64,000 bases of DNA, taken from the NCBI RefSeq assembly GCF_007747995.1, contig NZ_CP036276.1, positions 7,554,001 through 7,618,000 on the forward strand, written 5' to 3'. The translations under genes and the position numbers were made by a program. The notes beneath the pieces were generated by a model. It searched no databases and was not told the DNA's origin. It saw only the letters and a list, made by a program, of their open reading frames with translations. Each line of letters starts with the position of its first letter. Position 1 is the stretch's first letter. Shown here piece by piece: positions 1 through 64,000 of the stretch. The stretch is from Symmachiella dynata. GTDB lineage: Bacteria; Planctomycetota; Planctomycetia; Planctomycetales; Planctomycetaceae.

Positions 1-2
1 AC

Positions 3-56
3 TATTTCGTGCCGCGCAGCAACAATCGTCAGCAATACACGGCCGACAACCGGTAA
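3..56 (+). CDS. C-terminal end of a gene entering from upstream (tentative)
   Basis: An open frame from the window edge ends at TAA (54-56) and would encode a short polar tail rich in Asn, Gln and Arg. A strong plus-strand terminator follows at 88, so a plus-strand gene should end about here. Another frame closes at TAG (70-72) and would serve equally well, so the frame is uncertain. Too little is present to name a product. Confidence 0.25.
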   Translation, partial: YFVPRSNNRQQYTADNR

Positions 57-87
57 AGTCCAAGCTGAATAGAGTTAGTCCATTCAC

Positions 88-125
88 AACCGCCATCGAG
101 TTTCTAACTCGGTGGCGGTTTTTTT
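88..125 (+). terminator. Rho-independent terminator of the upstream gene
   Basis: Arms at 88-100 and 108-120 pair around a seven-base loop, with one mismatch in a GC-rich stem. The right arm runs into an uninterrupted T tract (119-125). This is the classic intrinsic terminator layout on the plus strand and separates the upstream gene from the AIM24 cluster. Confidence 0.8.
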
Positions 126-262
126 CGTTGACAGCGTGAAATTCTCGCAAAAATCTTGATCCGGCGCTTGGTTTTGTTACGTTAAGCAACTTGCCACAAC
201 ACCAGTTGCCGCAACAGGGGGCAACGGCAGCGTTTGACACCATTGATTGCGCATGGAGTGCT

Positions 263-922
263 ATGAAATTTGATATCAGCGGCAATCCGGACTACGGAGA
301 TCTCACCGTCGCCATGGAGCCGGGGGATGCGATCTGGGCTGAGAGTGGTGGGATGAACCGCATGAGTTCCCACCTTGCCATGAAAACGCACATGGTGGGA
401 GGCTTGGCGCAATCAGTTGTCCGCAAGTTTCTTGGTGGCGAGTCGTTGTTTGTTGCGGAGTACACCGCCTCGCAGTTGGGATTCATTGGGATTTCACCCG
501 CCACGCCCGGCAGCGTGTTGCACCGGGAAATGACCGGCGACAGTTTCATGCTCACCGCCGGCGCCTTTTTGGCCTGCACGCCCGGCATGGACTTAAGCCC
601 GCGGTTCGGCGGAATGCGGTCGTTTTTCTCCGGGGAAGGGGTGGTACTGATCGAAGTCACCGGGACAGGCGATCTGTTTTACAACGCGTTCGGTGGCGTG
701 GTGGAACGGGAAATCGACGGCGAACTGGTCGTCGACACTGGACACGTCGTCGCTTGGGAACCGTCGTTGGATTACACCATCTCCGGCATGGGGGGCATCA
801 AACAAACCCTCTTTTCCGGTGAGGGGTTGGTCATGAAATTCACCGGCCGCGGCCGCTTGTATCTGCAAACGCGGCATCTCGGCGGACTTGCCGGTTGGTT
901 GTCTCCCTACTGTGTGGGATAG
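263..922 (+). CDS. AIM24 family protein, copy 1
   Basis: A 219-residue protein of the AIM24/TIGR00266 family (PF01987), a double-stranded beta-helix fold named after a yeast mitochondrial protein; the bacterial role is not defined. The family signatures are visible: an early GDAIWAESGGM turn, the GGESLF segment near residue 59, VTGTGDLF in the middle, and GEGLVMKFTGRGRLYLQTR near the C terminus. There is no signal peptide, so it is probably cytoplasmic. The ATG at 263 is preceded by GGAG (255-258); a TTG at 191 in the same frame has no such site and adds residues that do not resemble the family. First of three tandem paralogues. Confidence 0.88.
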   Translation: MKFDISGNPDYGDLTVAMEPGDAIWAESGGMNRMSSHLAMKTHMVGGLAQSVVRKFLGGESLFVAEYTASQLGFIGISPATPGSVLHREMTGDSFMLTAGAFLACTPGMDLSPRFGGMRSFFSGEGVVLIEVTGTGDLFYNAFGGVVEREIDGELVVDTGHVVAWEPSLDYTISGMGGIKQTLFSGEGLVMKFTGRGRLYLQTRHLGGLAGWLSPYCVG

Positions 923-973
923 CCCTGCTGTGGAAATTCTTCGCTCGTTACGACGCCCAAATGGGAAACCAGA

Positions 974-1663
974 ATGAATATAGAAATCCTCGGCGAAGGC
1001 GCTTTTGGCTCGGCGCTGGTGCAACTCAGCCCTGGCGAAAAGTTTGCTTCCGAATCGGGCGCGCTGTACCGCGCCTCGCCGAATGTCGATATCGACGTCA
1101 CGACCCGTAGCCGCTCAAAGGGGGGCTTTTTAGCCGGCGTCAAACGCTTGTTGGCGGGGGAGAATTTCTTTCTCTCGACCTACTCCACCACCGACGGACA
1201 AAGCGGCGAAGTGGGTTTGGCTCCCACGCATCAAGGCGAGGTACGGGTTATTGAAGCCGACGGACATACTCCTTGGATGTGTACCGGCGGCAGTTATCTG
1301 GGATCCAGTACCGGGATTGAACTCGATACACAATTCCAGGGCTTGAAAGGTTTCCTCGGCGGCGAAGCTCCTTGGTTCATTAAGGCTTCGGGAAGCGGTT
1401 CGTTGTTGGTGACCGCCTTTGGCCGCATTACGGAAATGACGGTCAACGAGCCACTGACCGTCGACACGGGACATGTGGTAGCATTTGAGGAGACGCTGCA
1501 ATATACGATCACCAAAGTCGGCGGCTCGTGGATGCAGTCGTGGTTAGCGGGTGAAGGGTTCGTGATGAACTTCACCGGCCAAGGCCGCATTTTGACCCAA
1601 TCGCACAACCCCACGGAATTCGGCCGGCGACTCGGTCCCAGACTCCCCGCCCGACAAGGATAA
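974..1663 (+). CDS. AIM24 family protein, copy 2
   Basis: A 229-residue paralogue of the preceding protein with the same landmarks in the same order: GGFLAGVKRLLAGENFF near residue 50, the ASGSGSLLVTAFG strand in the middle, the VDTGHVVAF segment, and GEGFVMNFTGQGRILTQS at the C terminus. It starts 51 bases after copy 1 ends, which suits one transcript. Differences from copy 1 are spread over the whole length, so the duplication is old and the copies may have different roles. Function unknown; family assignment is firm. Confidence 0.88.
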   Translation: MNIEILGEGAFGSALVQLSPGEKFASESGALYRASPNVDIDVTTRSRSKGGFLAGVKRLLAGENFFLSTYSTTDGQSGEVGLAPTHQGEVRVIEADGHTPWMCTGGSYLGSSTGIELDTQFQGLKGFLGGEAPWFIKASGSGSLLVTAFGRITEMTVNEPLTVDTGHVVAFEETLQYTITKVGGSWMQSWLAGEGFVMNFTGQGRILTQSHNPTEFGRRLGPRLPARQG

Positions 1664-1694
1664 ACCGAGTTCAAAGAGAGCCGGGACGCAAACC

Positions 1695-1722
1695 CCCAAA
1701 CCGACGGCTTGCCGCCGTACAC
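1695..1722. repeat. Dispersed hairpin repeat, family I, copy 1
   Basis: A 28-base segment beginning CCCAAACCGACGGCTTGCCG recurs almost exactly at 5952-5979 beside the tRNA cluster. Its core is a hairpin with GACGGC/GCCGTC-type arms around a short loop. It lies in the 166-base spacer between the second and third AIM24 genes. Confidence 0.6.
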
Positions 1723-1829
1723 AGCAATCCACGCCAAAAGACACCGCCACCCGAACCACGCAATCACCAGCAGATTGAACCGCAACGAATTTTTCGCAGC
1801 TTTCAAAACTTTGCCACGCGAGTAACACA

Positions 1830-2501
1830 ATGGACTATCATATCGAGTGCAACCCGACCTACAGCGCCGTGGAAATTGCCTTGCAGGCCGGCGAAAGTAT
1901 TGTGAGCGAAGCGGGCGCTATGGCTTGGATGACCAGCAACATGCAGACCAAGACCTCCACGCGAGGCGGCGTGATGGCGGGACTGAAACGCGCGCTGCTC
2001 ACCAAGGAGAGTTTTTTCCAAAACACCTACACCCCGCAAGGGGATTCCGGCTCGGTCACGTTCGCGCCCGGCTCATCGGGCGACATCGTCGCCATGGAGT
2101 TGAACAACGAAGAGCTGTTCTTGGAAAAAGGAGCCTACCTGGCATCCGGCGAAGATGTGAATTGCAATTCCAAATGGGACGGCCTCAAAGGCATCTTTAA
2201 CCAGGGAATGTTCGTGCTCCGCGTCACCGGGACCGGTCCATTGTTTTTCCACAGCTACGGCCGCATCGAAGAGATTGATGTCGATGGCGAATATGTCACC
2301 GACAACGGCTATGCCGTCGCCTGGGAGCCGTCGCTGAGCTACACATTGACCCGCGCCAAAAAAATCCGCTCATTCTTGTTTGCCGATCAACTGCTGTTGA
2401 AGTTTTCCGGCCGCGGCCGGGTGTGGGTCCAATCCCGCAGCGCGCGGGTCCTGGCCAACTGGGCTCACCCCTTCCGCCCCGTTCAACGGGACAACGATTG
2501 A
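1830..2501 (+). CDS. AIM24 family protein, copy 3
   Basis: A 223-residue third AIM24 paralogue. It keeps GESIVSEAGAMAWM near the N terminus, GGVMAGLKRALLTKESFF near residue 50, VTGTGPLFFHSYG in the middle and LLKFSGRGRVWVQSR at the C terminus. The first two copies have GEG before the last strand; this one has ADQ. The spacer upstream (1664-1829) carries a dispersed hairpin repeat, so it may have its own promoter or have been separated by repeat insertion. The downstream 305 bases to the next gene show no gene. Confidence 0.88.
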   Translation: MDYHIECNPTYSAVEIALQAGESIVSEAGAMAWMTSNMQTKTSTRGGVMAGLKRALLTKESFFQNTYTPQGDSGSVTFAPGSSGDIVAMELNNEELFLEKGAYLASGEDVNCNSKWDGLKGIFNQGMFVLRVTGTGPLFFHSYGRIEEIDVDGEYVTDNGYAVAWEPSLSYTLTRAKKIRSFLFADQLLLKFSGRGRVWVQSRSARVLANWAHPFRPVQRDND

Positions 2502-2806
2502 CCGCGGCAGCCCGATAAAGGTTGGCAAAATGGGTGCAAACCTCCCATTTTATGGGAAATCTGCCATATTTCGTCCAAGCACCCCGCGCAGGTAATCGAT
2601 ATAGATTCCGCACCCTGGTCGACATCACCGGTCGCTGGTATTTCCCCTCGAATGCCGGGTTTCGGCGGCGCATTTTCTTGACAACCCTCCCGCTGCCGGT
2701 GTTCAATGGATCAAGAAACCTGTGTGCGCCCGAACTGCGCAATTGCTGATGCTTTGTACAGTGCAGCTGCAGCAGTCAGGTCCGTTTACCTGGAGAGGAT
2801 GAAGTC

Positions 2807-4474
2807 TTGGCCAGCACGCGCAACGCAAATCGCAGACGCCGGATGCTTCTGCTTGCGCCGACTTCTGACGAGGAAGAGGCACGGCTGAGCGACGAAATTC
2901 CGGTCGACAGCGCAGCCAATAAAGCGGTCCACAAGTTTCGTGTGGCCTGCCAAGCGGCGGCGCCCATTCGCCTGCGCGTCACCGGTCCCGGTTTGGACGA
3001 ACCGCTCGAATTCTCGTTTGCCTCACCATTTGTCATCATCGGTCGCAGTCGCCGCGCCGATTTGCGGCTCCAGCACCCCGATGTCAGCCTGCGGCATACG
3101 TATTTGCAGATGGTGCGAGGGCGGATGTATTGCGTGGATTTGGAAAGCCGGACCGGCATTTCGCACCAATCGGACCGCCGCCGTGGAGAATTGATCGACG
3201 AAGGAGAAGCGATCCACATCGGACCGTATCATGTCCATGTGATCAATTGGAGTTCCTGGGACGAGATCGAAACTTTCGACCCCTCGGCCGATGAATCCCA
3301 TGAGAATGAATCTCATAATGAGGATTCTGCCGATAACGAATCTACAGACACGTTTGTCCGCGTGAATGTGGAAGTCCTCAACGGCAAAAAAAACGGACGT
3401 CGATTTCATGCCGTCGAAGAAGACATCACGTTGGTTGGTAATGCGCCGGGGTCCCATTTGCGACTCAAGGACTCGAGCATGTCCAAGACGCATTGTGCGC
3501 TGGTGCGGACAGCTGAGGCGCTGTGGTGCGTCGACCTGTTGGGTCGTGGCGGCACACGACTGAACGGCGCGGAAATACGGATTGGTCGACTGTACGACGG
3601 AGATCTGTTACATGTCGGCAGGGCCAAACTGAAGATACACTACAGCAATATGGAAAACCAACCACCCATCGAACCTTCCGAACCACCGCGCGCTGCAGCG
3701 GAGACCCCCAACGAATCGCAGCCTGCCGACGAGGGGACGATGCCGGCACCAGCTGCGAGTAGCCCACAGGTCGCTGATATGGCGGGAGAGCTGAGTCAGC
3801 TCATCGCCCAAAATCTCGCCAATATTACGCCCCCTGCGGGTGCACAGCCGCCCATCCCGTTTTCACCGCCACTACCTGCTACGGCGCCGAATCCGCAACT
3901 GCCGGCTGCTCAAACCGAAGGAGAACGGAACGTTTCGGAAGCCTTCGTTCTGTCGTTGGTCAACCAGTTTGGCCAAATGCAGCAGCAGATGTTTCAGCAG
4001 TCGCAGCAGTCGATGATGATGCTGGTCAACATGTTTAGCAGCTTGCACCAGAATCATATGGAATTGATTCGGGACGACCTGAATCGAATTCACCAGATTA
4101 CCGACGAGTTGAAGGCGGTCCAAACGCAAATGGCGGACGGACAATCATCGGCGACGAACGTCACCTACACCCGCGATGCGCAACCGGCAGGCGACTCTCA
4201 AGAACATGTGCAGGATGCCGAAATCTCCGAACCGCGTCCGGCAACGCCCGAACCGCGAACGGCTCCACCGCCCTCCTCATCGGAATCACCTCAACCCGGT
4301 CCCGGCGAAACGCCGCCAACCGTCCCGAGCGACGCAGCCGACCGTCCCCGTTCGGATCGTTCTGGAGTTCGCGCTCATACGTTGCTGAGCGAACGGCTTG
4401 CGGAATTGGAGAACGAACGAAACAGCCGCTGGCAAAAGATCATGAAAACGATCACCGGCATGGGTGGTGCCTGA
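2807..4474 (+). CDS. Protein with two FHA domains and a Pro/Gln-rich tail
   Basis: A 555-residue protein starting with TTG, chosen because GGAGAGG (2792-2798) sits eight bases upstream. FHA domain 1 (about residues 60-145) has the intact GRS and SLRH motifs expected for phosphothreonine binding. FHA domain 2 (about 185-280) has GN in place of GR but keeps SKTH. A very acidic Asp/Glu/Ser/Asn linker joins them. The remaining half is Pro/Ala-rich with a Gln/Met-rich helical segment (about 385-440) that could form a coiled coil. There is no signal peptide, so it is likely cytoplasmic. A role as a phospho-dependent scaffold follows from the domain; partners are not visible here. Confidence 0.85.
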   Translation: MASTRNANRRRRMLLLAPTSDEEEARLSDEIPVDSAANKAVHKFRVACQAAAPIRLRVTGPGLDEPLEFSFASPFVIIGRSRRADLRLQHPDVSLRHTYLQMVRGRMYCVDLESRTGISHQSDRRRGELIDEGEAIHIGPYHVHVINWSSWDEIETFDPSADESHENESHNEDSADNESTDTFVRVNVEVLNGKKNGRRFHAVEEDITLVGNAPGSHLRLKDSSMSKTHCALVRTAEALWCVDLLGRGGTRLNGAEIRIGRLYDGDLLHVGRAKLKIHYSNMENQPPIEPSEPPRAAAETPNESQPADEGTMPAPAASSPQVADMAGELSQLIAQNLANITPPAGAQPPIPFSPPLPATAPNPQLPAAQTEGERNVSEAFVLSLVNQFGQMQQQMFQQSQQSMMMLVNMFSSLHQNHMELIRDDLNRIHQITDELKAVQTQMADGQSSATNVTYTRDAQPAGDSQEHVQDAEISEPRPATPEPRTAPPPSSSESPQPGPGETPPTVPSDAADRPRSDRSGVRAHTLLSERLAELENERNSRWQKIMKTITGMGGA

Positions 4475-4497
4475 TCGTTGAGCAGCCCTTCGACAAA

Positions 4498-4578
4498 GGG
4501 GGCCCACTGGCGGCTTGCCAGCCAGTGCATTTCACGCAACCGGCAACCGCACTGCTGGACAAGCCAGCAGTGGCACCC
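4498..4578. repeat. MITE-like palindromic repeat, family A, copy 1
   Basis: An 81-base element made of two hairpins. The left arm contains CACTGGCGGCTTG; the right arm ends GCAGTGGCACCC and is the approximate reverse complement of the left. Related copies lie at 34725-34805 and 54311-54416. It sits between two convergent genes and could act as a bidirectional terminator. Confidence 0.75.
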
Positions 4579-4617
4579 GGCATATGAGCGTTTCGGGACA
4601 ATTGGCACCCGGCGCGA

Positions 4618-5496
4618 TCACTTGAGTGTGCCTTGATAGCACTCGCCGAGGTGAATCATCAATTCCAAGGCCAGTAGGTCCGCACGCGCCATGACATGAC
4701 GTGTACTGCGACTGCCGAGTCCGCGGACCAACTCTTCCACGCGTTCCAGATGCAATTCCAGCGCCTCGCGGGGGCTTAACCCGGCGACGGCCAGCAATTC
4801 TGCCAATTTGGCGATCTCTGCTCCGAGTCCACCGCATCCCATGATGACGTAGGTCCGCAACAGTTCTTGATAATAGTCGTTCAATTCCGCCGGCAATTGG
4901 TCAACGGCGGCGGAGCGGTTGCTGAGTCGTACGATGTCGGCCAAATCGCGGATGATTTGTCGCTGTTCGTTGAGCAGATGCCCCGCTTCGTTGCGTTCCC
5001 GCGTGAGTCGCCGGCGTTCGGACATCGCCATGCGGTGATTTTCCCGCATCACATCGACTCGCCGCACCGCGCGTTTGAGCATCGGGACAACCGCCATCGA
5101 TTCTAGACCGTTGGGGGTGAGCAACAATTCGACCTGGAGCCGACAAACTTCGGTCCAGGTGGCATCGTCGGCGGTCGCGGCGACCACCACGACCGGATCA
5201 TCACAACCGCTGGCGCGCACAGCACGCACCAAATGCAGTGAACTGGTCCCCTGCTCTTCGGGGCTATCCAAGAACATATGATTGATGAGCAGGCAGTCGA
5301 AGCTTTCCTTGCGCAGCAGCGCCAATGCTTCACTGGCTGTGGAAACCCATTTAAAAATCGGTTCCATGCAACCTTCAGCATCAAGCTGTAGCGTCAAGCT
5401 GACCCAAGAGGGTTCCAGCGCACCGATGCACAACAACCGCAGTCGTGGCGGCAGGCTGGTCTCGATTTGATCGTGAACCCGTATGCTTGTTTCCAA
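4618..5496 (-). CDS. Response-regulator-like protein with a degenerate receiver domain
   Basis: A 292-residue protein. The N-terminal 120 or so residues resemble a CheY-like receiver (alternating hydrophobic strands RLRLLCIG, FDCLLINHMF, PVVVVAATA). The acidic pocket is missing, the phospho-acceptor Asp is replaced by Asn (LLIN) and the usual Lys before Pro is Thr. A basic, probably coiled-coil segment (about 155-205) and a helical C-terminal domain follow. The TTG at 5496 is preceded by AAGGGG; a longer form from TTG 5580 lacks a ribosome site. It faces the FHA gene and is probably a phosphorylation-independent pseudo-receiver protein. Confidence 0.7.
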   Translation of the reverse strand: METSIRVHDQIETSLPPRLRLLCIGALEPSWVSLTLQLDAEGCMEPIFKWVSTASEALALLRKESFDCLLINHMFLDSPEEQGTSSLHLVRAVRASGCDDPVVVVAATADDATWTEVCRLQVELLLTPNGLESMAVVPMLKRAVRRVDVMRENHRMAMSERRRLTRERNEAGHLLNEQRQIIRDLADIVRLSNRSAAVDQLPAELNDYYQELLRTYVIMGCGGLGAEIAKLAELLAVAGLSPREALELHLERVEELVRGLGSRSTRHVMARADLLALELMIHLGECYQGTLK

Positions 5497-5778
5497 GCGA
5501 AACCCCTTCCCTGGCCGATCCGAGGAACGTCCCAGCGCCGATAAAAATGGCTCTTTATATTGTTCCTTCGTTTCCCTCAAAAATCCGCACGGCGGACGTC
5601 GCGAATCGCGGAGTTATAAGGGCAGTTCTGGGATGCTGTCAAGATGCGTCAGCGTGTGTGGATCGTTTTGAGATAGGATTGTGAAGATTCCCGTGCAACA
5701 GGTTTTGAGGAAATGGCGGGCCACTTAAGCATCATTCCTGGGGAGCAGAAACAACAGCGAGGCACCGGATAACAGAGG

Positions 5779-5864
5779 CGGAAGTCGTGGGACTTGAACC
5801 CACAAGTCGCTTGCAGCGACCACCTGTTTTCAAGACAGGCTCCTCATCCAGCCGGATGACTTCC
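5779..5864 (-). tRNA. tRNA-Ser (TGA)
   Basis: An 86-base class II tRNA on the minus strand. The acceptor stem GGAAGTC/GACTTCC, a long variable arm (GTCGCTGCAAGCGAC) and the T arm GTGGG-TTCAAGT-CCCAC are all present. The anticodon loop CTTGAAA gives anticodon TGA. The discriminator base is G, as expected for serine. Last of three minus-strand tRNA genes here. Confidence 0.95.
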
Positions 5865-5951
5865 GGTTTGCAGGCCTGCGAGATATTGCCATCAGCTATT
5901 TCAAATCACCACGGAGACACGGAGGACACCAAGGATTTGTTGATGCCAATT

Positions 5952-5979
5952 CCCAAACCGACGGCTTGCCGTCGTACAC
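5952..5979. repeat. Dispersed hairpin repeat, family I, copy 2
   Basis: Near-identical to the segment at 1695-1722, differing at one central base (CCGTCG here, CCGCCG there), which makes the internal hairpin perfect. Immediately before it, 5907-5936 carries a CACCACGGAGACACGGAGG-type half repeat related to the arms of the family E element near 56.0 kb. Confidence 0.6.
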
Positions 5980-6038
5980 GACGATCCTGGCCGGACTCGC
6001 GACGCGTACTAAAAGAGCTTTGCAGGAGTAAACTAAAG

Positions 6039-6110
6039 AGTGCCCCGCGGGAGTCGAACCCGCCTGACCGGGGTGGAGGCCCGGTACCTTTGCCGCTCGG
6101 CCAGAGGCAC
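6039..6110 (-). tRNA. tRNA-Gly (TCC)
   Basis: A 72-base tRNA on the minus strand: acceptor GTGCCTC/GGGGCAC (one G-T pair), D arm with GCCGAGCGGC, anticodon stem CCGGG/CCCGG, a four-base variable loop, T arm GCGGG-TTCGACT-CCCGC, and U73 as usual for glycine. The seven-base anticodon loop reads CCTCCAC, so the anticodon is TCC but position 33 is C instead of the near-universal U. Confidence 0.88.
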
Positions 6111-6143
6111 ATGTCGAAGCTGTGAAAAAACAACTGTGATGAG

Positions 6144-6228
6144 CGGAAGGAGAGGGAGTCGAACCCTCAAGGCCGTCAAGCTCGTCCCGGTTCGAGCGGG
6201 GTGCCATCGCCAATTGGCTTGCCCTTCC
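6144..6228 (-). tRNA. tRNA-Ser (CGA)
   Basis: An 85-base class II tRNA on the minus strand. Acceptor GGAAGGG/TCCTTCC, a long variable arm and the T arm GAGGG-TTCGACT-CCCTC are clear. The anticodon loop CTCGAAC gives CGA. The outermost anticodon-stem pair is a C-A mismatch, leaving four good pairs. The discriminator is G. It is the first tRNA of the minus-strand cluster; the 237 bases upstream up to the small gene at 6466 contain no other feature I recognise. Confidence 0.93.
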
Positions 6229-6465
6229 GTTTCGAGCGTCTGGCTTCTTGAAAACATTGTTAAATTGAGGTCGCTAGAGCTCGGACACAGGCCTGCAGTA
6301 ACGCATCCTCGTTCCCGATTCTCGGGTAAGGACTTTAGACGCTGTTACGGCTCGAAAGGTTCGCCCAAATGCCTGCCGGGAAAAAGTATTTGCCCGAAAA
6401 CCCCCGATTCAAAGTCAATACCCCTTGTTGTTTGTTTTCAATTTACCAATGGGAGTTATTGATTC

Positions 6466-6780
6466 ATGCCTGATATTGCTGGATTGGCCGAGTCCGTTAT
6501 TAATCTCGTAACAAGTCTCCTTCACTTGAGGTTGATCTCTAAAAATAAAGAGGACATAAAAGTGAAGGCCGAGTTGAAAAAAAACGATGAGCTACCTTTG
6601 GAGGTCTTACTTCGCGACGGCGTATATTACAAACTAGATGGCAATGGGCCGTATTGTACGGGTTGCTATGACGAAAAGCTTAAGCTCATTCGAGTGAACA
6701 CACTTCCCGACCGTTTCCACCAACGATTCGCGAAGTACAAATGCCCGGTTTGCAAGGCGACGTATCGAGGAGAATGTTGA
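6466..6780 (+). CDS. Small zinc-ribbon protein of unknown function
   Basis: A 104-residue protein. The N-terminal 30 residues form a hydrophobic or amphipathic helix followed by a Lys/Glu-rich stretch. The C-terminal half has two Cys pairs, CTGC near residue 65 and CPVC near residue 94, spaced as in a zinc ribbon. The ATG follows GGGAG (6451-6455). Base composition is visibly more AT-rich than the neighbours, and the gene abuts a tRNA cluster, which suggests horizontal acquisition. No integrase or attachment duplication is visible. I do not recognise the family. Confidence 0.65.
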   Translation: MPDIAGLAESVINLVTSLLHLRLISKNKEDIKVKAELKKNDELPLEVLLRDGVYYKLDGNGPYCTGCYDEKLKLIRVNTLPDRFHQRFAKYKCPVCKATYRGEC

Positions 6781-6884
6781 TCGTGATATTCGAAACGAAA
6801 TGAATTGCGGACTCGCCTTACCTCACCCGCGCGTCGTTCGTTGTGGAATAGGCTATGCAGGAACGTGGTGGACATGGACCGGGC

Positions 6885-8060
6885 TTAATACGCGAACACC
6901 CAAAACAGCGTTGGCACGTCTGCTTGGAAATCATTGTCCGAAGCAATGACCAACGTCTGTCGGCCATCGGCTAAGCGGGGGCCGTGGCTTAAGCCTTCGA
7001 TTTTTTTGGGCATCGAAGATCCAGCCAGGCCGAATTGGGGATCAAGTAGATCGATAAAGACCGTTTTGGCTGCCGGTGTGATATTGCTGGGCAGTCCGTT
7101 CTTCGGGAGGGCTTTGCTGCCGTCGATGGCGGTTGCGTTTGCCAGATCGATTTGCATGATCCGTTTGAACTTCGCCTCGTCGCCGGTCTCTCCATCTCGT
7201 TCGATGACCAGGAACTGATGATCATTGAGAGCCAAGATTTCATTCAGGCCATGGTCCACATCGTCGAGTTGGTAGACGTATTCCCAGGTCTCGCCGGTCT
7301 GTGTGTCCAGCTTTAGGATGCGGCAATTTTGCCCGAACGGTTTTCCTTTTTTAGTACGGGATGCGTCTTGCAGGAGTGGGCCTTGAAAGATGCCGTAGGC
7401 AAATTGGCCGTCCGGCGTGAGGGCTAAACCTTCCAGCCCCCGGTTGGAGGACCGACCGGAGCGGTTGAGTTTGTTTTCAGCCGCCTTGGAGTCGCCCGGA
7501 TGCAGCGCTGAGAAGTACTCCGGCAGCGGAAACCGGCGTTGTTCTTTGCCGGACAAGGAGAATTCGATGACGTGCGGACCGTACTCATCGGAGATCAATA
7601 GCGTGTTGTTCTTGGTGAGGCGAATGCCTTCCGGATCGAATCGGCCGGCCAGTTTGTCGGTGGGAGCATAGACGGTGGCATTGCCGGTCATGGGCCGACC
7701 GGAGGCATCGGACAGTAACGTTGTGGATACGATGGATATGTCCGCTGGTCGTGCGCCGTTCTCGTCGAAATCGATGTTCAACTCATGGAACCGGCATTGA
7801 TATCCGGTGGCTCCGTCGTCGGGACCGCGATCGGCCAGGGCGAAAAAGCGGTTTTTGTCGCCTGCATATTCCAGTGCGGAGATGCCGCCGAATCGGTGAT
7901 GCGGTGTGCCGTTGACGAGTGCTTCGGATTGTCCGGACTGGTCGGTTGCGGTGCCAGCGAGACGGCCGCGTCCGATCAATTTCACATCCGCCGCTGCCGC
8001 TTGGCACACAGCGAATCCGCAGAGACAAATGACAATCCACCCAGCGAAATTGAGACGCAT
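6885..8060 (-). CDS. Exported esterase-like/phytase-like beta-propeller protein
   Basis: A 391-residue protein with a signal peptide (MRLNFAGWIVICLCGFAVC, then AAAAD). The mature part matches the phytase-like/esterase-like family PF13449: the RFGGISALEY start, an ALADRGPD segment, RFDPEGIRL, LLISDEYGPHVIEF, and NRGLEGLALTPDG further on. These proteins form a calcium-binding propeller; substrates are mostly undefined. The ATG at 8060 was chosen because the signal peptide starts there; an upstream extension is possible but lacks family character. It follows the DUF1559 gene with a hairpin between. Confidence 0.85.
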   Translation of the reverse strand: MRLNFAGWIVICLCGFAVCQAAAADVKLIGRGRLAGTATDQSGQSEALVNGTPHHRFGGISALEYAGDKNRFFALADRGPDDGATGYQCRFHELNIDFDENGARPADISIVSTTLLSDASGRPMTGNATVYAPTDKLAGRFDPEGIRLTKNNTLLISDEYGPHVIEFSLSGKEQRRFPLPEYFSALHPGDSKAAENKLNRSGRSSNRGLEGLALTPDGQFAYGIFQGPLLQDASRTKKGKPFGQNCRILKLDTQTGETWEYVYQLDDVDHGLNEILALNDHQFLVIERDGETGDEAKFKRIMQIDLANATAIDGSKALPKNGLPSNITPAAKTVFIDLLDPQFGLAGSSMPKKIEGLSHGPRLADGRQTLVIASDNDFQADVPTLFWVFAY

Positions 8061-8092
8061 GAAAACTCCAGAGTCGACATCAAGGGGAAGGG

Positions 8093-8128
8093 TTAGCAGC
8101 CCGCCCCAGTGAAGAGGCGAGCTGCTAA
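8093..8128 (-). terminator. Hairpin between the DUF1559 gene and the phytase-like gene
   Basis: Arms TTAGCAGC(c)CGCC and GGCG(a)GCTGCTAA pair over 12 bases around a ten-base loop. It lies 23 bases beyond the DUF1559 stop and upstream of the next minus-strand gene. There is no T tract on the minus strand, so it may stabilise the DUF1559 mRNA end or attenuate read-through. Confidence 0.4.
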
Positions 8129-8151
8129 TAATCGCGTAACAGCATTCAAGA

Positions 8152-9141
8152 TTAGAATTCGCTGGAAACTTCTCCACCGGCACGCGTGCAGGCTCCGACA
8201 AACACAGCTGCATCTACGCTTTCGCTGATGAATCGGACCGAGCCGTCTGCCAGCCCAAATTGCGCGCCGCCCGTATGGAAGCTAAAGGCTTCGCTGACGT
8301 TGATGGCGTTGATCATCTTGGGGCCGTATTTATCCAGCCCGTCAGCTGTTGCCCCATTGATGCTGAATCCATCGTCGGGGTCCGCCCAGCCGATCCCGTC
8401 GGCAGCGACGAATCGCCCACCCAAATCGACGACTTTGTCGTCCGAATAGGCTGCGAAGTCATCGGCCGTCATCTTGCCGCTCGCAATATAAACATCGGGT
8501 TGACCGGCCGCTTCACCCACCATGATGGTGTTTGACGTACCGTCGATCACGTTGCGAATGGGATTGGACGGCCCTTTGGCCAAAACGCCCGCACGGGCAT
8601 TGCTACCGGGGTCCGGGATGCCCAGGACATCGGTGTAAACTTTTTTCTTGATTTCGTTGATCGAACCAAAGTCGCCGGCAGCAGCACCCGTGACCCAGTG
8701 GGGATCGATGCGACTATCGGTCGGCGTCGAAGGACAAGTCATAATCGACAGCTGTGTGCCAATCGTGTCGCGGTTTGCCAATGCGCTCCAAGCGACGTTG
8801 TAATCGAATTGGTTGCCGAGATTCCCTTGATCGACGAAAGGGAGAATCATCGTGGTCCATGATCCGTAAGCACTTTCGTTGCTGGCATTGTCTTCGATGG
8901 CGACATCGGGATAGATGCGGCTGGGCGGGAAGGCTCCATGTGCACTCTCGTAGTTGTGCAGTGCCAATACCAATTGTTTCAACGCATTTTTGCATTGGGT
9001 CCGACGAGCTGCTTCGCGGGCCTGTTGCACGGCTGGCAACAGCAGTGAGATCAGAATGGCGATGATGGCAATCACGACCAACAATTCGATGAGCGTAAAT
9101 CCGCGTCGCGAGCGTTTCGGTGACGGTTGAACGTCATTCAT
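8152..9141 (-). CDS. DUF1559 domain-containing pilin-like protein
   Basis: A 329-residue member of the very large planctomycete DUF1559 family. A type IV pilin-like prepilin motif, RRGFTLIELLVVIAIIAIL, begins near residue 11; cleavage is expected before the Phe. LLPAVQQAREAARRTQC follows as in nearly all family members, and the C terminus carries the typical LADGSVRFISESVD segment. The protein is probably on the outer face of the inner membrane or in a pseudopilus. The ATG at 9141 has AGGA eight bases upstream. It is followed downstream on the same strand by a hairpin and the phytase-like gene, and preceded by its usual lipoprotein partner. Confidence 0.95.
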   Translation of the reverse strand: MNDVQPSPKRSRRGFTLIELLVVIAIIAILISLLLPAVQQAREAARRTQCKNALKQLVLALHNYESAHGAFPPSRIYPDVAIEDNASNESAYGSWTTMILPFVDQGNLGNQFDYNVAWSALANRDTIGTQLSIMTCPSTPTDSRIDPHWVTGAAAGDFGSINEIKKKVYTDVLGIPDPGSNARAGVLAKGPSNPIRNVIDGTSNTIMVGEAAGQPDVYIASGKMTADDFAAYSDDKVVDLGGRFVAADGIGWADPDDGFSINGATADGLDKYGPKMINAINVSEAFSFHTGGAQFGLADGSVRFISESVDAAVFVGACTRAGGEVSSEF

Positions 9142-9233
9142 TTCAGTCATCCTTTTGGTTTTTCTGGTGTAGGGGGGAGTCATTTACCAATTAACAACAG
9201 GACATAGGTCTTTGTGACGACTTGGCCACAAAT

Positions 9234-9713
9234 TCATTTCAGCGTGATTTCGTCTAGCTCGTTGACGCCTTCTTTGACCGTGATGGTAATGCCCGACGTC
9301 TCGGGGCGCGTCAACCTGCGCGGCATCTGTTCAGGGAGAAGGTCTTGCTCGTCTTCGTCTAGACCTTCTAGCGGGCCGAGCCAAGAAAATGCGACGTTGT
9401 ACTCACCTGGTGGGGCGCCGTCGCCTTTGCGGTATGTCGTGAATTCGAAGGCACCATCTGGACCAACGATCGCACGCGGCGAGTAAAACGGTTTGCCATC
9501 GGCCGGAGGGGTCACAGGATGCAGGACCAAAGTGGCGTCCGGGATTTGCTGGCCGCTAAACGTAACGACGCCCGTCACCGGATAGACTTCAAGCTCACCT
9601 TCCATCCGGTCGCTCTTGCCGCAACCGACAATGGACAAAGCGGCACAAACGATCACGCCTAGAAATCCAACAGACATTCCGTTTTCTAAACGTGGCAAAC
9701 ATCGCAGTCGCAT
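9234..9713 (-). CDS. Small lipoprotein paired with DUF1559 protein
   Basis: A 159-residue protein with a lipoprotein signal: a hydrophobic core followed by the lipobox LSIVGC near residue 30. The mature domain (VYPVTGVVTFSGQQIPDATLVLHP, split by PPGEYNVAFSW) is a carboxypeptidase-regulatory-like beta sandwich of the kind that accompanies DUF1559 genes in planctomycetes. The ATG at 9713 follows GAGGA by five bases. It lies 92 bases upstream of the DUF1559 gene on the same strand and probably shares its transcript. Its specific role is unknown. Confidence 0.85.
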   Translation of the reverse strand: MRLRCLPRLENGMSVGFLGVIVCAALSIVGCGKSDRMEGELEVYPVTGVVTFSGQQIPDATLVLHPVTPPADGKPFYSPRAIVGPDGAFEFTTYRKGDGAPPGEYNVAFSWLGPLEGLDEDEQDLLPEQMPRRLTRPETSGITITVKEGVNELDEITLK

Positions 9714-10022
9714 AGAGGTCCTCATTTTGCAACATGTCACAGAACGGTTAAGATTCTCATTTCGATGAACACGTTTGTACCGGGAAGTGTGAAGAAAAGA
9801 TGAACAAGCTGTGCGGTTCGTATGAAGATACGAACCGGTTGAAAATGTCTTCTCTATTGCGGCCAATCGACTCACAAATGCCAGTTACCAAAGAAAGTTG
9901 ACTTCATTTGCCGACTTGCCATGACTGTGATTGCGACTGTTAGACTCTGCTGATTCGATTGCTCCTTCTGACCTCAGGACGTTGCTAGCGTTCGTTTTTT
10001 TGACTCGGTTTGTGAACAACTC

Positions 10023-11043
10023 ATGAAAATCACCGAAATCCGTGCCTGCCAACCAGCAACACCCGGTTCGCCCCCCGATTGGCGGACCAGCCTGGGTCAA
10101 ATTTTGGTGGCTGTTGAAACCGATGCGGGGCTGATTGGATATGGCGTCGGCGGCGGGGGGGATCCATGTTGTGCGGACCGTCCTGCGCGATTTGTTGTTG
10201 GGCCGCGATCCGTCAGCCGTGGAGCGGATTTGGGAAGAGATGTATCGGGCGACATTGCCGTTTGGGCGGAAGGGGATTGCGCTGATGGCGCTGAGCGGGG
10301 TTGATTTGGCGCTGTGGGATTTGCGCGGCAAAGCGGCCAATGAACCGGTCGCGCGGTTGTTGGGCGGCGAGGTCGGCCACCCGATTCCGACATACGCCAC
10401 GGTCTGGGGATCGATTGAACCGGCGATTACAACCGGGCATCGCGCGATCAAATTGCATCTGGAGAAGTACGACCCGCGAACCAACCTCGAAGCTCTCGTC
10501 GATTGCGTGGCCAATGCCCGTCAGCGGATGGGCGCCGCGGGAATGTTAATGGTCGACGCGTTTATGAAATGGGATATCGAAACCACACTCGCTGTGGCAG
10601 CGCGGCTTGTCGAACACAACATTGCCTGGTTGGAAGAACCGCTCCTGCCCGACGATCTCAAAGGTTATGCGGACTTGGCTGACCGCTGCCTGATCCCCAT
10701 TGCCGGAGGCGAGCATGAGTTCACAGCCGCGGCCTTTGAGACGATTATCCAGCAACGCTTACACGCGGTTCTCCAGCCCGATGTCTGTTGGTGTGGCGGG
10801 CTGACCGAGTTGATCAAGATTTACCGGATGGCTGCTGCGGCAGGGCTGCGTGTCTGCCCGCATCGCGGAGCGGAAATCTGGTCGTTGCACGCCATCGCTG
10901 CTTTGGACCCGCAACCTTTGGCCGAATCGGGCCGAAGCTGGATGTCTTGGGTCGGCGGTCAGCCACCGATTGTTGACGGATGGATCCAACTGGGCGAGGC
11001 CCCGGGTTTGGGGGTCATTGTGGACGAAGAGACCTGCAATTAA
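10023..11043 (+). pseudogene. Mandelate racemase/muconate lactonizing enzyme family gene with a frameshift
   Basis: Two overlapping frames together encode one enolase-superfamily enzyme of about 339 residues. The first frame gives MKITEIRACQPATPG to GLIGYGVGGGG; the second resumes with IHVVRTVLRDLLLGRDP and runs to the end. The break falls in a run of seven G (10155-10161); six would restore one frame, and the 1021-base span equals 340 codons plus one. Barrel motifs are intact: IKLHLEK, MVDAF, WLEEPL, IAGGEHE, LQPDVCW and CPHRGAE. It is probably an acid-sugar dehydratase or racemase. The shift may be real, a sequencing error, or polymerase slippage. Confidence 0.8.
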
Positions 11044-11225
11044 GGGTTTCTCTGGGGGTAACTTTGCCATTTCGTCCTTGCAGGGAGACTAAAGAGCGGC
11101 GAAAATGGGGAGGCGATTTCTACCTGAGTCAGATTGTAAAACAATTGTAAGCAGGCGTTGCCACTCCAACGCGATCCGATGCGAAATCTGAAACTCAGGC
11201 CGAATCTTCGATAGGCGGGCTACTC

Positions 11226-13679
11226 GTGGGAATTCTTAATTTTGCTTCTTTGGTGCTGCTGACCATCGCTGGGATTCAAACAGCCTGGGCGTGGCGAAAT
11301 CTGCGCGACTGGCGATTGGCGTTTGCTTGTTTGACCCTCCTCCTGGCAGGGGTCCCGGGGATTTTCGAATTTCTATTTGATGTGAATAAGAAACCACTGC
11401 GCGCGGACTTTTCATTTGACGAAGTCCAACTCTTCACGGTTGGAGTGTTAGCGGTCGTGGCGGCATCGTTTATTAAGCAAATCATCCATTCGCAACAAAT
11501 GGCAGCGGTGGCACAGAGCGTTTCAGAGTTTCAACTCGCCTCGATATTAGAAAACGTGCCTGACGCCATTCTGACTGTCGACCGGGACGCGAAGGTGTTG
11601 TTTCTCAACCATTCGGACTCCCTGTATACGGTCGAAGATGTCGTCGGTCAAAGTGCATTGAGAATGCTGCCCGAAGAAGCGCACAGCAACATGCAATCCG
11701 CGCTGGCGGAAGTTATCCAAGAGGGTCGTTCGGTGGAGTTGGACGTGCCGATGATCGACCGCGATGGCAGCAAACGATGGTACACATGTCGCATGTTCCC
11801 TGCTGGAAGTGGCAGCCCACCTGACACAGCGACGGTGATCGCCACCAATATCACGCAGCGCAAACACGCCGAAAACGAATTGCGAAGGTCGCGCGATGAG
11901 TTGGAGCAGCGTGTGATGGAACGAACGCGAGAACTTGCGCTGGCCAATCAAGAACTCCGTTCCGAAATCATTGAACGCAAGCAAACAGAACGTCAGCTCT
12001 TTTCTCGGATTGAATTCGAGCGCATCATTTCAGGGTTATCATCGCGGTTTATTGATTTGGACCCCGGCCAAATCGACCCGGCGATCGAGGATGCTTTGAA
12101 AAAACTGGGGGAAGTCTCGGGAACCGATCACTGTTCGATCTGTCATCTAAACGACTCGCCGCCAATGGCATCGATGACGCACGAATGGTGTCGGGACGGC
12201 ATTGATCCGGTCTCTGATCTTATCCAAGATTTGCCCATGGAGCAGCATCCTTGGTTGTGGCAAAAAATTCGCGAACTGGTCCCGGTGCACATCTCCAACC
12301 TCGACGAACTACCCCCCGAAGCTAAAACGCTCAAAGTGGCTTTGAAATCTCGAGAAATGCAATCCTTCGTGGTCGTGCCGTTGACTTCGGGCCATGTGCT
12401 GTGGGGATTTGTAAGCTTTGCTGTCAAAGGGCGGCAGGTTTCGTGGCATGACGATATGGTGGCGCTGTTGAAGATCGTCGGGGATATTTTCTTGTCGGCA
12501 CTCGAGCGGCAACGGGCCAGCGAGGCGCTGCGTGCGACTGAAGCGCGGATAAATCGGCTGTTTCAAAGCAACATTATTGGCTCGACGTTCACCGACGTCG
12601 ACGGTGTTCTGTATGACGCGAATGACGCATTTTTGAATATGACCGGTTATTCGCGTGAGGATCTTCCTTTGCGCTGGCGGGATTTGACTCCTCCAGAATG
12701 GGCTCACCTTGATGAGCAGGCTTTGCAGAGCATTAGAACCGAAGGGGTTGCCCCACCGCGCGAAAAAGAATATTTCCACCGGGACGGACACCGCGTGCCC
12801 ATTTTGATGGGGACTGCACTCCTCGATAAAAACTCCGGCGAATGCATCGGCTTTGTGATCGACCTCACCGAACGCAAACAAGCAGCCGAACGCATTCGCG
12901 AACTGACGAGCCGTTTGGAGGGTGCTTCGCGGTTGAGCGTGATGGGAGAAATGACCGCAGGATTGGCGCACGAACTGCACCAACCGCTGGCTGTGATCGC
13001 CAACTATGCCAACGGCTGCATCCGCCGCCTCAGCAAGGAGACTCTCGACCGTCCGAAACTGATCGAGTCGATGCAGGAGGTTGTCGCTCAAAGCATTCGC
13101 GCTGGAGAAATCCTCCGCCGCACACGCGACTTTTTGCACCAGCGAGAGATCCAGTGGGAATCTGTCGACCTGAATTCCGTGATTCGCGATGCAGTGCACT
13201 TGGCGGAATTAGATTCGCGGCAAAAGGATGTTGAAATCAGATTGCACCTGGGGCAAAACCTACCCGACATTTTCGGCGATGCTGTGCAACTCACCCAAGC
13301 CATATTGAACCTGTTACTCAACGGCATTCAAGCGACTGCCGAAAATCCGTCCGGTCCAAAGATGATCAGTGTCGAATCCGACATCAATCAAGACAGTGCC
13401 GTGCAAATCACCATTGCAGACACAGGGCTGGGTATACCTACGGAACTTCGCGACTCCATTTTCGACCAATTCTTCACAACCAAATCCAACGGGTTGGGAA
13501 TGGGGTTGGCGATTTGTAAATCGACGATCGAAAACCACGGCGGTAAAATCTGGATGAGACCAGGTGCCTTTGAAGGAACTGAATTTTTGCTGGTCCTCCC
13601 CAGGGCTCGTCGCGAGTTGAGGCCACCTGTCATACTAGCCAAACTAACCGAACAGCCAGCGGCCTCTGCGCCTCGCTGA
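11226..13679 (+). CDS. Membrane sensor histidine kinase, PAS-GAF-PAS-HisKA-HATPase
   Basis: An 817-residue protein. Three N-terminal membrane segments (about 5-25, 28-50, 68-92) are followed by PAS 1 (about 105-218, ending ITQRKHAENELR), a coiled coil, a GAF-like domain (about 265-425), PAS 2 (about 435-555), a HisKA domain with the H box GLAHELHQPLAVIANYANG (His at about 582), and an ATPase domain with N box LNLLLNGIQ, G1 box DTGLGIP and G2 box GLGMGLAIC. The kinase half resembles FixL/DctB-type enzymes (LHQPL). It starts at GTG. No response regulator gene is adjacent, so it is an orphan kinase whose signal is not evident. Confidence 0.92.
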   Translation: MGILNFASLVLLTIAGIQTAWAWRNLRDWRLAFACLTLLLAGVPGIFEFLFDVNKKPLRADFSFDEVQLFTVGVLAVVAASFIKQIIHSQQMAAVAQSVSEFQLASILENVPDAILTVDRDAKVLFLNHSDSLYTVEDVVGQSALRMLPEEAHSNMQSALAEVIQEGRSVELDVPMIDRDGSKRWYTCRMFPAGSGSPPDTATVIATNITQRKHAENELRRSRDELEQRVMERTRELALANQELRSEIIERKQTERQLFSRIEFERIISGLSSRFIDLDPGQIDPAIEDALKKLGEVSGTDHCSICHLNDSPPMASMTHEWCRDGIDPVSDLIQDLPMEQHPWLWQKIRELVPVHISNLDELPPEAKTLKVALKSREMQSFVVVPLTSGHVLWGFVSFAVKGRQVSWHDDMVALLKIVGDIFLSALERQRASEALRATEARINRLFQSNIIGSTFTDVDGVLYDANDAFLNMTGYSREDLPLRWRDLTPPEWAHLDEQALQSIRTEGVAPPREKEYFHRDGHRVPILMGTALLDKNSGECIGFVIDLTERKQAAERIRELTSRLEGASRLSVMGEMTAGLAHELHQPLAVIANYANGCIRRLSKETLDRPKLIESMQEVVAQSIRAGEILRRTRDFLHQREIQWESVDLNSVIRDAVHLAELDSRQKDVEIRLHLGQNLPDIFGDAVQLTQAILNLLLNGIQATAENPSGPKMISVESDINQDSAVQITIADTGLGIPTELRDSIFDQFFTTKSNGLGMGLAICKSTIENHGGKIWMRPGAFEGTEFLLVLPRARRELRPPVILAKLTEQPAASAPR

Positions 13680-13702
13680 GCCCTGCTTGCCGATCAGACG
13701 CA

Positions 13703-16700
13703 CTACTTGTCCGCTGCTTCCGGCGCTTTCGGCGCCTTCTCATCGGCGAAAATCACGGGGACTCGGTTGATGGGTCGCACGGGATCGATGAACTGACGGG
13801 TGATTTGCGCCAGGTAAAACGCGACCAATTGACGCGACGACATATCAGGCGATTCGTCGAGGGCTTCTTGAAATTGTTCGCCCGCTGCTTCGCATTGTCC
13901 CGACTCCAATAATGCGAACGCTTTATTGAGATTATACGCGTCGAGTTGGGGCATTTGAGTGAACAGGTATTGATACGAACTACTGAGTAGAGACATCGGC
14001 CAGGGAACTTGTGCCTGCGGAATAAGCCGAGGCGGAAGCGATCCCAGCACTCCACGGAAACCGTTGGAGTCGATCTGTTGACTCTCAGCCGTCCAGAGTT
14101 CATTCGCCTTGTCGTATTCCGCATTTGCCAAATACGCGGCCGCCACCAATGATCGCCAGCCAGGTATTTGATTGGGTGATGAGTTGAGCTGATATTCCAG
14201 TTCAATCGCCGTTTCATAGGCATCTTCGATCCGTCCGACTTCGAGCAGCAGTGTCAGAAAATACATTTTCGCTTCTGGATGGCTGGCAACAAATTCCGGT
14301 GCCTTTTCGAGTTGCTGGAGTGCCGCTGCCGGACATCTGAAATTTTGTGCAGCGATTTTTGCCAACCGCAACGGATCGGCTTTGGCATCGGTCGCCTGTT
14401 TGAGGGCCGTCTCGAGTTGTTGAATGTGTTGCGTCATCTGTGTGCGAAGTTCGTCAATTTGCTTCAACTGCTGCGTTTCCGCCTCAGTTTTGGTCGGTTT
14501 TTCACTAAGAATCTTGTCCAGTGCTTCCAACTCGCGTAAAGCCAAATCGACGCGCGCAAAGCCGGGTGAGTTATAAAACTCAAACAACCGCGAATGAGCT
14601 GTCGCATTGGTGGGATCTGCGGCGAGCGCCATGTTGTAGGCCATCAAGGCTTGGAAAAACCGCATCCCTTGCCCGTGCCATTGTTGCACGCCGAGGATAT
14701 TGCCTTGATTCCACGAGGCTAAAAACCGATAGGCATTCCCCAATTCGACATACCCGTCCGCCGAGGAGGGATCTACGTCGAGTCCTTGCAGCGCCTGACG
14801 AACTGCTAGCCAGGCGATTGCTGGATAGACCGCTTGATCAGCCAAAGGCATCTGTGCTGCGATTGCCGAAACATCCTGTAGGATGACGTTCAAATGCCGG
14901 GCGAGTTGAATCTGTTCGGGAATATGCAGCTTGGTTTTCCAAACCTTTTGTTCATAGACATTGGGAAGAGCGGGCCAGGCGGAGCGCGACTCGACAGTAT
15001 CGGTGTCTTCGCGGAAGGCCCGCGAAACAAAATCATATCCGTGGTCTTTGATAAAATTCATCAACTCGGGATCCTGGGGATCCACGCGATGCACAACAGC
15101 TGCGCTTCCGCTCAGGCTCGTCAATTGCCAATCTCGCGTCGAAAACATAAAGGCGCGAAGCATTGGGTAATCAGGAAACGGCGCCATGGTCAGTCGCGGC
15201 ATGGCGTGTGTAATCTCATATTTGTCAAAAATCGGCTTCCAATCCGTGGGGGTGACATCCAAGGTCTTGGCCTGTTCAGGACTCACCGCCAAGTGCTGAA
15301 TCCGCAAGGAATTTCCGGTTCGCTTATGCAACGTCAGCAAATCTTGGTCGCCTTCTCCCAGATACAACCGCAACCGCATGTCCGTAAACGGTTTTTGGCC
15401 GGACCAGATCAGCATGTCCCCTTGCCGGGCGTTGGCGTTGAATACGCGATCCGAGTACGTTTCTTTGCATTGTTCTGCTAATGAGTTGAGCGACTGTTTG
15501 AACGATTCGTCAAAACCGAGACCAGTGGTGCCCCCGCCGGGAGGTCTGAGCCAACCTGTCCCTGCCATGAAGGCAAGCGCAGCAAAGGCTAAAACAGTCA
15601 CGGCGCGCCCACCGCGGGAAAAAATCAATTCGCCGGGTTTGACTGAATAGGATTGCGAGAAATTGGCCTGGTACCAGCTCTGACCGTTGATGGCCAGCAG
15701 AATGGCAAACACCAATGCCGCTGCCGGCAATTGCTCGACACTGGCGACGGCAAAGGCTGCAAAGGCAAAGAAGATCAGCACGTGCCCCACTTCCAAACGG
15801 CGGAAATTTAAGTACATCACCAGAATAGCGGCGATACCTAATGCCACTGCCGCAATACCGGAATGCCCCAGATTATTCCAGACACCTTCGTCGAGCAGCG
15901 TGTAAAACCGAACCGTCGACGCATTGGGAGTCGACCCGGACAGAAATTCGCGAAACGCCGGATACTCTTTGCCATACAACTCCAACGGCCGCAGGTAAGT
16001 ATGCCAACCAAAGGGATTGAGCAGCACGGCGAACAAGCTGCCTGCCACGGCCAATTGAAACGGCTTTCGCTGTGCGTCGGTCAAGGAGGGTCGGCCCCAG
16101 AGCACGCCCATAAAATCGCCCAGGCCGTACAAAACCAAGGCGGTCAATCCTAGAAACATCCGTGGATCGAAATTGGCCCAGAGAAAGAACAATGGAATCA
16201 GCGCGTATATTCGTCGCGGCGATGCGCCCGATTTCCAAGAGCTGATCACCCAGAACATCGACGCCAGTCCCAGCAATGTGATCAACATGGGTTGTGCTGT
16301 CAGTGAATTATGACAAGCCAATAGCGCCACAGCCGCGCAGATGCTCACGCCCCACGTGGAGGTTTTGCCCAACCCCAAGTTCACAACAAACCAAAACGTC
16401 ACTGCTGCCAGCAGGGCTTTGAACAAGGTCAGCCCAATCGCACCTCCGACCGCGTAGACTCCTGCGAGCACCAGATCGAACAGCCACGACAAATTGATCC
16501 AGGGACGATCGGAAACCGTATAGGAAAAAACGTCATTTGCGGGAGGCCAGATGCCGTGCGTCGCCAGATATTCTCCGGTTTTGACGTGCACCAAGGTTGG
16601 GGATTCGGCAATGAAGGTGCAGCCCATCAAAAACGCCAACAGCACGACAGCCCAGCGGAGCATGAAGTCGCCCCGCGCTGCTTCGTCTTGCACGAGTTCA

Positions 16701-16912
16701 GGCGTTAACGGCTCATACTCGGGCATCCCCTCCGGGTCACCGGAGTCCTGATCACCGGAATCCTGATAATCGGAATTCTGATCAGTCGGTTCCTGATCAC
16801 TGGGGACCGGGTCAGTCGGTACCGGGTCGCTGGAATCCAGGGATGCTTCCTGAGGATTTTCGCTGTCTGTATCATCAGACGCGTTATTCAATGGCTCATT
16901 GGGAGGTGACAC
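13703..16912 (-). CDS. Large multi-span membrane protein with C-terminal TPR-like region
   Basis: A 1069-residue protein. Residues 1-75 are acidic and repetitive (Asp, Ser, Pro, Gln pentads encoded by a 15-base tandem repeat). About ten membrane spans follow (85-460), resembling the architecture of planctomycete membrane proteins that look like PMT/glycosyltransferase-39 relatives; no catalytic motif is clear. A soluble domain (about 470-680) and helical TPR-like repeats (about 690-1040, e.g. YVELGNAYRFLASWNQGN) complete it. The gene converges on the kinase gene with 23 bases between stops. Function is unknown; a role in envelope glycan or polymer handling is only a guess. Confidence 0.8.
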   Translation of the reverse strand: MSPPNEPLNNASDDTDSENPQEASLDSSDPVPTDPVPSDQEPTDQNSDYQDSGDQDSGDPEGMPEYEPLTPELVQDEAARGDFMLRWAVVLLAFLMGCTFIAESPTLVHVKTGEYLATHGIWPPANDVFSYTVSDRPWINLSWLFDLVLAGVYAVGGAIGLTLFKALLAAVTFWFVVNLGLGKTSTWGVSICAAVALLACHNSLTAQPMLITLLGLASMFWVISSWKSGASPRRIYALIPLFFLWANFDPRMFLGLTALVLYGLGDFMGVLWGRPSLTDAQRKPFQLAVAGSLFAVLLNPFGWHTYLRPLELYGKEYPAFREFLSGSTPNASTVRFYTLLDEGVWNNLGHSGIAAVALGIAAILVMYLNFRRLEVGHVLIFFAFAAFAVASVEQLPAAALVFAILLAINGQSWYQANFSQSYSVKPGELIFSRGGRAVTVLAFAALAFMAGTGWLRPPGGGTTGLGFDESFKQSLNSLAEQCKETYSDRVFNANARQGDMLIWSGQKPFTDMRLRLYLGEGDQDLLTLHKRTGNSLRIQHLAVSPEQAKTLDVTPTDWKPIFDKYEITHAMPRLTMAPFPDYPMLRAFMFSTRDWQLTSLSGSAAVVHRVDPQDPELMNFIKDHGYDFVSRAFREDTDTVESRSAWPALPNVYEQKVWKTKLHIPEQIQLARHLNVILQDVSAIAAQMPLADQAVYPAIAWLAVRQALQGLDVDPSSADGYVELGNAYRFLASWNQGNILGVQQWHGQGMRFFQALMAYNMALAADPTNATAHSRLFEFYNSPGFARVDLALRELEALDKILSEKPTKTEAETQQLKQIDELRTQMTQHIQQLETALKQATDAKADPLRLAKIAAQNFRCPAAALQQLEKAPEFVASHPEAKMYFLTLLLEVGRIEDAYETAIELEYQLNSSPNQIPGWRSLVAAAYLANAEYDKANELWTAESQQIDSNGFRGVLGSLPPRLIPQAQVPWPMSLLSSSYQYLFTQMPQLDAYNLNKAFALLESGQCEAAGEQFQEALDESPDMSSRQLVAFYLAQITRQFIDPVRPINRVPVIFADEKAPKAPEAADK
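16741..16838. repeat. 15-base tandem repeat inside the 1069-residue protein gene
   Basis: About six and a half imperfect 15-base units (CGGAATCCTGATCAC-like) in tandem with exact period. They stay in frame and encode five-residue units such as SDQEP, TDQNS, DYQDS and GDQDS near the N terminus of the minus-strand protein. Confidence 0.8.
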
Positions 16913-17157
16913 CGGCCAGCCCTGTCATTATGAGAAGAGAAAAACCATCAACAATGACGGCATAATTCGCATTTCTGCGGGAATACCGCCCCATCTCACA
17001 TCCAGCCTCGCGCAATGTTGGCCGATTGTTCCGCCTTTTCTACGCGAAATGCCCTGCATTCGTTGGATGGGCCACAAGTGGCTATTTCTGAACCGCTTCA
17101 GACGAGCGGCGTCCGTCGATACTACTCGATTTTGAGACCTAACGCAGCCAATATGTA

Positions 17158-17198
17158 CGAAAACGGCGGAGCGCAATCGATAGTTACGCTCCGCCGTT
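17158..17198 (-). terminator. Terminator of the ATP sulfurylase gene
   Basis: Perfect 12-base arms AACGGCGGAGCG (17162-17173) and CGCTCCGCCGTT (17187-17198) around a 13-base loop. Read on the minus strand the stem is followed by TTTTCGT. It lies 29 bases past the stop codon of the minus-strand gene. The rest of the 314-base spacer up to 16912 shows no gene. Confidence 0.75.
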
Positions 17199-17226
17199 CC
17201 GGTTATGCATTCACTTGTACAAGCGA

Positions 17227-18483
17227 CTATTGATGCATGGCCGCTGCCAAAATCTTGGAAGTGCTTTCACGCATGATCCGCGGATCAACCATTTCGCCTG
17301 CCTGCAATGTGGCGCGAACTTGTTTGCCGGAGATGAAGACCGGCTTTTCTTCGCTATGGTTTTCCATCAGATCCACGCGGCCGAGCGACTCGTAGTAAGC
17401 GGCAAATCCGACGTTCACCGGCTTGATCTCCAAGGCTCCGTTCAGGTTATTGAAGATCTCCTGAGCATCGAAGTCACCCCAGATCGCCGTACCGTCCTGA
17501 TAGGGGGCATCGGCATGTTTGCGGCCGATGACGATATTGGTGAATCCCAAGTTCTGGCGGTAGATAGCGTGCATGACCGCTTCTTTGGGGCCGCCGTAAA
17601 ACATTTTGATGTCCAGTCCCAGCAGGATCACCCGGTCGGGAACGCTTTCCCCGCGGCTGCTCCACAATTCCGGGTCGCTATCACCGTCACCCATGGCACG
17701 GTCGGAAATCAACTTTTCGTAGGTCTGCATGCGAATTTCGGCGTTGACGTCATCCGACTTCGTTTCGCCGATCAACGGATTCAGGCAGGCGCCTGCATTT
17801 TTGCCGTCTTTGAGCAATTTTTCTAAGGCATAGACCAAGGCATATTCATGCGCCCGGTGCAGCGGATTACGCGTTTGGAAGGCGACAACGCTGTCCCAAC
17901 CGGTTTCGGCCAGTTTTTTGCGAACTTCGCGCGGGGACAACACGTACTGCCCAAAGGCGGCGTTTTTCGGCTGCGGCAACACGCGGATCTCGCCGCCGAT
18001 CAAATGGGTCTTGTCGGCATCCCCTTTGAGAACCATATCAGCCCCGGGATGATCGGTGCGCTCGGTCAGGTAGACGCTCTTGATATATCGCGGTTTGTCC
18101 CATTCGAAAACGTCCGTCACGTCGAGCGTGGCGACGATTTCTCCGTCTGGATTGGTCAATGCGACCTTTTGTCCCGCTGACAGGGAGACTGCCAATTCAG
18201 AGGTGACGGGCAGGGAAATCGGGATCGTCCAGGCGTATTTGGTCCCATTGACTTCGATAACCGACTCGTCCAGCACTCGGTTGTATGTGGCCGAATCCAT
18301 GGGACCGGTCAACGGGCTGAGCGTTCCGTCTCCCAGACGGTAGACGGTCGACAGATCAGCAGCGGAAACTGGTACTTGCGGCAATTTGGCCGCTTCCGAC
18401 CGAAAACTGTCGATGTCGTCTGCCGAAACGGTGCAGCAAACGGGTTCGGTCAGTCCACCATGCGGCGGGATTAAGTCTGCCAT
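17227..18483 (-). CDS. sat: Sulfate adenylyltransferase (ATP sulfurylase)
   Basis: A 418-residue homo-oligomeric ATP sulfurylase that makes adenosine phosphosulfate from ATP and sulfate, the entry step of sulfate assimilation. The active-site motif [12 protein letters not shown] (QxRNPxHxxH) is intact near residue 200. The second nucleotide motif reads [12 protein letters not shown] where many enzymes have GRDHAG, followed by GDFDAQEIF. The ATG at 18483 is preceded by GAGGA; an in-frame ATG four codons earlier overlaps that site. There is no APS kinase, reductase or CysD/N gene next to it. It carries its own terminator, so it is probably monocistronic. Confidence 0.93.
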
Positions 18484-18620
18484 GTGCGTCCTCATTCAAT
18501 TCCTGTTAGGGGCAAAGCCCAGAGTTTTACGTTTGTTTTACTGTTGTTTTTCATCTGATTTGCGACAATTCCGCACCATTGCAGCGGAAGGGCCATTGTC
18601 CGCGTTTTATGACCACTCGA

Positions 18621-18788
18621 TTCAAAACCCTCACTGTTGCGTCCCACTGAGACGGATCTGCAAGTCTCCGGAACAAGCGCAACCTGGTTTTGAAACTGTT
18701 TCGACAAGTCGTTTCAAAACCCTCTAACGCGTCTCACTGACATTGATCTGAACGTTTCGAGAACAAGCGCAACCGGGTTTTGAAACTG
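18621..18788. repeat. Two direct copies of a 78-base element with inverted ends, family J
   Basis: Copy 1 spans 18621-18698 and copy 2 spans 18712-18788. Each begins TTCAAAACCCTC, contains GAACAAGCGCAACC and ends GGTTTTGAAACTG, so each has inverted termini (TTTCAAAACC/GGTTTTGAAA). The middle parts have diverged. They lie in the 484-base spacer upstream of the ATP sulfurylase gene; the rest of that spacer shows no gene. Confidence 0.7.
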
Positions 18789-18967
18789 GTTCTAGGGAGT
18801 CTGTTCGTTATCCAACACTTTTGATTCGGAAATTCGCCCACAATCTGCCCACGGGCGTCCAAAGCGATCCCAACCTATTTAATGCGGAGTTGCGTTGTCA
18901 AGCTTGGAATGGGGCTGCCTGTCACATCGTTGAAAAACGGGTGATTTCTCGGTCGGTTCCCTCGAAT

Positions 18968-19789
18968 TCAATCCCGCAGCCCCGCCTCCCGCATCAGCTT
19001 GGCGGTTTGGGTATAGGCTTCTGTGACCCAGGCCTCGATCTCGTCGGGATTGGGTGCGTATTCCAACTCAATCGAAATGGCGCCGTCGATCCCCAATTGC
19101 TTGATTTCCTGCAGGTACGGCGGGAAATCCACCACGCCGCGTCCTGGTGGCAAGTCGCCGTGTACTTTGCCGTCGCAGTCCGAAATGTGCACATGCGTTG
19201 CCTTTCCGGCGAGCCGTTGCAACTGCTCGGGAGCGACGTGTGACAGGCATAAATGCGAGACGTCGATGTTGGCGGCAAAGGCGGGATGCCCGACGTCGTC
19301 AATGAAACGGACCATCGTGTCGACGTCGTTGACTAACGAGAGTTTGAACGGTTCTAGCTCCAAAGCAATTTTAATGCCCAGAGATTCCGCGTACTCGGCC
19401 AACAATCGGCAGTTTTTCACACCGGTGTCCCACTGCTCTTCAGGGGGAATCACTTCTTGATTCCAAATGTATTCGCCAATCACCAACAGCAAATTATCCG
19501 CTTCGAATTCGTAGACCAGATCCAAATGGGCTTTGACGCGTTCGAGGCTGAAGCGTTGCACGCTTTCGTTGAAATCAATCAGCCCGACAGCGACGCAGCA
19601 CAACGATACGATCGGCAAGTCGAGCCGATCACATTCATCCTTGATTAACTTTCGCTCCCGGATATCGATGGACAATGGGTCAACTTGGATATCGATGGTA
19701 TCGAACCCGATTTCCTTGGTTTTTTGGATTCCCCAGGTGGTTTCTCGGCCGGCTTGGGACCAGGCGGAGTTAATCAATCCCAGCTTCAT
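18968..19789 (-). CDS. Sugar phosphate isomerase/epimerase-like TIM barrel protein
   Basis: A 273-residue protein of the AP endonuclease 2/xylose isomerase-like family (PF01261). The barrel landmarks are present: MKLGLINSAWS at the start, GFDTIDIQVDP, IALELEPF (metal-binding Glu), ANIDVSHLCLSH (Asp and His), THVHISDCDG, and AISIELEY near the end (Glu). Planctomycetes have many such genes, generally acting as 3-epimerases or isomerases of sugars; the substrate cannot be read from the sequence. The ATG at 19789 starts the first barrel strand. It is transcribed divergently from the ExbB/D gene set. Confidence 0.85.
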   Translation of the reverse strand: MKLGLINSAWSQAGRETTWGIQKTKEIGFDTIDIQVDPLSIDIRERKLIKDECDRLDLPIVSLCCVAVGLIDFNESVQRFSLERVKAHLDLVYEFEADNLLLVIGEYIWNQEVIPPEEQWDTGVKNCRLLAEYAESLGIKIALELEPFKLSLVNDVDTMVRFIDDVGHPAFAANIDVSHLCLSHVAPEQLQRLAGKATHVHISDCDGKVHGDLPPGRGVVDFPPYLQEIKQLGIDGAISIELEYAPNPDEIEAWVTEAYTQTAKLMREAGLRD

Positions 19790-19934
19790 GGTGTCGTTTC
19801 TCCCGCAAATTTCGTTCTACCTACAAGTCATTTGCCTGCAGTTTGTGTCTGGAAAAAGAATGTGTCGTCGGTTTCGTCGATATTGTTTGCTTGGTTGTGA
19901 TCTTAGCAAACAACCTTTGCGATTGTCGTCCCGT

Positions 19935-19960
19935 CATTGTCAAATCGGTCATTGACAATG
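19935..19960. promoter_or_regulatory. Operator-like inverted repeat overlapping a -35 box
   Basis: Perfect nine-base arms CATTGTCAA (19935-19943) and TTGACAATG (19952-19960) with an eight-base spacer. The right arm contains the TTGACA of the predicted promoter of the downstream gene set, a good position for a repressor. The regulator is unknown. Confidence 0.5.
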
Positions 19961-19981
19961 CTTAAGAGCGGCCTGTAGAAT
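19952..19981 (+). promoter_or_regulatory. Sigma-70-type promoter of the ExbB/ExbD gene set
   Basis: TTGACA (19952-19957), an 18-base spacer, then TAGAAT (19976-19981). A perfect AT-rich palindrome, TATTATTA-G-TAATAATA (19984-20000), follows directly and would cover the start region. The first gene begins at 20097, leaving a leader of about 110 bases. Confidence 0.6.
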
Positions 19982-20096
19982 TTTATTATTAGTAATAATA
20001 CTAATCCCTATTGCGATCAAAAGACATTTCCGTACTCGTCGTCTTTGGTCGCACCTTCCCCCGATTCATCCCCCCCCTCAGCTAGAGGAACCCTCG

Positions 20097-21800
20097 ATGC
20101 AGGGACAATTATTGGGCTACCTCCTTGAGCAACGAATTGCCGGGAGACTGGCATTATCGCTGGTCGTCCTGCTCGTCGTGTCGAGTATTCCTTGCCGCGG
20201 CGCTGAATATGCAACTGAAGCGGAAATCAAAAAGGCCATCGAGAAAAGCAAGACTTTTCTGCTGCAAGATATCGAGAGAGGGACAAATCGAGCGTCAATC
20301 GGAGCAGTGGCGCTGCTGAAAGCAGGGGTCAAGCCGAGCGATAAACGTGTCAAGAAGGTGTTGGACGATTTAGCGAGCCGCTGCCAAGGGGACGAATTCA
20401 AACCCTACAGCAGGCATGCAGGCATCTATGAAGCCACCGTCTACATCATGGCGTTCGCCAATAGCGAACCTGATAAATACAAAGCGGAAATCCAGTTCCT
20501 GGTCGATTGGCTGATAAAATCGCAACGTGCGGACGGCGGTTGGGAATATCCGGATGAAAAAAATTCGGCAGATACCAGCCAATCGCAGTACGCACTGCTG
20601 GGCCTGTGGGAAGCTTCCATTCAAGGGGCTGAGATCGATCCAAGTGTATTTGATCGAGCCGTCCGTTGGCATTTGGCGACTCAAAGAAAAGATGGCGGTT
20701 TTACTTATGAGCCCGGCCAAGCGGGAACAACAAGCTCGACACACAGCATGACTGCCGCTGGAACCGGAAGCTTGCATATCTGCCGGATGTTTATGTTCCC
20801 TTCCACCAAAGATTCAGCTTCACCGTTTGCCGGTGACTCGAGTGCTCGAAAAAAGAAAGCCAGCGATCGGAAGAAGTTCGGTATTTTGGAAGATCCTGAC
20901 CTCGTGGAGGCGGAATTAGAAAAATCGGCGACCAAAAGTGCGCCACGCAGAACCGTTGGCGGTGCTGCGCTGAATGCGAGTATCGGGAGGAGTCTGGGCT
21001 GGTTGAACCAAAACTTCGTCGTGAGAAACCCGACCGGTTGGCCGATGTACTATCTCTATAGCCTGGAACGGGCGATGGCGTTGGCGAATATCGAGGAACA
21101 ACTGGGAAATCATGCCTGGTATCGCGAAGGAGCGACGCATCTCGTTCGATCGCAAAATGAGCGTGGGGATTGGCGAGGAAATGGCGGACCGGGGCCCAGT
21201 ACAGCTTTCGGATTGATGTTTCTGACGCGGGCGACACACAAGACGCTCGGCCGTCGTCGTGTCCGTCGGAAAATCGGCGGGGGACTTCTCGCCGGTGGTC
21301 GCGGATTGCCGGATGATTTGAGCAGCACCTCAATCGAAGGCGGTACTGTCAAACAACGAAAAATGACCGGGCCGGTGGATGAACTGCTTGCCGTTTTAGA
21401 AGATCCCAAAAATGCCAATTTCTTCCAGGCCCAAGAGGCTTTGGTCGAAACCGTTATCTTGGGGGACCCCAAGGCCTTGGTGGGCAAAACCGACAAGTTG
21501 CTCAAATTGGCATCAACAAAAAATGACGAAGTCCGACGGACCGCAATGTGGGCTTTGGGCCGCAGTCAGGACATCACTGTCGTCCCGACTTTGATCCAAG
21601 CACTCAGTGACCCGAACCTGGACACCATGGTTGAAGCTCGCAATGCACTGCGATTCATTAGCAAGCGGATTGACGGTTTCGGACTACCGGCCCAGCCCAG
21701 TGACAAAGAACGTGAACGTGCCATCGCACGCTGGAAGAAGTGGTATCTGACCGTACGACCTTATGATGAACAGGACGACCTACTGACGGTGGAGCAGTAG
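20097..21800 (+). CDS. Exported squalene-cyclase-like alpha-toroid protein with HEAT repeats
   Basis: A 567-residue protein with a signal peptide (hydrophobic core LALSLVVLLVVSSIPCRG). Residues about 40-400 contain prenyltransferase/squalene oxidase-type alpha/alpha repeats with QW-like motifs: SQRADGGWEYP, TQRKDGGFTYEP and SQNERGDWRGNGG. No cyclase DXDD motif is seen, so it is probably a binding scaffold and not a terpene cyclase. Residues about 430-540 form HEAT-like repeats (KNDEVRRTAMWALGRSQD). The protein should be periplasmic. It is the first gene after the promoter at 19952 and probably opens the ExbB/D operon. Confidence 0.82.
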   Translation: MQGQLLGYLLEQRIAGRLALSLVVLLVVSSIPCRGAEYATEAEIKKAIEKSKTFLLQDIERGTNRASIGAVALLKAGVKPSDKRVKKVLDDLASRCQGDEFKPYSRHAGIYEATVYIMAFANSEPDKYKAEIQFLVDWLIKSQRADGGWEYPDEKNSADTSQSQYALLGLWEASIQGAEIDPSVFDRAVRWHLATQRKDGGFTYEPGQAGTTSSTHSMTAAGTGSLHICRMFMFPSTKDSASPFAGDSSARKKKASDRKKFGILEDPDLVEAELEKSATKSAPRRTVGGAALNASIGRSLGWLNQNFVVRNPTGWPMYYLYSLERAMALANIEEQLGNHAWYREGATHLVRSQNERGDWRGNGGPGPSTAFGLMFLTRATHKTLGRRRVRRKIGGGLLAGGRGLPDDLSSTSIEGGTVKQRKMTGPVDELLAVLEDPKNANFFQAQEALVETVILGDPKALVGKTDKLLKLASTKNDEVRRTAMWALGRSQDITVVPTLIQALSDPNLDTMVEARNALRFISKRIDGFGLPAQPSDKERERAIARWKKWYLTVRPYDEQDDLLTVEQ

Positions 21801-21924
21801 CTGAGTTTCTTTTCGTCCTTGACCATTGCCGCTTGAATACTTCTCTCCCATTTCGATCCTTTATTGCAGATGTAACCCACCGCCGAGTCCAATTAGCTTT
21901 GCCGATTGACCGCCTTTAACCGGT

Positions 21925-22863
21925 ATGTCATTGGCACACTTTCTCTCAAAGCAGCAACGCCCGCCGATGCCTTCAAAACGTGAAAAGTCAAAACCATCTC
22001 ACACACCCGTGCTAGATGTCACCCGCTACGATAAAGTCGCAGCTTGGTTGATTGCGCTGGTCGTCGGGATATCGCTGGCAGCCTCATGGGAGGTGGCCTT
22101 GCATTTCATCAATCGCCCCGCGCAGGCCAGTGATGCGGTGGCCATGGAGTTTATTGAAGTGGCCGGCGGCAGTGAGGATGGGGCCATTGATGAGACGTTG
22201 CTGTTAGAGTCGCCCGCCGAAGAAACCGCCGATCCCTCATTGGCCGAAGTCGAATCGGAAGAGGTCGAGGTTCAAGAATTGTTAGACAACGTCATCGACC
22301 TGGCCGACCAAGCGGTGGAGCAGACCAATCGCCAACTCGAACTCGATGCGGTGAACGCCGGCAAGCCGGGCAGCGCTTCGGGAACCGGTCGCCGCGCTTT
22401 GGGCATTGGCGATGGCCAAGGAGGACTGCCCCGTGACCAACGCTGGTTTTTCCGCTACGACGATCAAATCACCCTTGATGAATACGCGCGACGACTCGAC
22501 CACTTCGGTGTTGTGCTGGGGGTAATTCAAGGCAAGGAATTGGCCTATGTGTCAAATTTTTCCAAAGCGCGACCGGATGTGAAGCGGGTGAAATCCGGTG
22601 AAGGCGAGAAGCGGTTGTATTTGACATGGCAAGGGGGCGGACGCCGCGCGGCGGATGCCCAACTCTTTAAAAAAGCTGGAATCGACGTAACCGGTTTGAG
22701 CATTTTTCAATTCGTTCCGGGCAAGCTGGAAAATGAACTGGCCCAGTTGGAACGTGAGTATCAGAACCGTCCCGCTGAACAGATTCGCCGGACTTACTTC
22801 GTCATTAAAAAGGCGGGGACCGGCTACAATTTCGTCGTGACACGACAAATTCTCTTCCGTTGA
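21925..22863 (+). CDS. Single-span inner-membrane protein in TonB position
   Basis: A 312-residue protein with a basic cytoplasmic N terminus (KREKSKPS), one membrane span (about residues 40-60, WLIALVVGISLAAS), an acidic periplasmic stretch rich in Glu and Asp (about 80-135), and a C-terminal domain of about 140 residues ending TGYNFVVTRQILFR. The N-in, one-span, extended-linker layout and its place directly before ExbB are like TonB or TolA, but I do not recognise a TonB C-terminal fold. The start is uncertain: ATG 21925 or ATG 21967, neither with a clear ribosome site. It ends 30 bases before ExbB. Confidence 0.7.
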   Translation: MSLAHFLSKQQRPPMPSKREKSKPSHTPVLDVTRYDKVAAWLIALVVGISLAASWEVALHFINRPAQASDAVAMEFIEVAGGSEDGAIDETLLLESPAEETADPSLAEVESEEVEVQELLDNVIDLADQAVEQTNRQLELDAVNAGKPGSASGTGRRALGIGDGQGGLPRDQRWFFRYDDQITLDEYARRLDHFGVVLGVIQGKELAYVSNFSKARPDVKRVKSGEGEKRLYLTWQGGGRRAADAQLFKKAGIDVTGLSIFQFVPGKLENELAQLEREYQNRPAEQIRRTYFVIKKAGTGYNFVVTRQILFR

Positions 22864-22893
22864 ACTTACGCTACTTAGAATTGGTTAACACGA

Positions 22894-23562
22894 ATGGACT
22901 TTACGCAAATTCTCGACTGGGGCGGCAACTTCATCTACGCGATGTTGGCATTGGTCGCCCTGTACGGCGCCTTTACTGTCATCCTGTTGTTGCGCCGCAT
23001 CCAAGAGAAACAATTTTCCAACGCTGCTGCCGACGAATTTCTGGAGCAGGTCCGAGAAAAACTGCAAACAAAAGATTTCGACGGTGTCGCCGAGTTGTGT
23101 GACTCGCCCGCTTATTGGAGCAAAGCTGTTCCGCAATTGGTGCTCTTTGCCCTGAATAAAAAAGAGCAGACGATGAGCCGCTTGCGTCGCGGATTGGCGG
23201 AAACGTTCGAGCGCGAAATTCTGGCCGACTTGGAATACCGCATGTCGTGGGTGGGCACGATCGTCAAAAGTGCTCCGATGTTGGGGTTGCTGGGAACGGT
23301 CATCGGTATGATCAGCGCGTTTCAACAATTGGATCTCGCGCAAAGCGCTGGGGGCGAAGGGGGCGAACAACTCGCCGGTGCCATCAGTGTGGCCTTGTTC
23401 ACAACCGCGGCCGGTTTGGCGGTGGCCATTCCGCTGGTCCTTGCCGGGGCGTTGATCAATGTTCGCATTGGCCGCCTGCAAGATGGCGTCCAGCATTGGA
23501 TCGGTGAATTTTTGGATGACTACGAGGTCGCCGTGGGCAGTGCGGGAGGGCGGGACAGTTGA
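22894..23562 (+). CDS. MotA/TolQ/ExbB proton channel family protein
   Basis: A 222-residue inner-membrane protein, the channel subunit that forms a pentamer around ExbD/TolR dimers and uses the proton gradient. Span 1 is near residues 14-34; the family hallmark APMLGLLGTVIGMI is near residue 130, and TTAAGLAVAIPLVLAGALIN forms the third span (about 168-192). Length and order match ExbB/TolQ. The stop overlaps the start of the next gene (TTGA), so the two are translationally coupled. Confidence 0.93.
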   Translation: MDFTQILDWGGNFIYAMLALVALYGAFTVILLLRRIQEKQFSNAAADEFLEQVREKLQTKDFDGVAELCDSPAYWSKAVPQLVLFALNKKEQTMSRLRRGLAETFEREILADLEYRMSWVGTIVKSAPMLGLLGTVIGMISAFQQLDLAQSAGGEGGEQLAGAISVALFTTAAGLAVAIPLVLAGALINVRIGRLQDGVQHWIGEFLDDYEVAVGSAGGRDS

Positions 23563-24014
23563 GACGACGCCGAAACGCCCTTGCTGATGATGAGGGCGGA
23601 CAATTCAAAACCAACAAACGTGAGCAAGAAGCGGATTTAGACATCACGCCGATGATCGACGTCACGTTTTTGCTGCTCATCTATTTCCTGGTCAAGTCCA
23701 CGATGGACCCCTCCGAAGCATTGGATTTGCCCAAGGCCAAATACGGAGACGGTATCAACGGCAATCAAAGCACGGCCATCACAATCAAGGCGGGACGCAA
23801 TGAAATCGCTTCGATCTTGTTAGACGATGGCCGCGAGGTGGATGTCGATGACGTGCGGAGGCATGTCGAAGAACAAGTTGCCGCCGGCGTGAACAAGGTG
23901 ATGATTCAAGCGGAACGCGAAATCTCACACGGCGACGTACAAAATGTAGCCCGCGCGATTGCGGAGATCGAAGGTGTGGAGTTCTTCATCGCAGTCGAAG
24001 AAAAAGAACCGTGA
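23559..24014 (+). CDS. ExbD/TolR family protein, first copy
   Basis: A 151-residue protein with one membrane span that begins with the hallmark DITPMIDVTFLLLIYFLV (about residues 29-46). The Asp in MIDV is the proton-carrying residue known from ExbD and TolR. A periplasmic domain with the usual beta-alpha pattern (STAITIKAGRNEI, KVMIQAEREISHGDV) follows. It starts at TTG overlapping the ExbB stop by four bases, with GGAGGGCGGG just upstream, which supports the start and coupling. Confidence 0.92.
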   Translation: MRRRRNALADDEGGQFKTNKREQEADLDITPMIDVTFLLLIYFLVKSTMDPSEALDLPKAKYGDGINGNQSTAITIKAGRNEIASILLDDGREVDVDDVRRHVEEQVAAGVNKVMIQAEREISHGDVQNVARAIAEIEGVEFFIAVEEKEP

Positions 24015-24160
24015 TGTGCCGCGCGATTGGCAAGAAGGCCGGCCTCAAGCTGGCCGATTGCTGTGAGTCGCTATTGCTATTTGAAACGATCCTCCCTCAG
24101 CAGGGTGTGGAATAACAAATTTTGGTGATCCGCTGTTTGACATCAGCGGCAAAAAATACG

Positions 24161-24790
24161 ATGCCCATCAAATTCCGCTGTGCCCATTGCGGCAAAAAAA
24201 TCAAAATCACCTCGCGAGCCGCCGGACGAAATGTCAATTGTCCGAAGTGCGGTGACACCGCCCGGGTTCCGTCGCCGAATTCTCTCAAGCGTGCCAGCAA
24301 GCCGTATCAGCCGCATCAGTATCTCGATACCGAAGCAGAGGTGGGAGATTTTCAGCTCCGCAAGCGTGCGACGTCCGAGGATGATTTGGACCTAACCCCG
24401 ATGGTCGACGTGACGTTTCAGTTGCTGATTTTTTTCATTTTGACCGCGAGCATGAGTTTGCAAAAGGCAATTGCCGTTCCGCCCCCCGATCCGCAACGGG
24501 AAGGGGCGCAATCGACGCCGATTTCGCTGGAAGACCTGGAGGTCGATTCGATCATCGTGGAAATCCAAGCGGACAATACCATTATCGTCGACGACGAACC
24601 GTTGGCGGCCGACAGCAACCTTGCGGAAATGTTGCAACAATCCATGGACTCCTCGGGTCGCCACGAAATGGTGATCAATGCCCATGCAGATTCCTTTCAT
24701 GAAACGACCGTAACCGTGTTTGATGCGGCAAACGAAGTCGGCATGCAAAAAATCCGCATGACGACAACCGGCGGCGAGGATGACGAATAG
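24161..24790 (+). CDS. ExbD/TolR family protein with N-terminal zinc ribbon
   Basis: A 209-residue protein. The N terminus MPIKFRCAHCGKKIKITSRA and NCPKCGD form a CxxC...CxxC zinc ribbon of the kind found at the start of many planctomycete proteins. A linker leads to the ExbD hallmark DLTPMVDVTFQLLIFFIL (about residues 78-95) with the conserved Asp, then a periplasmic domain. The ribbon must be cytoplasmic, so this second ExbD offers a docking site on the inner side. ATG 24161 was chosen because it starts the ribbon; 146 bases separate it from the first ExbD gene. Confidence 0.9.
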   Translation: MPIKFRCAHCGKKIKITSRAAGRNVNCPKCGDTARVPSPNSLKRASKPYQPHQYLDTEAEVGDFQLRKRATSEDDLDLTPMVDVTFQLLIFFILTASMSLQKAIAVPPPDPQREGAQSTPISLEDLEVDSIIVEIQADNTIIVDDEPLAADSNLAEMLQQSMDSSGRHEMVINAHADSFHETTVTVFDAANEVGMQKIRMTTTGGEDDE

Positions 24791-24944
24791 CCCCGGTCGA
24801 CTATTGCTGCCGGCAGCGGTGGCGACGACTGATTTATTGACCTACTGGCGAATGTCCCGAATTTGATTTTTATGACGTGAAGATGACGTCATGAACCGGT
24901 TTTGACACCGCCTTCAGCATTTACCAAAAACGACCGAGCACGAT

Positions 24945-27900
24945 ATGCCCGCCCTCGAAATTCGACTTCCCTCCGGTCCGAATGACTTCGTTCAACTTTC
25001 TAAGGAAATTCCGATTTCGATCGGTAGTCATCCTTCGAATGATGTCTCCATCGACGACGCGAGCGTTGCGCCCATGCATTGCCGCGTGAGTTGGCAAAAA
25101 TACTCCTACCGGGTCAATTCAGCGGCCGGGTCTGAGGTCTTGTTGAACGGAAAAGAAGTCGCCAAGGCGTCGCTAAAGGTTGGCGATGTAATTTCCATTG
25201 GCAAAGCGAAAATCACTGTGGTCGATGGAAATCGGGCTGGGCACGACGATCAGGCGCAGGCGGACATCAGCGAGTTTGAGTTAAAACCGTTGGACTCCGA
25301 TGAGACGATTCGCGCCAATCGAGAAGCAGCATTGCACGAGCCGCTGCAGGAAGAACCAGTGGCCACTGAGAAGGCCCCGCCGGAAAACGATCCGCCTTCA
25401 AAAAATCGTCGCAAAAAGAAGCAACAACGCGTTCCCGCACCGTCCTCTGAGTCGGTGGCAGAATTGAGCATGGGCGACATTCTAGCCAGCGACGACGCAT
25501 TGCCGACGACGGGATCGTCGAGTAAAGATTCCAAACGATCGCGGGCAGACAAGTCGTCGAAAAAAGATCGCGCGTCGGAGAAAACGAAGACGAAAACGTC
25601 ATGGAACGGCGGGCGCGCCGTTCGCCCAGGTGAACGCAATATCCTGCAATCCCCGTTGGTACTGACATTGGGTGGCGGGGGATTGATCCTGCTGTTACTG
25701 GCGCTGACCTTCCGGTTTATGAACAACCGCCAAGAAGTGGATGGGCGATTTCAAGAAGCGGCGGTTGCGAAACAGGAAGGGAAATACGCTCAAGCGATTA
25801 AGGCATTTGAGCGGTTCCTGATCAATTATCCCCGCGATTCCTCCACCAACAACGCGCAGATTCAATTGGGCTTAACGCGGATCCAACAACACGTATCGGG
25901 TTCGACGCCGGCGTGGGAATTGGGATTGCAGTCGGTCCACGAGTACCGCCAAAAATCGAAGGACCTGCCGGAATTCAGCGAAGAGGCCAACGCGCAGGAG
26001 TTGGAGGGATACATCAAGAAAATTACGCTGGGGGCGGCAACCAGCGCGAAAAACAATCTCGATCCCGCGTTGTTGGAGATCTCCGCCGAGGCGGGGACAT
26101 TGCTTAAGCGGATCGGTGTGGACAAGAAAGAGACGGAAGAACATCTCGCCCGCGTTGGACGTGTGGCGAAAGAGGCCAATGACGCGATCCTGAAACGAAA
26201 CACCTTTGACGCTGCTGTCGCAAAAATCACAGAAGCATTGGCTGCATCGCAGGCGATTGCCGCTCTTGATGAGCGACGGGCTCTGCTGGCGCGGTATCCT
26301 GATTTTGCGTCCCATCGCGAAATCAAAAAGCTGATGGAACAGGCACTGGAACTCGAAAAATCCACGGTCACCCGCGAAGCTGAGTCGGTCGCCGCGACGA
26401 CAACCGAACGAGAATCAGACGTCGCTTCGGTCTTGTCGTTGGTTCGTCATTCCCGCGCACAAAGTGGTAACAAATCCGAGAACTCGAGCGTGGTTGTCCT
26501 GTCGGAAAACTCATGTATGGCGGTCGACACCATCAACGGGACCCCGCTGTGGAGTCGCACGATCGGCTACGACACGCCGTTTTTTCCGCTCGAACAAACG
26601 GTTCCCGATCCGGCGCTGTTGATGTTTGATACGCGGAATAATGAGTTGCTGCTGGTCTCCAAAGCAGACGGGAAACTGATTTGGCGAAACGCTGTCTCCT
26701 CGCGTGCTTCGGGCAGTCCGGTCGTAAACGAAGGTCAAGTGTTTCTGCCCACGACCGACGGCGAACTGTGCCAATTCGATTTAGAAACCGGTGAACTGAC
26801 TGCGAAGTTGAAATTCGCACAACCCATTTCGTCCGCTCCAGCGATTTCGGAGTCGGGAGAGTATCTGTTTGTCGCCGGGCACCAAGGAGTGATTTACATT
26901 CTCTCCCGCCGCCCGTTGGAGTGTATACAAGTCTTTGACAGCGGGCATGCTCCGGGAGTCATTGAAGCTCCATTGATGGCCATGGGGCCTTATCTGTTGG
27001 CGATCGAAAATAGTCAGGCGAACAACTGCAACTTCCGGCTTTATGATGTGACCGAGGCGGACAAAGGTCTGAATGAGGTCGCGTCCTATCAAGCTGTCAG
27101 CGAACTTTTGGGACATGTCAAAGACACACCCGTGTTGCGGGGAAATCGCATGTTTGTCCCCTCCAGCGGCGAACGTGTCACTGCGTTTACCGTTACAGAA
27201 GAAGATGGGCAAAAGCCGCTCTCCTATGTCGACAGTTCGCAGAACGAATCTCCGATTGGCTGCCCGATTTATTTGGCGGTCGGTCCCGATGACCAAATGT
27301 GGATGGCTGCACGCGATTTGCGGAAGTTTCAACTCACGCTGGACCATCTGGAAGAAGAGGTCAAGCAGCGGATGCGAGTGGGACTGTGTGCCCAACCGCT
27401 GCAGGTCGAAGGGAATTCGATTTTTGTTGCTGGACGGTTTCCGGCAAGCCGCGCGGTCTTCTTTCGCGGAGTCGATCGGCAAGCCATGTCGGGACAATGG
27501 TTGGTAGTTGTCGGGGCACCGATCTTGGCGACCGCTGCACCGAACCCGAGTGATAATTCAATCGTCTGCGTGACCGCTGCCGGCGATCTGTTTCTCGTAA
27601 CAGCAAAACGAATTAGCGAAGGGGGCATCGACACGCGGCCGCTGGCGCAATTGAAGATTCAGGACGACCCCGAGGCCGCCTATCATGCGAAACGACTCGC
27701 CGATGGTCGAATGGTGGTTTATACCACCGGGGCCAAACCACATTTGTGGGTGGTCAATTCTGGCGGCGGTATTGATTCGGAGTTGGCGCTCAAAGAGCCG
27801 CTGCAAATCGCCCCCGTCGAATTCGGCAAATCTCTGGTCCTGCCGCTGCCTGGAAAATTGCAACTGCTGGGCCGTTCAGCATCGGGAGGACGCGTGCAGG

Positions 27901-28544
27901 ACTTTGCATTGCCTGTCACGGGAAAGAAGCCCGATGCTTGGAAAGCTTTAGCACCACTGGCCGACGATCAAGTCATTGCATTGACATCGACTGGGATGCT
28001 CTCGCGATTGCAGTTGAGGGAACAAGACAATGTCTCATTTTTTGACGAAGTCACTTTGATCCATTTGGATCATGCCGTGGATGTTGGCATGGTCGTATCC
28101 GGTGATCGACTGCTCATCGCCGATGCCGAACCCTCGTTGAGTGTGCTCAACGGACGGTCCCTGGAAGTCGTCGCTAAGGCGGCGCTGCCACAACCGGCTC
28201 CGCTGGCTCCTTGGATGATCGAAGATCGTGTGTATATTCAATGCGGACGCGAACAACTGATTTGCTTTCAGTTAGGCGACACGCTGAACAAATTGTGGGA
28301 AGTTCCGCTTCCGCAAACCTCGCTGGCCGGTACCCCGCTCATGCAGGATGGAGAGTTATTGGCGGCACTGCAAAACGGTGAGATTCTGCGCATCAATCCT
28401 GACACAGGGGAAGTGCAACACCGATACAACGTGCAGCAGGCGATCGGCGACGGTCCGTATTTATTGGGCGATCAACTGGTCGTGATTTCGCCCGATGGCG
28501 GATTTATTGCCGTGCAAACTGAGAAACAAGGGGCGGGTCAATGA
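24945..28544 (+). CDS. FHA-TM-TPR-beta-propeller membrane protein
   Basis: A 1199-residue protein. Residues about 18-90 are FHA-like but lack the phosphothreonine-binding Arg (GSHPSND) and Ser (VAPMHC). A long Lys/Ser/Glu-rich linker (95-225), one span (about 236-260, LTLGGGGLILLLLAL), a TPR-like helical region (about 265-460) and a large PQQ/WD-like propeller (about 480-1195, e.g. AVDTINGTPLWSRTIG, FDLETGELTAKLKF) follow. By topology the FHA is cytoplasmic and the propeller periplasmic, so it could carry information across the membrane. It overlaps the next gene by four bases (ATGA). Confidence 0.85.
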   Translation: MPALEIRLPSGPNDFVQLSKEIPISIGSHPSNDVSIDDASVAPMHCRVSWQKYSYRVNSAAGSEVLLNGKEVAKASLKVGDVISIGKAKITVVDGNRAGHDDQAQADISEFELKPLDSDETIRANREAALHEPLQEEPVATEKAPPENDPPSKNRRKKKQQRVPAPSSESVAELSMGDILASDDALPTTGSSSKDSKRSRADKSSKKDRASEKTKTKTSWNGGRAVRPGERNILQSPLVLTLGGGGLILLLLALTFRFMNNRQEVDGRFQEAAVAKQEGKYAQAIKAFERFLINYPRDSSTNNAQIQLGLTRIQQHVSGSTPAWELGLQSVHEYRQKSKDLPEFSEEANAQELEGYIKKITLGAATSAKNNLDPALLEISAEAGTLLKRIGVDKKETEEHLARVGRVAKEANDAILKRNTFDAAVAKITEALAASQAIAALDERRALLARYPDFASHREIKKLMEQALELEKSTVTREAESVAATTTERESDVASVLSLVRHSRAQSGNKSENSSVVVLSENSCMAVDTINGTPLWSRTIGYDTPFFPLEQTVPDPALLMFDTRNNELLLVSKADGKLIWRNAVSSRASGSPVVNEGQVFLPTTDGELCQFDLETGELTAKLKFAQPISSAPAISESGEYLFVAGHQGVIYILSRRPLECIQVFDSGHAPGVIEAPLMAMGPYLLAIENSQANNCNFRLYDVTEADKGLNEVASYQAVSELLGHVKDTPVLRGNRMFVPSSGERVTAFTVTEEDGQKPLSYVDSSQNESPIGCPIYLAVGPDDQMWMAARDLRKFQLTLDHLEEEVKQRMRVGLCAQPLQVEGNSIFVAGRFPASRAVFFRGVDRQAMSGQWLVVVGAPILATAAPNPSDNSIVCVTAAGDLFLVTAKRISEGGIDTRPLAQLKIQDDPEAAYHAKRLADGRMVVYTTGAKPHLWVVNSGGGIDSELALKEPLQIAPVEFGKSLVLPLPGKLQLLGRSASGGRVQDFALPVTGKKPDAWKALAPLADDQVIALTSTGMLSRLQLREQDNVSFFDEVTLIHLDHAVDVGMVVSGDRLLIADAEPSLSVLNGRSLEVVAKAALPQPAPLAPWMIEDRVYIQCGREQLICFQLGDTLNKLWEVPLPQTSLAGTPLMQDGELLAALQNGEILRINPDTGEVQHRYNVQQAIGDGPYLLGDQLVVISPDGGFIAVQTEKQGAGQ

Positions 28545-31087
28545 GTCTATTTACGACAGAGCAACTGATCGAACAGAGCCGCCGGTCTCGACAGCGATTT
28601 CGCGCGATTGTCGTCGTGATCTTCGCGGTCGGTTTCGTGTCAACATTGGCGATCACTGCGCAACAGACCGCCGCGCAAGAGTCAGCCGACAAGGCGGCTG
28701 CCGAGACCGAAACGCCGGACAATCCGGACGCTGAGAATCCGCCGGCAGAAGAGGAAAAAAAAGAAGAACCGCTGCCGATTTTGGAGGAAATGCAACCCCT
28801 CTCGGTCGAACAGCTGATGAAGGGTCCCGCAGAGGACTGGATAGTGCTCAATGCCAAGGATCAAGTCCTGGTGGTTCAACCGGTCGACCCGCGACCGAAT
28901 ACCTTGGAGTTCTTAGCGGACCGGCTGAAGTATCCCGATAAGTATGAACCAAAGAGTTTTGGCGTCGATGAAGAAGGCAAGCCGCTTGCGGGAGAGGCTC
29001 TGGAAAAAGCGAAGCGTGTCTGGCGTAAAACGTTGGTCTACCTCGAAGTGCATATGCCCTTTGACAAAAATGACATCAGCGAAGACGCGGACCGCAAATT
29101 TTTCATTCCCTTTCGCGTCATTAAGGAAATCATCTACTTCGAAGACTTGATGCTCAAGCAGATCGATACGTTTCTCGACGAAAAGAAAATCAGCGAAGCC
29201 TACGAGATGGTTGTCGTGTTGCGGAAGCGCAGTCCGAAATGGCCGGGACTGCAGTTTCGCGAAGAAGGGTTGCTGTTTGCTGAATCGGCCCGATTAGTCG
29301 ACGAACAAAAATTTGAGCTGGCACTGGTCGATTTGGAACAGCTGCACGAACGCAATCCCAAATACCCTGGGCTGCCCGATGCCACTGCGAACGTTGCTGA
29401 CATGCTGATCAAAGATGCTGAGGCAGTGGGGGACTTTCGCCGTGCACGGCATTTTTTAGAGCGCCTCAAAGCACGATTTCCCCAGCATCGAACCGTGACG
29501 CGCTGGACCGAGACGCTGACCGCCCGGACAGCGTCCTTGATGCAAGAAGCAAAAACGGCCGAATCGGCTGGCGACATCGAAAAAGCGTTGGCCGCGGCGG
29601 AAACCGCTGCATTGGTGTGGCCCAACACGCCTGGGTTACGGACCCTGTATGGCCGGTTAGCACGGCGGCATCAACGCTTGCGCGTCGGCGTGCTTTTACA
29701 GCCCCGTGATGTGCCAACTCCCCTCAATCGTACTGTCGCCGATGACCGCTTGCGCGAACTGACGCAGTCGACGCTGTTTGAACCGGACTACTTGGATGAA
29801 CAAATTGTCCGTTACCGTAGCGGGTTTTTGAATGAATGGGAGCCGACGAATCTTGGACGCCGGATCCGTTTTCAACTGCGTCCCTATCGCCAATCATGGG
29901 AGTCGCAACCGGTGACGGTCGCCCTGCCGATGATCCGACAACTGTCAGACAAGATGCAGACCAACAGTCAGAATTTCGATGAGCGACTGTCGGACCGCAT
30001 TTCCTCGGTAGCGCAAAAATCTCCATTCGAGTTCGACGTCGAATTCGAAAATGTCCCCCTGCGGCCCGAGCCATTGTTCTCCTATGCATTAAACGGCCCC
30101 GGCTCGTTTGAGTTGGCGAAACGGGACGAACGGTCGATCACTTATCGCCGCGCCATTCCCGAGCAGCCCGACGACAACCAGTATCACATCTCAGAGGTTG
30201 TTGAAGTTCAGTATGACACGCCGGAAAAAGCGATTCAGGGTTTGCTGCGGGGGCAAGTGGACATGCTGCCTCAAATTCCGCTGCGGGATGTGGATATTTT
30301 GAGTGAGCTCTCATCGTTTTTCGTTCAGAAATATCAATTGCCAAAAACGCATCTGGTCCAGTTCAACAACCAGAACAAGGCACTACGCAGCCGAGCGTTA
30401 CGACGGGCGATGGCCGCCTGTCTCGACAACCAACGTTTGCTGGAGGAATTCGTCCTCAAATCTCCACCGAACGGGAAGGGACGTTTGACCTCCGCACCAT
30501 TTCCCCAAACCAGTTATGCATATGACACAGCAGTGCTTCCGCAGGACTATGACATCGAATTGGCATTAGCATTGTCGATCGCCGCGCGGAAGGAATTGGG
30601 AGGGGCGTTGCCCAAACTCTCCCTACGAGCTCCGCCCGACCCGGAAAGCCGTATCATTGCCAAACAGTTGATCGCTGCTTGGGCCCGCATCGGCCTGGAA
30701 GTCACGTTGGTCGAAGATGATGGAACCGTTGGCGAGGATGACTGGGATTTGGCCTATCGTATTATCTCCATGCGCGAACCGGCCGTCGAATTGTGGCCGC
30801 TGCTCACCGGCAAGGAGACAGCTGAAATCGCGGACCTGAAATACTTACCCAACTGGTTGCGGCAAAAGCTTGTCGAACTAGATCGCGTGTCGGATTGGAG
30901 CCGCGCGGAGAATTTGTTGCACGGGCTGCATCGTGATATGGCGGCTGAAGCGCAAGTCATCCCGCTGTTTGAAGTCGATGAATACCTCATCGTCCGCAAG
31001 ACTGTGCGGGGGGTGCCGGAGGCCCCAATTTCCACTTATGACGGAATCGAACAGTGGGTCGTTCAACCTTGGTACCCCAAGAAATAG
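28541..31087 (+). CDS. Exported TPR protein fused to an oligopeptide-binding-like domain
   Basis: An 848-residue protein. An N-terminal signal anchor (about 20-42, IVVVIFAVGFVSTLAI) is followed by an acidic Pro-rich stretch, TPR-like repeats (about 210-375) and a C-terminal region (about 385-840) that resembles extracellular solute-binding family 5 proteins: GLLRGQVDMLPQIPLRDVD, FNNQNKALRSRALRRAMAAC, and EAQVIPLFEVDEYLIV. Family 5 proteins normally deliver peptides to an ABC transporter; no permease or ATPase gene is nearby. The start overlaps the preceding stop (ATGA). It may be a ligand-sensing or substrate-binding part of the ExbB/D assembly. Confidence 0.8.
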   Translation: MSLFTTEQLIEQSRRSRQRFRAIVVVIFAVGFVSTLAITAQQTAAQESADKAAAETETPDNPDAENPPAEEEKKEEPLPILEEMQPLSVEQLMKGPAEDWIVLNAKDQVLVVQPVDPRPNTLEFLADRLKYPDKYEPKSFGVDEEGKPLAGEALEKAKRVWRKTLVYLEVHMPFDKNDISEDADRKFFIPFRVIKEIIYFEDLMLKQIDTFLDEKKISEAYEMVVVLRKRSPKWPGLQFREEGLLFAESARLVDEQKFELALVDLEQLHERNPKYPGLPDATANVADMLIKDAEAVGDFRRARHFLERLKARFPQHRTVTRWTETLTARTASLMQEAKTAESAGDIEKALAAAETAALVWPNTPGLRTLYGRLARRHQRLRVGVLLQPRDVPTPLNRTVADDRLRELTQSTLFEPDYLDEQIVRYRSGFLNEWEPTNLGRRIRFQLRPYRQSWESQPVTVALPMIRQLSDKMQTNSQNFDERLSDRISSVAQKSPFEFDVEFENVPLRPEPLFSYALNGPGSFELAKRDERSITYRRAIPEQPDDNQYHISEVVEVQYDTPEKAIQGLLRGQVDMLPQIPLRDVDILSELSSFFVQKYQLPKTHLVQFNNQNKALRSRALRRAMAACLDNQRLLEEFVLKSPPNGKGRLTSAPFPQTSYAYDTAVLPQDYDIELALALSIAARKELGGALPKLSLRAPPDPESRIIAKQLIAAWARIGLEVTLVEDDGTVGEDDWDLAYRIISMREPAVELWPLLTGKETAEIADLKYLPNWLRQKLVELDRVSDWSRAENLLHGLHRDMAAEAQVIPLFEVDEYLIVRKTVRGVPEAPISTYDGIEQWVVQPWYPKK

Positions 31088-31089
31088 CT

Positions 31090-32637
31090 ATGATTCACCA
31101 CGAACGAAAATACGATATGAAACAAGCGCCGATTATCAGTCGTCGACTCATCGCTGCAGTGCTCCTGGTTGGCCTATTCAGCGTTCCTGCATTCGGCGCG
31201 ACCGACGAAGCGGAAGCGGAAGTGGAAGTGGAAATTCCCACGACGTTGCAGCCGTACAATGTTCGCGTGTTCGTGGCCATCGACGACAACGTCGAATTTC
31301 AACTCAATTTCCGCAAACGGATCTTGGCCGAGTTGCGCGACCGCTGCGACGGATATTGGGGCCGCATGTGCACCGTTTCGGTGGAGGAGTTTCCGCGTTT
31401 GTTTCCCGCCACGGCAACGACGCTGGACCGCTTGGCCATCACGCATGAATCGCCGGAGGTGGCAAATTGCGACAAAGCCTTTTTCTTGACCCTGCAGGCC
31501 GACGGCGGGGGATATCTCGTCGCTGGAAAATGCTGGGACGCAACCACGCGCGAAACGAGTGAGGTGATTTCCTCGCAGGTCTTCCGCCGCAGCGATATCG
31601 CGGACCGGTTGTTCGGCTTGTTGAGCGACCTGTTTGAGCCGATTGTGGAGATCGCTGATTTTGACGAGAAGCAGGTGACGCTGCAAATTCGCGCCGGTGA
31701 ATTTTTGCCACCTGATCCCAGCCAAGCCCCGTTGAAAACGGGCCGCTTGTTGACGCCGTTTTATCGTTTCATCACCCGAGAAGGAGACGTGCGGAAGATT
31801 CAAGAAATTCCGTGGACCTATTTGGTTGTTACCGATGTGGATCGCGCAACGGCAAATTGCAGTATCGTCAGCGGACTCCGCGTGCCGCTCACGACGCGAC
31901 GCCGCCGGTTGATTGAAGTGTTGGCGCAGGGCGTTCGCCCGAAATTTGATTCCACACGGTTGAAATTCGTTTCGCAGCAATTCACCGATCACCCGATGTT
32001 CGGCGTAACGGTCAGCATCGTTCCGGAGAAAAGCGAAACGACCGCTGCGGAATCCACCGAAGAATCGACCGGCGAGGAGCAAGCACAGGTAGCTAAACCT
32101 GAACCGGTGACGATGATGACCGACCGCGCCGGTACGGTGACCATTTCAGGCGATGGCTCGAACAAGCCAGTGATGTTGGCTGTGCACAGCGGCAAATCAG
32201 CGCTGGCCAGGGTCCCGCTCGTTCCCGGGTTGGAAGCCGAAGCGGAAATACAGCTTCCCGACGATAGCGTACGGCTGAACGTCGAAGGCCAATTGGCCGT
32301 GTTGGAAGCGGGAGTCATTGACGCGGTTGCCAAACGCGCTGTGCTTATGGCGCGGGCTCGATCGGCGATTAAGGCCAACGACTGGAAAAGCGTCGATGAA
32401 TTCTTAGAGCGGATGGATAAAATTTCCGGGCCTTCGCGTATGCAAACCGAACTGACCATTATTCGGGAACGGGGTGTGAGTGCAGCGATGGCGCGAAAAG
32501 ATGTTTCTGCAAAGCGGCGGATTGAACGCCTGTGCTCGAAAACCAGCGAACTGATTGAGACTTACCTCAGCCTGGACAAGATCAATCAGTTCCGCGAGGA
32601 AACCGCTGAGCTACGCAAAGCATTGGGCGCCAAGTGA
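31090..32637 (+). CDS. Exported protein of unknown function
   Basis: A 515-residue protein with a signal peptide (RRLIAAVLLVGLFSVPAFGA) starting two bases after the preceding stop codon. The mature protein begins with an acidic Glu-rich stretch, then a domain with two conserved-looking Cys pairs (RDRCDGYWGRMC, GKCWDATT), a central beta-rich part, an acidic Ser/Thr/Glu linker (about 330-350) and a helical C terminus (RSAIKANDWKSVDEFLERM). I recognise no family. Tight spacing puts it in the same operon as the TPR/solute-binding gene. ATG 31117 is an alternative start. Confidence 0.78.
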   Translation: MIHHERKYDMKQAPIISRRLIAAVLLVGLFSVPAFGATDEAEAEVEVEIPTTLQPYNVRVFVAIDDNVEFQLNFRKRILAELRDRCDGYWGRMCTVSVEEFPRLFPATATTLDRLAITHESPEVANCDKAFFLTLQADGGGYLVAGKCWDATTRETSEVISSQVFRRSDIADRLFGLLSDLFEPIVEIADFDEKQVTLQIRAGEFLPPDPSQAPLKTGRLLTPFYRFITREGDVRKIQEIPWTYLVVTDVDRATANCSIVSGLRVPLTTRRRRLIEVLAQGVRPKFDSTRLKFVSQQFTDHPMFGVTVSIVPEKSETTAAESTEESTGEEQAQVAKPEPVTMMTDRAGTVTISGDGSNKPVMLAVHSGKSALARVPLVPGLEAEAEIQLPDDSVRLNVEGQLAVLEAGVIDAVAKRAVLMARARSAIKANDWKSVDEFLERMDKISGPSRMQTELTIIRERGVSAAMARKDVSAKRRIERLCSKTSELIETYLSLDKINQFREETAELRKALGAK

Positions 32638-33120
32638 ATTGGTCGACAACAGGGGGGGCTTGCCGCTTGTTTTTTATAGCAGGGCATTGCCCCAACACCC
32701 GCCGGCGCCGCCTACCCAATACACACGACCGACAAATCGGCCCAGGTCCAACAAAACCTTCCAGGCTTCCGCGAATTTGCAACAAGCAAATACGTTGCAT
32801 CGTGAATCGGTCGCAAATGCCGAGCGACCCGTCCAAACCATCGCGTTTTCGCATTGAAACAGCCCGCACTGACCCCCTGATCGCTCTCGTCACACGGACT
32901 TGCAGGGACGGCATTTGCGGCAAACTCCCCTGTAGATCCCCCGGTGTGGAATGTTCAAATTGGTTCCGACACACCCGCCTCGCAGGTGGTAGAATTCAAG
33001 CAACTCGACTCATGTCGCGCATGACTGCGCTTCATGATGTCTGAATGGAAATTTTTTTGTCGTTTTCATTAGATCTTCATTGGCTTGAACAACACGCAAC
33101 TGCAACGGGCAGGTCGTCTC

Positions 33121-34599
33121 ATGGCCGGACAAATTCAAATTTCGAAGCGGTGGATTATCACAGCGCTGTGGATCATGGTGGCTGCTGGGTGCGCTGCGCC
33201 CAGTCGCAATTCGTCCTTAACCACGATCGAGGACCGGACTGCTTACGCTCCGCAATTCCGCGGTTACAACGGCCCGGGTACCAGTGCCGTGCCACAGCAG
33301 ACCCCGACCGTGCGCGTCGAAAAGCCAACGATGAGTGAACCACCACTGACCGAACCGACTTTGGATGGGACGGAATTTGAGGAATTCGCGGAGACCGAAG
33401 AGACCGAGGATGTGATCCTTCCTGAACCGGATCCACGGATTGCCCCTTACCGGGAGTACCCAAACGTGGAAGCCGGGCCGCTGCTGGCCCCGGCGCCGTT
33501 GATCACGCCGCCCACCGAGGGGAACGATACCGACAATGCTGCTCAGCCGGTTCGTTTGTTATTGGAGATTGTCCGACCGGAACGCGCGACGCTGGACGGC
33601 GACGTGCGGTTTGACGTGACCATCCGCAACGAGACGAACCGAGACGCCGAAGACATCGACGTGTATTGCACGTTTGAGCAAGGTCTGCAATTTCCCGGCA
33701 AAGAGGAAACCGAACTGCGGCGAAACATCGGCAGCATTGCGGCGGGCGAGTCACAGACGATGTCGCTGACGCTCATTGCAAAACAACTCGGACGGCACTG
33801 CGCACAGTTCACAATCAAATCAGGCGGGACAGAGGTGGTTTGGAAATCAGTTTGCACGGATGTCACCAAGCAAGCGATGTCGCTGGAGATCATCGGCCCG
33901 GACCGCCGCAATGTGGGCAGTCGCGCGGAGCATACGATGACGATTGTCAACGTCAGCGATACCGTGCTGCACGGAGTTCAAGCGGAGCTGACATTTGATG
34001 ATGCGTTGGTTCCCAAGGAAGCGACCGAAGGGGCCGTGGAGGGTGAGGACAGCTTGTCGTGGAATCTGGGTGACCTGCAACCGGGCGAAGTTCTACAACT
34101 GCAAGTGGAGTTTGAATGCGAACGCGCCGCCGAGGTGGCCAAGTTTGATGTCAAATTGACCGCAGCGGGTGGCAGCACACTTCGCCGCGAAACCGGCCTG
34201 CAAATTGTCCCGGGGCGGGGCTTGTTGGACTTGAGAATTCAAGATCAAGCCGAACCGATCGCCGTTGACGATGAGGTTGTCTATCTCGTCACCGTACAAA
34301 ACCGTGGTTTCCAGGACGTCCGCAACGTTCAAGTCGGACTGACGCCACCGACCGGCATCAAAATCCTCGACGTAAGCATCAAGCTCAACGACGAACCGCT
34401 CGAGTTGCCCCACAAAGTGCAGCGGGGGACTTGGGATTACGAAACCATGCGACAGCTCCCCGCCGACAGCACGCTGCAATTTCAGATTCGCGCACAAGGC
34501 GTCCGCGCCGGAAACCACAAATTCGTTGCAGCGGTCAAAAGCGACCTCGACAGCAAGCCGCACACCATCGAAGAATGGACCACCATCAACGCCCAATAA
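33121..34599 (+). CDS. Lipoprotein with CARDB/DUF11-like repeats
   Basis: A 492-residue protein with a lipoprotein signal (KRWIITALWIMVAAGC; lipobox VAAGC at about residue 24). A Pro/Glu-rich stalk (about 30-150) is followed by three or more beta-sandwich repeats of CARDB/DUF11 type: LLLEIVRPERATLDGDVRF, MSLEIIGPDRRNVGSRAEH, and LLDLRIQDQAEPIAVDDEV, each with a following NxTxxDAxDV-like strand. These domains usually act as adhesive or spacing modules. ATG 33121 was preferred over the TTG at 33085. A 483-base spacer (32638-33120) without a gene separates it from the ExbB/D operon, so it may be transcribed separately. Confidence 0.82.
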   Translation: MAGQIQISKRWIITALWIMVAAGCAAPSRNSSLTTIEDRTAYAPQFRGYNGPGTSAVPQQTPTVRVEKPTMSEPPLTEPTLDGTEFEEFAETEETEDVILPEPDPRIAPYREYPNVEAGPLLAPAPLITPPTEGNDTDNAAQPVRLLLEIVRPERATLDGDVRFDVTIRNETNRDAEDIDVYCTFEQGLQFPGKEETELRRNIGSIAAGESQTMSLTLIAKQLGRHCAQFTIKSGGTEVVWKSVCTDVTKQAMSLEIIGPDRRNVGSRAEHTMTIVNVSDTVLHGVQAELTFDDALVPKEATEGAVEGEDSLSWNLGDLQPGEVLQLQVEFECERAAEVAKFDVKLTAAGGSTLRRETGLQIVPGRGLLDLRIQDQAEPIAVDDEVVYLVTVQNRGFQDVRNVQVGLTPPTGIKILDVSIKLNDEPLELPHKVQRGTWDYETMRQLPADSTLQFQIRAQGVRAGNHKFVAAVKSDLDSKPHTIEEWTTINAQ

Positions 34600-34610
34600 G
34601 CGGTGGGGCT

Positions 34611-34671
34611 GCTTGGTGCGAGCTTCCGCTCGAAATGCGGCACAGCCGCTTGGTTCGAGCTTCCGCTCGAA
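34611..34671. repeat. Direct repeat of a hairpin motif, family H
   Basis: Two copies of GCTTGGTKCGAGCTTCCGCTCGAA lie at 34611-34634 and 34648-34671, 37 bases apart. Each contains the palindrome TTCGAGC...GCTCGAA. They follow the lipoprotein gene stop and precede the family A element. Confidence 0.6.
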
Positions 34672-34724
34672 GTGGGTTGGGCCGCTCCCGGTGGTCGCTA
34701 CGACGAACTGCCCGTCCGAAAAAA

Positions 34725-34805
34725 GGGTGCCACTGGCGGCTTGTCCGCCAGTGCAATTCGCGTGACCGACAGCAACACTGCTGGACTAATTAGCAGTCGC
34801 CACCG
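34725..34805. repeat. MITE-like palindromic repeat, family A, copy 2
   Basis: The left arm GGGTGCCACTGGCGGCTTG (from 34725) closes its own hairpin with CCGCCAGTG (34745-34753). The right arm CACTGCTGGACTAATTAGCAG with CGCCACC (34777-34805) is more degraded. Same family as 4498-4578 and 54311-54416; it lies between convergent genes. Confidence 0.7.
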
Positions 34806-34863
34806 GCGGCGGGGCTACTCCCGGTGGTCGCTGCGTTTGATCCTCGGGGTGCGTTTTGTTGGT

Positions 34864-36552
34864 CTATGTGAATGACAAGCAGAATGCCAATCCGGCGAGT
34901 CCGACGGCTGCCCAATCGCGGGCTGTCCAACGCTCGCTGTGCGAGTGAACCCTGAGGAACTTGAGCAGCGCTCCGGTCGGACAACCGTAGCGGCAGTATG
35001 CCATCGGTACGAACAGCGACGCGATCAAGCCGACCACTGCCACACTGATCGTGGCCAAACCGGCGACGCGGAAGACCCAGGCGTCAAACGGCTCGATGTC
35101 GACCAGACTCACCGACAACACTAGCATTCCCACGATCACGCACCACGCCAATAACAATGCCGGTAAAACCAACAACGCTCGTGCCAGCCGTTTGGGAATC
35201 CGCAATTGCCATGACAACCGTCGCTTGAGTAAATCCTGTGCAGCGCCGTGCGGGCAAATATGACTGCAATACAGATTGCGCCGCGTGGTCATCGGCAATA
35301 ACAGCGCTGCAGCGGTCAAGATCACCAACCCGGATGCCGACCGCCAAGCGATCCCGTTCTGCGCCCAGCCCACGAGCATGGCCATCGAGACCAAATTGCC
35401 GGCGATCAGTCCCAGATAGCCGATCAACACGCACTGAAAAATGACGCGCAGGGTCCGCTGCGATCGCAATCGCGTCATGCCGATCACCACCGCCGCCACA
35501 ATCACCGCCGCCGTACCGTAGTCGTGTGGGGCAATGTTCCAGGTTGATTGCCGCTGCTGTGCCGCCTCTTGAGCTAACTTTTCTTGCTGGGCCGCTTGCA
35601 CCAATCCAGCGGCAACCGCCATGCTGGTCATTGTGGCGCCGGAGACCCCTTCGACGTTCGCCTCTTGCAAATCTAAAGTCGCCAATCGATCCAGATTCAG
35701 ATCGTTAAACAACGACAGGAAGTATTCGTCCTCGCGGACATAGGTCACGTACGGCTCGTTGTCGTAACTGTTGCCTAAGGCGATTCCGATGACGCGCCCG
35801 TGAGGATCGAACGCGATTCGCGTTTCGGTGGGGCCTTGATAGCCTACGATATTATCGGCGGCCGGTGAGGTGCGCAGTAATGTCCCCAGCGGTTGTTCGT
35901 CGGCAGCTTGCACATGCCAGAGCGCCGGCGAAGATTCGTCTTTTTTGAGGGCGGTTGCTGTTGGAAACAACTGTTGTGCATCGGCCAAGGTCAGCGGTTG
36001 CGGAAAACGTAAAGACTCGGCGGCACCACCCAACCGGTGCATCACCGCTTCAGTAATCGCCAAGCTCGTTAGCGTCGCTCCCGAAACCGCATCGACATCG
36101 CCCGTCGCCTCGCCGCGCGGGCGGCCTACGAAGGAAGCAAAAAACGCCGCGTCTTTGCGAATCTGACGTACATGATCACGCGTATCATCGCTGGAAAGAA
36201 TCTCGATACCCAGCAGTTGGTCGTTGGTATCGATCGCGATCAGGACATTCGTCGGTCCAGAAAATCCGATGATGTGGTCGCTGGTCGGTGAGGTCTGAAG
36301 TAGCGTCCCCAGTTGTTCGCCCGCGGCATCACGAACGATGTTCTCCGCCGATTCGCTTTCAATGGACGCCACAGTCGGGAAAAAATGCCGTATTTGTTCC
36401 AGGCTGAGTGGTTGTTGAGGCTGCGCTTGTTGGGCGGAAGTGAATCGTTCATGCTGCCGGTGGATCATCACCACAATGGCGGCGAACAGCGCAACCCGGA
36501 CCGCGTGGATCAACCATCGCCGCCAACTGCGCGGCTTGCCTGCGGTACCCAT
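34864..36552 (-). CDS. NosR/NapH-like membrane redox protein with two FMN-binding domains
   Basis: A 562-residue protein. After an N-terminal span (about 15-32) come two periplasmic FMN-binding domains, each with the flavinylation-type motif: DAVSGATLTS (about 155) and EGVSGATMTS (about 303). Thr in this motif is the known site of covalent FMN attachment by ApbE. The C-terminal half has about five spans and two cytoplasmic Cys motifs, CSHICPHG (about 428) and CRYGCPTG (about 520), as in NosR/NapH/CcoG. It probably moves electrons across the inner membrane. Its ATG overlaps the upstream FAD gene stop (TGATG), with AAGGA just before, so the two are coupled. Confidence 0.87.
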   Translation of the reverse strand: MGTAGKPRSWRRWLIHAVRVALFAAIVVMIHRQHERFTSAQQAQPQQPLSLEQIRHFFPTVASIESESAENIVRDAAGEQLGTLLQTSPTSDHIIGFSGPTNVLIAIDTNDQLLGIEILSSDDTRDHVRQIRKDAAFFASFVGRPRGEATGDVDAVSGATLTSLAITEAVMHRLGGAAESLRFPQPLTLADAQQLFPTATALKKDESSPALWHVQAADEQPLGTLLRTSPAADNIVGYQGPTETRIAFDPHGRVIGIALGNSYDNEPYVTYVREDEYFLSLFNDLNLDRLATLDLQEANVEGVSGATMTSMAVAAGLVQAAQQEKLAQEAAQQRQSTWNIAPHDYGTAAVIVAAVVIGMTRLRSQRTLRVIFQCVLIGYLGLIAGNLVSMAMLVGWAQNGIAWRSASGLVILTAAALLLPMTTRRNLYCSHICPHGAAQDLLKRRLSWQLRIPKRLARALLVLPALLLAWCVIVGMLVLSVSLVDIEPFDAWVFRVAGLATISVAVVGLIASLFVPMAYCRYGCPTGALLKFLRVHSHSERWTARDWAAVGLAGLAFCLSFT

Positions 36553-38810
36553 CAATCCTTCCGCACAATTTGAACAGCATCCGCATGCACGCAACCGCCG
36601 GCCCCCTCGGTGGTGATCTCCACGAAGTTCTTTTCGCCTTTGGTGAAGTCAAACGTGCCGAGTGAAATGAACCCCTCTTTCAGCGGTGGTTTTTGTTTCA
36701 TATTCACGCGCACTGTCCGGCCTTTTTCGCCTGTCGAAATCGTGACCGGCACCTGATTGCCGCGGTTTTCGTGCGGCTGATAAGCAATCCGGACCTCATA
36801 AGTTCCGCTTTTTGCAATCGGCAGGTCAAAACGGATGCTGGCGTCTTTGAAGGCGTAAAGGTAATTCCAGCCCACGTACCCGGGCAGGCCCTCGCCGACG
36901 GTCCAACTTCCAGTTTGCTCGGCTTGCTTATCGTCGACCACAATCCCTTCGAGTTTCGAGGGATCTAAACCGGTCATGGGGCCGAACGGGCCGGCGAGCG
37001 ATAGGGCGTCTTCGGGGATAACGATCTCGTCCTTGACCGTCGCGCGGCGTGCTTTGCCGGGCAATTTCAGTAAGTCGACCATGGCATCCCAGTGCTCTTT
37101 GTAGACCTGTCGCGGCGTACAATCATTCAGAACGCACAGGCTGGCGGCGCGGCCAATAACTTCGCCCATCATGCCGCAGGTCTTCATCACCCGTGTCGTC
37201 CCCAGTGCTTGGTGCGTAACGCTGATGCAGCGGCCCGCCATGAACAGGTTGTCGATGTTGCGCGAATAGAAACAACGGTAAGGCACCGGATAGCCGTATC
37301 CTCGATCAATCCGCCGGTCATGCACGGCGACGGAAATGAAGGGATTGTCCGCGAATTTTTCCGCGTATTGTTTCTTGGGATAGTGCAGATCAATCGACCA
37401 AGTACTCGGCACGCAGCCGTCTGTGAATTGCCGCTTGTCAACGATATCCTCTTGCGTGAGTACCACGTCTCCCATCAGCCGTCGCGATTCGCGCGGGCCG
37501 CCGATGTAGGCGATCCAGGTTAAAAACGCCGTGGTATGTTTGTCGGCGCCGTCGCGGTTTTTCATTGCATTAAACGCGCCGTACACCGCCCGCAAATTCC
37601 AATCGCGAATCGCCTCTGCTCCCCCGATTGCATCTTTATCGAACCCGCTTTCCCAAAACCATTGCCCGTGATGGTCGCGGGGATAGGGGAAATCCTTCAT
37701 CTCCAAGTCCAAAGCCCAGGGCGTTTGCGGAAATGCGACGGGTTTCTCCCCTTCGCCCCAAGCCCACATGTTGCTCATCCCCATGCGGCCATTGGGGGTC
37801 ATCTCCCAGTCCGCCCCGGCCAGATACCCAATCGTGCCGTGGCCGGTCCCGTCGACATAGAGCTGGCCGCGAAAACGTTTCTGAGCGCCGCTGCGTGTGT
37901 CGAACGCATCGACCGCTGTGATCTTTTTGCCTTCGGTTTTTACATCGAATGCATGGTGGTTGAGAAACAATTCGATATTTGGTTCCGCTCGAATGATGCG
38001 TTCTTTTTTCGCGTCTTCAAATTCCTCATAGGTGCCGGGGGATTTTTTGGCTTTGTCGGCAAACTCTTCCACAATTTCGCCAATCCGCGGATAACGTCCG
38101 CGGCGTATCAGTCCCTGCGACCAGACACGGACTTCGCTGGAACCGTTCCCACCCAGCACCGGACGGTTTTGGATCAGGGCGACCTTGCATCCCATACGAG
38201 CAGCAGAGATCGCTGCTCCCATGCCGGAGTAGCCGCCGCCGATCACCACCAGGTCATAGCCGCCCTTTTCGATCGGGCCTTCGGGGATCCCCAGCAATTG
38301 ACAGCGCCACTTTGGCAAGATTTTGGATTCATTGGGCGGCGGTTCGTCCCCTTTTGTAAACAGAATGGCATCGCAACGTCCGTCGAAACCGGTCAAGTCG
38401 TGCAGTGCCAACGTGGTCTTTTTGTTTTTGATTTGAACCTTGCCGCCATCCTGCCAAGACCACTCCGCCCCTTCGGTACCGAACGTTTCCGGAAGCGGTT
38501 GACCGTCGATGAGCAATTGAAACCGCCCCGGTTTTCCCGGTGCTTTCCAGCGGGCGACCCAGTCCATGGTCCGCACGAATACGCGATACTCGCCGGTTTC
38601 GGGGAATTCGACCTCGGTCACCGCATCGTCGACTGGGCGCCCCAGTCCGTGCGCTAATAGATACGGAGAGCCCATGTTTTCGATGAATTGCGTATCAAGC
38701 TTCCACCCGCCGTGCGACGGAAAGCTTTCCGCTTCGACGAGGACTTGTTGGGCTGCAATGGGTTGAGCTGTCCAAACAAGAATCAGCAGGGCCAGGATTC
38801 GAGCATTCAA
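36552..38810 (-). CDS. Exported FAD-dependent oxidoreductase with carbohydrate-binding-like flanks
   Basis: A 752-residue protein. A signal peptide (ILALLILVWTAQPIAA) leads to a beta-rich golvesin/CBM-like domain (about 25-165), an FAD_oxidored domain (PF12831) with the Rossmann motif VVIGGGYSGMGAAISAARMG near residue 188 and VLGGNGSSEVRVW after it, and a second beta-sandwich domain (about 610-750, SGTYEVRIAYQPHENRG). TTG 38810 is preceded by GGAG at nine bases; a TTG twelve codons earlier has none. Many planctomycetes have large families of such secreted flavoproteins with unknown substrates. It overlaps the double-FMN gene, a plausible electron acceptor. Confidence 0.88.
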   Translation of the reverse strand: MNARILALLILVWTAQPIAAQQVLVEAESFPSHGGWKLDTQFIENMGSPYLLAHGLGRPVDDAVTEVEFPETGEYRVFVRTMDWVARWKAPGKPGRFQLLIDGQPLPETFGTEGAEWSWQDGGKVQIKNKKTTLALHDLTGFDGRCDAILFTKGDEPPPNESKILPKWRCQLLGIPEGPIEKGGYDLVVIGGGYSGMGAAISAARMGCKVALIQNRPVLGGNGSSEVRVWSQGLIRRGRYPRIGEIVEEFADKAKKSPGTYEEFEDAKKERIIRAEPNIELFLNHHAFDVKTEGKKITAVDAFDTRSGAQKRFRGQLYVDGTGHGTIGYLAGADWEMTPNGRMGMSNMWAWGEGEKPVAFPQTPWALDLEMKDFPYPRDHHGQWFWESGFDKDAIGGAEAIRDWNLRAVYGAFNAMKNRDGADKHTTAFLTWIAYIGGPRESRRLMGDVVLTQEDIVDKRQFTDGCVPSTWSIDLHYPKKQYAEKFADNPFISVAVHDRRIDRGYGYPVPYRCFYSRNIDNLFMAGRCISVTHQALGTTRVMKTCGMMGEVIGRAASLCVLNDCTPRQVYKEHWDAMVDLLKLPGKARRATVKDEIVIPEDALSLAGPFGPMTGLDPSKLEGIVVDDKQAEQTGSWTVGEGLPGYVGWNYLYAFKDASIRFDLPIAKSGTYEVRIAYQPHENRGNQVPVTISTGEKGRTVRVNMKQKPPLKEGFISLGTFDFTKGEKNFVEITTEGAGGCVHADAVQIVRKD

Positions 38811-38961
38811 GGGAACTATCTCCACTGATTTGGCCGGCAGGGGCAAATAACGTTAGGTTTCATCATAACCGCTCCCCAACCACGAAAAAACCCGCTGCCC
38901 GATTTGCTGCCTCGTCATACAGCCACAGCCGTAGGGCGGGCTCCCGCCTGCCGCCCGCGCG

Positions 38962-39996
38962 TTACCCGCCCATGTTCTGCAGTCGAGATAAAATCGTCGT
39001 CATGCGGGCCAATACGCGCTCCCGGTCATCGACCGGACGCCCTTCCATGGCGACCCATTGCACCCAGGTCATTCCGCTGAGCAGCACGCCGCTACGATCA
39101 AAGAGCTCCACCGCCGCTCGCTCATCGATCGATAACCGGCAGACCGATTGATAGGCGGTCAATGCCGTCTCCCAGCCGCGACGATCATCGCCGACGAAAC
39201 TTCCCACCAGTCGCGCGATATCCCCCGCGACCGTTTCGCTGCGACAGGCGCTGGGATCAATGATGCCGGTCACTTCGTCACCGACGAATAAAATGTGGTC
39301 ATGCCACACATCCCGCAGGCAAGGTTGCAAACGAAATCGAAGACTCGCAGCCATGCGGAGTTCATCAGCAACACGCGGCGCTATGCTCTTGAACGCGGAG
39401 ATCAAATTCAGTGCCACGTCGCAGAACTCCGGCCAGGTGTGTCCCTCAACGGACCGGGCAGCCATATCGAGACGTTGTGAGTTCCATTTGAAAACCAGTC
39501 GCAACCGCTCGCCAATTCCAGGAGATGCGGCGGAATCATGTGAGGCAAACCACTGCCGGTGGTTTTCGCTGGGACGAAATGTTGCTGCGGCACGATGCCA
39601 AGCGGCCAGAGCGCGCAGGGCGGCGGACAATTTGGCCTCGGATGGCTGGGTCTGGTAGTTGGCCGCTCCCGGCATCCAGGGTTCCAATTGCCAATAGTGA
39701 TTGATGGCTTCGACCAATGTCGTCCCGCTTCCGGCCGTTACCGGGGGAGCGATCAAGGCAAAGTTTTGATCGCGCATGTGATGTAATAGTTGATGCAAGC
39801 CAAGGAGACGGTCGCTGTGTAGACCCTCTGCGGGCCATTGGCGCACGGCGAACTCTCCCGCAGTCGTGGTCGCTTTCCAAACGCGAGCGCCGCTAAACCC
39901 GGCTTGGTTGATCGGCACGCACTGCGTGGGATGATACTGCGACGAATAATTGGCCAGCACCCAGCGGAGCACGCTCTGTTGCTTGTCGTCTTGCAT
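38962..39996 (-). CDS. Aminoglycoside phosphotransferase-like kinase (APH family)
   Basis: A 344-residue protein resembling the APH/choline kinase family (PF01636). A nucleotide-lobe strand pair (INQAGFSGARVWKATT, EFAVRQWP) is followed by a catalytic-loop-like segment WHDHILFVGDEVTGIIDPSA. The IIDP Asp would bind metal; the usual HxDxxxxN is only partly kept, so activity should be treated with caution. ATG 39996 lies five bases after the stop of the upstream TPR gene, so they form a two-gene operon. Substrate unknown; antibiotic resistance should not be assumed. Confidence 0.75.
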   Translation of the reverse strand: MQDDKQQSVLRWVLANYSSQYHPTQCVPINQAGFSGARVWKATTTAGEFAVRQWPAEGLHSDRLLGLHQLLHHMRDQNFALIAPPVTAGSGTTLVEAINHYWQLEPWMPGAANYQTQPSEAKLSAALRALAAWHRAAATFRPSENHRQWFASHDSAASPGIGERLRLVFKWNSQRLDMAARSVEGHTWPEFCDVALNLISAFKSIAPRVADELRMAASLRFRLQPCLRDVWHDHILFVGDEVTGIIDPSACRSETVAGDIARLVGSFVGDDRRGWETALTAYQSVCRLSIDERAAVELFDRSGVLLSGMTWVQWVAMEGRPVDDRERVLARMTTILSRLQNMGG

Positions 39997-40001
39997 TTCG
40001 A

Positions 40002-41666
40002 TTAACTCAATCGCTTCTGAACGACATTGCTCAATTCTGCTGTGACCTCTCCAATCACACTGGGCCAATCCCCCCAATCGCGTTGGCGGAAGAGCCGCAT
40101 TGAGGGATACCACGGAGAGTCGCTACGCTCCAGTTGCCAACGCCAATCCGGGGTGTGCGATAACAGCGTCCAGACATCGGCGCCAAGGGCACCGGCCAAA
40201 TGGGCGACGGCCGTGTCGACGGTGATCACCAGATCCAATCGATTGATCAATGCCGCCGTTTGCGAAAAATCGGTCAAGCCGCTTCCGGCGTCGAGGACGC
40301 GCTCGCGCCAATCCACAGCGGCCAGTTGCTGCAAGCCGGCTGCTCCCACTTGCAGGCTGATAAATTGTGTCCCGTCGGTCTCGATCAGGGGACCCATTTC
40401 CGACAATGGGCAAGACCGGACCAAATCGCGAGGTTGTGCCGGATTGCCCTGCCAGACAAGACCCACGCTTAACTGGGTGGCATCGATGATGTCGTCGAAT
40501 TGTGATTCCACTTGGTCGACGCTTAAGTAGGGAACGGCTGCGGGCAATGTGTCGCCGGTGACTCCCAAGACTCCTGGAAGACTCAGTAAAGAAATGTGCG
40601 CATCGGTCATTGGCACAAAATCACCTTCGACGATGACCTCCGCGACTCCAGCCGTGCCCCGCAACAAATCGCCGAGGCCGCGTTGACAATGCAGGATAAT
40701 TCGTGCGCCGCTGGCCGCCTGTGCCGGTGCGAGGAATCTTGCGAATTGTAGCGTGTCGCCGAAACCTTCATCGGCATGCACCAGCAACGATTTTCCGGCC
40801 AACGATTCCCCACGCCAGCGCGGTTGCAAAAATGTCTGAGGTGGAGCCGGCATGATGGCTTCGCGAGATTCAAATCCTTCCCAACCTGCTGCCAAGTCAC
40901 CCGCCAACATCTGAGTCGTTGCCAGGTTGAACCACGCCATGGGAAAATCGGGTTGTATTTTAAGCGCGCGATCAAACGCTGCGCAGGCCGCATTCAATTG
41001 ATGCGAGGAGCGGAGGGCATTCCCTAGATTGTTGTGTCCCTCGGCATAATCAGGACGCAGCACAACGGCCTTTTGAGCCGCAGCGACGGCGTCCCTCAGT
41101 CGTCCGAGTCGCTCGTAGACGTAGGACAGGTTACTGTGGATTTCAGCGTAATCGGGTTGGAGGCGGACGACCTCTTCAAATGCCAGAGCTGCCTCAGCGG
41201 ATTTCTCTTGTTGCGTCAGGGCGAAACCGAGTCGCACGCGGGACTCAATATCTTCAGGGGCCAACGCTAGGTGTTGGACGAAGCATTCTTCCGCCAGGGG
41301 CCATTGTTGCTGCTCTTCATAAATCTGCCCCAGATTGAAATACGCCTCGGCATAATTCGCGTCCTGTTTGAGCGCGCGATTCAGACAACCGATTGCCTGC
41401 TCGAATTGGCCTTGCGCCTTGTAGGCAATCCCCAGATTGTTATGGGCAGCGGCGACGTGGGGTTGAGCGGCGCAGACCTGGGACAGCAATTCCACAGCCG
41501 CGACGAACTCTCCCTGCTGCAATTGCAACGTGCCGAGCAAGTACATCGCATCCAGGTGGTGCGGCACGTCCGCTAACACGCGGCGGTAAACCGGTTCGGC
41601 GGCGGAAAGGTCCCCTGCTTGATGCAGGGCGACTGCTGCGGTGAATTGTGTTTGTGGGTCAGGCAT
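40002..41666 (-). CDS. TPR protein with C-terminal glycosyltransferase-like domain
   Basis: A 554-residue protein. Residues 1-265 contain about seven canonical TPR units (e.g. AHNNLGIAYKAQGQFEQAIGCLNRAL, shown here as AAHNNLGIAYKAQGQFEQAI). Residues about 290-545 resemble a glycosyltransferase family 9-type fold: LVHADEGFGDTLQFARFLA, then DLVITVDTAVAHLAGALGA, which is the region that binds nucleotide sugar in GT9 enzymes. This architecture is common in planctomycetes and proteobacteria and may modify proteins such as pilins. ATG 41666 follows GGAA. It is coupled to the phosphotransferase gene. Confidence 0.85.
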   Translation of the reverse strand: MPDPQTQFTAAVALHQAGDLSAAEPVYRRVLADVPHHLDAMYLLGTLQLQQGEFVAAVELLSQVCAAQPHVAAAHNNLGIAYKAQGQFEQAIGCLNRALKQDANYAEAYFNLGQIYEEQQQWPLAEECFVQHLALAPEDIESRVRLGFALTQQEKSAEAALAFEEVVRLQPDYAEIHSNLSYVYERLGRLRDAVAAAQKAVVLRPDYAEGHNNLGNALRSSHQLNAACAAFDRALKIQPDFPMAWFNLATTQMLAGDLAAGWEGFESREAIMPAPPQTFLQPRWRGESLAGKSLLVHADEGFGDTLQFARFLAPAQAASGARIILHCQRGLGDLLRGTAGVAEVIVEGDFVPMTDAHISLLSLPGVLGVTGDTLPAAVPYLSVDQVESQFDDIIDATQLSVGLVWQGNPAQPRDLVRSCPLSEMGPLIETDGTQFISLQVGAAGLQQLAAVDWRERVLDAGSGLTDFSQTAALINRLDLVITVDTAVAHLAGALGADVWTLLSHTPDWRWQLERSDSPWYPSMRLFRQRDWGDWPSVIGEVTAELSNVVQKRLS

Positions 41667-41806
41667 GGTGTGTTTCCGGTATGGTCTGCTTGAGATCATA
41701 AGCTATGATGGCAGCGAAGCAACAGACGCAAAGATCCACACGCTTAATACGGATGGACGCCTGGACGTTATATCTTGGAAGAGAATGATTTCCTCAACCA
41801 CCATCG

Positions 41807-42808
41807 ATGCCTCCCATGCTCGCAAAACTTAAACAGGCAGCGCTGTTCATCAAACGCCGCCCCAAACGCGCGGTTGTGGTTTTGATGCTTGTGGGTTTTG
41901 TTGTGTTGAATCTGTTGGCATATATCCACGCGCATGCGATGACACATTTTGTCGAGGGGGGAGAACGAACCCCGGCGCCGGAGAGTCTGTCCTGGACACA
42001 AAAAGTCGCTGTGCTCGCCACGGGAGTCCGCTTGGCACGCCCAGCCAATCACAGTACGCCGAACGATTTTGAACTACAATTCACACAGCACTCCTTCGAA
42101 ACTTCCGACGGAACAAACCTCAGCGGTTGGCACATCGCCGCCGACGATTCTCGCGGTGTCTGTTTGTTCTTCCACGGCTACGGAGCGGCAAAATCCAGTC
42201 TCCTTCCCGAAGCGGGACAGTTTCAGCGTTGGGGGTACGATGCGTTTCTCGTCGATTTTCGCGGCAGCGGCGATTCCGCGGGGGACGTGACTACGATCGG
42301 ATATCTGGAGGCCGACGACGTTGCCTCGGCAGTCGAATATGTACGAGCAAATTTTGCCGACAAGCCGCTTTGGCTGTACGGTCGTTCGATGGGTAGCGCC
42401 GCTATTTTGCGTGCGATAGCCGAATACGACTTAAAACCGTCAGGCGTGATCCTCGAATGCCCCTTCGACCGATTGTTGTCGACAGCACAAAACCGTTTCG
42501 CTGCTATGGGATTACCAGGATTTCCCGCTGCCCAGTTGTTGGTGTTCTGGGGTGGAGCGCAGCACGGATACTCGGGATTCGAACACAACCCTGTGGACTA
42601 CGCCGCCAATGTGCGTTGCCCGGTGTTGGTACTGGGCGGCGAAGCCGATCCACGCGTCACGCAACCGCAATTGCGCGCGGTTTTTGACAAGCTGGCAGGC
42701 CCCAAACAGATCCATATTTTCGAGGAGGTCGGACATGCCGCCTATTTGCCGGCAGCGCCGCACACGTGGGAGGCCACGGTCCGGTCATTCCTCGAAGCAC
42801 CGCAATAA
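41807..42808 (+). CDS. Membrane-anchored alpha/beta hydrolase
   Basis: A 333-residue protein with an N-terminal span (about 22-42, AVVVLMLVGFVVLNLLAY) followed by an alpha/beta hydrolase domain. The oxyanion-hole segment FFHGYGAAKSS, the nucleophile elbow GRSMGSAA, the acid in GGEADPRV and the catalytic His in EEVGHAAY are all present and correctly spaced. It resembles the BAAT/Abhd13-like group. The substrate is unknown. It is transcribed divergently from the TPR gene across a 140-base spacer and ends ten bases before a convergent SDR gene. Confidence 0.85.
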   Translation: MPPMLAKLKQAALFIKRRPKRAVVVLMLVGFVVLNLLAYIHAHAMTHFVEGGERTPAPESLSWTQKVAVLATGVRLARPANHSTPNDFELQFTQHSFETSDGTNLSGWHIAADDSRGVCLFFHGYGAAKSSLLPEAGQFQRWGYDAFLVDFRGSGDSAGDVTTIGYLEADDVASAVEYVRANFADKPLWLYGRSMGSAAILRAIAEYDLKPSGVILECPFDRLLSTAQNRFAAMGLPGFPAAQLLVFWGGAQHGYSGFEHNPVDYAANVRCPVLVLGGEADPRVTQPQLRAVFDKLAGPKQIHIFEEVGHAAYLPAAPHTWEATVRSFLEAPQ

Positions 42809-42818
42809 CCGACAGCGG

Positions 42819-43616
42819 TTATTTCTGCTTCTTCGGTTTGAAGTATTTGATCGAACCTTTCACTACCGTGGCCCGTGTTGCCAAGCGCACGAGTAATGAC
42901 AGGAGATAGTTCTTTCGACCGGAAACATAATATTGCCGTCGTTTATCCAAACCGGTCAGGCCGGCGCGGACGACCGCGTCGGCGGTTTGCGAGGGGTGCT
43001 TTTCCAACCAATGCGGCACGCCGGAAACATTGAAAAAGTTTGTCGCTGTGGTTCCCGGACACAACGCCATGACAATCACACCCCGTTGGTGCGTCTCGGC
43101 CCACAGCGATTCTGAAAAATGCAGCACGTACGCCTTCGAGGCGGAATAGACACCGTTATAGGCCACCGGTTGAAAGGCAGCGACGGAGGCGACGTTGATC
43201 ACACCACCCGCTTTGCGGGACAGCATTTCCGGAAGCACCAGGTAGGTCAGTTCGGTCAGTGCAGCGATATTGACCTGAATCAATTCCATCATCCGCGACA
43301 CATCTGTCTGCTCGATGGCGCCCGCAAAGCCGATGCCGGCGTTGTTGACGAGCAGTTCCACTTCGATGCCCCGCTGTTTGATCTCATCATAAATTCGCAG
43401 CGGCTCCGTTGGGTTGGCCAAATCGGCCGTGATGACCTCCGTCTTGGTGCCGTGCGCTGTGTACAGTTCCTCCGCCAGTTGTTTTAACTCATCCTCCCGA
43501 CGGGCGGTCAGGACCAGATGCATCCCCCGTCCGGCAAGTTGCCGTGCGAACTCCGCGCCAATACCCGATGAGGCTCCGGTAACGACTCCCCAACGCTCCG
43601 CATATGTGACCGTCAA
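42819..43616 (-). CDS. Short-chain dehydrogenase/reductase
   Basis: A 265-residue classical SDR. The cofactor motif TGASSGIGAEFA, the NNAG motif (LLVNNAGIGF), the catalytic Ser in NVASVAAF, the YSASK motif (GVYSASKAYV) and CPGTTATNF are present. A C-terminal basic tail (SIKYFKPKKQK) follows. The start is TTG 43616, nine bases after GGGAG; a longer open frame to 43967 runs through the promoter region of the divergent gene and is not coding. Likely an NADP-dependent oxidoreductase of the DltE/YqjQ type; substrate unknown. Confidence 0.88.
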   Translation of the reverse strand: MTVTYAERWGVVTGASSGIGAEFARQLAGRGMHLVLTARREDELKQLAEELYTAHGTKTEVITADLANPTEPLRIYDEIKQRGIEVELLVNNAGIGFAGAIEQTDVSRMMELIQVNIAALTELTYLVLPEMLSRKAGGVINVASVAAFQPVAYNGVYSASKAYVLHFSESLWAETHQRGVIVMALCPGTTATNFFNVSGVPHWLEKHPSQTADAVVRAGLTGLDKRRQYYVSGRKNYLLSLLVRLATRATVVKGSIKYFKPKKQK

Positions 43617-43710
43617 AATTACGCTCTCCCTGGCATCCGTATGCTCAGTGTCCGCAGCAAGGTTTGGATTTTCGCAGTTCGCAAAATAGTTGTTAAAATA
43701 GGACTTCGCT

Positions 43711-43733
43711 CCGTCCGACAATCTGCCGGACGG
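43711..43733. promoter_or_regulatory. Inverted repeat between divergent SDR and NnrE genes
   Basis: Perfect seven-base arms CCGTCCG and CGGACGG with a nine-base spacer lie in the middle of the 175-base divergent intergenic region. The position suits an operator, but no T tract or regulator gene supports a more specific call. Confidence 0.35.
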
Positions 43734-43791
43734 TCTACTATGAACAAAATCGTAGCAAAACAAAACCATTCTGGCGATGGAGCAATACCCA

Positions 43792-44460
43792 ATGCCGCAA
43801 ACTCCGATGAGCCGCGAAGAGGTCCGGGACGTTGATCGCCGTGCGATTTCCGAATATGGCATGCCGGGCGTCGTGCTGATGGAAAACGCTGGGCGCGGTG
43901 CAGCGGAGCTGTTGATTGAGCTTGGCATCGCCGGGCGAGTGATCATCTGTGCCGGAAAAGGGAACAACGGCGGCGATGGTTATGTCATCGCGCGGCATCT
44001 ACAAAATCGTGGTTTCGAGGCGGAAGTCTGGTTGTTTTGCGATCCGACCGAACTTTCCGGCGATGCGGCGATCAACTACCGCATCTTGCAGGCTGCCGGC
44101 TGGGCGGGACGTGTGATTAACGACGATGCGGACTTCGCGGCGCTGTTTGCGGAACTACAACCGGATGATTGGATCGTCGATGCCTTGCTGGGAACCGGGA
44201 CTCGCGGCGCATTGCGTCCGCCGTTTCCCAAAATCATTGCAGCGATCAACCAATCCGCCGCCAAGGTCTTTGCTATCGATCTGCCCTCGGGCATGGATTG
44301 TGATACCGGCAAGCCGTTGGGGACGTGTGTGCGTGCCGAACAGACTGCCACGTTTGTCGCCCCGAAATTGGGATTTGACCAACCAGGCGCCGACGCTTGG
44401 ACCGGAACGGTGCATGTGATTGATATCGGTGTCCCACGCGATTTGATTCAACCAACGTGA
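43792..44460 (+). CDS. nnrE: NAD(P)H-hydrate epimerase
   Basis: A 222-residue YjeF N-terminal-type protein that epimerises damaged NAD(P)HX so that the dehydratase can repair it. Signatures include MPGVVLMENAGRGAAE, the cofactor-binding GKGNNGGDGYVIARHL, VDALLGTGTRG and FAIDLPSGMDCDTG. The protein contains only the epimerase domain; the fused dehydratase domain found in many bacteria is absent and must be encoded elsewhere. ATG 43792 has GGAG nine bases upstream (itself within an earlier in-frame ATG at 43777). The stop is 27 bases from the stop of the convergent thioesterase gene. Confidence 0.93.
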   Translation: MPQTPMSREEVRDVDRRAISEYGMPGVVLMENAGRGAAELLIELGIAGRVIICAGKGNNGGDGYVIARHLQNRGFEAEVWLFCDPTELSGDAAINYRILQAAGWAGRVINDDADFAALFAELQPDDWIVDALLGTGTRGALRPPFPKIIAAINQSAAKVFAIDLPSGMDCDTGKPLGTCVRAEQTATFVAPKLGFDQPGADAWTGTVHVIDIGVPRDLIQPT

Positions 44461-44486
44461 TCCAACCGACTTGACTCACCCAAGTC

Positions 44487-44894
44487 TCACTCAGCACCGC
44501 GAATCGGTACCGGCCGGCGTTCGCCATCGATGAGTTGCACGGCGACATACGTCACATCCGCCTCGGTCAGCATCAATGCTTCGCCGTCGCGTTCCGATTC
44601 GACGGTCACGTGCACGGTGATTGACGTCCGGCCGAAGCGTTCGACGTGTGAGTAAAAACTCACGACGTCACCGACATAGACCGGGTGGTGAAACTCGACA
44701 CGATTCATAGCCACTGTCACCAGCGCGCAATCGGGGAATCCCTCTTTGCGAATCGAATAGCGCGCACCGATCGCACCCGACTGGTCGATGTGACTCAAAA
44801 TCACTCCGCCAAAGATCGTCCCGTGCGGATTCGTATCACGGGGCATCATCGTGATCTTGGTGGCCAGATAACGGCCCTGTTTGTCGACGGTCAT
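44487..44894 (-). CDS. Acyl-CoA thioesterase, hotdog fold
   Basis: A 135-residue single hotdog-domain protein similar to YciA-type acyl-CoA thioesterases (PF03061). The family segment MMPRDTNPHGTIFGGVILSHID includes the catalytic Asp region, and VEFHHPVYVGDVVSFYS follows. These enzymes hydrolyse acyl-CoA in the cytoplasm. The start is uncertain: ATG 44894 fits family length, but neither it nor ATG 44960 has a good ribosome site. It converges with nnrE. Confidence 0.85.
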   Translation of the reverse strand: MTVDKQGRYLATKITMMPRDTNPHGTIFGGVILSHIDQSGAIGARYSIRKEGFPDCALVTVAMNRVEFHHPVYVGDVVSFYSHVERFGRTSITVHVTVESERDGEALMLTEADVTYVAVQLIDGERRPVPIRGAE

Positions 44895-45041
44895 TGGGGG
44901 GACGGCCTTAATGGTGACGATGTATTTGTTGAACCGCAGAGTCAGCCGGCAAACGGCCATGATGGTTATTCTAGCCGACTTTTACGCGCACGTCGTCCGA
45001 TTGCCATGGAATGCGAGCTCAGGCGGGGCGATTCATTGTTA

Positions 45042-45069
45042 TTGACAATATTGCCGCGGTGCGTAGACT
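45042..45069 (+). promoter_or_regulatory. Sigma-70-type promoter upstream of the DUF1508 gene
   Basis: TTGACA (45042-45047), a 16-base spacer and TAGACT (45064-45069). The small DUF1508 gene starts at 45205, giving a leader of about 130 bases. Confidence 0.45.
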
Positions 45070-45204
45070 CAGTGACATAGGTAGGACGCACGTCGCTGGC
45101 ATACCGTGGTCCGTTTGTACAAGGGCCTTTTTCGCCGCAGGTACGTGCAGCAGTTTCCCTCAGACGTTTTGATCACATTGGCGTTTTTTGGTGAGGAGAC
45201 ACGC

Positions 45205-45363
45205 ATGGCCGAAGACACATGGGAAATTTATAAAGACAACTCCGGCGAATGGCGCTGGCGACGAGTGGCTCCCAATGGAAATATTGTCGGCGCTTCGACG
45301 CAGGGCTATGTGAATCGGTCCGACTGCGAAGACAACGCACGCCGCAACGGCTGGCCCGGCTAG
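45205..45363 (+). CDS. DUF1508 (YegP-like) small protein
   Basis: A 52-residue protein made of one DUF1508 unit: WEIYKDNSGEWRWRRVAPNG, then a Gly/Tyr/Arg turn and DCEDNARRNG at the end. YegP-type proteins usually have one or two such units; their function is unknown. The ATG at 45205 has AGGAG ten bases upstream, which decides the start over a longer upstream frame. It converges on the formylmethanofuran dehydrogenase subunit gene, 17 bases away. Confidence 0.85.
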   Translation: MAEDTWEIYKDNSGEWRWRRVAPNGNIVGASTQGYVNRSDCEDNARRNGWPG

Positions 45364-45380
45364 TTGCGTTCGCTGCGCAA

Positions 45381-46208
45381 TCACCCCGCCTGCCGCACGA
45401 GAATTTCGCCGCGACCACCTTCGAGAAAATCGCCGCGGTACCGGGCGTAGTGGGACGTGAGGCACTCAGCGGGAACTCGAAAACCGGCCGTTTGTAGATG
45501 TCGCAGATAGTGCTGCAAAAACAACGGGTCGTATGTCGAAGACCGTTTGAATGTCGGCAACATTCGTGGAGCCGCATCGGCGGCGAAATAGCCGATCGTG
45601 CCGCGCCGCATTCCCGCTCCAGGACGAATCCCTGTTTCGCCAAACAGGAAAATGGATCCGGCAATCATATTAAAACCGGGCGCATCGCCGGAGCGACCGC
45701 CGATGGCGATCAATCCGCGGCGCATGGTATGACCGATTTCGTTGCCGGCTTTGCCGTCGATGAGTATCTCCCCTCCGGTCATGCCCCGCCGCCCGCCACG
45801 ATAGACCGCTCCAATCAAATGCCCGGCATCACCGCGAACGTGAATTCGTCCGCCATGCATCTCCGCCCCGACCCAATCGGTGGCGTCTCCTTCACACAGG
45901 ATTTCGCCGCCGGTCATTTCGGCTCCCAAATGCATCCCCGCGTTCCCGCGAATCGTCATCCGGCCGGTCGTCATGCCGGTGCCGATCAACTTGACCTTGC
46001 CGCAATCGCCCTCCCAAATCATCTCGCTGTCATCGCTGCACGAACCGGATACGTCGAAAAATTCGCCGAGCGTCAATTGCTTGTTGCCGTACTGCACCGG
46101 CGTCGCCCGGATTTGATCGACCGACTGTTCTCGAGCGGTCTCGATGCGGACGTGATCGACTTCAACAGGGATGGACGTGCGATTGTGCAGCGAAAGAACC
46201 AGGGGCAT
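45381..46208 (-). CDS. fhcC: Formylmethanofuran dehydrogenase/formyltransferase-hydrolase complex subunit C
   Basis: A 275-residue protein of the FwdC/FhcC family with a right-handed helix of repeated GxGxxG-like turns (e.g. IRGNAGMHLGAEMTGGEI, HVRGDAGHLIGAVYRGG). In bacteria that use tetrahydromethanopterin, FhcC is part of the complex that releases formate from formyl-H4MPT. Planctomycetes are known to carry these C1 genes, often scattered. No other fhc or mch gene is in the window. ATG 46208 fits the family start (LVLSLHNRTSIPVEVD). Confidence 0.88.
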   Translation of the reverse strand: MPLVLSLHNRTSIPVEVDHVRIETAREQSVDQIRATPVQYGNKQLTLGEFFDVSGSCSDDSEMIWEGDCGKVKLIGTGMTTGRMTIRGNAGMHLGAEMTGGEILCEGDATDWVGAEMHGGRIHVRGDAGHLIGAVYRGGRRGMTGGEILIDGKAGNEIGHTMRRGLIAIGGRSGDAPGFNMIAGSIFLFGETGIRPGAGMRRGTIGYFAADAAPRMLPTFKRSSTYDPLFLQHYLRHLQTAGFRVPAECLTSHYARYRGDFLEGGRGEILVRQAG

Positions 46209-46248
46209 GGCGGGTGGGGCGATGATGTTGGGGGTGGGGAATTCTGAT

Positions 46249-46390
46249 GGGTTACCAAACTCCGGTTTGGGAACCTAACTAGCGCGAAGATCGGCTTCGC
46301 TTTGCATGGCTCGAATTACGTCTCAATTTCGGGTGACTCTTCGAAGCAGAGCTTCGAGAAATTGGGTTCCCAAACAGAGTTTGGGAACCA
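46249..46390. repeat. Palindromic repeat, family B, copy 1
   Basis: Terminal hairpins GGTTACCAAACTCCGGTTTGG (from 46250) and GGTTCCCAAACAGAGTTTGG (from 46366) bracket inner arms with CGAAGCAGAGCTTCG. The same parts occur at 51948-52100. It fills the 211-base spacer between map and fhcC. Confidence 0.75.
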
Positions 46391-46419
46391 GTCGTGCGCT
46401 AGTTGCGATTGAGTGTTGT

Positions 46420-47214
46420 TTAAAAACGGTGGCCTTCTTGTGGGCCGTGCTCGGTCCGGGTCAGGATTTCTGGGCCTTCCTCGGTCATGAGGATTGTGTG
46501 CTCAAACTGTGCGGAAAGTTTGCCGTCTCTGGTGCGAACGGTCCAGCCGTCTGATTTGTCCAACACGGTCTCCACCCGGCCTTGATTGATCATCGGTTCG
46601 ATGGTGAAGCAGACGCCCGGCCGCAAGATTTGGAATCGCGCTCCCGGGGTCGGGTAGTGCGGAACGCCGGGGTCCTGATGAAATCCCTGGCCGATGCCAT
46701 GTCCTTGGTAGTCGCGCACAATCGAATAACCGTGCGGTCGCACAGCTTTGGCAATCGCGCGGCCGATTTCAATCACTTTGCTGCCCGGTTGCAGGACATT
46801 GATGGCCGCATACAGACTATCGAAGGTGACCTGCACCAGATTTCGCGTTTCGTCCGAAACGTTGCCAATCAAGATGGTTTCCGATTGGTCGCCGTACCAG
46901 CCGTCGACGATGGTTGTCAGATCGACGTTGACGATATCCCCTTCGGTCAACACAGTGTCATCCGGGATGCCGTGACAGATGACTTCATTGATACTGGTGC
47001 AAATCGTCTTGGGAAACCCGTGATATCCCAAACAGGCAGGCGTGTGCCCATGGTCGCGGGTGTACTCTGCGACCAGCTGGTCAATGGCACCGGTTGTGAC
47101 TCCCGGTAAGACCTGCGGGCGAATAAAATCCATTAACTGGGCATTGAATCGCGACGCCCGACGCATCGATTCGCGTTGTTCTTCATTCAGTAACGGTATA
47201 TTCCGCTTTTGCAT
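46420..47214 (-). CDS. map: Type I methionine aminopeptidase
   Basis: A 264-residue enzyme that removes the initiator methionine. The metal ligands are in the usual order: Asp in [19 protein letters not shown] (two Asp), His in [12 protein letters not shown], Glu in CFTIEPMI and Glu in [28 protein letters not shown] is the family substrate-pocket region. The C-terminal tail is slightly longer than in E. coli. It starts 11 bases after the stop of the ceramidase-like gene on the same strand. Planctomycetes often have more than one map gene, so this may not be the only copy. Confidence 0.95.
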
Positions 47215-47225
47215 GTTATTGCCTG

Positions 47226-48605
47226 TTATTGCTGTTTTTCGAGCGATTTGGGAAACGTAAATCCCACATCTGTTCCCACGCGGCGAACTCCCGCCATCAC
47301 ACGGTCCTGGACGCTGCCGGTAAATGGCCCGGGAAGTGGACCATACAACATCGCTCCGCCCGCTTCATAGCCTCCTTCGGCAAGCACCCGCGCTGAGGGG
47401 AGATATCCGAAGACATCATTACTATAGCCTGCGACCCACACAAACGGCACCGAGCGAAACGTGGATTTTACCAACCGCGAGTAATCAACGACGACTTCCC
47501 CCCCGATGGCTACCATGACCAGCGTCTCACCAAACCGAATTGCCTGGATCGGACAGGGGTAGGTCAGCGAGATCGGCTCGTTGCGGTCCAGTTTTTCGAG
47601 TAGATAACGCGCTTTGCGCTGTCGGTAAACATTTTTCGATTCTATGTCCGCTTCCAAAGCTGCGCGGGGCGGGAGGGGCTCGAATTCCAATTCGACTTCA
47701 GTAAACGCCGAATCGATCGCTGGCGGGAGCGGCTGTTGCGGCTCGTGGATGGCCTGTTTCACGGCATCGGCCAATTCCCGGCCATGTTGTCGCGCGAGTT
47801 CGATTTTTCCACGGGGATAAGGATTCTGATCGCCGCCGGTCCCTTCCACAAATAACGCGGTCACGCCGGGAAAGTCTTTTTCAATATCGCTCTGAGCAAA
47901 TCCGGCGTAGTCGCCGTTGAATTCCATGATCCCGGTCGAGGTGTTGTGACAGGCATAGCCAAACAGAATCGCCCGTCGCTCACCAGCGGACGAAAATACC
48001 TGGAGCACTGGGACGTCGTGATCGGTCGGGCCCTCGTCGTACTGGCGGTTGACGAAACCTTTGTCGGTCGGAAAGCGGCGGTTCTTGGCGAAGTCGGCGG
48101 TGGATTTGGCATAGGAGAGCGTAGCGGGCTGTAAATCGTCTAAGGCAGCGCCGATCAATTCCACCAGCGCCGTTTCTAATTTTTCTGTATAAACGCCGAT
48201 TTGTTCCGCTTGTGCTTCGGCCATGCCATAAAAGTAATCCCGCTCCGGCCGCAACTCCGGTCCGCAATGCGTGTGCGACGCATTGAATAACAACGATTTA
48301 CGGGGCAGTTTGTATTTCTCTTTCACCCGCCGCGAAACATTCACCGCCAAGGTGCGGGGAATCCCGATCAAATCAGTGGTGACAAATACCATGCGATTGT
48401 CGCCCGCCTCGAGCACCAGCGCCTTGGCGTACAATTCCGCCAACGTCCCCTCGGCCGGTTTCTTGCGCGAGGCGTAACCCGCCATCCACATCGGCGCGCC
48501 GGGCGTAATCGACACCCGCGCCACCCCAGCCTGCCATTGCTCCTCAGCAAAAATTGGTGAGGTGACGAGCAGCAGCAGTGAAGCGATAATCAGTGATCGA
48601 AACAC
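47226..48605 (-). CDS. Exported neutral/alkaline ceramidase-like protein
   Basis: A 459-residue protein with a signal peptide ([16 protein letters not shown]). The mature part belongs to the neutral/alkaline non-lysosomal ceramidase N-terminal family (PF04734): [19 protein letters not shown], the metal-binding [11 protein letters not shown] and the [12 protein letters not shown] segment. True ceramidases are about 650-750 residues with an extra C-terminal domain; this one is short, as is usual in planctomycetes, where the substrate is not established. It is followed closely by map. Confidence 0.87.
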
Positions 48606-48635
48606 GAGTGAAACTTTCCTTGAAAATACACATTT

Positions 48636-48719
48636 CTCACGCCAAGGCGCAAAGTCCGCTAAGAAGATTGTCGTGTGATGACTCTTCTTGCCTTTGCGAT
48701 CTTTGCGCCTTGGCGTGAG
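48636..48719. repeat. Perfect 19-base inverted repeat, family D
   Basis: CTCACGCCAAGGCGCAAAG (48636-48654) and its exact reverse complement (48701-48719) flank a 46-base centre. A T-rich run follows on the plus strand. A partial copy (CTCACGCAAAGGCGCCAAG) occurs at 50893-50911. It sits between the nucleoside hydrolase and ceramidase-like genes. Confidence 0.8.
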
Positions 48720-48771
48720 GTTTTCTTTCTGTCGATATCAGCTGCAAAAACGAGGGCAAGCCGACGGGTTC

Positions 48772-49827
48772 TTATTGTTCCGGCAACACATCCGGCGGCT
48801 GGCTGGTCAATTGGACCAACGCTTCGCGGACGCGGATGATTTGTTCCGGTGTTACGGTTAGGTAACGATGCAATCCCTCGGGATCAAACTCGAACTGTGT
48901 GAGTTTGCGGTCATCGACGGTGGAGGTACCTGGATCGGACAGACCGAAGTACCCATGATCGGGACGGACCGCATACAGCACGCTGGTTAAATCCCACGTC
49001 GGCCGCTCGTGTGGTTTTTTGTCCCAGGCCAAATAGGATTCGTGGACGGGGTGGTGCTTGACGTAACCGAAGTCTTTTTCAACGCTCTGCCATGGATACC
49101 GTATATTCAGGCCGATTTCGTAACCGCTGATCACGACCGGCGTTGGCCAATCGGTCAAGAGTTTTTTCGACGACGCCAAGTCCTGGACGACGTTGAATTC
49201 CGGTTTGTTTTTGGCTGGGCCAAAGTTGCCCGCCATGATGGAGAGCAGTTTGACTTTCTTTGCCACCAAATCGCGTCCGTTGAGTGGTGAAATCTTATCC
49301 GGCGGTGAGTTCAACAAACGGGCGAGATTGGTCATGTAGCCGACCTGCGCGATCACCACCGAATGGTCCGGCTGCGCGACAAGCGTTTTTCGCAGCACTT
49401 CGGTCGCCTCGGGGGCATCGTTGCCCGAGAGTAATGTGTGAGGATACCGCTGTTTATCGCCATTTTTTGTATTCGTCAGACTGCCGGTGAAGCGGCTTTC
49501 TTGCGGCCGCACCCCTTTTTTGACGACACCCACGGGGATATCCGGTCGACCGTAGAAAGTATTGATCGCATCGGCGGCCGGTCCGCTCAACTCGTTGTCT
49601 TTGACAATCGTCACCGCCAGCAACTCGCATTCCCCGCGCGATTGCAGCGCGTGAATCGTCGCCAGAGCCATCGCATCGTCGATGTCATCGCCCAAGTCGG
49701 TATCAAAAATCAACTTCACCGGCTCTTTGGCTGTAGCGGCTTGCGACATAAAAGGCAGGACTAAACAGGGAATCAGAAGCAACAGGGTGCGACGGCAATT
49801 CAAGCGGTGCAAACTTCCCAACAACAT
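48772..49827 (-). CDS. Exported nucleoside hydrolase-like protein
   Basis: A 351-residue protein with a signal peptide (TLLLLIPCLVLPFMSQAATA). The calcium-binding signature FDTDLGDDIDDAMAL directly follows, as in inosine-uridine-preferring nucleoside hydrolases (PF01156), and VVIAQVGYMTNLARLL and LLSIMAGNF match further conserved parts. Members cleave the N-glycosidic bond of ribonucleosides; here the enzyme would be exported, and the substrate may differ. ATG 49827 follows GGAGGT by nine bases, which decides it over an ATG 14 codons upstream. Confidence 0.9.
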   Translation of the reverse strand: MLLGSLHRLNCRRTLLLLIPCLVLPFMSQAATAKEPVKLIFDTDLGDDIDDAMALATIHALQSRGECELLAVTIVKDNELSGPAADAINTFYGRPDIPVGVVKKGVRPQESRFTGSLTNTKNGDKQRYPHTLLSGNDAPEATEVLRKTLVAQPDHSVVIAQVGYMTNLARLLNSPPDKISPLNGRDLVAKKVKLLSIMAGNFGPAKNKPEFNVVQDLASSKKLLTDWPTPVVISGYEIGLNIRYPWQSVEKDFGYVKHHPVHESYLAWDKKPHERPTWDLTSVLYAVRPDHGYFGLSDPGTSTVDDRKLTQFEFDPEGLHRYLTVTPEQIIRVREALVQLTSQPPDVLPEQ

Positions 49828-50005
49828 GGCAAAACGACCTCCGGTTGTATGATCAATTGAGGAACTCAACCGCTGCCTTATACCACGAGCGGTTGCGCAT
49901 TGCGAATCCGGGGCAGCAGCGGCTGATCATCATGCTACACTGTTGAGCACCACAATCTCAACAACGCAGTCGAATCTTAATCGCTGACCTGCCGAGGGTA
50001 CCGCC

Positions 50006-50809
50006 ATGCCACGACAAATACCGATCCTGGTCACTTTCCTGTTCGCTGCTGTGGGTTGTGACGCCCAGCAACAGGCGCCGTCGCGAGCGGCTTCCACCGC
50101 TGTCGCGCCGCACGGAATCACTGCCACATTTTCGATTGTGGCGGTCGATCCCGAAACCGGAATCTGCGGCGCAGCTGTGGCGAGCAAGTATCCGGCGGTG
50201 GGCAAAGTCGTTCCGTATGTCCGTCCCGGTGTGGGAGCGTTTTGCACGCAACACTGGCACGAACCGGCTTGGGGCGAACGGGCGTTGGATTTATTGGAAG
50301 CGGGCCAAGCCCCGGAGGAGGTCTTGGCCACACTCTTGAAAGACGATCCGCGGCGAGAACAACGGCAGTTGGCGATCATCGACATTCAAGGCCGCGCCGC
50401 CAATCGCAATCCGTCAGCCGCCAGTCAGCCAAGCCTGTACTGGGGCGGCATGACCGGACGATACTATGCCTGCCAAGGCAACACGCTGGCCGGTCGAGAA
50501 GTCGTGGTGGCTATGGCGAAAGCGTATGAGGAGACCGAAGGGAGTTTAACCGACCGTTTGATGGCGGCGCTCGTTGCGGCCGATTGTGCCGGCGGCGACC
50601 ACCGCGGTCGGCTGGCAGCGGGGATTCGCGTGGCGAAAAAGGACCATGCTGGGTATTGGTTCGAGCTATACGTCGACGAAAGTGACGACGCCGTGGCCGA
50701 GTTGGCTAAAAAGTATCAGGAGACCACACACGCAGCCAAAGGGAGATGGCCCGGCGCCGCCCCCTGCCCCAAACGCTTCAAAAACACCCGCCCCCCGACA
50801 GCAGACTAA
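50006..50809 (+). CDS. DUF1028 family lipoprotein
   Basis: A 267-residue protein with a lipoprotein signal (PILVTFLFAAVGC; Cys at about 18). The mature domain is DUF1028 (PF06267), predicted to be an Ntn-hydrolase-type fold: TFSIVAVDPETGICGAAVAS, QRQLAIIDIQGRAA, and the GNTLAGREVVVAMAKAYEE region. The first residue of a processed Ntn hydrolase is not evident, so activity is unproven. ATG 50006 has GAGGG upstream. The spacer after it (50810-51101) holds a partial family D repeat and no gene. Confidence 0.85.
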   Translation: MPRQIPILVTFLFAAVGCDAQQQAPSRAASTAVAPHGITATFSIVAVDPETGICGAAVASKYPAVGKVVPYVRPGVGAFCTQHWHEPAWGERALDLLEAGQAPEEVLATLLKDDPRREQRQLAIIDIQGRAANRNPSAASQPSLYWGGMTGRYYACQGNTLAGREVVVAMAKAYEETEGSLTDRLMAALVAADCAGGDHRGRLAAGIRVAKKDHAGYWFELYVDESDDAVAELAKKYQETTHAAKGRWPGAAPCPKRFKNTRPPTAD

Positions 50810-51101
50810 TACCTGAGGGTAAAACACGAATGTCGGGTGCGTCGCGACGCACTTTTCTGCATAGGACGATTGATTCGCCACAAAAGAATACCTCACGCAA
50901 AGGCGCCAAGCCTGCAAAGGAAGCAGAAAAGGGAAGCCAATCTGCCTTGCCACTCTTCAAAAATTGGCACACGTTCCCGGCGAATCGTTTCCTTCTTGTG
51001 ACGATTCTCAGTATGCTCATAGTTGGCGGGATTGATGTACCGCTCTGGGGAGTTTCGTAATTTGAAAATCGCTCAACTTTTTTCGAAAGCGGAGGTGCAT
51101 T

Positions 51102-51878
51102 GTGAGCACGGCGGTTGATCAACAGCAATTGTCCGACTGGACTGACGCGTTCGCCCGAGACGGCCACATTTGCCTGCCGCAATTCCTCGCTGGCGATGCG
51201 ATGGAAGAATTGCAGGACAATCTTGCTCGCTATATCCGTGACGTCGTGCCTGGGTTGCCGGCGACGCATGCGTTTTATGAGAATCGCGAAGATCCGACGA
51301 CGCTCAAACAAATGCAATACATGCAAGACGAAGACTCGTTCTTCGCCGAATTGATCCGCCGCGACTGTTTTGTGGACGTCGCGAAATCGTTTCTGGGCGA
51401 GGGTGTGGTCACGCAAGGCGCGGAGTATTTCAACAAACCCGCCGGCCTGGGCAAAGCGACGCCGCCGCATCAGGACGGCTACTACTTTTGCTTGGTTCCC
51501 AACAAAGCGGTGACGTTTTGGATTGCGTTAGACAACATCGACGAAGAGAACGGTTGTCTGCGTTACGTGACCGGCTCACACAACGGCGGCGTCCGTCCGC
51601 ACGGTGCGTCTCAGATCTTGGGATTCTCGCAAGGCGTGCAAGACTGGGGACCGGCCGACGCAGCCCGCGAGACGAAGTACATCCTGCAACCGGGCGATGT
51701 GCTGGTCCATCATTCGCTGACCATACACCGCGCCGACGCCAACACCAGCAACCGCTCGCGCCGCGCCATGGGCTTGGTCTATTTCGCTGAGAGCGCCCAA
51801 GTGGATCCGACCTTGCAGCAGAATTACAAGGACTCGTTGACGAACCAACATGCGGGAATGGGGATCGCAACGACATAG
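51102..51878 (+). CDS. Phytanoyl-CoA dioxygenase (PhyH) family protein
   Basis: A 258-residue Fe(II)/2-oxoglutarate-dependent oxygenase of the PhyH family (PF05721). The iron ligands are HxD in PPHQDGYYF and the distal His in VHHSLTIHRADANTS; the following Arg pair (NRSRRAMGL) is where 2-oxoglutarate is bound. It starts at GTG with a strong GGAGGT five bases upstream. No signal peptide is present. The substrate is unknown; planctomycetes have many paralogues of this family. Confidence 0.92.
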   Translation: MSTAVDQQQLSDWTDAFARDGHICLPQFLAGDAMEELQDNLARYIRDVVPGLPATHAFYENREDPTTLKQMQYMQDEDSFFAELIRRDCFVDVAKSFLGEGVVTQGAEYFNKPAGLGKATPPHQDGYYFCLVPNKAVTFWIALDNIDEENGCLRYVTGSHNGGVRPHGASQILGFSQGVQDWGPADAARETKYILQPGDVLVHHSLTIHRADANTSNRSRRAMGLVYFAESAQVDPTLQQNYKDSLTNQHAGMGIATT

Positions 51879-51903
51879 CGAGGTTTGGTGATGTAAGAGT
51901 TCG

Positions 51904-52149
51904 CCACAGATGAAACACGGATTCAACACAGATCAAAACAAGAAAGACCTCGTTCCCAAACTCTGTTTGGGAACGCGATTCTCGAAGCTCTGCTTCGCGA
52001 ATAGATTGTTCTAATCTTACGGTTGCCAACGGTCACATGATTTCGCGTGCGAAGCAGAGCTTCGCTAAAGTGCGTTCCCAAACAGAGTTTGGGAACGAGG
52101 TGGTATTTAAATCTTTTTTAATCTGTGTTCGATCCGTGTTTATCCGTGG
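51904..52149. repeat. Outer inverted repeat, family C, enclosing a family B element
   Basis: Left arm CCACAGATGAAACACGGATT (from 51904) and right arm ending ATCCGTGTTTATCCGTGG (to 52149) are imperfect reverse complements over about 35 bases. They bracket a complete family B element, so the structure is nested. It fills the 333-base spacer between the PhyH and deacetylase genes, which holds no gene. Confidence 0.75.
51948..52100. repeat. Palindromic repeat, family B, copy 2
   Basis: CCTCGTTCCCAAACTCTG (from 51948) and its reverse complement at 52083-52100 form long arms, each of which also contains the smaller palindrome TTCCCAAAC/GTTTGGGAA. Inner arms read CGAAGCTCTGCTTCGCGAA and GCGAAGCAGAGCTTCGC. 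Same family as 46249-46390. Confidence 0.8.
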
Positions 52150-52211
52150 CTAAGAATTTTTCACTTAGAACGTTTGAATTTATTTCGTAGTTACCAGTTT
52201 TAGGATCAACC

Positions 52212-53291
52212 ATGCCCCTGCCCTCCTCTCGAGTTTCGCGTCGCCAATTTCTTGCCGGTTCGATGGCGGCTGGGGCGGCGGTGATGTGTGGGGGATTATC
52301 GGGGGCGGCTGCGCCGGTCGGGCGGGGGATTCCTGCTGCAAAGCGGCGCGAATTGGCGGCCGATGAAAGTAAGGCGTTGATTACGATCACGCTCGATTTG
52401 GAAATGAGCCGGCATTATCCCAAGCGGGGGATGATGGAATGGGACTTTCAAAAAGGGAATCTGGATGATGCCACCAAAGCCTATTCCGTGGCTGCCGCCG
52501 AAAAAGCCGCAGCCAAAGGGGGCTTTATCCATTTTTTCTGTGTGGGCCGGGTACTGGAACACAAAAGCGTGGATTGGCTCAATACGTTGATCCAAGGCGG
52601 GCATCCGATCGGCAATCACACCTACGATCATGTCTATGTGTTGGCCTCGACACCGGAGGAAGCGCAGTTTCGGTTTCGCCGCTCCCCATGGCTGGCGCAA
52701 GGCAAAACCACAGCGGAGCTGATTGAAGAAAACATCCGCATCACCACCGTCGCCATGCAGGACCGGTTGAAGATCGATCCGGACGGTTTTCGCACGCCGG
52801 GCGGGTTTCAGACCGCGCTCGATGGTCGCGCCGATATTCAGCAGATGTTGCTCGACCAAGGTTTTTCGTGGGTCAGTTGCAAGTATCCGGCGCATGAGGC
52901 CGGTGAGGAACATCAGGAACCGACAGCGGCGGTTTATGAGAGCATTGTGGCTGCCCAGGCGGCGGCGCAACCTTATGTTTATCCCAGCGGTCTGGTGGAA
53001 GTTCCGATGAGTCCCATCAGCGACGTGAATGCGTTTCGCACGAAATTCTGGAAGCTGGAATATTTCAAAAAAGCGATCCGTCAGGGCGTGGAGTGGGCAA
53101 TCGAGAATCGGGCATGTTATGATTTTCTAGCACATCCCAGTTGTTTAGTCGTTGAAGATCCCCAGGCGGAAACCATTCAAATGATTTGCGACATTGTGAA
53201 CGACGCGGGTGACAAAGCCGTCATCGTCGATTGCGACACTATTGCCGAGCGCGCGCGGCTGCGGCACAAACCGAGCGCGGAGAACAAATAG
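52212..53291 (+). CDS. Tat-exported polysaccharide deacetylase-like protein
   Basis: A 359-residue protein with a twin-arginine signal (SRRQFLAGSMAAGAAVM). The catalytic domain resembles polysaccharide deacetylases (PF01522): the first metal/base motif is ITLDLEMS, the HxxxH motif is GNHTYDHV, and DGFRTPGGFQ supplies the RxP motif. Such enzymes remove acyl groups from sugar polymers or related amides. The adjacent aspartoacylase-like gene starts at the next base after the stop, so they are co-transcribed and may act in one pathway. Confidence 0.87.
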   Translation: MPLPSSRVSRRQFLAGSMAAGAAVMCGGLSGAAAPVGRGIPAAKRRELAADESKALITITLDLEMSRHYPKRGMMEWDFQKGNLDDATKAYSVAAAEKAAAKGGFIHFFCVGRVLEHKSVDWLNTLIQGGHPIGNHTYDHVYVLASTPEEAQFRFRRSPWLAQGKTTAELIEENIRITTVAMQDRLKIDPDGFRTPGGFQTALDGRADIQQMLLDQGFSWVSCKYPAHEAGEEHQEPTAAVYESIVAAQAAAQPYVYPSGLVEVPMSPISDVNAFRTKFWKLEYFKKAIRQGVEWAIENRACYDFLAHPSCLVVEDPQAETIQMICDIVNDAGDKAVIVDCDTIAERARLRHKPSAENK

Positions 53292-54260
53292 ATGAACCAG
53301 CCGATCACGTTGCAAACCCATACCATTGTGGGAACGGAGACCGACGCCGAAGGGGAGACCATCGAGCGCCCCGGTCCGCACCTGCTGATTACCGGCGGGG
53401 TCCATGGCGACGAATACGAACCGATGGTGGCCATCCGCCGTCTGATGGAAGAGTTTGATCCCGCAACGCTCAAAGGACGCGTGACCTTGGTCCCGCTGGT
53501 GAATGAGCCGGCATTTGCCTGCCGCTCGCGAACGGCGGAGGATGGTCTGGATTTGGCCCGCGTCTGTCCGGGAAATCCGGAAGGCTCTGAAACCGAGCGG
53601 ATTGCCGTGGCGCTGAGCGAATTGATTCGCAGTGCGGATTTTTATATCGATCTGCATACCGGCGGCGTGCGGTATGAAATACTCTCTCTCGTTGGGTATG
53701 GATTGCATGAGGATGAAACGGTCCTCAATCACCAGCGAGAAATGGCGCGGGCATTTAACATGCCGATCATTTGGGGCACCAGCGCTCGCCATGAAGGCCG
53801 CTCGCTTTCGGTGGCCCGTGACGCCGGCATTCCCGCGCTTTACACCGAATTCACCGGCGGCGCGAAGTGTTCCGAAGGCGGGGTGCAGATGTTACGCGAC
53901 GGGTGTTTGAACGTGGCCCGCTACTTGGGCATGCTGGAACGGACGATTCCCGACTCGCTCGTTGAATACATTGTCGAAGATGACCGCGACGATAGCGGAC
54001 ACCTGCAAACACAAATGCCCGCACCGGCCGATGGATTTTTTGAAACCCGCGTGCGACTGGGCGACTTCGTTGAGAAGAATCAAATCATCGGCAAGGTGTT
54101 CGATCCCTTGGGACAACGGGGCATTAACGTGGCCGCTCCCCATGACGGCATGGTGTTGATGCTGCAAACCTTTCCCGCAGCCACCGCCGGCGAATCGCTC
54201 GGCGCGATCCTCCCGATCAGCGGTCCGGGCGAGGTCTTTTATGAGCATGAGGGAGCGTAA
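53292..54260 (+). CDS. Succinylglutamate desuccinylase/aspartoacylase family protein
   Basis: A 322-residue zinc carboxypeptidase-like deacylase (AstE/AspA, PF04952). Zinc ligands are in GGVHGDEYEP (His, Glu) and DLHTGGVRY (His); the Arg region ARVCPGNPEG and the catalytic Glu in YTEFTGG are also present. A C-terminal beta domain of biotinyl-lipoyl-like form (APADGFFETRVRLGDFV, VAAPHDGMVLML) follows, as in many prokaryotic members. It starts at the base after the deacetylase stop. The substrate is an N-acyl amino acid or similar amide. Confidence 0.9.
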   Translation: MNQPITLQTHTIVGTETDAEGETIERPGPHLLITGGVHGDEYEPMVAIRRLMEEFDPATLKGRVTLVPLVNEPAFACRSRTAEDGLDLARVCPGNPEGSETERIAVALSELIRSADFYIDLHTGGVRYEILSLVGYGLHEDETVLNHQREMARAFNMPIIWGTSARHEGRSLSVARDAGIPALYTEFTGGAKCSEGGVQMLRDGCLNVARYLGMLERTIPDSLVEYIVEDDRDDSGHLQTQMPAPADGFFETRVRLGDFVEKNQIIGKVFDPLGQRGINVAAPHDGMVLMLQTFPAATAGESLGAILPISGPGEVFYEHEGA

Positions 54261-54310
54261 TACCGTTTCATACGACAGCTATACATACAGTATTAGGTCG
54301 TCCCCATAGG

Positions 54311-54416
54311 GGGTGCCACGGGCGGCTTGCCCGCCAGTGCGCGCGTAAAGCGACATCCCTGGACAGGGAAAACACAGCCTGACACGCCACTGGCGGACAA
54401 GCCGCCAGTGGCACCC
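54311..54416. repeat. MITE-like palindromic repeat, family A, copy 3
   Basis: The best preserved copy: GGGTGCCACGGGCGGCTTG (from 54311) pairs with a right arm that ends GCCGCCAGTGGCACCC (54401-54416). Each half also folds on itself. It fills most of the 280-base spacer after the AstE-like gene. Confidence 0.8.
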
Positions 54417-54540
54417 GCGCGATGTTCGTTTTCTTGCGCGTTGTCGCCTGAAGCGGCGGGTTTCCCTTTCCTCTGTCGCCCAACTGGCCTACGATCGCTC
54501 CTGAAACTAGCCGCGATAGATCTATCGAGAGGAATCGCTC

Positions 54541-54765
54541 ATGGAAGCATTGATTGGTTTGGCATGCATGCTGCCGTTTATTCTGCTGTCGATCGCCGGT
54601 ACAGTGTTTTGGATTTGGATGTTGGTCGATTGCCTGACCAAAGAACCCTCCGAGGGTAATGACAAAATCATTTGGGTCTTGGTGATCGTGTTTTTGCAAA
54701 TCATCGGCGCTGCTGTGTATTACTTTGTGCGCCGCCCGGAGCGAATTAGTCAGACTGGGCAATGA
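54541..54765 (+). CDS. Small membrane protein, PLDc_N domain
   Basis: A 74-residue protein with two membrane spans (about 5-30 and 43-64) joined by a short loop, matching the phospholipase D N-terminal domain PF13396 (FWIWMLVDCLTKEP, then WVLVIVFLQIIGAAVYYFVRRP). The domain is common as a stand-alone small membrane protein of unknown role; no phospholipase is present. GAGAGGA lies upstream of ATG 54541. Confidence 0.85.
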   Translation: MEALIGLACMLPFILLSIAGTVFWIWMLVDCLTKEPSEGNDKIIWVLVIVFLQIIGAAVYYFVRRPERISQTGQ

Positions 54766-54833
54766 CGCACAGGACCGCGGCCGGCCCCTGCTAGATAGAC
54801 TCACCCTGCACTTGAACTGAGGAAGTATTAGAG

Positions 54834-55991
54834 ATGCGTCACGCGCTGCTTGTGATCGGGATGATTGTTTTCGCTCACAGCCACCTGCCGGCCGAGGAAC
54901 CCGCCGCTAAGCCTAAGACGAAACGGTTGTATCTGGATGAGTTCCGGCCCAAAAGCCAACTCAAGGCGCCGCAGCATATTCTGAAGCGGGCCAAGTTTCC
55001 CTGCGTGAATGTGCATACGCATCCCGGGAAGTTGAGTGAAAAAGAACTCGACGAAATGGTGGCAGCCATGGACGCATCAAACATCGCCGTCAGCGTCAGC
55101 TTGGATGGCAAGATGGGTTCGAAACTTTCGGAGCAGTTGGAGCTCTACCGGCGGCGGCATCCGGGACGATTTGTGATCTTTGTGCGGATGGACTATCGCG
55201 GCGACGGTGAGGAAGACAAACCCGAAACTTGGGCCGTCAACCAACCGGGATTCGGATTGCGGATGGCTGACGGTTTGTCGGATGCGGTCAAACGAGGGGC
55301 GTCGGGACTGAAACTGACAAAAATGTTGGGGCTGTATCTGCGCGGGCCTGACGGAAAACTGTTGAAGGTTGACGATCCGCGGTTTGATCCTGTTTGGCAA
55401 CGGGCAGGCGAACTGGGTGTGCCGGTCCTGTGGCACGCGTCGGATCCAATCGCCTTTTTTCAGAAAACTGACGAATACAACGAACGCTGGGAAGAATTGT
55501 ATCGGCATCCCGAGTGGAGTTTTTACGGCGAGGAGTTTCCCGCCCATCAGGATGTGATCGATGCCCGCAACCGCGTCATCGCACGGCATCCCCAGACGAC
55601 TTTCATCTGCGCTCACATGGCCGATATCCCCGAGGATTTGGCAAAGCTGGGAACGTATCTGGATCGGTATCCCAACATGATGGTCGAGATCGCTGCCCGC
55701 GTCGCTGAATTGGGCCGGCAACCTTATACGGCGCGCAAGTTTTTCCTAAAATACTCCGACCGCATCCTCTTCGGCACCGACGGCGTCCCTCCCGTTTCAG
55801 AGTTGATTCCGCATTGGCGGTTTCTGGAAACTTGGGACGAAGACTTTCCCTACGAAGACAACCCGTTTCCCCCGCAAGGCTTTTGGAACATCTACGGCCT
55901 GGGCCTGCCGGATGACGTGTTACGCAAGGTGTATTACGAAAACGCCCTGCGGATCATTCCAGGGCTGAAGGTGCCGGGGGTGGAAAAGTGA
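54834..55991 (+). CDS. Exported amidohydrolase family protein
   Basis: A 385-residue protein with a probable signal peptide (LLVIGMIVFAHSHLPA). It belongs to amidohydrolase-related PF04909: the first strand carries VNVHTHPGK (HxH metal ligands), then VPVLWHASDP (His), FICAHMAD (His) and ILFGTDGVPP (Asp). All expected TIM-barrel metal ligands are present. Family members hydrolyse lactones or decarboxylate aromatic acids; the substrate is unknown. Confidence 0.9.
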   Translation: MRHALLVIGMIVFAHSHLPAEEPAAKPKTKRLYLDEFRPKSQLKAPQHILKRAKFPCVNVHTHPGKLSEKELDEMVAAMDASNIAVSVSLDGKMGSKLSEQLELYRRRHPGRFVIFVRMDYRGDGEEDKPETWAVNQPGFGLRMADGLSDAVKRGASGLKLTKMLGLYLRGPDGKLLKVDDPRFDPVWQRAGELGVPVLWHASDPIAFFQKTDEYNERWEELYRHPEWSFYGEEFPAHQDVIDARNRVIARHPQTTFICAHMADIPEDLAKLGTYLDRYPNMMVEIAARVAELGRQPYTARKFFLKYSDRILFGTDGVPPVSELIPHWRFLETWDEDFPYEDNPFPPQGFWNIYGLGLPDDVLRKVYYENALRIIPGLKVPGVEK

Positions 55992-56103
55992 TTCACCACG
56001 GAGAGAGGCTGTCGGCTTTAGACCTTAGGCTGTAGAGTTGTGATGTCGAGGCTTTTCCTAAGGTCTATAGCCTAGAGTCTAAAGCCCATTGATCCGTGGT
56101 GAA
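55992..56103. repeat. Nested palindromic repeat, family E
   Basis: Perfect outer arms TTCACCACGGA (55992-56002) and TCCGTGGTGAA (56093-56103) enclose imperfect inner arms GGCTTTAGACCTTAGGCTG (from 56014) and AGCCTAGAGTCTAAAGCC (to 56086). The outer arm resembles the half repeat at 5907-5936. Confidence 0.75.
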
Positions 56104-56152
56104 TTAACACCAACAGAAATCACACACAAATACTTCAAACAGAAAGCTAACC

Positions 56153-56461
56153 ATGATTCACGTACTTGCCACCATTGAAGTCGTTGACGGAAAACGGGAT
56201 GAGTTTTTGAAGCACTTTAATGAACTCGTGCCCCAAGTGCTCGCCGAAGAGGGGTGTATTGCCTATGGGCCGGCCGTTGATTTGCAGACGAATCTTCCGG
56301 TCCAACCGCCCGTGCGACCGAATATTGTGACGGTCATCGAACAATGGGACGACTTGTCCGCACTGGAAGCGCACTTGATGGCGCCGCACATGGTTGCTTT
56401 TCGCGACGTGGTCAAGGATCTGGTGATCGAGACGATCGTCGGTGTGCTGGAACCGGCATAA
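56153..56461 (+). CDS. Antibiotic biosynthesis monooxygenase (ABM) domain protein
   Basis: A 102-residue single ABM domain (PF03992), ferredoxin-like fold, similar to putative quinol monooxygenases such as YgiN. IHVLATIEVVDGKRDEFLKH begins the domain; EEGCIAYGPAVDL and VIEQWDDLSALEAHLMAPH are the conserved parts. It may act on quinones or be a stress-related dimeric protein. Cytoplasmic. Confidence 0.9.
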   Translation: MIHVLATIEVVDGKRDEFLKHFNELVPQVLAEEGCIAYGPAVDLQTNLPVQPPVRPNIVTVIEQWDDLSALEAHLMAPHMVAFRDVVKDLVIETIVGVLEPA

Positions 56462-56487
56462 TTGACCACACAGATGACCACCGCTCG

Positions 56488-56745
56488 TTACCAGAGCGGA
56501 TCTTTTGGAGCCGAACGCACGCGGCGAATGTGCGCTTCGGCGGCCGGCATGGCGTCGAGTTCTGAATAAAAGATCGCCGTCGGATCAATCCCCCGCGCAT
56601 CGAGTCGGCCGATCCGCTCCGCCACACGCGGTTGCCGCGCGATCATCGGCAGCACCGCTAACCAGACGAACAGCAACAGCCCGCTGACGAGAATCAGCGC
56701 CAGCCAGTTGCGTTTCGAGGATGCATTGCTTGGTGGGGGAGTCAC
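56488..56745 (-). CDS. Small single-span membrane protein of unknown function
   Basis: An 85-residue protein with a short polar N terminus, one membrane span (about 14-34, LALILVSGLLLFVWLAVLPM) and a polar C terminus of about 45 residues. It starts 50 bases downstream of the sodium:solute symporter stop on the same strand and may be co-transcribed with it. No family recognised. The frame is supported by the clear membrane segment and its placement, but it is short. Confidence 0.6.
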   Translation of the reverse strand: MTPPPSNASSKRNWLALILVSGLLLFVWLAVLPMIARQPRVAERIGRLDARGIDPTAIFYSELDAMPAAEAHIRRVRSAPKDPLW

Positions 56746-56794
56746 TGGATTTTATCTGCTAGATTTAAGTGAGTGCAGCGGCCCGCTCGAAATG

Positions 56795-58402
56795 TTAATC
56801 CGTCTTGGCGCGGGTCCAGACCGTTAATCCTCGCAGATCCTTCATTGACGTTCTAGGGAACAAACTAATTCCCAGCGCGACTGTGACGAACACGACGTTC
56901 ACAATGATCCCCACCCAGTATTCGTGGATGTCCATCTGCAGAAAATCAGGCAATTGGCCGGAGATGTTGAGTGCAAGATAGACATTCAGCAGAATGCCCG
57001 GAACGAGGGCGGCGACCACGCAGCGATAGTCGACGCGCGTGGTAAAGAAGCCCAACATGAACAGCCCCACGAGACAGCCCCCGAAGACGGACGAGACGAT
57101 CCAGGTCAAGGTATTGATGTTCTTAAACGGAATTTCAATCAGCGCAATCGCCCCGCCGATCATAACCATGGCGGCAAACAGAGCGATGATTCGCGCCGCC
57201 ACCAAGTAATATTTGTCGCTACGGCCCGGGCGCACGAACGGTTTAAGGATGTCGACCACCGTCACCGTGGCAATGGAGTTGATGCTCGAATCGAGCGACG
57301 ACATGGCAGCTGCTAAAACCCCGGCGATCACCAAGCCGCCAAGCCCGGCGGGAATTTGGGTTAATATAAAATGGGGAAACACCGCATCGACCTGCGACTG
57401 TTGCAGTGCGACCACTTGAGGATCGGGAAAGGCTTGGTAAAACGCATACAGGCACGTACCCACGAAAAAGAACAGAATCCATGTCGGGAGGGCCATCACC
57501 GAAAACAGGATCGTCGCCTTGCGGGCTTCCCGCATTGATTTTGCCGCGGCGTAGCGCTGCACGACCGTTTGGTCACAGCAGTAGGTGGTCAGCCATTCGA
57601 GGATGCCCAGCAAGATCACGATCGTGAGTGTTTTCCGGGACAGGACTTCGGAAATCCGCGCGCGTAGGTTTTGTTGTGTGTCGGTTACAGGATTCGGTTC
57701 CGGTGTCGATTCCGGTGCTGGGCCGTCGATACCCATATCGAATTTGTGATCGGCGCGACCGACTGCGATCACTTCGGCGAATCCGCCGGGAAGTTGCCAG
57801 ACGACGTAACCGATCGACATCATTCCGGCCAGCAACAGCACGATGGTTTGCACCACGTCGGTCCAGATCACCGCTTCGATGCCGCCGGCGATGGTGTAAA
57901 AGGCGATGAAAATACCGGTGCAGAGGATCACGCTCCACAGCGGCGCCCCGGTCAGCAGCGCGACCGGCAGCGAGACAAGAAATAGAATCCGCGCGAGTCG
58001 AATCAGTTGAATGATCAAAAAACTGGACACGCCGTACAAGCGAGCGATCGCTCCGAATCGCATTTCCAGATATTGAAACGCCGAGATCATATCATCGCGG
58101 CGGAGCAGCGGGACGAAATAGATGACGGCAATGACCGCCACGAATGGGAGCGTCAGGTTTTGGACCAGATTTCGCCAATCGGCCGAAAAGGCGTCGGCGG
58201 GAAAGGCCAGAAACGTGACCGAGCTGATCGTTGTGCCGACCATCGATAACCCGATGACCCAGCCGCGAAACGAACGGTTGCCGACGAAGTATTCCGCCGT
58301 CGTGGTATTGCGGCGGGCAAAGTACAGCCCCATGCCGGCCATGGCCAATAGATACGCCAAGATGGCGACCACATCCAACGTCCGCAAAGGTGTTGCAGTC
58401 AT
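56795..58402 (-). CDS. Sodium:solute symporter family protein
   Basis: A 535-residue inner-membrane transporter of the SSS family (PF00474) with about 13 spans. Family features: YFVGNRSFRGWVIGLSMVGTTISSVTF near the N terminus (split here as YFVGNRSFRGWVIGL and SMVGTTISSVTF), GGIEAVIWTDVVQ, and AAAMSSLDSSINSIATV, which contains the sodium-site Ser residues. A periplasmic or cytoplasmic Pro/Glu-rich loop (about 225-245) is an insertion. It uses the sodium gradient to import an unknown solute. GTG 58405 is an alternative start. Confidence 0.93.
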   Translation of the reverse strand: MTATPLRTLDVVAILAYLLAMAGMGLYFARRNTTTAEYFVGNRSFRGWVIGLSMVGTTISSVTFLAFPADAFSADWRNLVQNLTLPFVAVIAVIYFVPLLRRDDMISAFQYLEMRFGAIARLYGVSSFLIIQLIRLARILFLVSLPVALLTGAPLWSVILCTGIFIAFYTIAGGIEAVIWTDVVQTIVLLLAGMMSIGYVVWQLPGGFAEVIAVGRADHKFDMGIDGPAPESTPEPNPVTDTQQNLRARISEVLSRKTLTIVILLGILEWLTTYCCDQTVVQRYAAAKSMREARKATILFSVMALPTWILFFFVGTCLYAFYQAFPDPQVVALQQSQVDAVFPHFILTQIPAGLGGLVIAGVLAAAMSSLDSSINSIATVTVVDILKPFVRPGRSDKYYLVAARIIALFAAMVMIGGAIALIEIPFKNINTLTWIVSSVFGGCLVGLFMLGFFTTRVDYRCVVAALVPGILLNVYLALNISGQLPDFLQMDIHEYWVGIIVNVVFVTVALGISLFPRTSMKDLRGLTVWTRAKTD

Positions 58403-58805
58403 CACATCTCGGCTTTCAGGGCCACAAGTTGCCCAACCCGCTTGCGCATTTGTGCGTCATTGCGAATTCCCACACAACGACATGCTCAGCCGAGTTATGC
58501 AACTTGCATTGATTTGGAAACAGCGCGGGCTGCGAAACAGTTCGCCGTTTCGTATGGAGTCAACGTCAAATAGTATGCGGTGTCGCATACGTGTGACGCA
58601 AGCGGGTTTCTTGACTCCCCTCGTTGGGCCAAGACTGGCGTTTGCGATTCGGGACGTGTAGGATGGCGAATTCACGCGCCACAATCCAATTCCCGCACAT
58701 CCTGACCGCGACCGACGACCACTCGATGGGTCGCTTTGAGCGACCAATAATCGTCGAGTGTCTCACCCGCGTCACCGGTACTGATTCCTGCAAGAGAACC
58801 GACCG

Positions 58806-60704
58806 ATGCCACAACTTTTTCTACCTGTCTTCGCCGAGTTACCCGCCGCTGATATCGCCGTGCTGGTGGTTTACATCATTGGGATCGTGGCGTTTGGCTG
58901 CGGATTCATTCGCAAAAGTGGCAGCACCAGCGAATTCATGGCGGCCGGCGGATCACTGCCTGGCTGGGCGGTGGGTCTGTCAATTTTCGGCACCTATCTC
59001 AGCAGCAATACGTTTTTGGGCGTACCGGGAATAGCGTACGGGTCAAACTGGAATGGTTGGGTGTTCAGTTTGTCGTTGCCGTTTGCCGCGGTGATCGCCG
59101 TCAAATACTTCGTACCGTTTTATCGCCGCAGCGGCGAGATTTCGGCCTATCAACATTTCGAGAAACGTTTCGGTGGTTGGGCGCGGACGTACTGCGTTAC
59201 GTTTTATTTGCTCACGCAATTTGCGCGCGTCGGGTCGGTGATGTTCGGCGTTGCTTTGGGTTTGCGGGCGCTGACCGGCTGGGATATGCAGGCTATCATC
59301 ATCGGCACAGGATTTCTGGTCACACTCTACACGCTTTTAGGCGGTATCGAAGCGGTGATCTGGACCGACGTGGCGCAAAGTATCGTTCTCTCCATCGGTG
59401 CGGTGATTGTGGCGGGCTTGATTCTGTTCGATCTCCCCGAAGGTCCTGGACAAGTCTTCACGATCGCTGCGGAACACGAAAAATTCAGTTTGGGAAGTTT
59501 TGAAACTGAGTTTGCGACGTCGACGTTCTGGGTGATGTTGCTCTACGGCGTGTTCATTAACTTAAACAACTTCGGCATCGATCAAAACTTTGTGCAGCGC
59601 TATCACACTGCGAAATCGGAAAAAGAGGCTGCCCGTTCTGTGTGGATGGGGGCCATCGCCTATGTCCCGATTTCCCTGCTCTTCTTTTTTATTGGCTCAT
59701 CGTTGTTTTCATACTACGAAACGCAGCCGGAAATGAAGGAAGAAGTACAGATCGAAGTCGCCCCGGAAAACTTGAAAAAGCAAGCCAACAAGCTGAAATT
59801 TCAGGCACAGGACCTCGCCTACGAGGAATCACGCATTGCCTCCCTCAAAGTCCAGGATTCGAAAAAATACGAGGAAGCCAGCGAGAAACACATTGCCAAC
59901 GAAAAGAAATTCCAGGTGAACAAAACCCAGTACGAGGCTAACAAAGCCGCGCTGGAAGACTGGACAACCTCTGTCCAACAAATCCAAGACGATATGCGGG
60001 GCAAAAATCCTGATTTGACTGATGAAGAATTTGAGGAAAAGTTCTTGACCTCAATTCCCAATCCTCCTGAATGGGTGACAAAACTGAAGGCGAGTGAAAT
60101 CGGTGACAAAGTCTTCCCACACTTTATTGTCGCAAAACTCCCTGTGGGCATGGCGGGCTTGTTGCTTGCCGCCATATTTGCAGCGGCGATGAGCAGTGTC
60201 GACACCAGCCTGAACAGTTCCGCAACGGTAATTCTGACCGACATTTACAAACGCTATATCAACCCTGATGTCGATGAGAAAGGGCAGATGCGCGTGCTTT
60301 ACGGATCAACGTTGTTTGTCGGCGCCGTGGGAACTGGTATCGGCGTCGCACTCATCGGTACCGAGAGCATCCTTAAAGCGTGGTGGACACTATCGGGTAT
60401 CTTTGCCGGTGGGATGCTTGGTTTATTTTTGCTCAGCCTAATTGCCCGAAACGCCACCAAGCCCGCCGCAGCGACAGGTGTCGTCATCGGATTACTCGTG
60501 ATAATGTGGATGACATTCAGTGATGTCAAATTCCTTCGGGAAACGCTCGGCATTCCATACTCGCTGCCGGAAGGTCTCCGCAGCCCGTTTCATGGCCATA
60601 TGACAATCGTCGTCGGCACACTGACCATCTTCTTGGTGGGATTGATCATCAGCCAATTCGTCGGCGGTAAAACGGACGACGCCGCGTCCAACGCGAAGAC
60701 CTAA
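58806..60704 (+). CDS. Sodium:solute symporter with a coiled-coil insertion
   Basis: A 632-residue SSS-family transporter. FMAAGGSLPGWAVGLSIFGT, GGIEAVIWTDVAQS and AAAMSSVDTSLNSSATV are the family landmarks. Between spans, about residues 305-425 form a highly charged Lys/Glu-rich segment (e.g. KKQANKLKFQAQDLAYEESR) that looks like a long coiled coil; ordinary family members lack it. It is divergent from the other symporter gene, with a 403-base spacer (58403-58805) that holds no gene I can support. Solute unknown. Confidence 0.92.
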   Translation: MPQLFLPVFAELPAADIAVLVVYIIGIVAFGCGFIRKSGSTSEFMAAGGSLPGWAVGLSIFGTYLSSNTFLGVPGIAYGSNWNGWVFSLSLPFAAVIAVKYFVPFYRRSGEISAYQHFEKRFGGWARTYCVTFYLLTQFARVGSVMFGVALGLRALTGWDMQAIIIGTGFLVTLYTLLGGIEAVIWTDVAQSIVLSIGAVIVAGLILFDLPEGPGQVFTIAAEHEKFSLGSFETEFATSTFWVMLLYGVFINLNNFGIDQNFVQRYHTAKSEKEAARSVWMGAIAYVPISLLFFFIGSSLFSYYETQPEMKEEVQIEVAPENLKKQANKLKFQAQDLAYEESRIASLKVQDSKKYEEASEKHIANEKKFQVNKTQYEANKAALEDWTTSVQQIQDDMRGKNPDLTDEEFEEKFLTSIPNPPEWVTKLKASEIGDKVFPHFIVAKLPVGMAGLLLAAIFAAAMSSVDTSLNSSATVILTDIYKRYINPDVDEKGQMRVLYGSTLFVGAVGTGIGVALIGTESILKAWWTLSGIFAGGMLGLFLLSLIARNATKPAAATGVVIGLLVIMWMTFSDVKFLRETLGIPYSLPEGLRSPFHGHMTIVVGTLTIFLVGLIISQFVGGKTDDAASNAKT

Positions 60705-60776
60705 CGTGAACTGTGCAACGCGCCGACTCTCCAGCGAAGGCGGGGAGTGACGTCCGGTCAACGATACCCCACCGCG

Positions 60777-61775
60777 TCAATCCACGCCCAACATCCGCGC
60801 CGCATTGTTCCAAAAAATGTCCTCAACGGCGCTGTCGCTGAGCCGTTCGCTCCAACAGGCCCATTTGATCGAACGCAGGTGCTCAAGCCCAATGAGCACC
60901 GGTTCGATCTTGTTGTGCTTTTCACCCCAGACCGGCGTCTCTTCGTACAGCCAGACAAACGAATCGGCCGCCCCCAGGCTTCGACCGCGGAGGTGGCTGA
61001 CCGGCACGTCTGAGCCGTACATCAATCGTTCATGCCCCAGAATGCGAATGATCGCTTGATGCGCAATCGGTTCGCAGTTCGCGCTGGTGTCGAAATACAA
61101 ATTGTCCAACCCTTTGAGATGCGGCAGCCCTTCGAGATTGTGCGCCGGCTGAAATCCCCGCGCCGAATGCGCCAAGATCAACCGCATGCCGGGATAGGTC
61201 TCGCAGTAATGGCGAATCCAATGAATATTCTGCGGGTCCGCCACCGCTCGCGAACGGACCATGTGCAGCGTGATCACCAGTTCCTCTTCGTGGGCAATCT
61301 TGACGAGTGGCTCGGGGAGAAAGTCGGGAATCTGCGCGTCCCACGTTGGCTGTGTGGCAGCGGTGATGTGATAGCACTTCAACCCATGCAGCCCTAACCT
61401 CCGGACTTCTTCGCGGACCCATTCGGGATCGTCATCAGCTGCAATAAAAAACTCACCGCGACATCGCGGATCGTGCACCACTTCTTGAGCGACCCAGGCG
61501 CTGGCGTCGGGAAATCGGTCCCGATGCTGCATGCTAAAAATCGGCAAGAACAGCGCCGCCAAATCGGCGCCGGGATGCAGGTCGGACATCAATTCCCGGT
61601 ACTCGGCATACCCCACCGTATCGTAACCCGCAGGTGTCAACGACGGTGCGAATTCGGATTTGCCCAGATGGCAATGCGCATCGTAAATGCGATCCGGCAA
61701 AAACGACGCCAATTCGCGTTCGTAGAATTCCCTGTCGCAAGGCCGCAGCAATGTCGATCCACTGGAGTTTGTCAT
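60777..61775 (-). CDS. Amidohydrolase family protein
   Basis: A 332-residue cytoplasmic protein of amidohydrolase-related PF04909. IYDAHCHLGKSEF carries the HxH ligands, LVITLHMVRS the third His, LILAHSARGF the fourth, and LMYGSDVPVSH the Asp. ATG 61775 was chosen because residues upstream of it do not resemble the family and overlap repeat sequence. The gene converges with the coiled-coil symporter (72 bases), and a shared solute is possible but not shown. Confidence 0.88.
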   Translation of the reverse strand: MTNSSGSTLLRPCDREFYERELASFLPDRIYDAHCHLGKSEFAPSLTPAGYDTVGYAEYRELMSDLHPGADLAALFLPIFSMQHRDRFPDASAWVAQEVVHDPRCRGEFFIAADDDPEWVREEVRRLGLHGLKCYHITAATQPTWDAQIPDFLPEPLVKIAHEEELVITLHMVRSRAVADPQNIHWIRHYCETYPGMRLILAHSARGFQPAHNLEGLPHLKGLDNLYFDTSANCEPIAHQAIIRILGHERLMYGSDVPVSHLRGRSLGAADSFVWLYEETPVWGEKHNKIEPVLIGLEHLRSIKWACWSERLSDSAVEDIFWNNAARMLGVD

Positions 61776-61823
61776 CGTGTCGCTTCTGCGCTTTCTAAGT
61801 TGATTGTCTGTAAGAAAAACAAA

Positions 61824-62058
61824 TACCCCGAAGGGGTTGAACATCATAGCCCAGGGTAAGCGGCGAAGCCGCGCCACCCTGGGTGAGCCATCAAAACAAA
61901 AACCAAACCCTGAAAGGGTTTCTCAAGGCAAACGGGGGCAATACTCCAATTGTCGGTTAATTGAGAAACCCCTTCAGGGTTTGCTCCGGATGCCTCAAAC
62001 CTTACCTGGGGTGCGCTCACGTTGTTCGCGACCCCAGGCTACGATGAGTCACGCCTTC
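61824..62058. repeat. Palindromic repeat cluster, family F
   Basis: Arms AAACCCTGAAAGGGTTTCTC (from 61905) and GAGAAACCCCTTCAGGGTTT (to 61982) are 22-base reverse complements with one mismatch. They are flanked by CCCAGGGT...ACCCTGGG (61850-61882) and CCTGGGG...CCCCAGG (62006-62038) hairpins. It occupies most of the 366-base spacer between the amidohydrolase and Nramp genes; no gene is seen there. Confidence 0.75.
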
Positions 62059-62141
62059 GGCGAAAATAATATTCCCTATTCCGTTAGACCTTCAAAAAAC
62101 AAACGACTTCGTCCTCTAACATCCAAGCATCCTCGTGCGAG

Positions 62142-63437
62142 TCATTTCGTAAACGCGGCGTAAATCGCCCAGCCTCCAGAGGCGGTGAAAAACAATAGGA
62201 TCAACCACAACAGACCAGTCGTCAACGGACGGTTACGATGCTCCTTTCCAATCAAACGGGCGGAACCGTTGAGTACCAATAACACCACTGCCAGCATGGG
62301 CAGGAAGGCGGCGCCGACAATGGCGTATAGTTTTTGCATCTCCTTAAAACCGTACCACAGGCCGATCATGGGAATCGTGGCGATCAAGACCAATGCCCAT
62401 TGATAGACCCGTGCAGTGGTCTCGACCGGTTGCCGTTCGCGTTCCCCATATTTTTCGTGCATCATGCCGGCGTAGTCGGCGAACAGATAAGGTATGCTTT
62501 GCCAGACGCCGAGCAGGCTGCTGGTCACGGCTCCCCAGGCTCCAATAAGAAACGCCCAGCGGCCCACTGTTCCCAGCCGGCCTTGTAGTTGATCGGCCAA
62601 CGTCACGATCAATCCAGCACCGCCGCCGGTTACTTCAATCGTGCTCCCGATAATCACCATGCCGATCCCGAAGAGGGCCGTCATCGTATATCCCACGGCG
62701 AGATCGATGCGGCAGGTCTTTAGATATTCAATTCCCCGACGATCTTCCTCGCGAATCCAATAGCCGTAACAGAGCACTGTGACGGTTCCCCCCACGCCCC
62801 CCATCAAGGCAATCGTCCAGCTCAAGCCGCCGTCATAGAGATGAGGTATCGTTGGCCAAACCAATCCGCGCCCGACGGCCCACCACTCAGTCGTCAACAG
62901 GGTGGCCGTCACGAGCACCGTGACAAACATCACAGCGATACAAACACTCATCACTTTTTCAAACAGTCGATAGCCACCGAGGCGGATTAGGATCACGCCA
63001 ACGAGGCTATGCAGAATTCCATAGACGATTTTGCCCTTGGCTGCTGCTGTCAAACCGCCGGTCGTCGTGTCAGAGTCGGCGAACAAGGGCCAAATTGCGT
63101 TGGCGGTTACGCCGGTGGCGCTCATCAGGGCGGCTCCGACGAGAAAACTCCAAATCGCCAAATAAACAATGAACACGGCTTGAACCGTCCGGCCGAAATT
63201 AGCGACGCAACCTTCGAGCAAGGTCGTCTCGGTGGCCAGTTGCCAGCGGGCGAGTCCTTCGTTGAGGATGTATTTCAACAGCGCGCCGACAATCACCGCC
63301 CAGAGAATGGCGACGCCGAGGTGACTGCCTGTAAAGGCACCGGTCGCCAGATCCCCGGCGCCGACACCCGTAGCGGCGACGAGAATTCCGGGGCCGATGA
63401 GCTTCAGCCAATGTTTTTTGGGGGCGGGTTGATTCAC
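62142..63437 (-). CDS. Nramp family divalent metal transporter-like protein
   Basis: A 431-residue membrane protein with about 11 spans, of the Nramp family (PF01566). The first-span region reads GPGILVAATGVGAGDLATGA; canonical manganese transporters have DPGN here, so the metal-binding Asp and Asn are replaced, as in several planctomycete Nramp-related transporters whose cargo is unknown. MGGVGGTVTVLCYGYW corresponds to the span 6 region, where AMPHN-like residues would bind metal and are also absent. GTG 63437 has GGAA six bases upstream; TTG 63449 is an alternative. Confidence 0.85.
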   Translation of the reverse strand: MNQPAPKKHWLKLIGPGILVAATGVGAGDLATGAFTGSHLGVAILWAVIVGALLKYILNEGLARWQLATETTLLEGCVANFGRTVQAVFIVYLAIWSFLVGAALMSATGVTANAIWPLFADSDTTTGGLTAAAKGKIVYGILHSLVGVILIRLGGYRLFEKVMSVCIAVMFVTVLVTATLLTTEWWAVGRGLVWPTIPHLYDGGLSWTIALMGGVGGTVTVLCYGYWIREEDRRGIEYLKTCRIDLAVGYTMTALFGIGMVIIGSTIEVTGGGAGLIVTLADQLQGRLGTVGRWAFLIGAWGAVTSSLLGVWQSIPYLFADYAGMMHEKYGERERQPVETTARVYQWALVLIATIPMIGLWYGFKEMQKLYAIVGAAFLPMLAVVLLVLNGSARLIGKEHRNRPLTTGLLWLILLFFTASGGWAIYAAFTK

Positions 63438-63515
63438 AGCAAATTCCAACGGGGCGGAAAGGGCTTGAGCCTAATCGGTGATGTTTCATGGGGCAATGCC
63501 AACCGGTCGGGCAAT

Positions 63516-63591
63516 ACCCCCCGGCGGAGCCGGGGGCTGAGGGACGGTGCATGGCCGGTTTTTCTCCCAGCCCCCGGCTCCGCTGGGGGGT
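63516..63591. repeat. Palindromic repeat, family G
   Basis: ACCCCCCGGCGGAGCCGGGG (from 63516) pairs with CCCCGGCTCCGCTGGGGGGT (to 63591), one mismatch over about 28 bases, with a 20-base centre. An outer pair (GGGGCAATGCC near 63490 and GTTGCCCAGG near 63609) may extend it. It lies in the spacer between the divergent Nramp-like and DUF1501 genes. Confidence 0.75.
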
Positions 63592-63673
63592 CGTTGCGGT
63601 CAAGCGCTGTTGCCCAGGGGCTACCGGGCATGTTAGACTCATATCAACATTTGTTGATCCTCACGCCCCACAC

Positions 63674-64000
63674 ATGCGACGCCAACCGATGATCCCACCC
63701 GCCCCCTCCTTGCTGAAACATCCCACTGTCAATCGACGAGAGATGTTGCGCGCCGGGGGGATTGGACTGATGGGACTATCGATGTCCGATGTGACCGCCC
63801 TGCGTGCCCAAGCGGCACACACCGGCGCGCCGCAACCGCCGGTGAAATCGGTCATTTATATTTTTCTCTCCGGGGGATTGTCGCAGCACGAAAGCTTCGA
63901 CATGAAACCCGAGGCAGCCGATTCGATCCGGGGTGAGTTTCGCCCCATCGACACGGCCACCCCGGGCATTCAAATCAGCGAACATCTGCCGATGCTCGCA
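63674..64000 (+). CDS. DUF1501 family protein, N-terminal part (runs off the window)
   Basis: The first 109 codons of a DUF1501 protein (PF07394), a planctomycete-abundant exported family related to sulfatase/alkaline phosphatase folds. A twin-arginine signal is visible (VNRREMLRAGGIGLMGLSM), followed by VKSVIYIFLSGGLSQHESFD and MKPEAAD with the family's FRPIDTATPGI region. The frame is open to the last base. ATG 63689 is an alternative start. In planctomycetes DUF1501 genes usually pair with a DUF1549/DUF1553 gene, which would be outside the window or elsewhere. Confidence 0.88.
   Translation, partial: MRRQPMIPPAPSLLKHPTVNRREMLRAGGIGLMGLSMSDVTALRAQAAHTGAPQPPVKSVIYIFLSGGLSQHESFDMKPEAADSIRGEFRPIDTATPGIQISEHLPMLA

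Follow-up and report, generated by a model that had tools for sequence, protein, structure and literature searches.

Eight co-directional genes at positions 20097-32637 (+ strand) of the analysed window, a stretch of 64,000 nucleotides from the complete 7.77 Mb genome of Symmachiella dynata, very probably form one functional system, a conclusion that rests on sequence comparison. With about even confidence, the cluster can be regarded as a trans-envelope machine specific to Planctomycetia, driven by the proton motive force and most likely serving a Tol-like envelope task. A sequence-only reading of this region had proposed an undescribed ExbB/ExbD-powered envelope system; the conserved gene order supports this proposal, and the overall function remains an inference. 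All eight genes listed in that reading were present with the predicted domains, as the ORF list and searches with Pfam and NCBIfam agreed (transmembrane (TM) segments were assigned by hydropathy). The couplings described there were likewise reproduced from the ORF coordinates, comprising four-base overlaps between ExbB and ExbD1 (23559-23562) and between genes 6 and 7 (28541-28544) and a gap of 2 bases between genes 7 and 8 (31088-31089). A pattern scan placed a sigma-70-like promoter candidate (TTGACA-18-TAGAAT; 19952-19981, + strand; 11/12, consensus match only) 115 bases upstream of gene 1, and the sole other + strand match inside the run was weak (9/12) and located in a coding region. Because the whole scan revealed no excess of such sites in the region (7 found vs. 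6.1 expected), this pattern is only weak evidence for a single transcript. A DUF11 gene at 33085-34599 was excluded from the system because it was never seen at orthologous clusters.

Conservation of gene order had been set beforehand as a test of the proposal, and the test was passed. The order toroid/HEAT, one-span protein (the putative transducer), ExbB, ExbD1, ExbD2, TPR/propeller, TPR/SBP5 and gene 8 was observed across families of Planctomycetia at 22%-63% identity. Matches to the TPR/SBP5 protein in 199 genomes of the phylum led to the same order in eleven genomes from three families. When a collection of bacterial and archaeal genomes was scanned with the alignment of the transducer, 79 loci were kept, all but one from planctomycetes or from bacteria without a stated taxon; at most of these, where the contig permitted, the transducer was followed by ExbB, ExbD1, ExbD2, propeller, SBP and gene 8, often with the toroid gene upstream. 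Presence in Planctomycetia was near-universal and mostly single-copy. Of the 149 class genomes, 133 had a detected transducer and 135 a TPR/SBP5 protein; both were present in 127, within 15 kb of each other in 85, and in many of the remaining co-occurrences the two genes were on different contigs, synteny in draft genomes being broken by contig ends. In a sample of 392 genomes of the phylum, the transducer and gene 8 had strong matches in an identical set of 40 genomes, of which 28 belong to the family of the host and 12 to the class, and the other matches (three for the transducer, four for gene 8) were weak, with E values no better than 1e-6. According to the sequence-only reading, the system would be refuted if the SBP5 and propeller proteins were found alone more often than with ExbB/ExbD; the SBP5 protein accompanied the transducer and ExbBD, and the propeller was traced through synteny alone.

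The motor is encoded by genes 3-5, namely, an ExbB/TolQ-type subunit of 222 aa (22894-23562; Pfam MotA_ExbB, 3e-24), ExbD1 of 151 aa (23559-24014; ExbD, 6e-18) and ExbD2 with a zinc-ribbon-like N-terminus (24122-24790; ExbD, 8e-22). Their Pfam scores of 85.6, 65.5 and 78.1 bits were all above the cut-off, and judged by sequence the ExbB and the two ExbD proteins meet membership of the MotA/TolQ/ExbB-ExbD/TolR motor family. Column counts revealed that Thr135 and Thr171 of ExbB were invariant across 54 orthologs, as were the membrane residues Asp34 of ExbD1 (57 orthologs) and Asp96 of ExbD2 (49 orthologs). We take these to be the channel threonines and the proton-carrying aspartate of the ExbB/TolQ and ExbD/TolR families, respectively. 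The invariant residues therefore support a working proton-driven motor, by family. Pfam detected no OmpA domain in ExbD1 or ExbD2, both of which matched ExbD above the cut-off, whereas the B subunit of the MotAB stator carries an OmpA-like peptidoglycan-binding domain. The likely start of ExbD2 is the ATG at 24161, where orthologs begin with MPI.FRC. Of the 49 ExbD2 orthologs, 28 had two CxxC motifs among their first 70 residues, and the zinc ribbon was thus not universal.

Gene 2 (21925-22863, 312 aa) probably encodes the force transducer of the system. Its AF2 model (m3d8eef5acb1e), considered with hydropathy, predicted a TM segment at about 34-62, a low-confidence linker and a globular C-terminal domain (CTD) at about 170-310, the blocks of which had pLDDT values of mostly 83-97. 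This predicted arrangement of a single TM segment, linker and globular CTD is that of TonB and TolA and was conserved among orthologs. The placement of a one-span protein in the TonB position was thus supported by topology, but not by sequence, as the protein was unrelated to planctomycete TonB_C (hhalign probability 0.1%). No Pfam family was found for gene 2 except marginal DUF6479 matches in 3 of 65 orthologs, and sequence comparison with the PDB returned nothing meaningful. With the whole-chain model as the query, no PDB fold for the CTD was detected by Foldseek at E 1e-3 or by VIA at Z >= 5; because of this choice of query, a new CTD fold is not proven. TonB, TolA and the von Willebrand factor A (vWA) transducers use the SHLS histidine on the motor (PMC12204202). 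This histidine is missing here, His being present in the TM region of just 3 of 75 orthologs. Membership of gene 2 in TonB/TolA was ruled out on the basis of the unrelated CTD and the missing histidine, and a TonB/TolA-like way of working is the most that can be proposed. In the vWA force-transducer systems of the PVC group, a TolQ-like gene is accompanied by two TolR-like genes, by a gene for a TPR protein and by one for a TonB-like transducer whose CTD is new (PMC12204202). The present cluster resembles them in the two TolR-like proteins beside the TolQ-like subunit, in TPR proteins and in the TonB-like transducer, but differs in its other partner genes and possibly in its CTD, for which no vWA match was seen (no Pfam vWA in 65 orthologs and no fold match with the whole-chain model).

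Gene 8 (31090-32637, 515 aa) had been described as an unknown exported protein. This description remained valid at the sequence level, with no Pfam or NCBIfam family and nothing meaningful in the PDB, including no match to TolB or FlgT; it was extended by the AF2 model (md610b22eb269, pLDDT 89.7), Foldseek and VIA, which added TolB/FlgT-like domains. Besides a hydrophobic segment at 13-39 (hydropathy), a TolB-N/FlgT-like domain with a barrel (52-284), an Ig-like domain (286-390) and a helical bundle (391-515) were predicted in the model. Foldseek matched the N-terminal half to FlgT (9e-9), the LPHT ring (3e-9) and TolB (8e-6), with low TM-scores over the whole chain. VIA gave Z 7.8 both for TolB (110 residues, 3.0 Å) and for FlgT (9.8 Å), values that are middling according to the tool's own note. 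TolB is the partner of TolA (PMC9389320), and in Vibrio motors FlgT makes the proximal H ring, the H and T rings being needed for stator association (PMC7693769). Given these roles, each of the two likenesses is suggestive of a periplasmic protein that partners a 5:2 motor, which should be taken as a lead from modelling and not as proof. The H ring and PomAB of Vibrio similarly place a periplasmic protein of such a fold near a 5:2 ion-driven motor, but the likeness is of fold only and the cluster has no flagellar genes.

The sequence-only reading had noted the absence of TonB-dependent receptor, TolB and Pal genes. The first two absences proved true genome-wide: the complete host genome contained no match to TonB_C (PF03544), to the receptor Plug domain (PF07715), which was present in 8 of 20 relatives, or to TolB_N (PF04052), which was also undetected in the 20 relatives; the controls of these searches matched where expected. 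As for Pal, none was found in the cluster, but four OmpA-domain proteins are encoded elsewhere in the genome, one of them beside a MotA/ExbB-family gene. No Planctomycetia genome was among the TolB_N matches in the 392-genome sample. TolB was rare across the whole phylum, including classes without the eight-gene system; its absence is therefore not specifically matched by the presence of the system, and a clean swap with TolB was not supported. Identification as a defence system of the Zorya type (ZorAB) was rejected, as PADLOC returned no match for genes 2-8. Since the genome lacks TonB_C, Plug and TolB_N matches and PADLOC gave none, memberships of Ton, Tol-Pal and Zorya fail. The statement that known ExbBD, TolQR and MotAB systems do not carry this gene set was upheld, the TonB_C and receptor features of Ton, the TolB_N feature of Tol-Pal and the OmpA-like domain of the MotAB B subunit being absent, and no description of the eight-gene set was found in the literature (open-access papers only).

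The Ton system shares the ExbB/ExbD motor and the transducer topology with the cluster but differs in that the CTD here is unrelated to TonB_C, the SHLS histidine is lacking and the genome has no TonB receptor. Likeness to Tol-Pal extends over a TolQ/TolR-family motor, a one-span transducer, a TolB-N-like periplasmic protein, a beta-propeller and TPR proteins; the BamB-like propeller, the YbgF-like TPR stretch and gene 8 recall TolB and CpoB. In contrast to Tol-Pal, the propeller of the cluster is membrane-anchored and BamB-like, two ExbD proteins are present, the SBP5 and toroid proteins are additional, there is no Pal gene in the cluster and the host genome has no TolB_N or TonB_C match. Because the host is without both standard motor users, Ton and Tol-Pal, an envelope machine of its own is probable. 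In the proposed mechanism, ExbB and the two ExbD proteins would form the inner-membrane motor (by family), and the one-span protein would take the place of TonB/TolA, with its TM helix docking on the motor and its unrelated CTD reaching periplasmic partners. These partners, the TPR/propeller, TPR/SBP5 and TolB/FlgT-like proteins, might constitute an effector complex touching the cell wall and the outer membrane, and the toroid/HEAT protein may work with the transducer. The task could be to pull on or remodel the outer membrane and wall, which is the job of Tol-Pal elsewhere, in cells without TonB and TolB. The analysis directly demonstrated the gene content, the conserved co-occurrence, the motor residues and the predicted topology and folds, whereas the docking, force transfer, effector complex and Tol-like task are inferred; homology cannot demonstrate that the complex assembles or transmits force, and no transcript, interaction or mutant evidence stands behind the function. 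A Tol-like task on the outer membrane and wall was favoured because the system is near-universal in the class and mostly single-copy, because it includes TolB/FlgT-like and propeller/TPR components and because TonB and TolB are lacking, although this assignment is tentative and falls somewhat short of even odds. Tol-Pal is reported to be largely reduced in Planctomycetes (PMC8871954). It is conceivable, if doubtful, that alongside Ton and Tol-Pal the cluster represents a third major envelope system powered by ExbBD/TolQR, one that dates back to the ancestor of Planctomycetia, has a transducer domain of new fold and replaced Tol-Pal-type work on the outer membrane when the FtsZ-type divisome was lost and budding was adopted. 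The missing SHLS histidine, the purely structural nature of the TolB/FlgT likeness and the scattering of parts in one family (f101, see below) count against the best explanation.

Gene 7 (28541-31087, 848 aa) encodes an exported fusion of TPR and a solute-binding protein family 5 domain. Membership in the latter was met (Pfam SBP_bac_5, 9e-16; 58.4 bits vs. a cut-off of 32.4), the TPR match was below the cut-off, and hydropathy indicated a TM or signal segment at 18-42. Ligand binding, as suggested by an SBP5 domain, is foreign to Tol-Pal. Because of this domain, uptake is the main rival to the Tol-like reading: the motor and transducer would open an outer-membrane channel encoded elsewhere, and the TPR/SBP5 protein would catch a peptide, metal chelate or heme. 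Profile matches to the structures of HbpA, NikA and DppA (heme, nickel and dipeptide binding; 3e-18 to 9e-15) and the TonB-like topology of the transducer are consistent with this idea. However, neither an ABC permease to accompany the SBP domain nor an outer-membrane channel was recognised among the conserved genes, the host genome is without a Plug-domain receptor, and a system found in nearly the whole class is more suggestive of a housekeeping role than of a single substrate. Uptake was thus considered unlikely.

Gene 6 (24945-28544, 1199 aa) encodes an FHA domain (Pfam FHA, 2e-9), a TM segment at 233-259 (hydropathy), a TPR stretch and a PQQ/BamB-type beta-propeller (PQQ_2, 2e-24); profile matches characterised the propeller as BamB-like and the TPR stretch as YbgF-like. 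The domains of the FHA-TM-propeller protein described earlier are present here, and the propeller was conserved (8/8 distant orthologs), but the FHA domain was missing from 7 of these 8, having been found in this cluster and at one other locus (L165). FHA was consequently dropped as a core component, and phospho-control appears optional. Gliding is not known to be shared by Planctomycetia in general, which counts against a second rival, a mobile surface or assembly machine resembling Agl-Glt of Myxococcus xanthus, in which the motor would move a complex carrying adhesins or depositing stalk or fibres. AglRQS likewise comprises one TolQ-like and two TolR-like subunits, GltG has an FHA-TM-periplasmic architecture and TPR proteins are the periplasmic part (PMC3169522); the exported TPR proteins of the cluster and the weak similarity of gene 6 to a GltG profile (E 9e-4) fit as well. 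Nevertheless, the combination of FHA, TM and TonB_C that defines GltG was not met, since TonB_C was absent from gene 6 and from the whole genome, its place on the FHA protein being taken by the propeller. Furthermore, FHA was not conserved, no outer-membrane barrel was recognised in the cluster, and SBP5, toroid and TolB/FlgT-like proteins and class-wide presence in Planctomycetia set the cluster apart; this rival is less likely still than uptake. A sensor, in which SBP5 and the propeller would perceive a periplasmic signal, FHA would relay it to the cytoplasm and ExbBD would act as an energy-dependent switch, could draw on the FHA domain of gene 6 and the SBP domain of gene 7, but it is very improbable given the absence of FHA in most distant orthologs tested, the non-universal zinc ribbon and a conserved gene set that includes neither a regulator nor a kinase.

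Gene 1 (20097-21800, 567 aa) encodes an exported alpha-toroid and HEAT protein (Pfam SQHop_cyclase_C, 1e-7; HEAT_2, 8e-9), orthologs of which adjoin the transducer in several families; none was found beside the transducer in some family members (L038-L042, L046). The description of the cluster as one operon-like run applied to most loci, which were syntenic, but not to Isosphaeraceae (f82; the family name is inferred), where the toroid, transducer, propeller, SBP and gene 8 occurred together without ExbB-ExbD. In each tested genome of f82 and f108, ExbB was at another locus (185-206 bits with the cluster profile vs. <=117 for paralogs), followed by ExbD1 and ExbD2 in all four inspected. Within the host's own family, the transducer was apart from other genes in G373 and G283; in G373, it shared a site with the toroid gene, and the remaining six genes lay at a second site. 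At L164 and L183, the ExbBDD block was divergent from the transducer. In f101 (taken as Gemmataceae), relatives of the transducer and TPR/SBP5 protein had diverged and lay scattered; a modified form of the system is possible in this family. Because all parts were kept after differing breaks, the functional link is better evidenced than by order alone. That these are independent envelope genes held together merely by operon inertia, as the separable blocks and their scattering in f101 might suggest, is hardly credible given that every block was retained after separation, the break points differed and the phyletic profiles were nearly identical.

Cell division in Planctomycetia is independent of FtsZ, and the envelope of these bacteria is unusual. 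The system bears on how the outer membrane is energised and remodelled in this class without TonB or TolB. It would broaden the range of known proton-driven envelope motors by one type of transducer, and two exported proteins of the cluster represent families without a name. A class-wide gene set with a recognisable motor also provides named deletion targets in Planctopirus limnophila, a species that is open to genetic work and has an insertion library covering the whole genome; the main text of that study names no Exb/Tol genes (PMC10632474). According to the same source, divisome genes are scarce in Planctomycetia and kept in Phycisphaera (PMC10632474), and this class boundary coincides with that of the eight-gene system.

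The genome carrying the cluster contains a further ExbB-ExbD locus (positions 5522-12478 of the fetched locus L057; contig C1 of genome G000, about 4498521-4505477). There, ExbB is preceded by a 1046-aa TPR protein, and the protein encoded after ExbD, 744 aa long, gives weak toroid (squalene-cyclase-like) matches. The cluster may thus not be the only place where ExbBD has a toroid partner. In the cluster ExbB itself (window 22894-23562), Val166 presumably faces Glu176 of E. coli ExbB, in an alignment made via the GIAEAL motif. This position was hydrophobic in most of 54 orthologs, the four commonest residues being Phe, Val, Leu and Ile.

Around the cluster, a co-directional gene downstream (window 33085-34599) encodes an exported DUF11/CARDB-repeat protein, and it showed no conservation at the orthologous clusters. 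Near the toroid-transducer pair, a 90-aa ORF beginning M[AS]QA[VI]VDP[DE]DLRRFAGMLRDFN... was found upstream of the toroid gene in both of two genomes (L122:7357-7629 and L124:7301-7573).

A transducer piece with 48% identity (L152:2-553) comes from a contig of 9 kb whose title is Alphaproteobacteria MarineAlpha3_Bin4. As this was the only one of the 79 transducer loci with an Alphaproteobacteria title, the contig is probably a mis-binned planctomycete contig. Two transducer genes in one genome were also observed: in genome G495 they are neighbours (L186:13424-15768), and in genome G307 (contig C1, 1349224 and 1383577) the two copies are separated by 34 kb.
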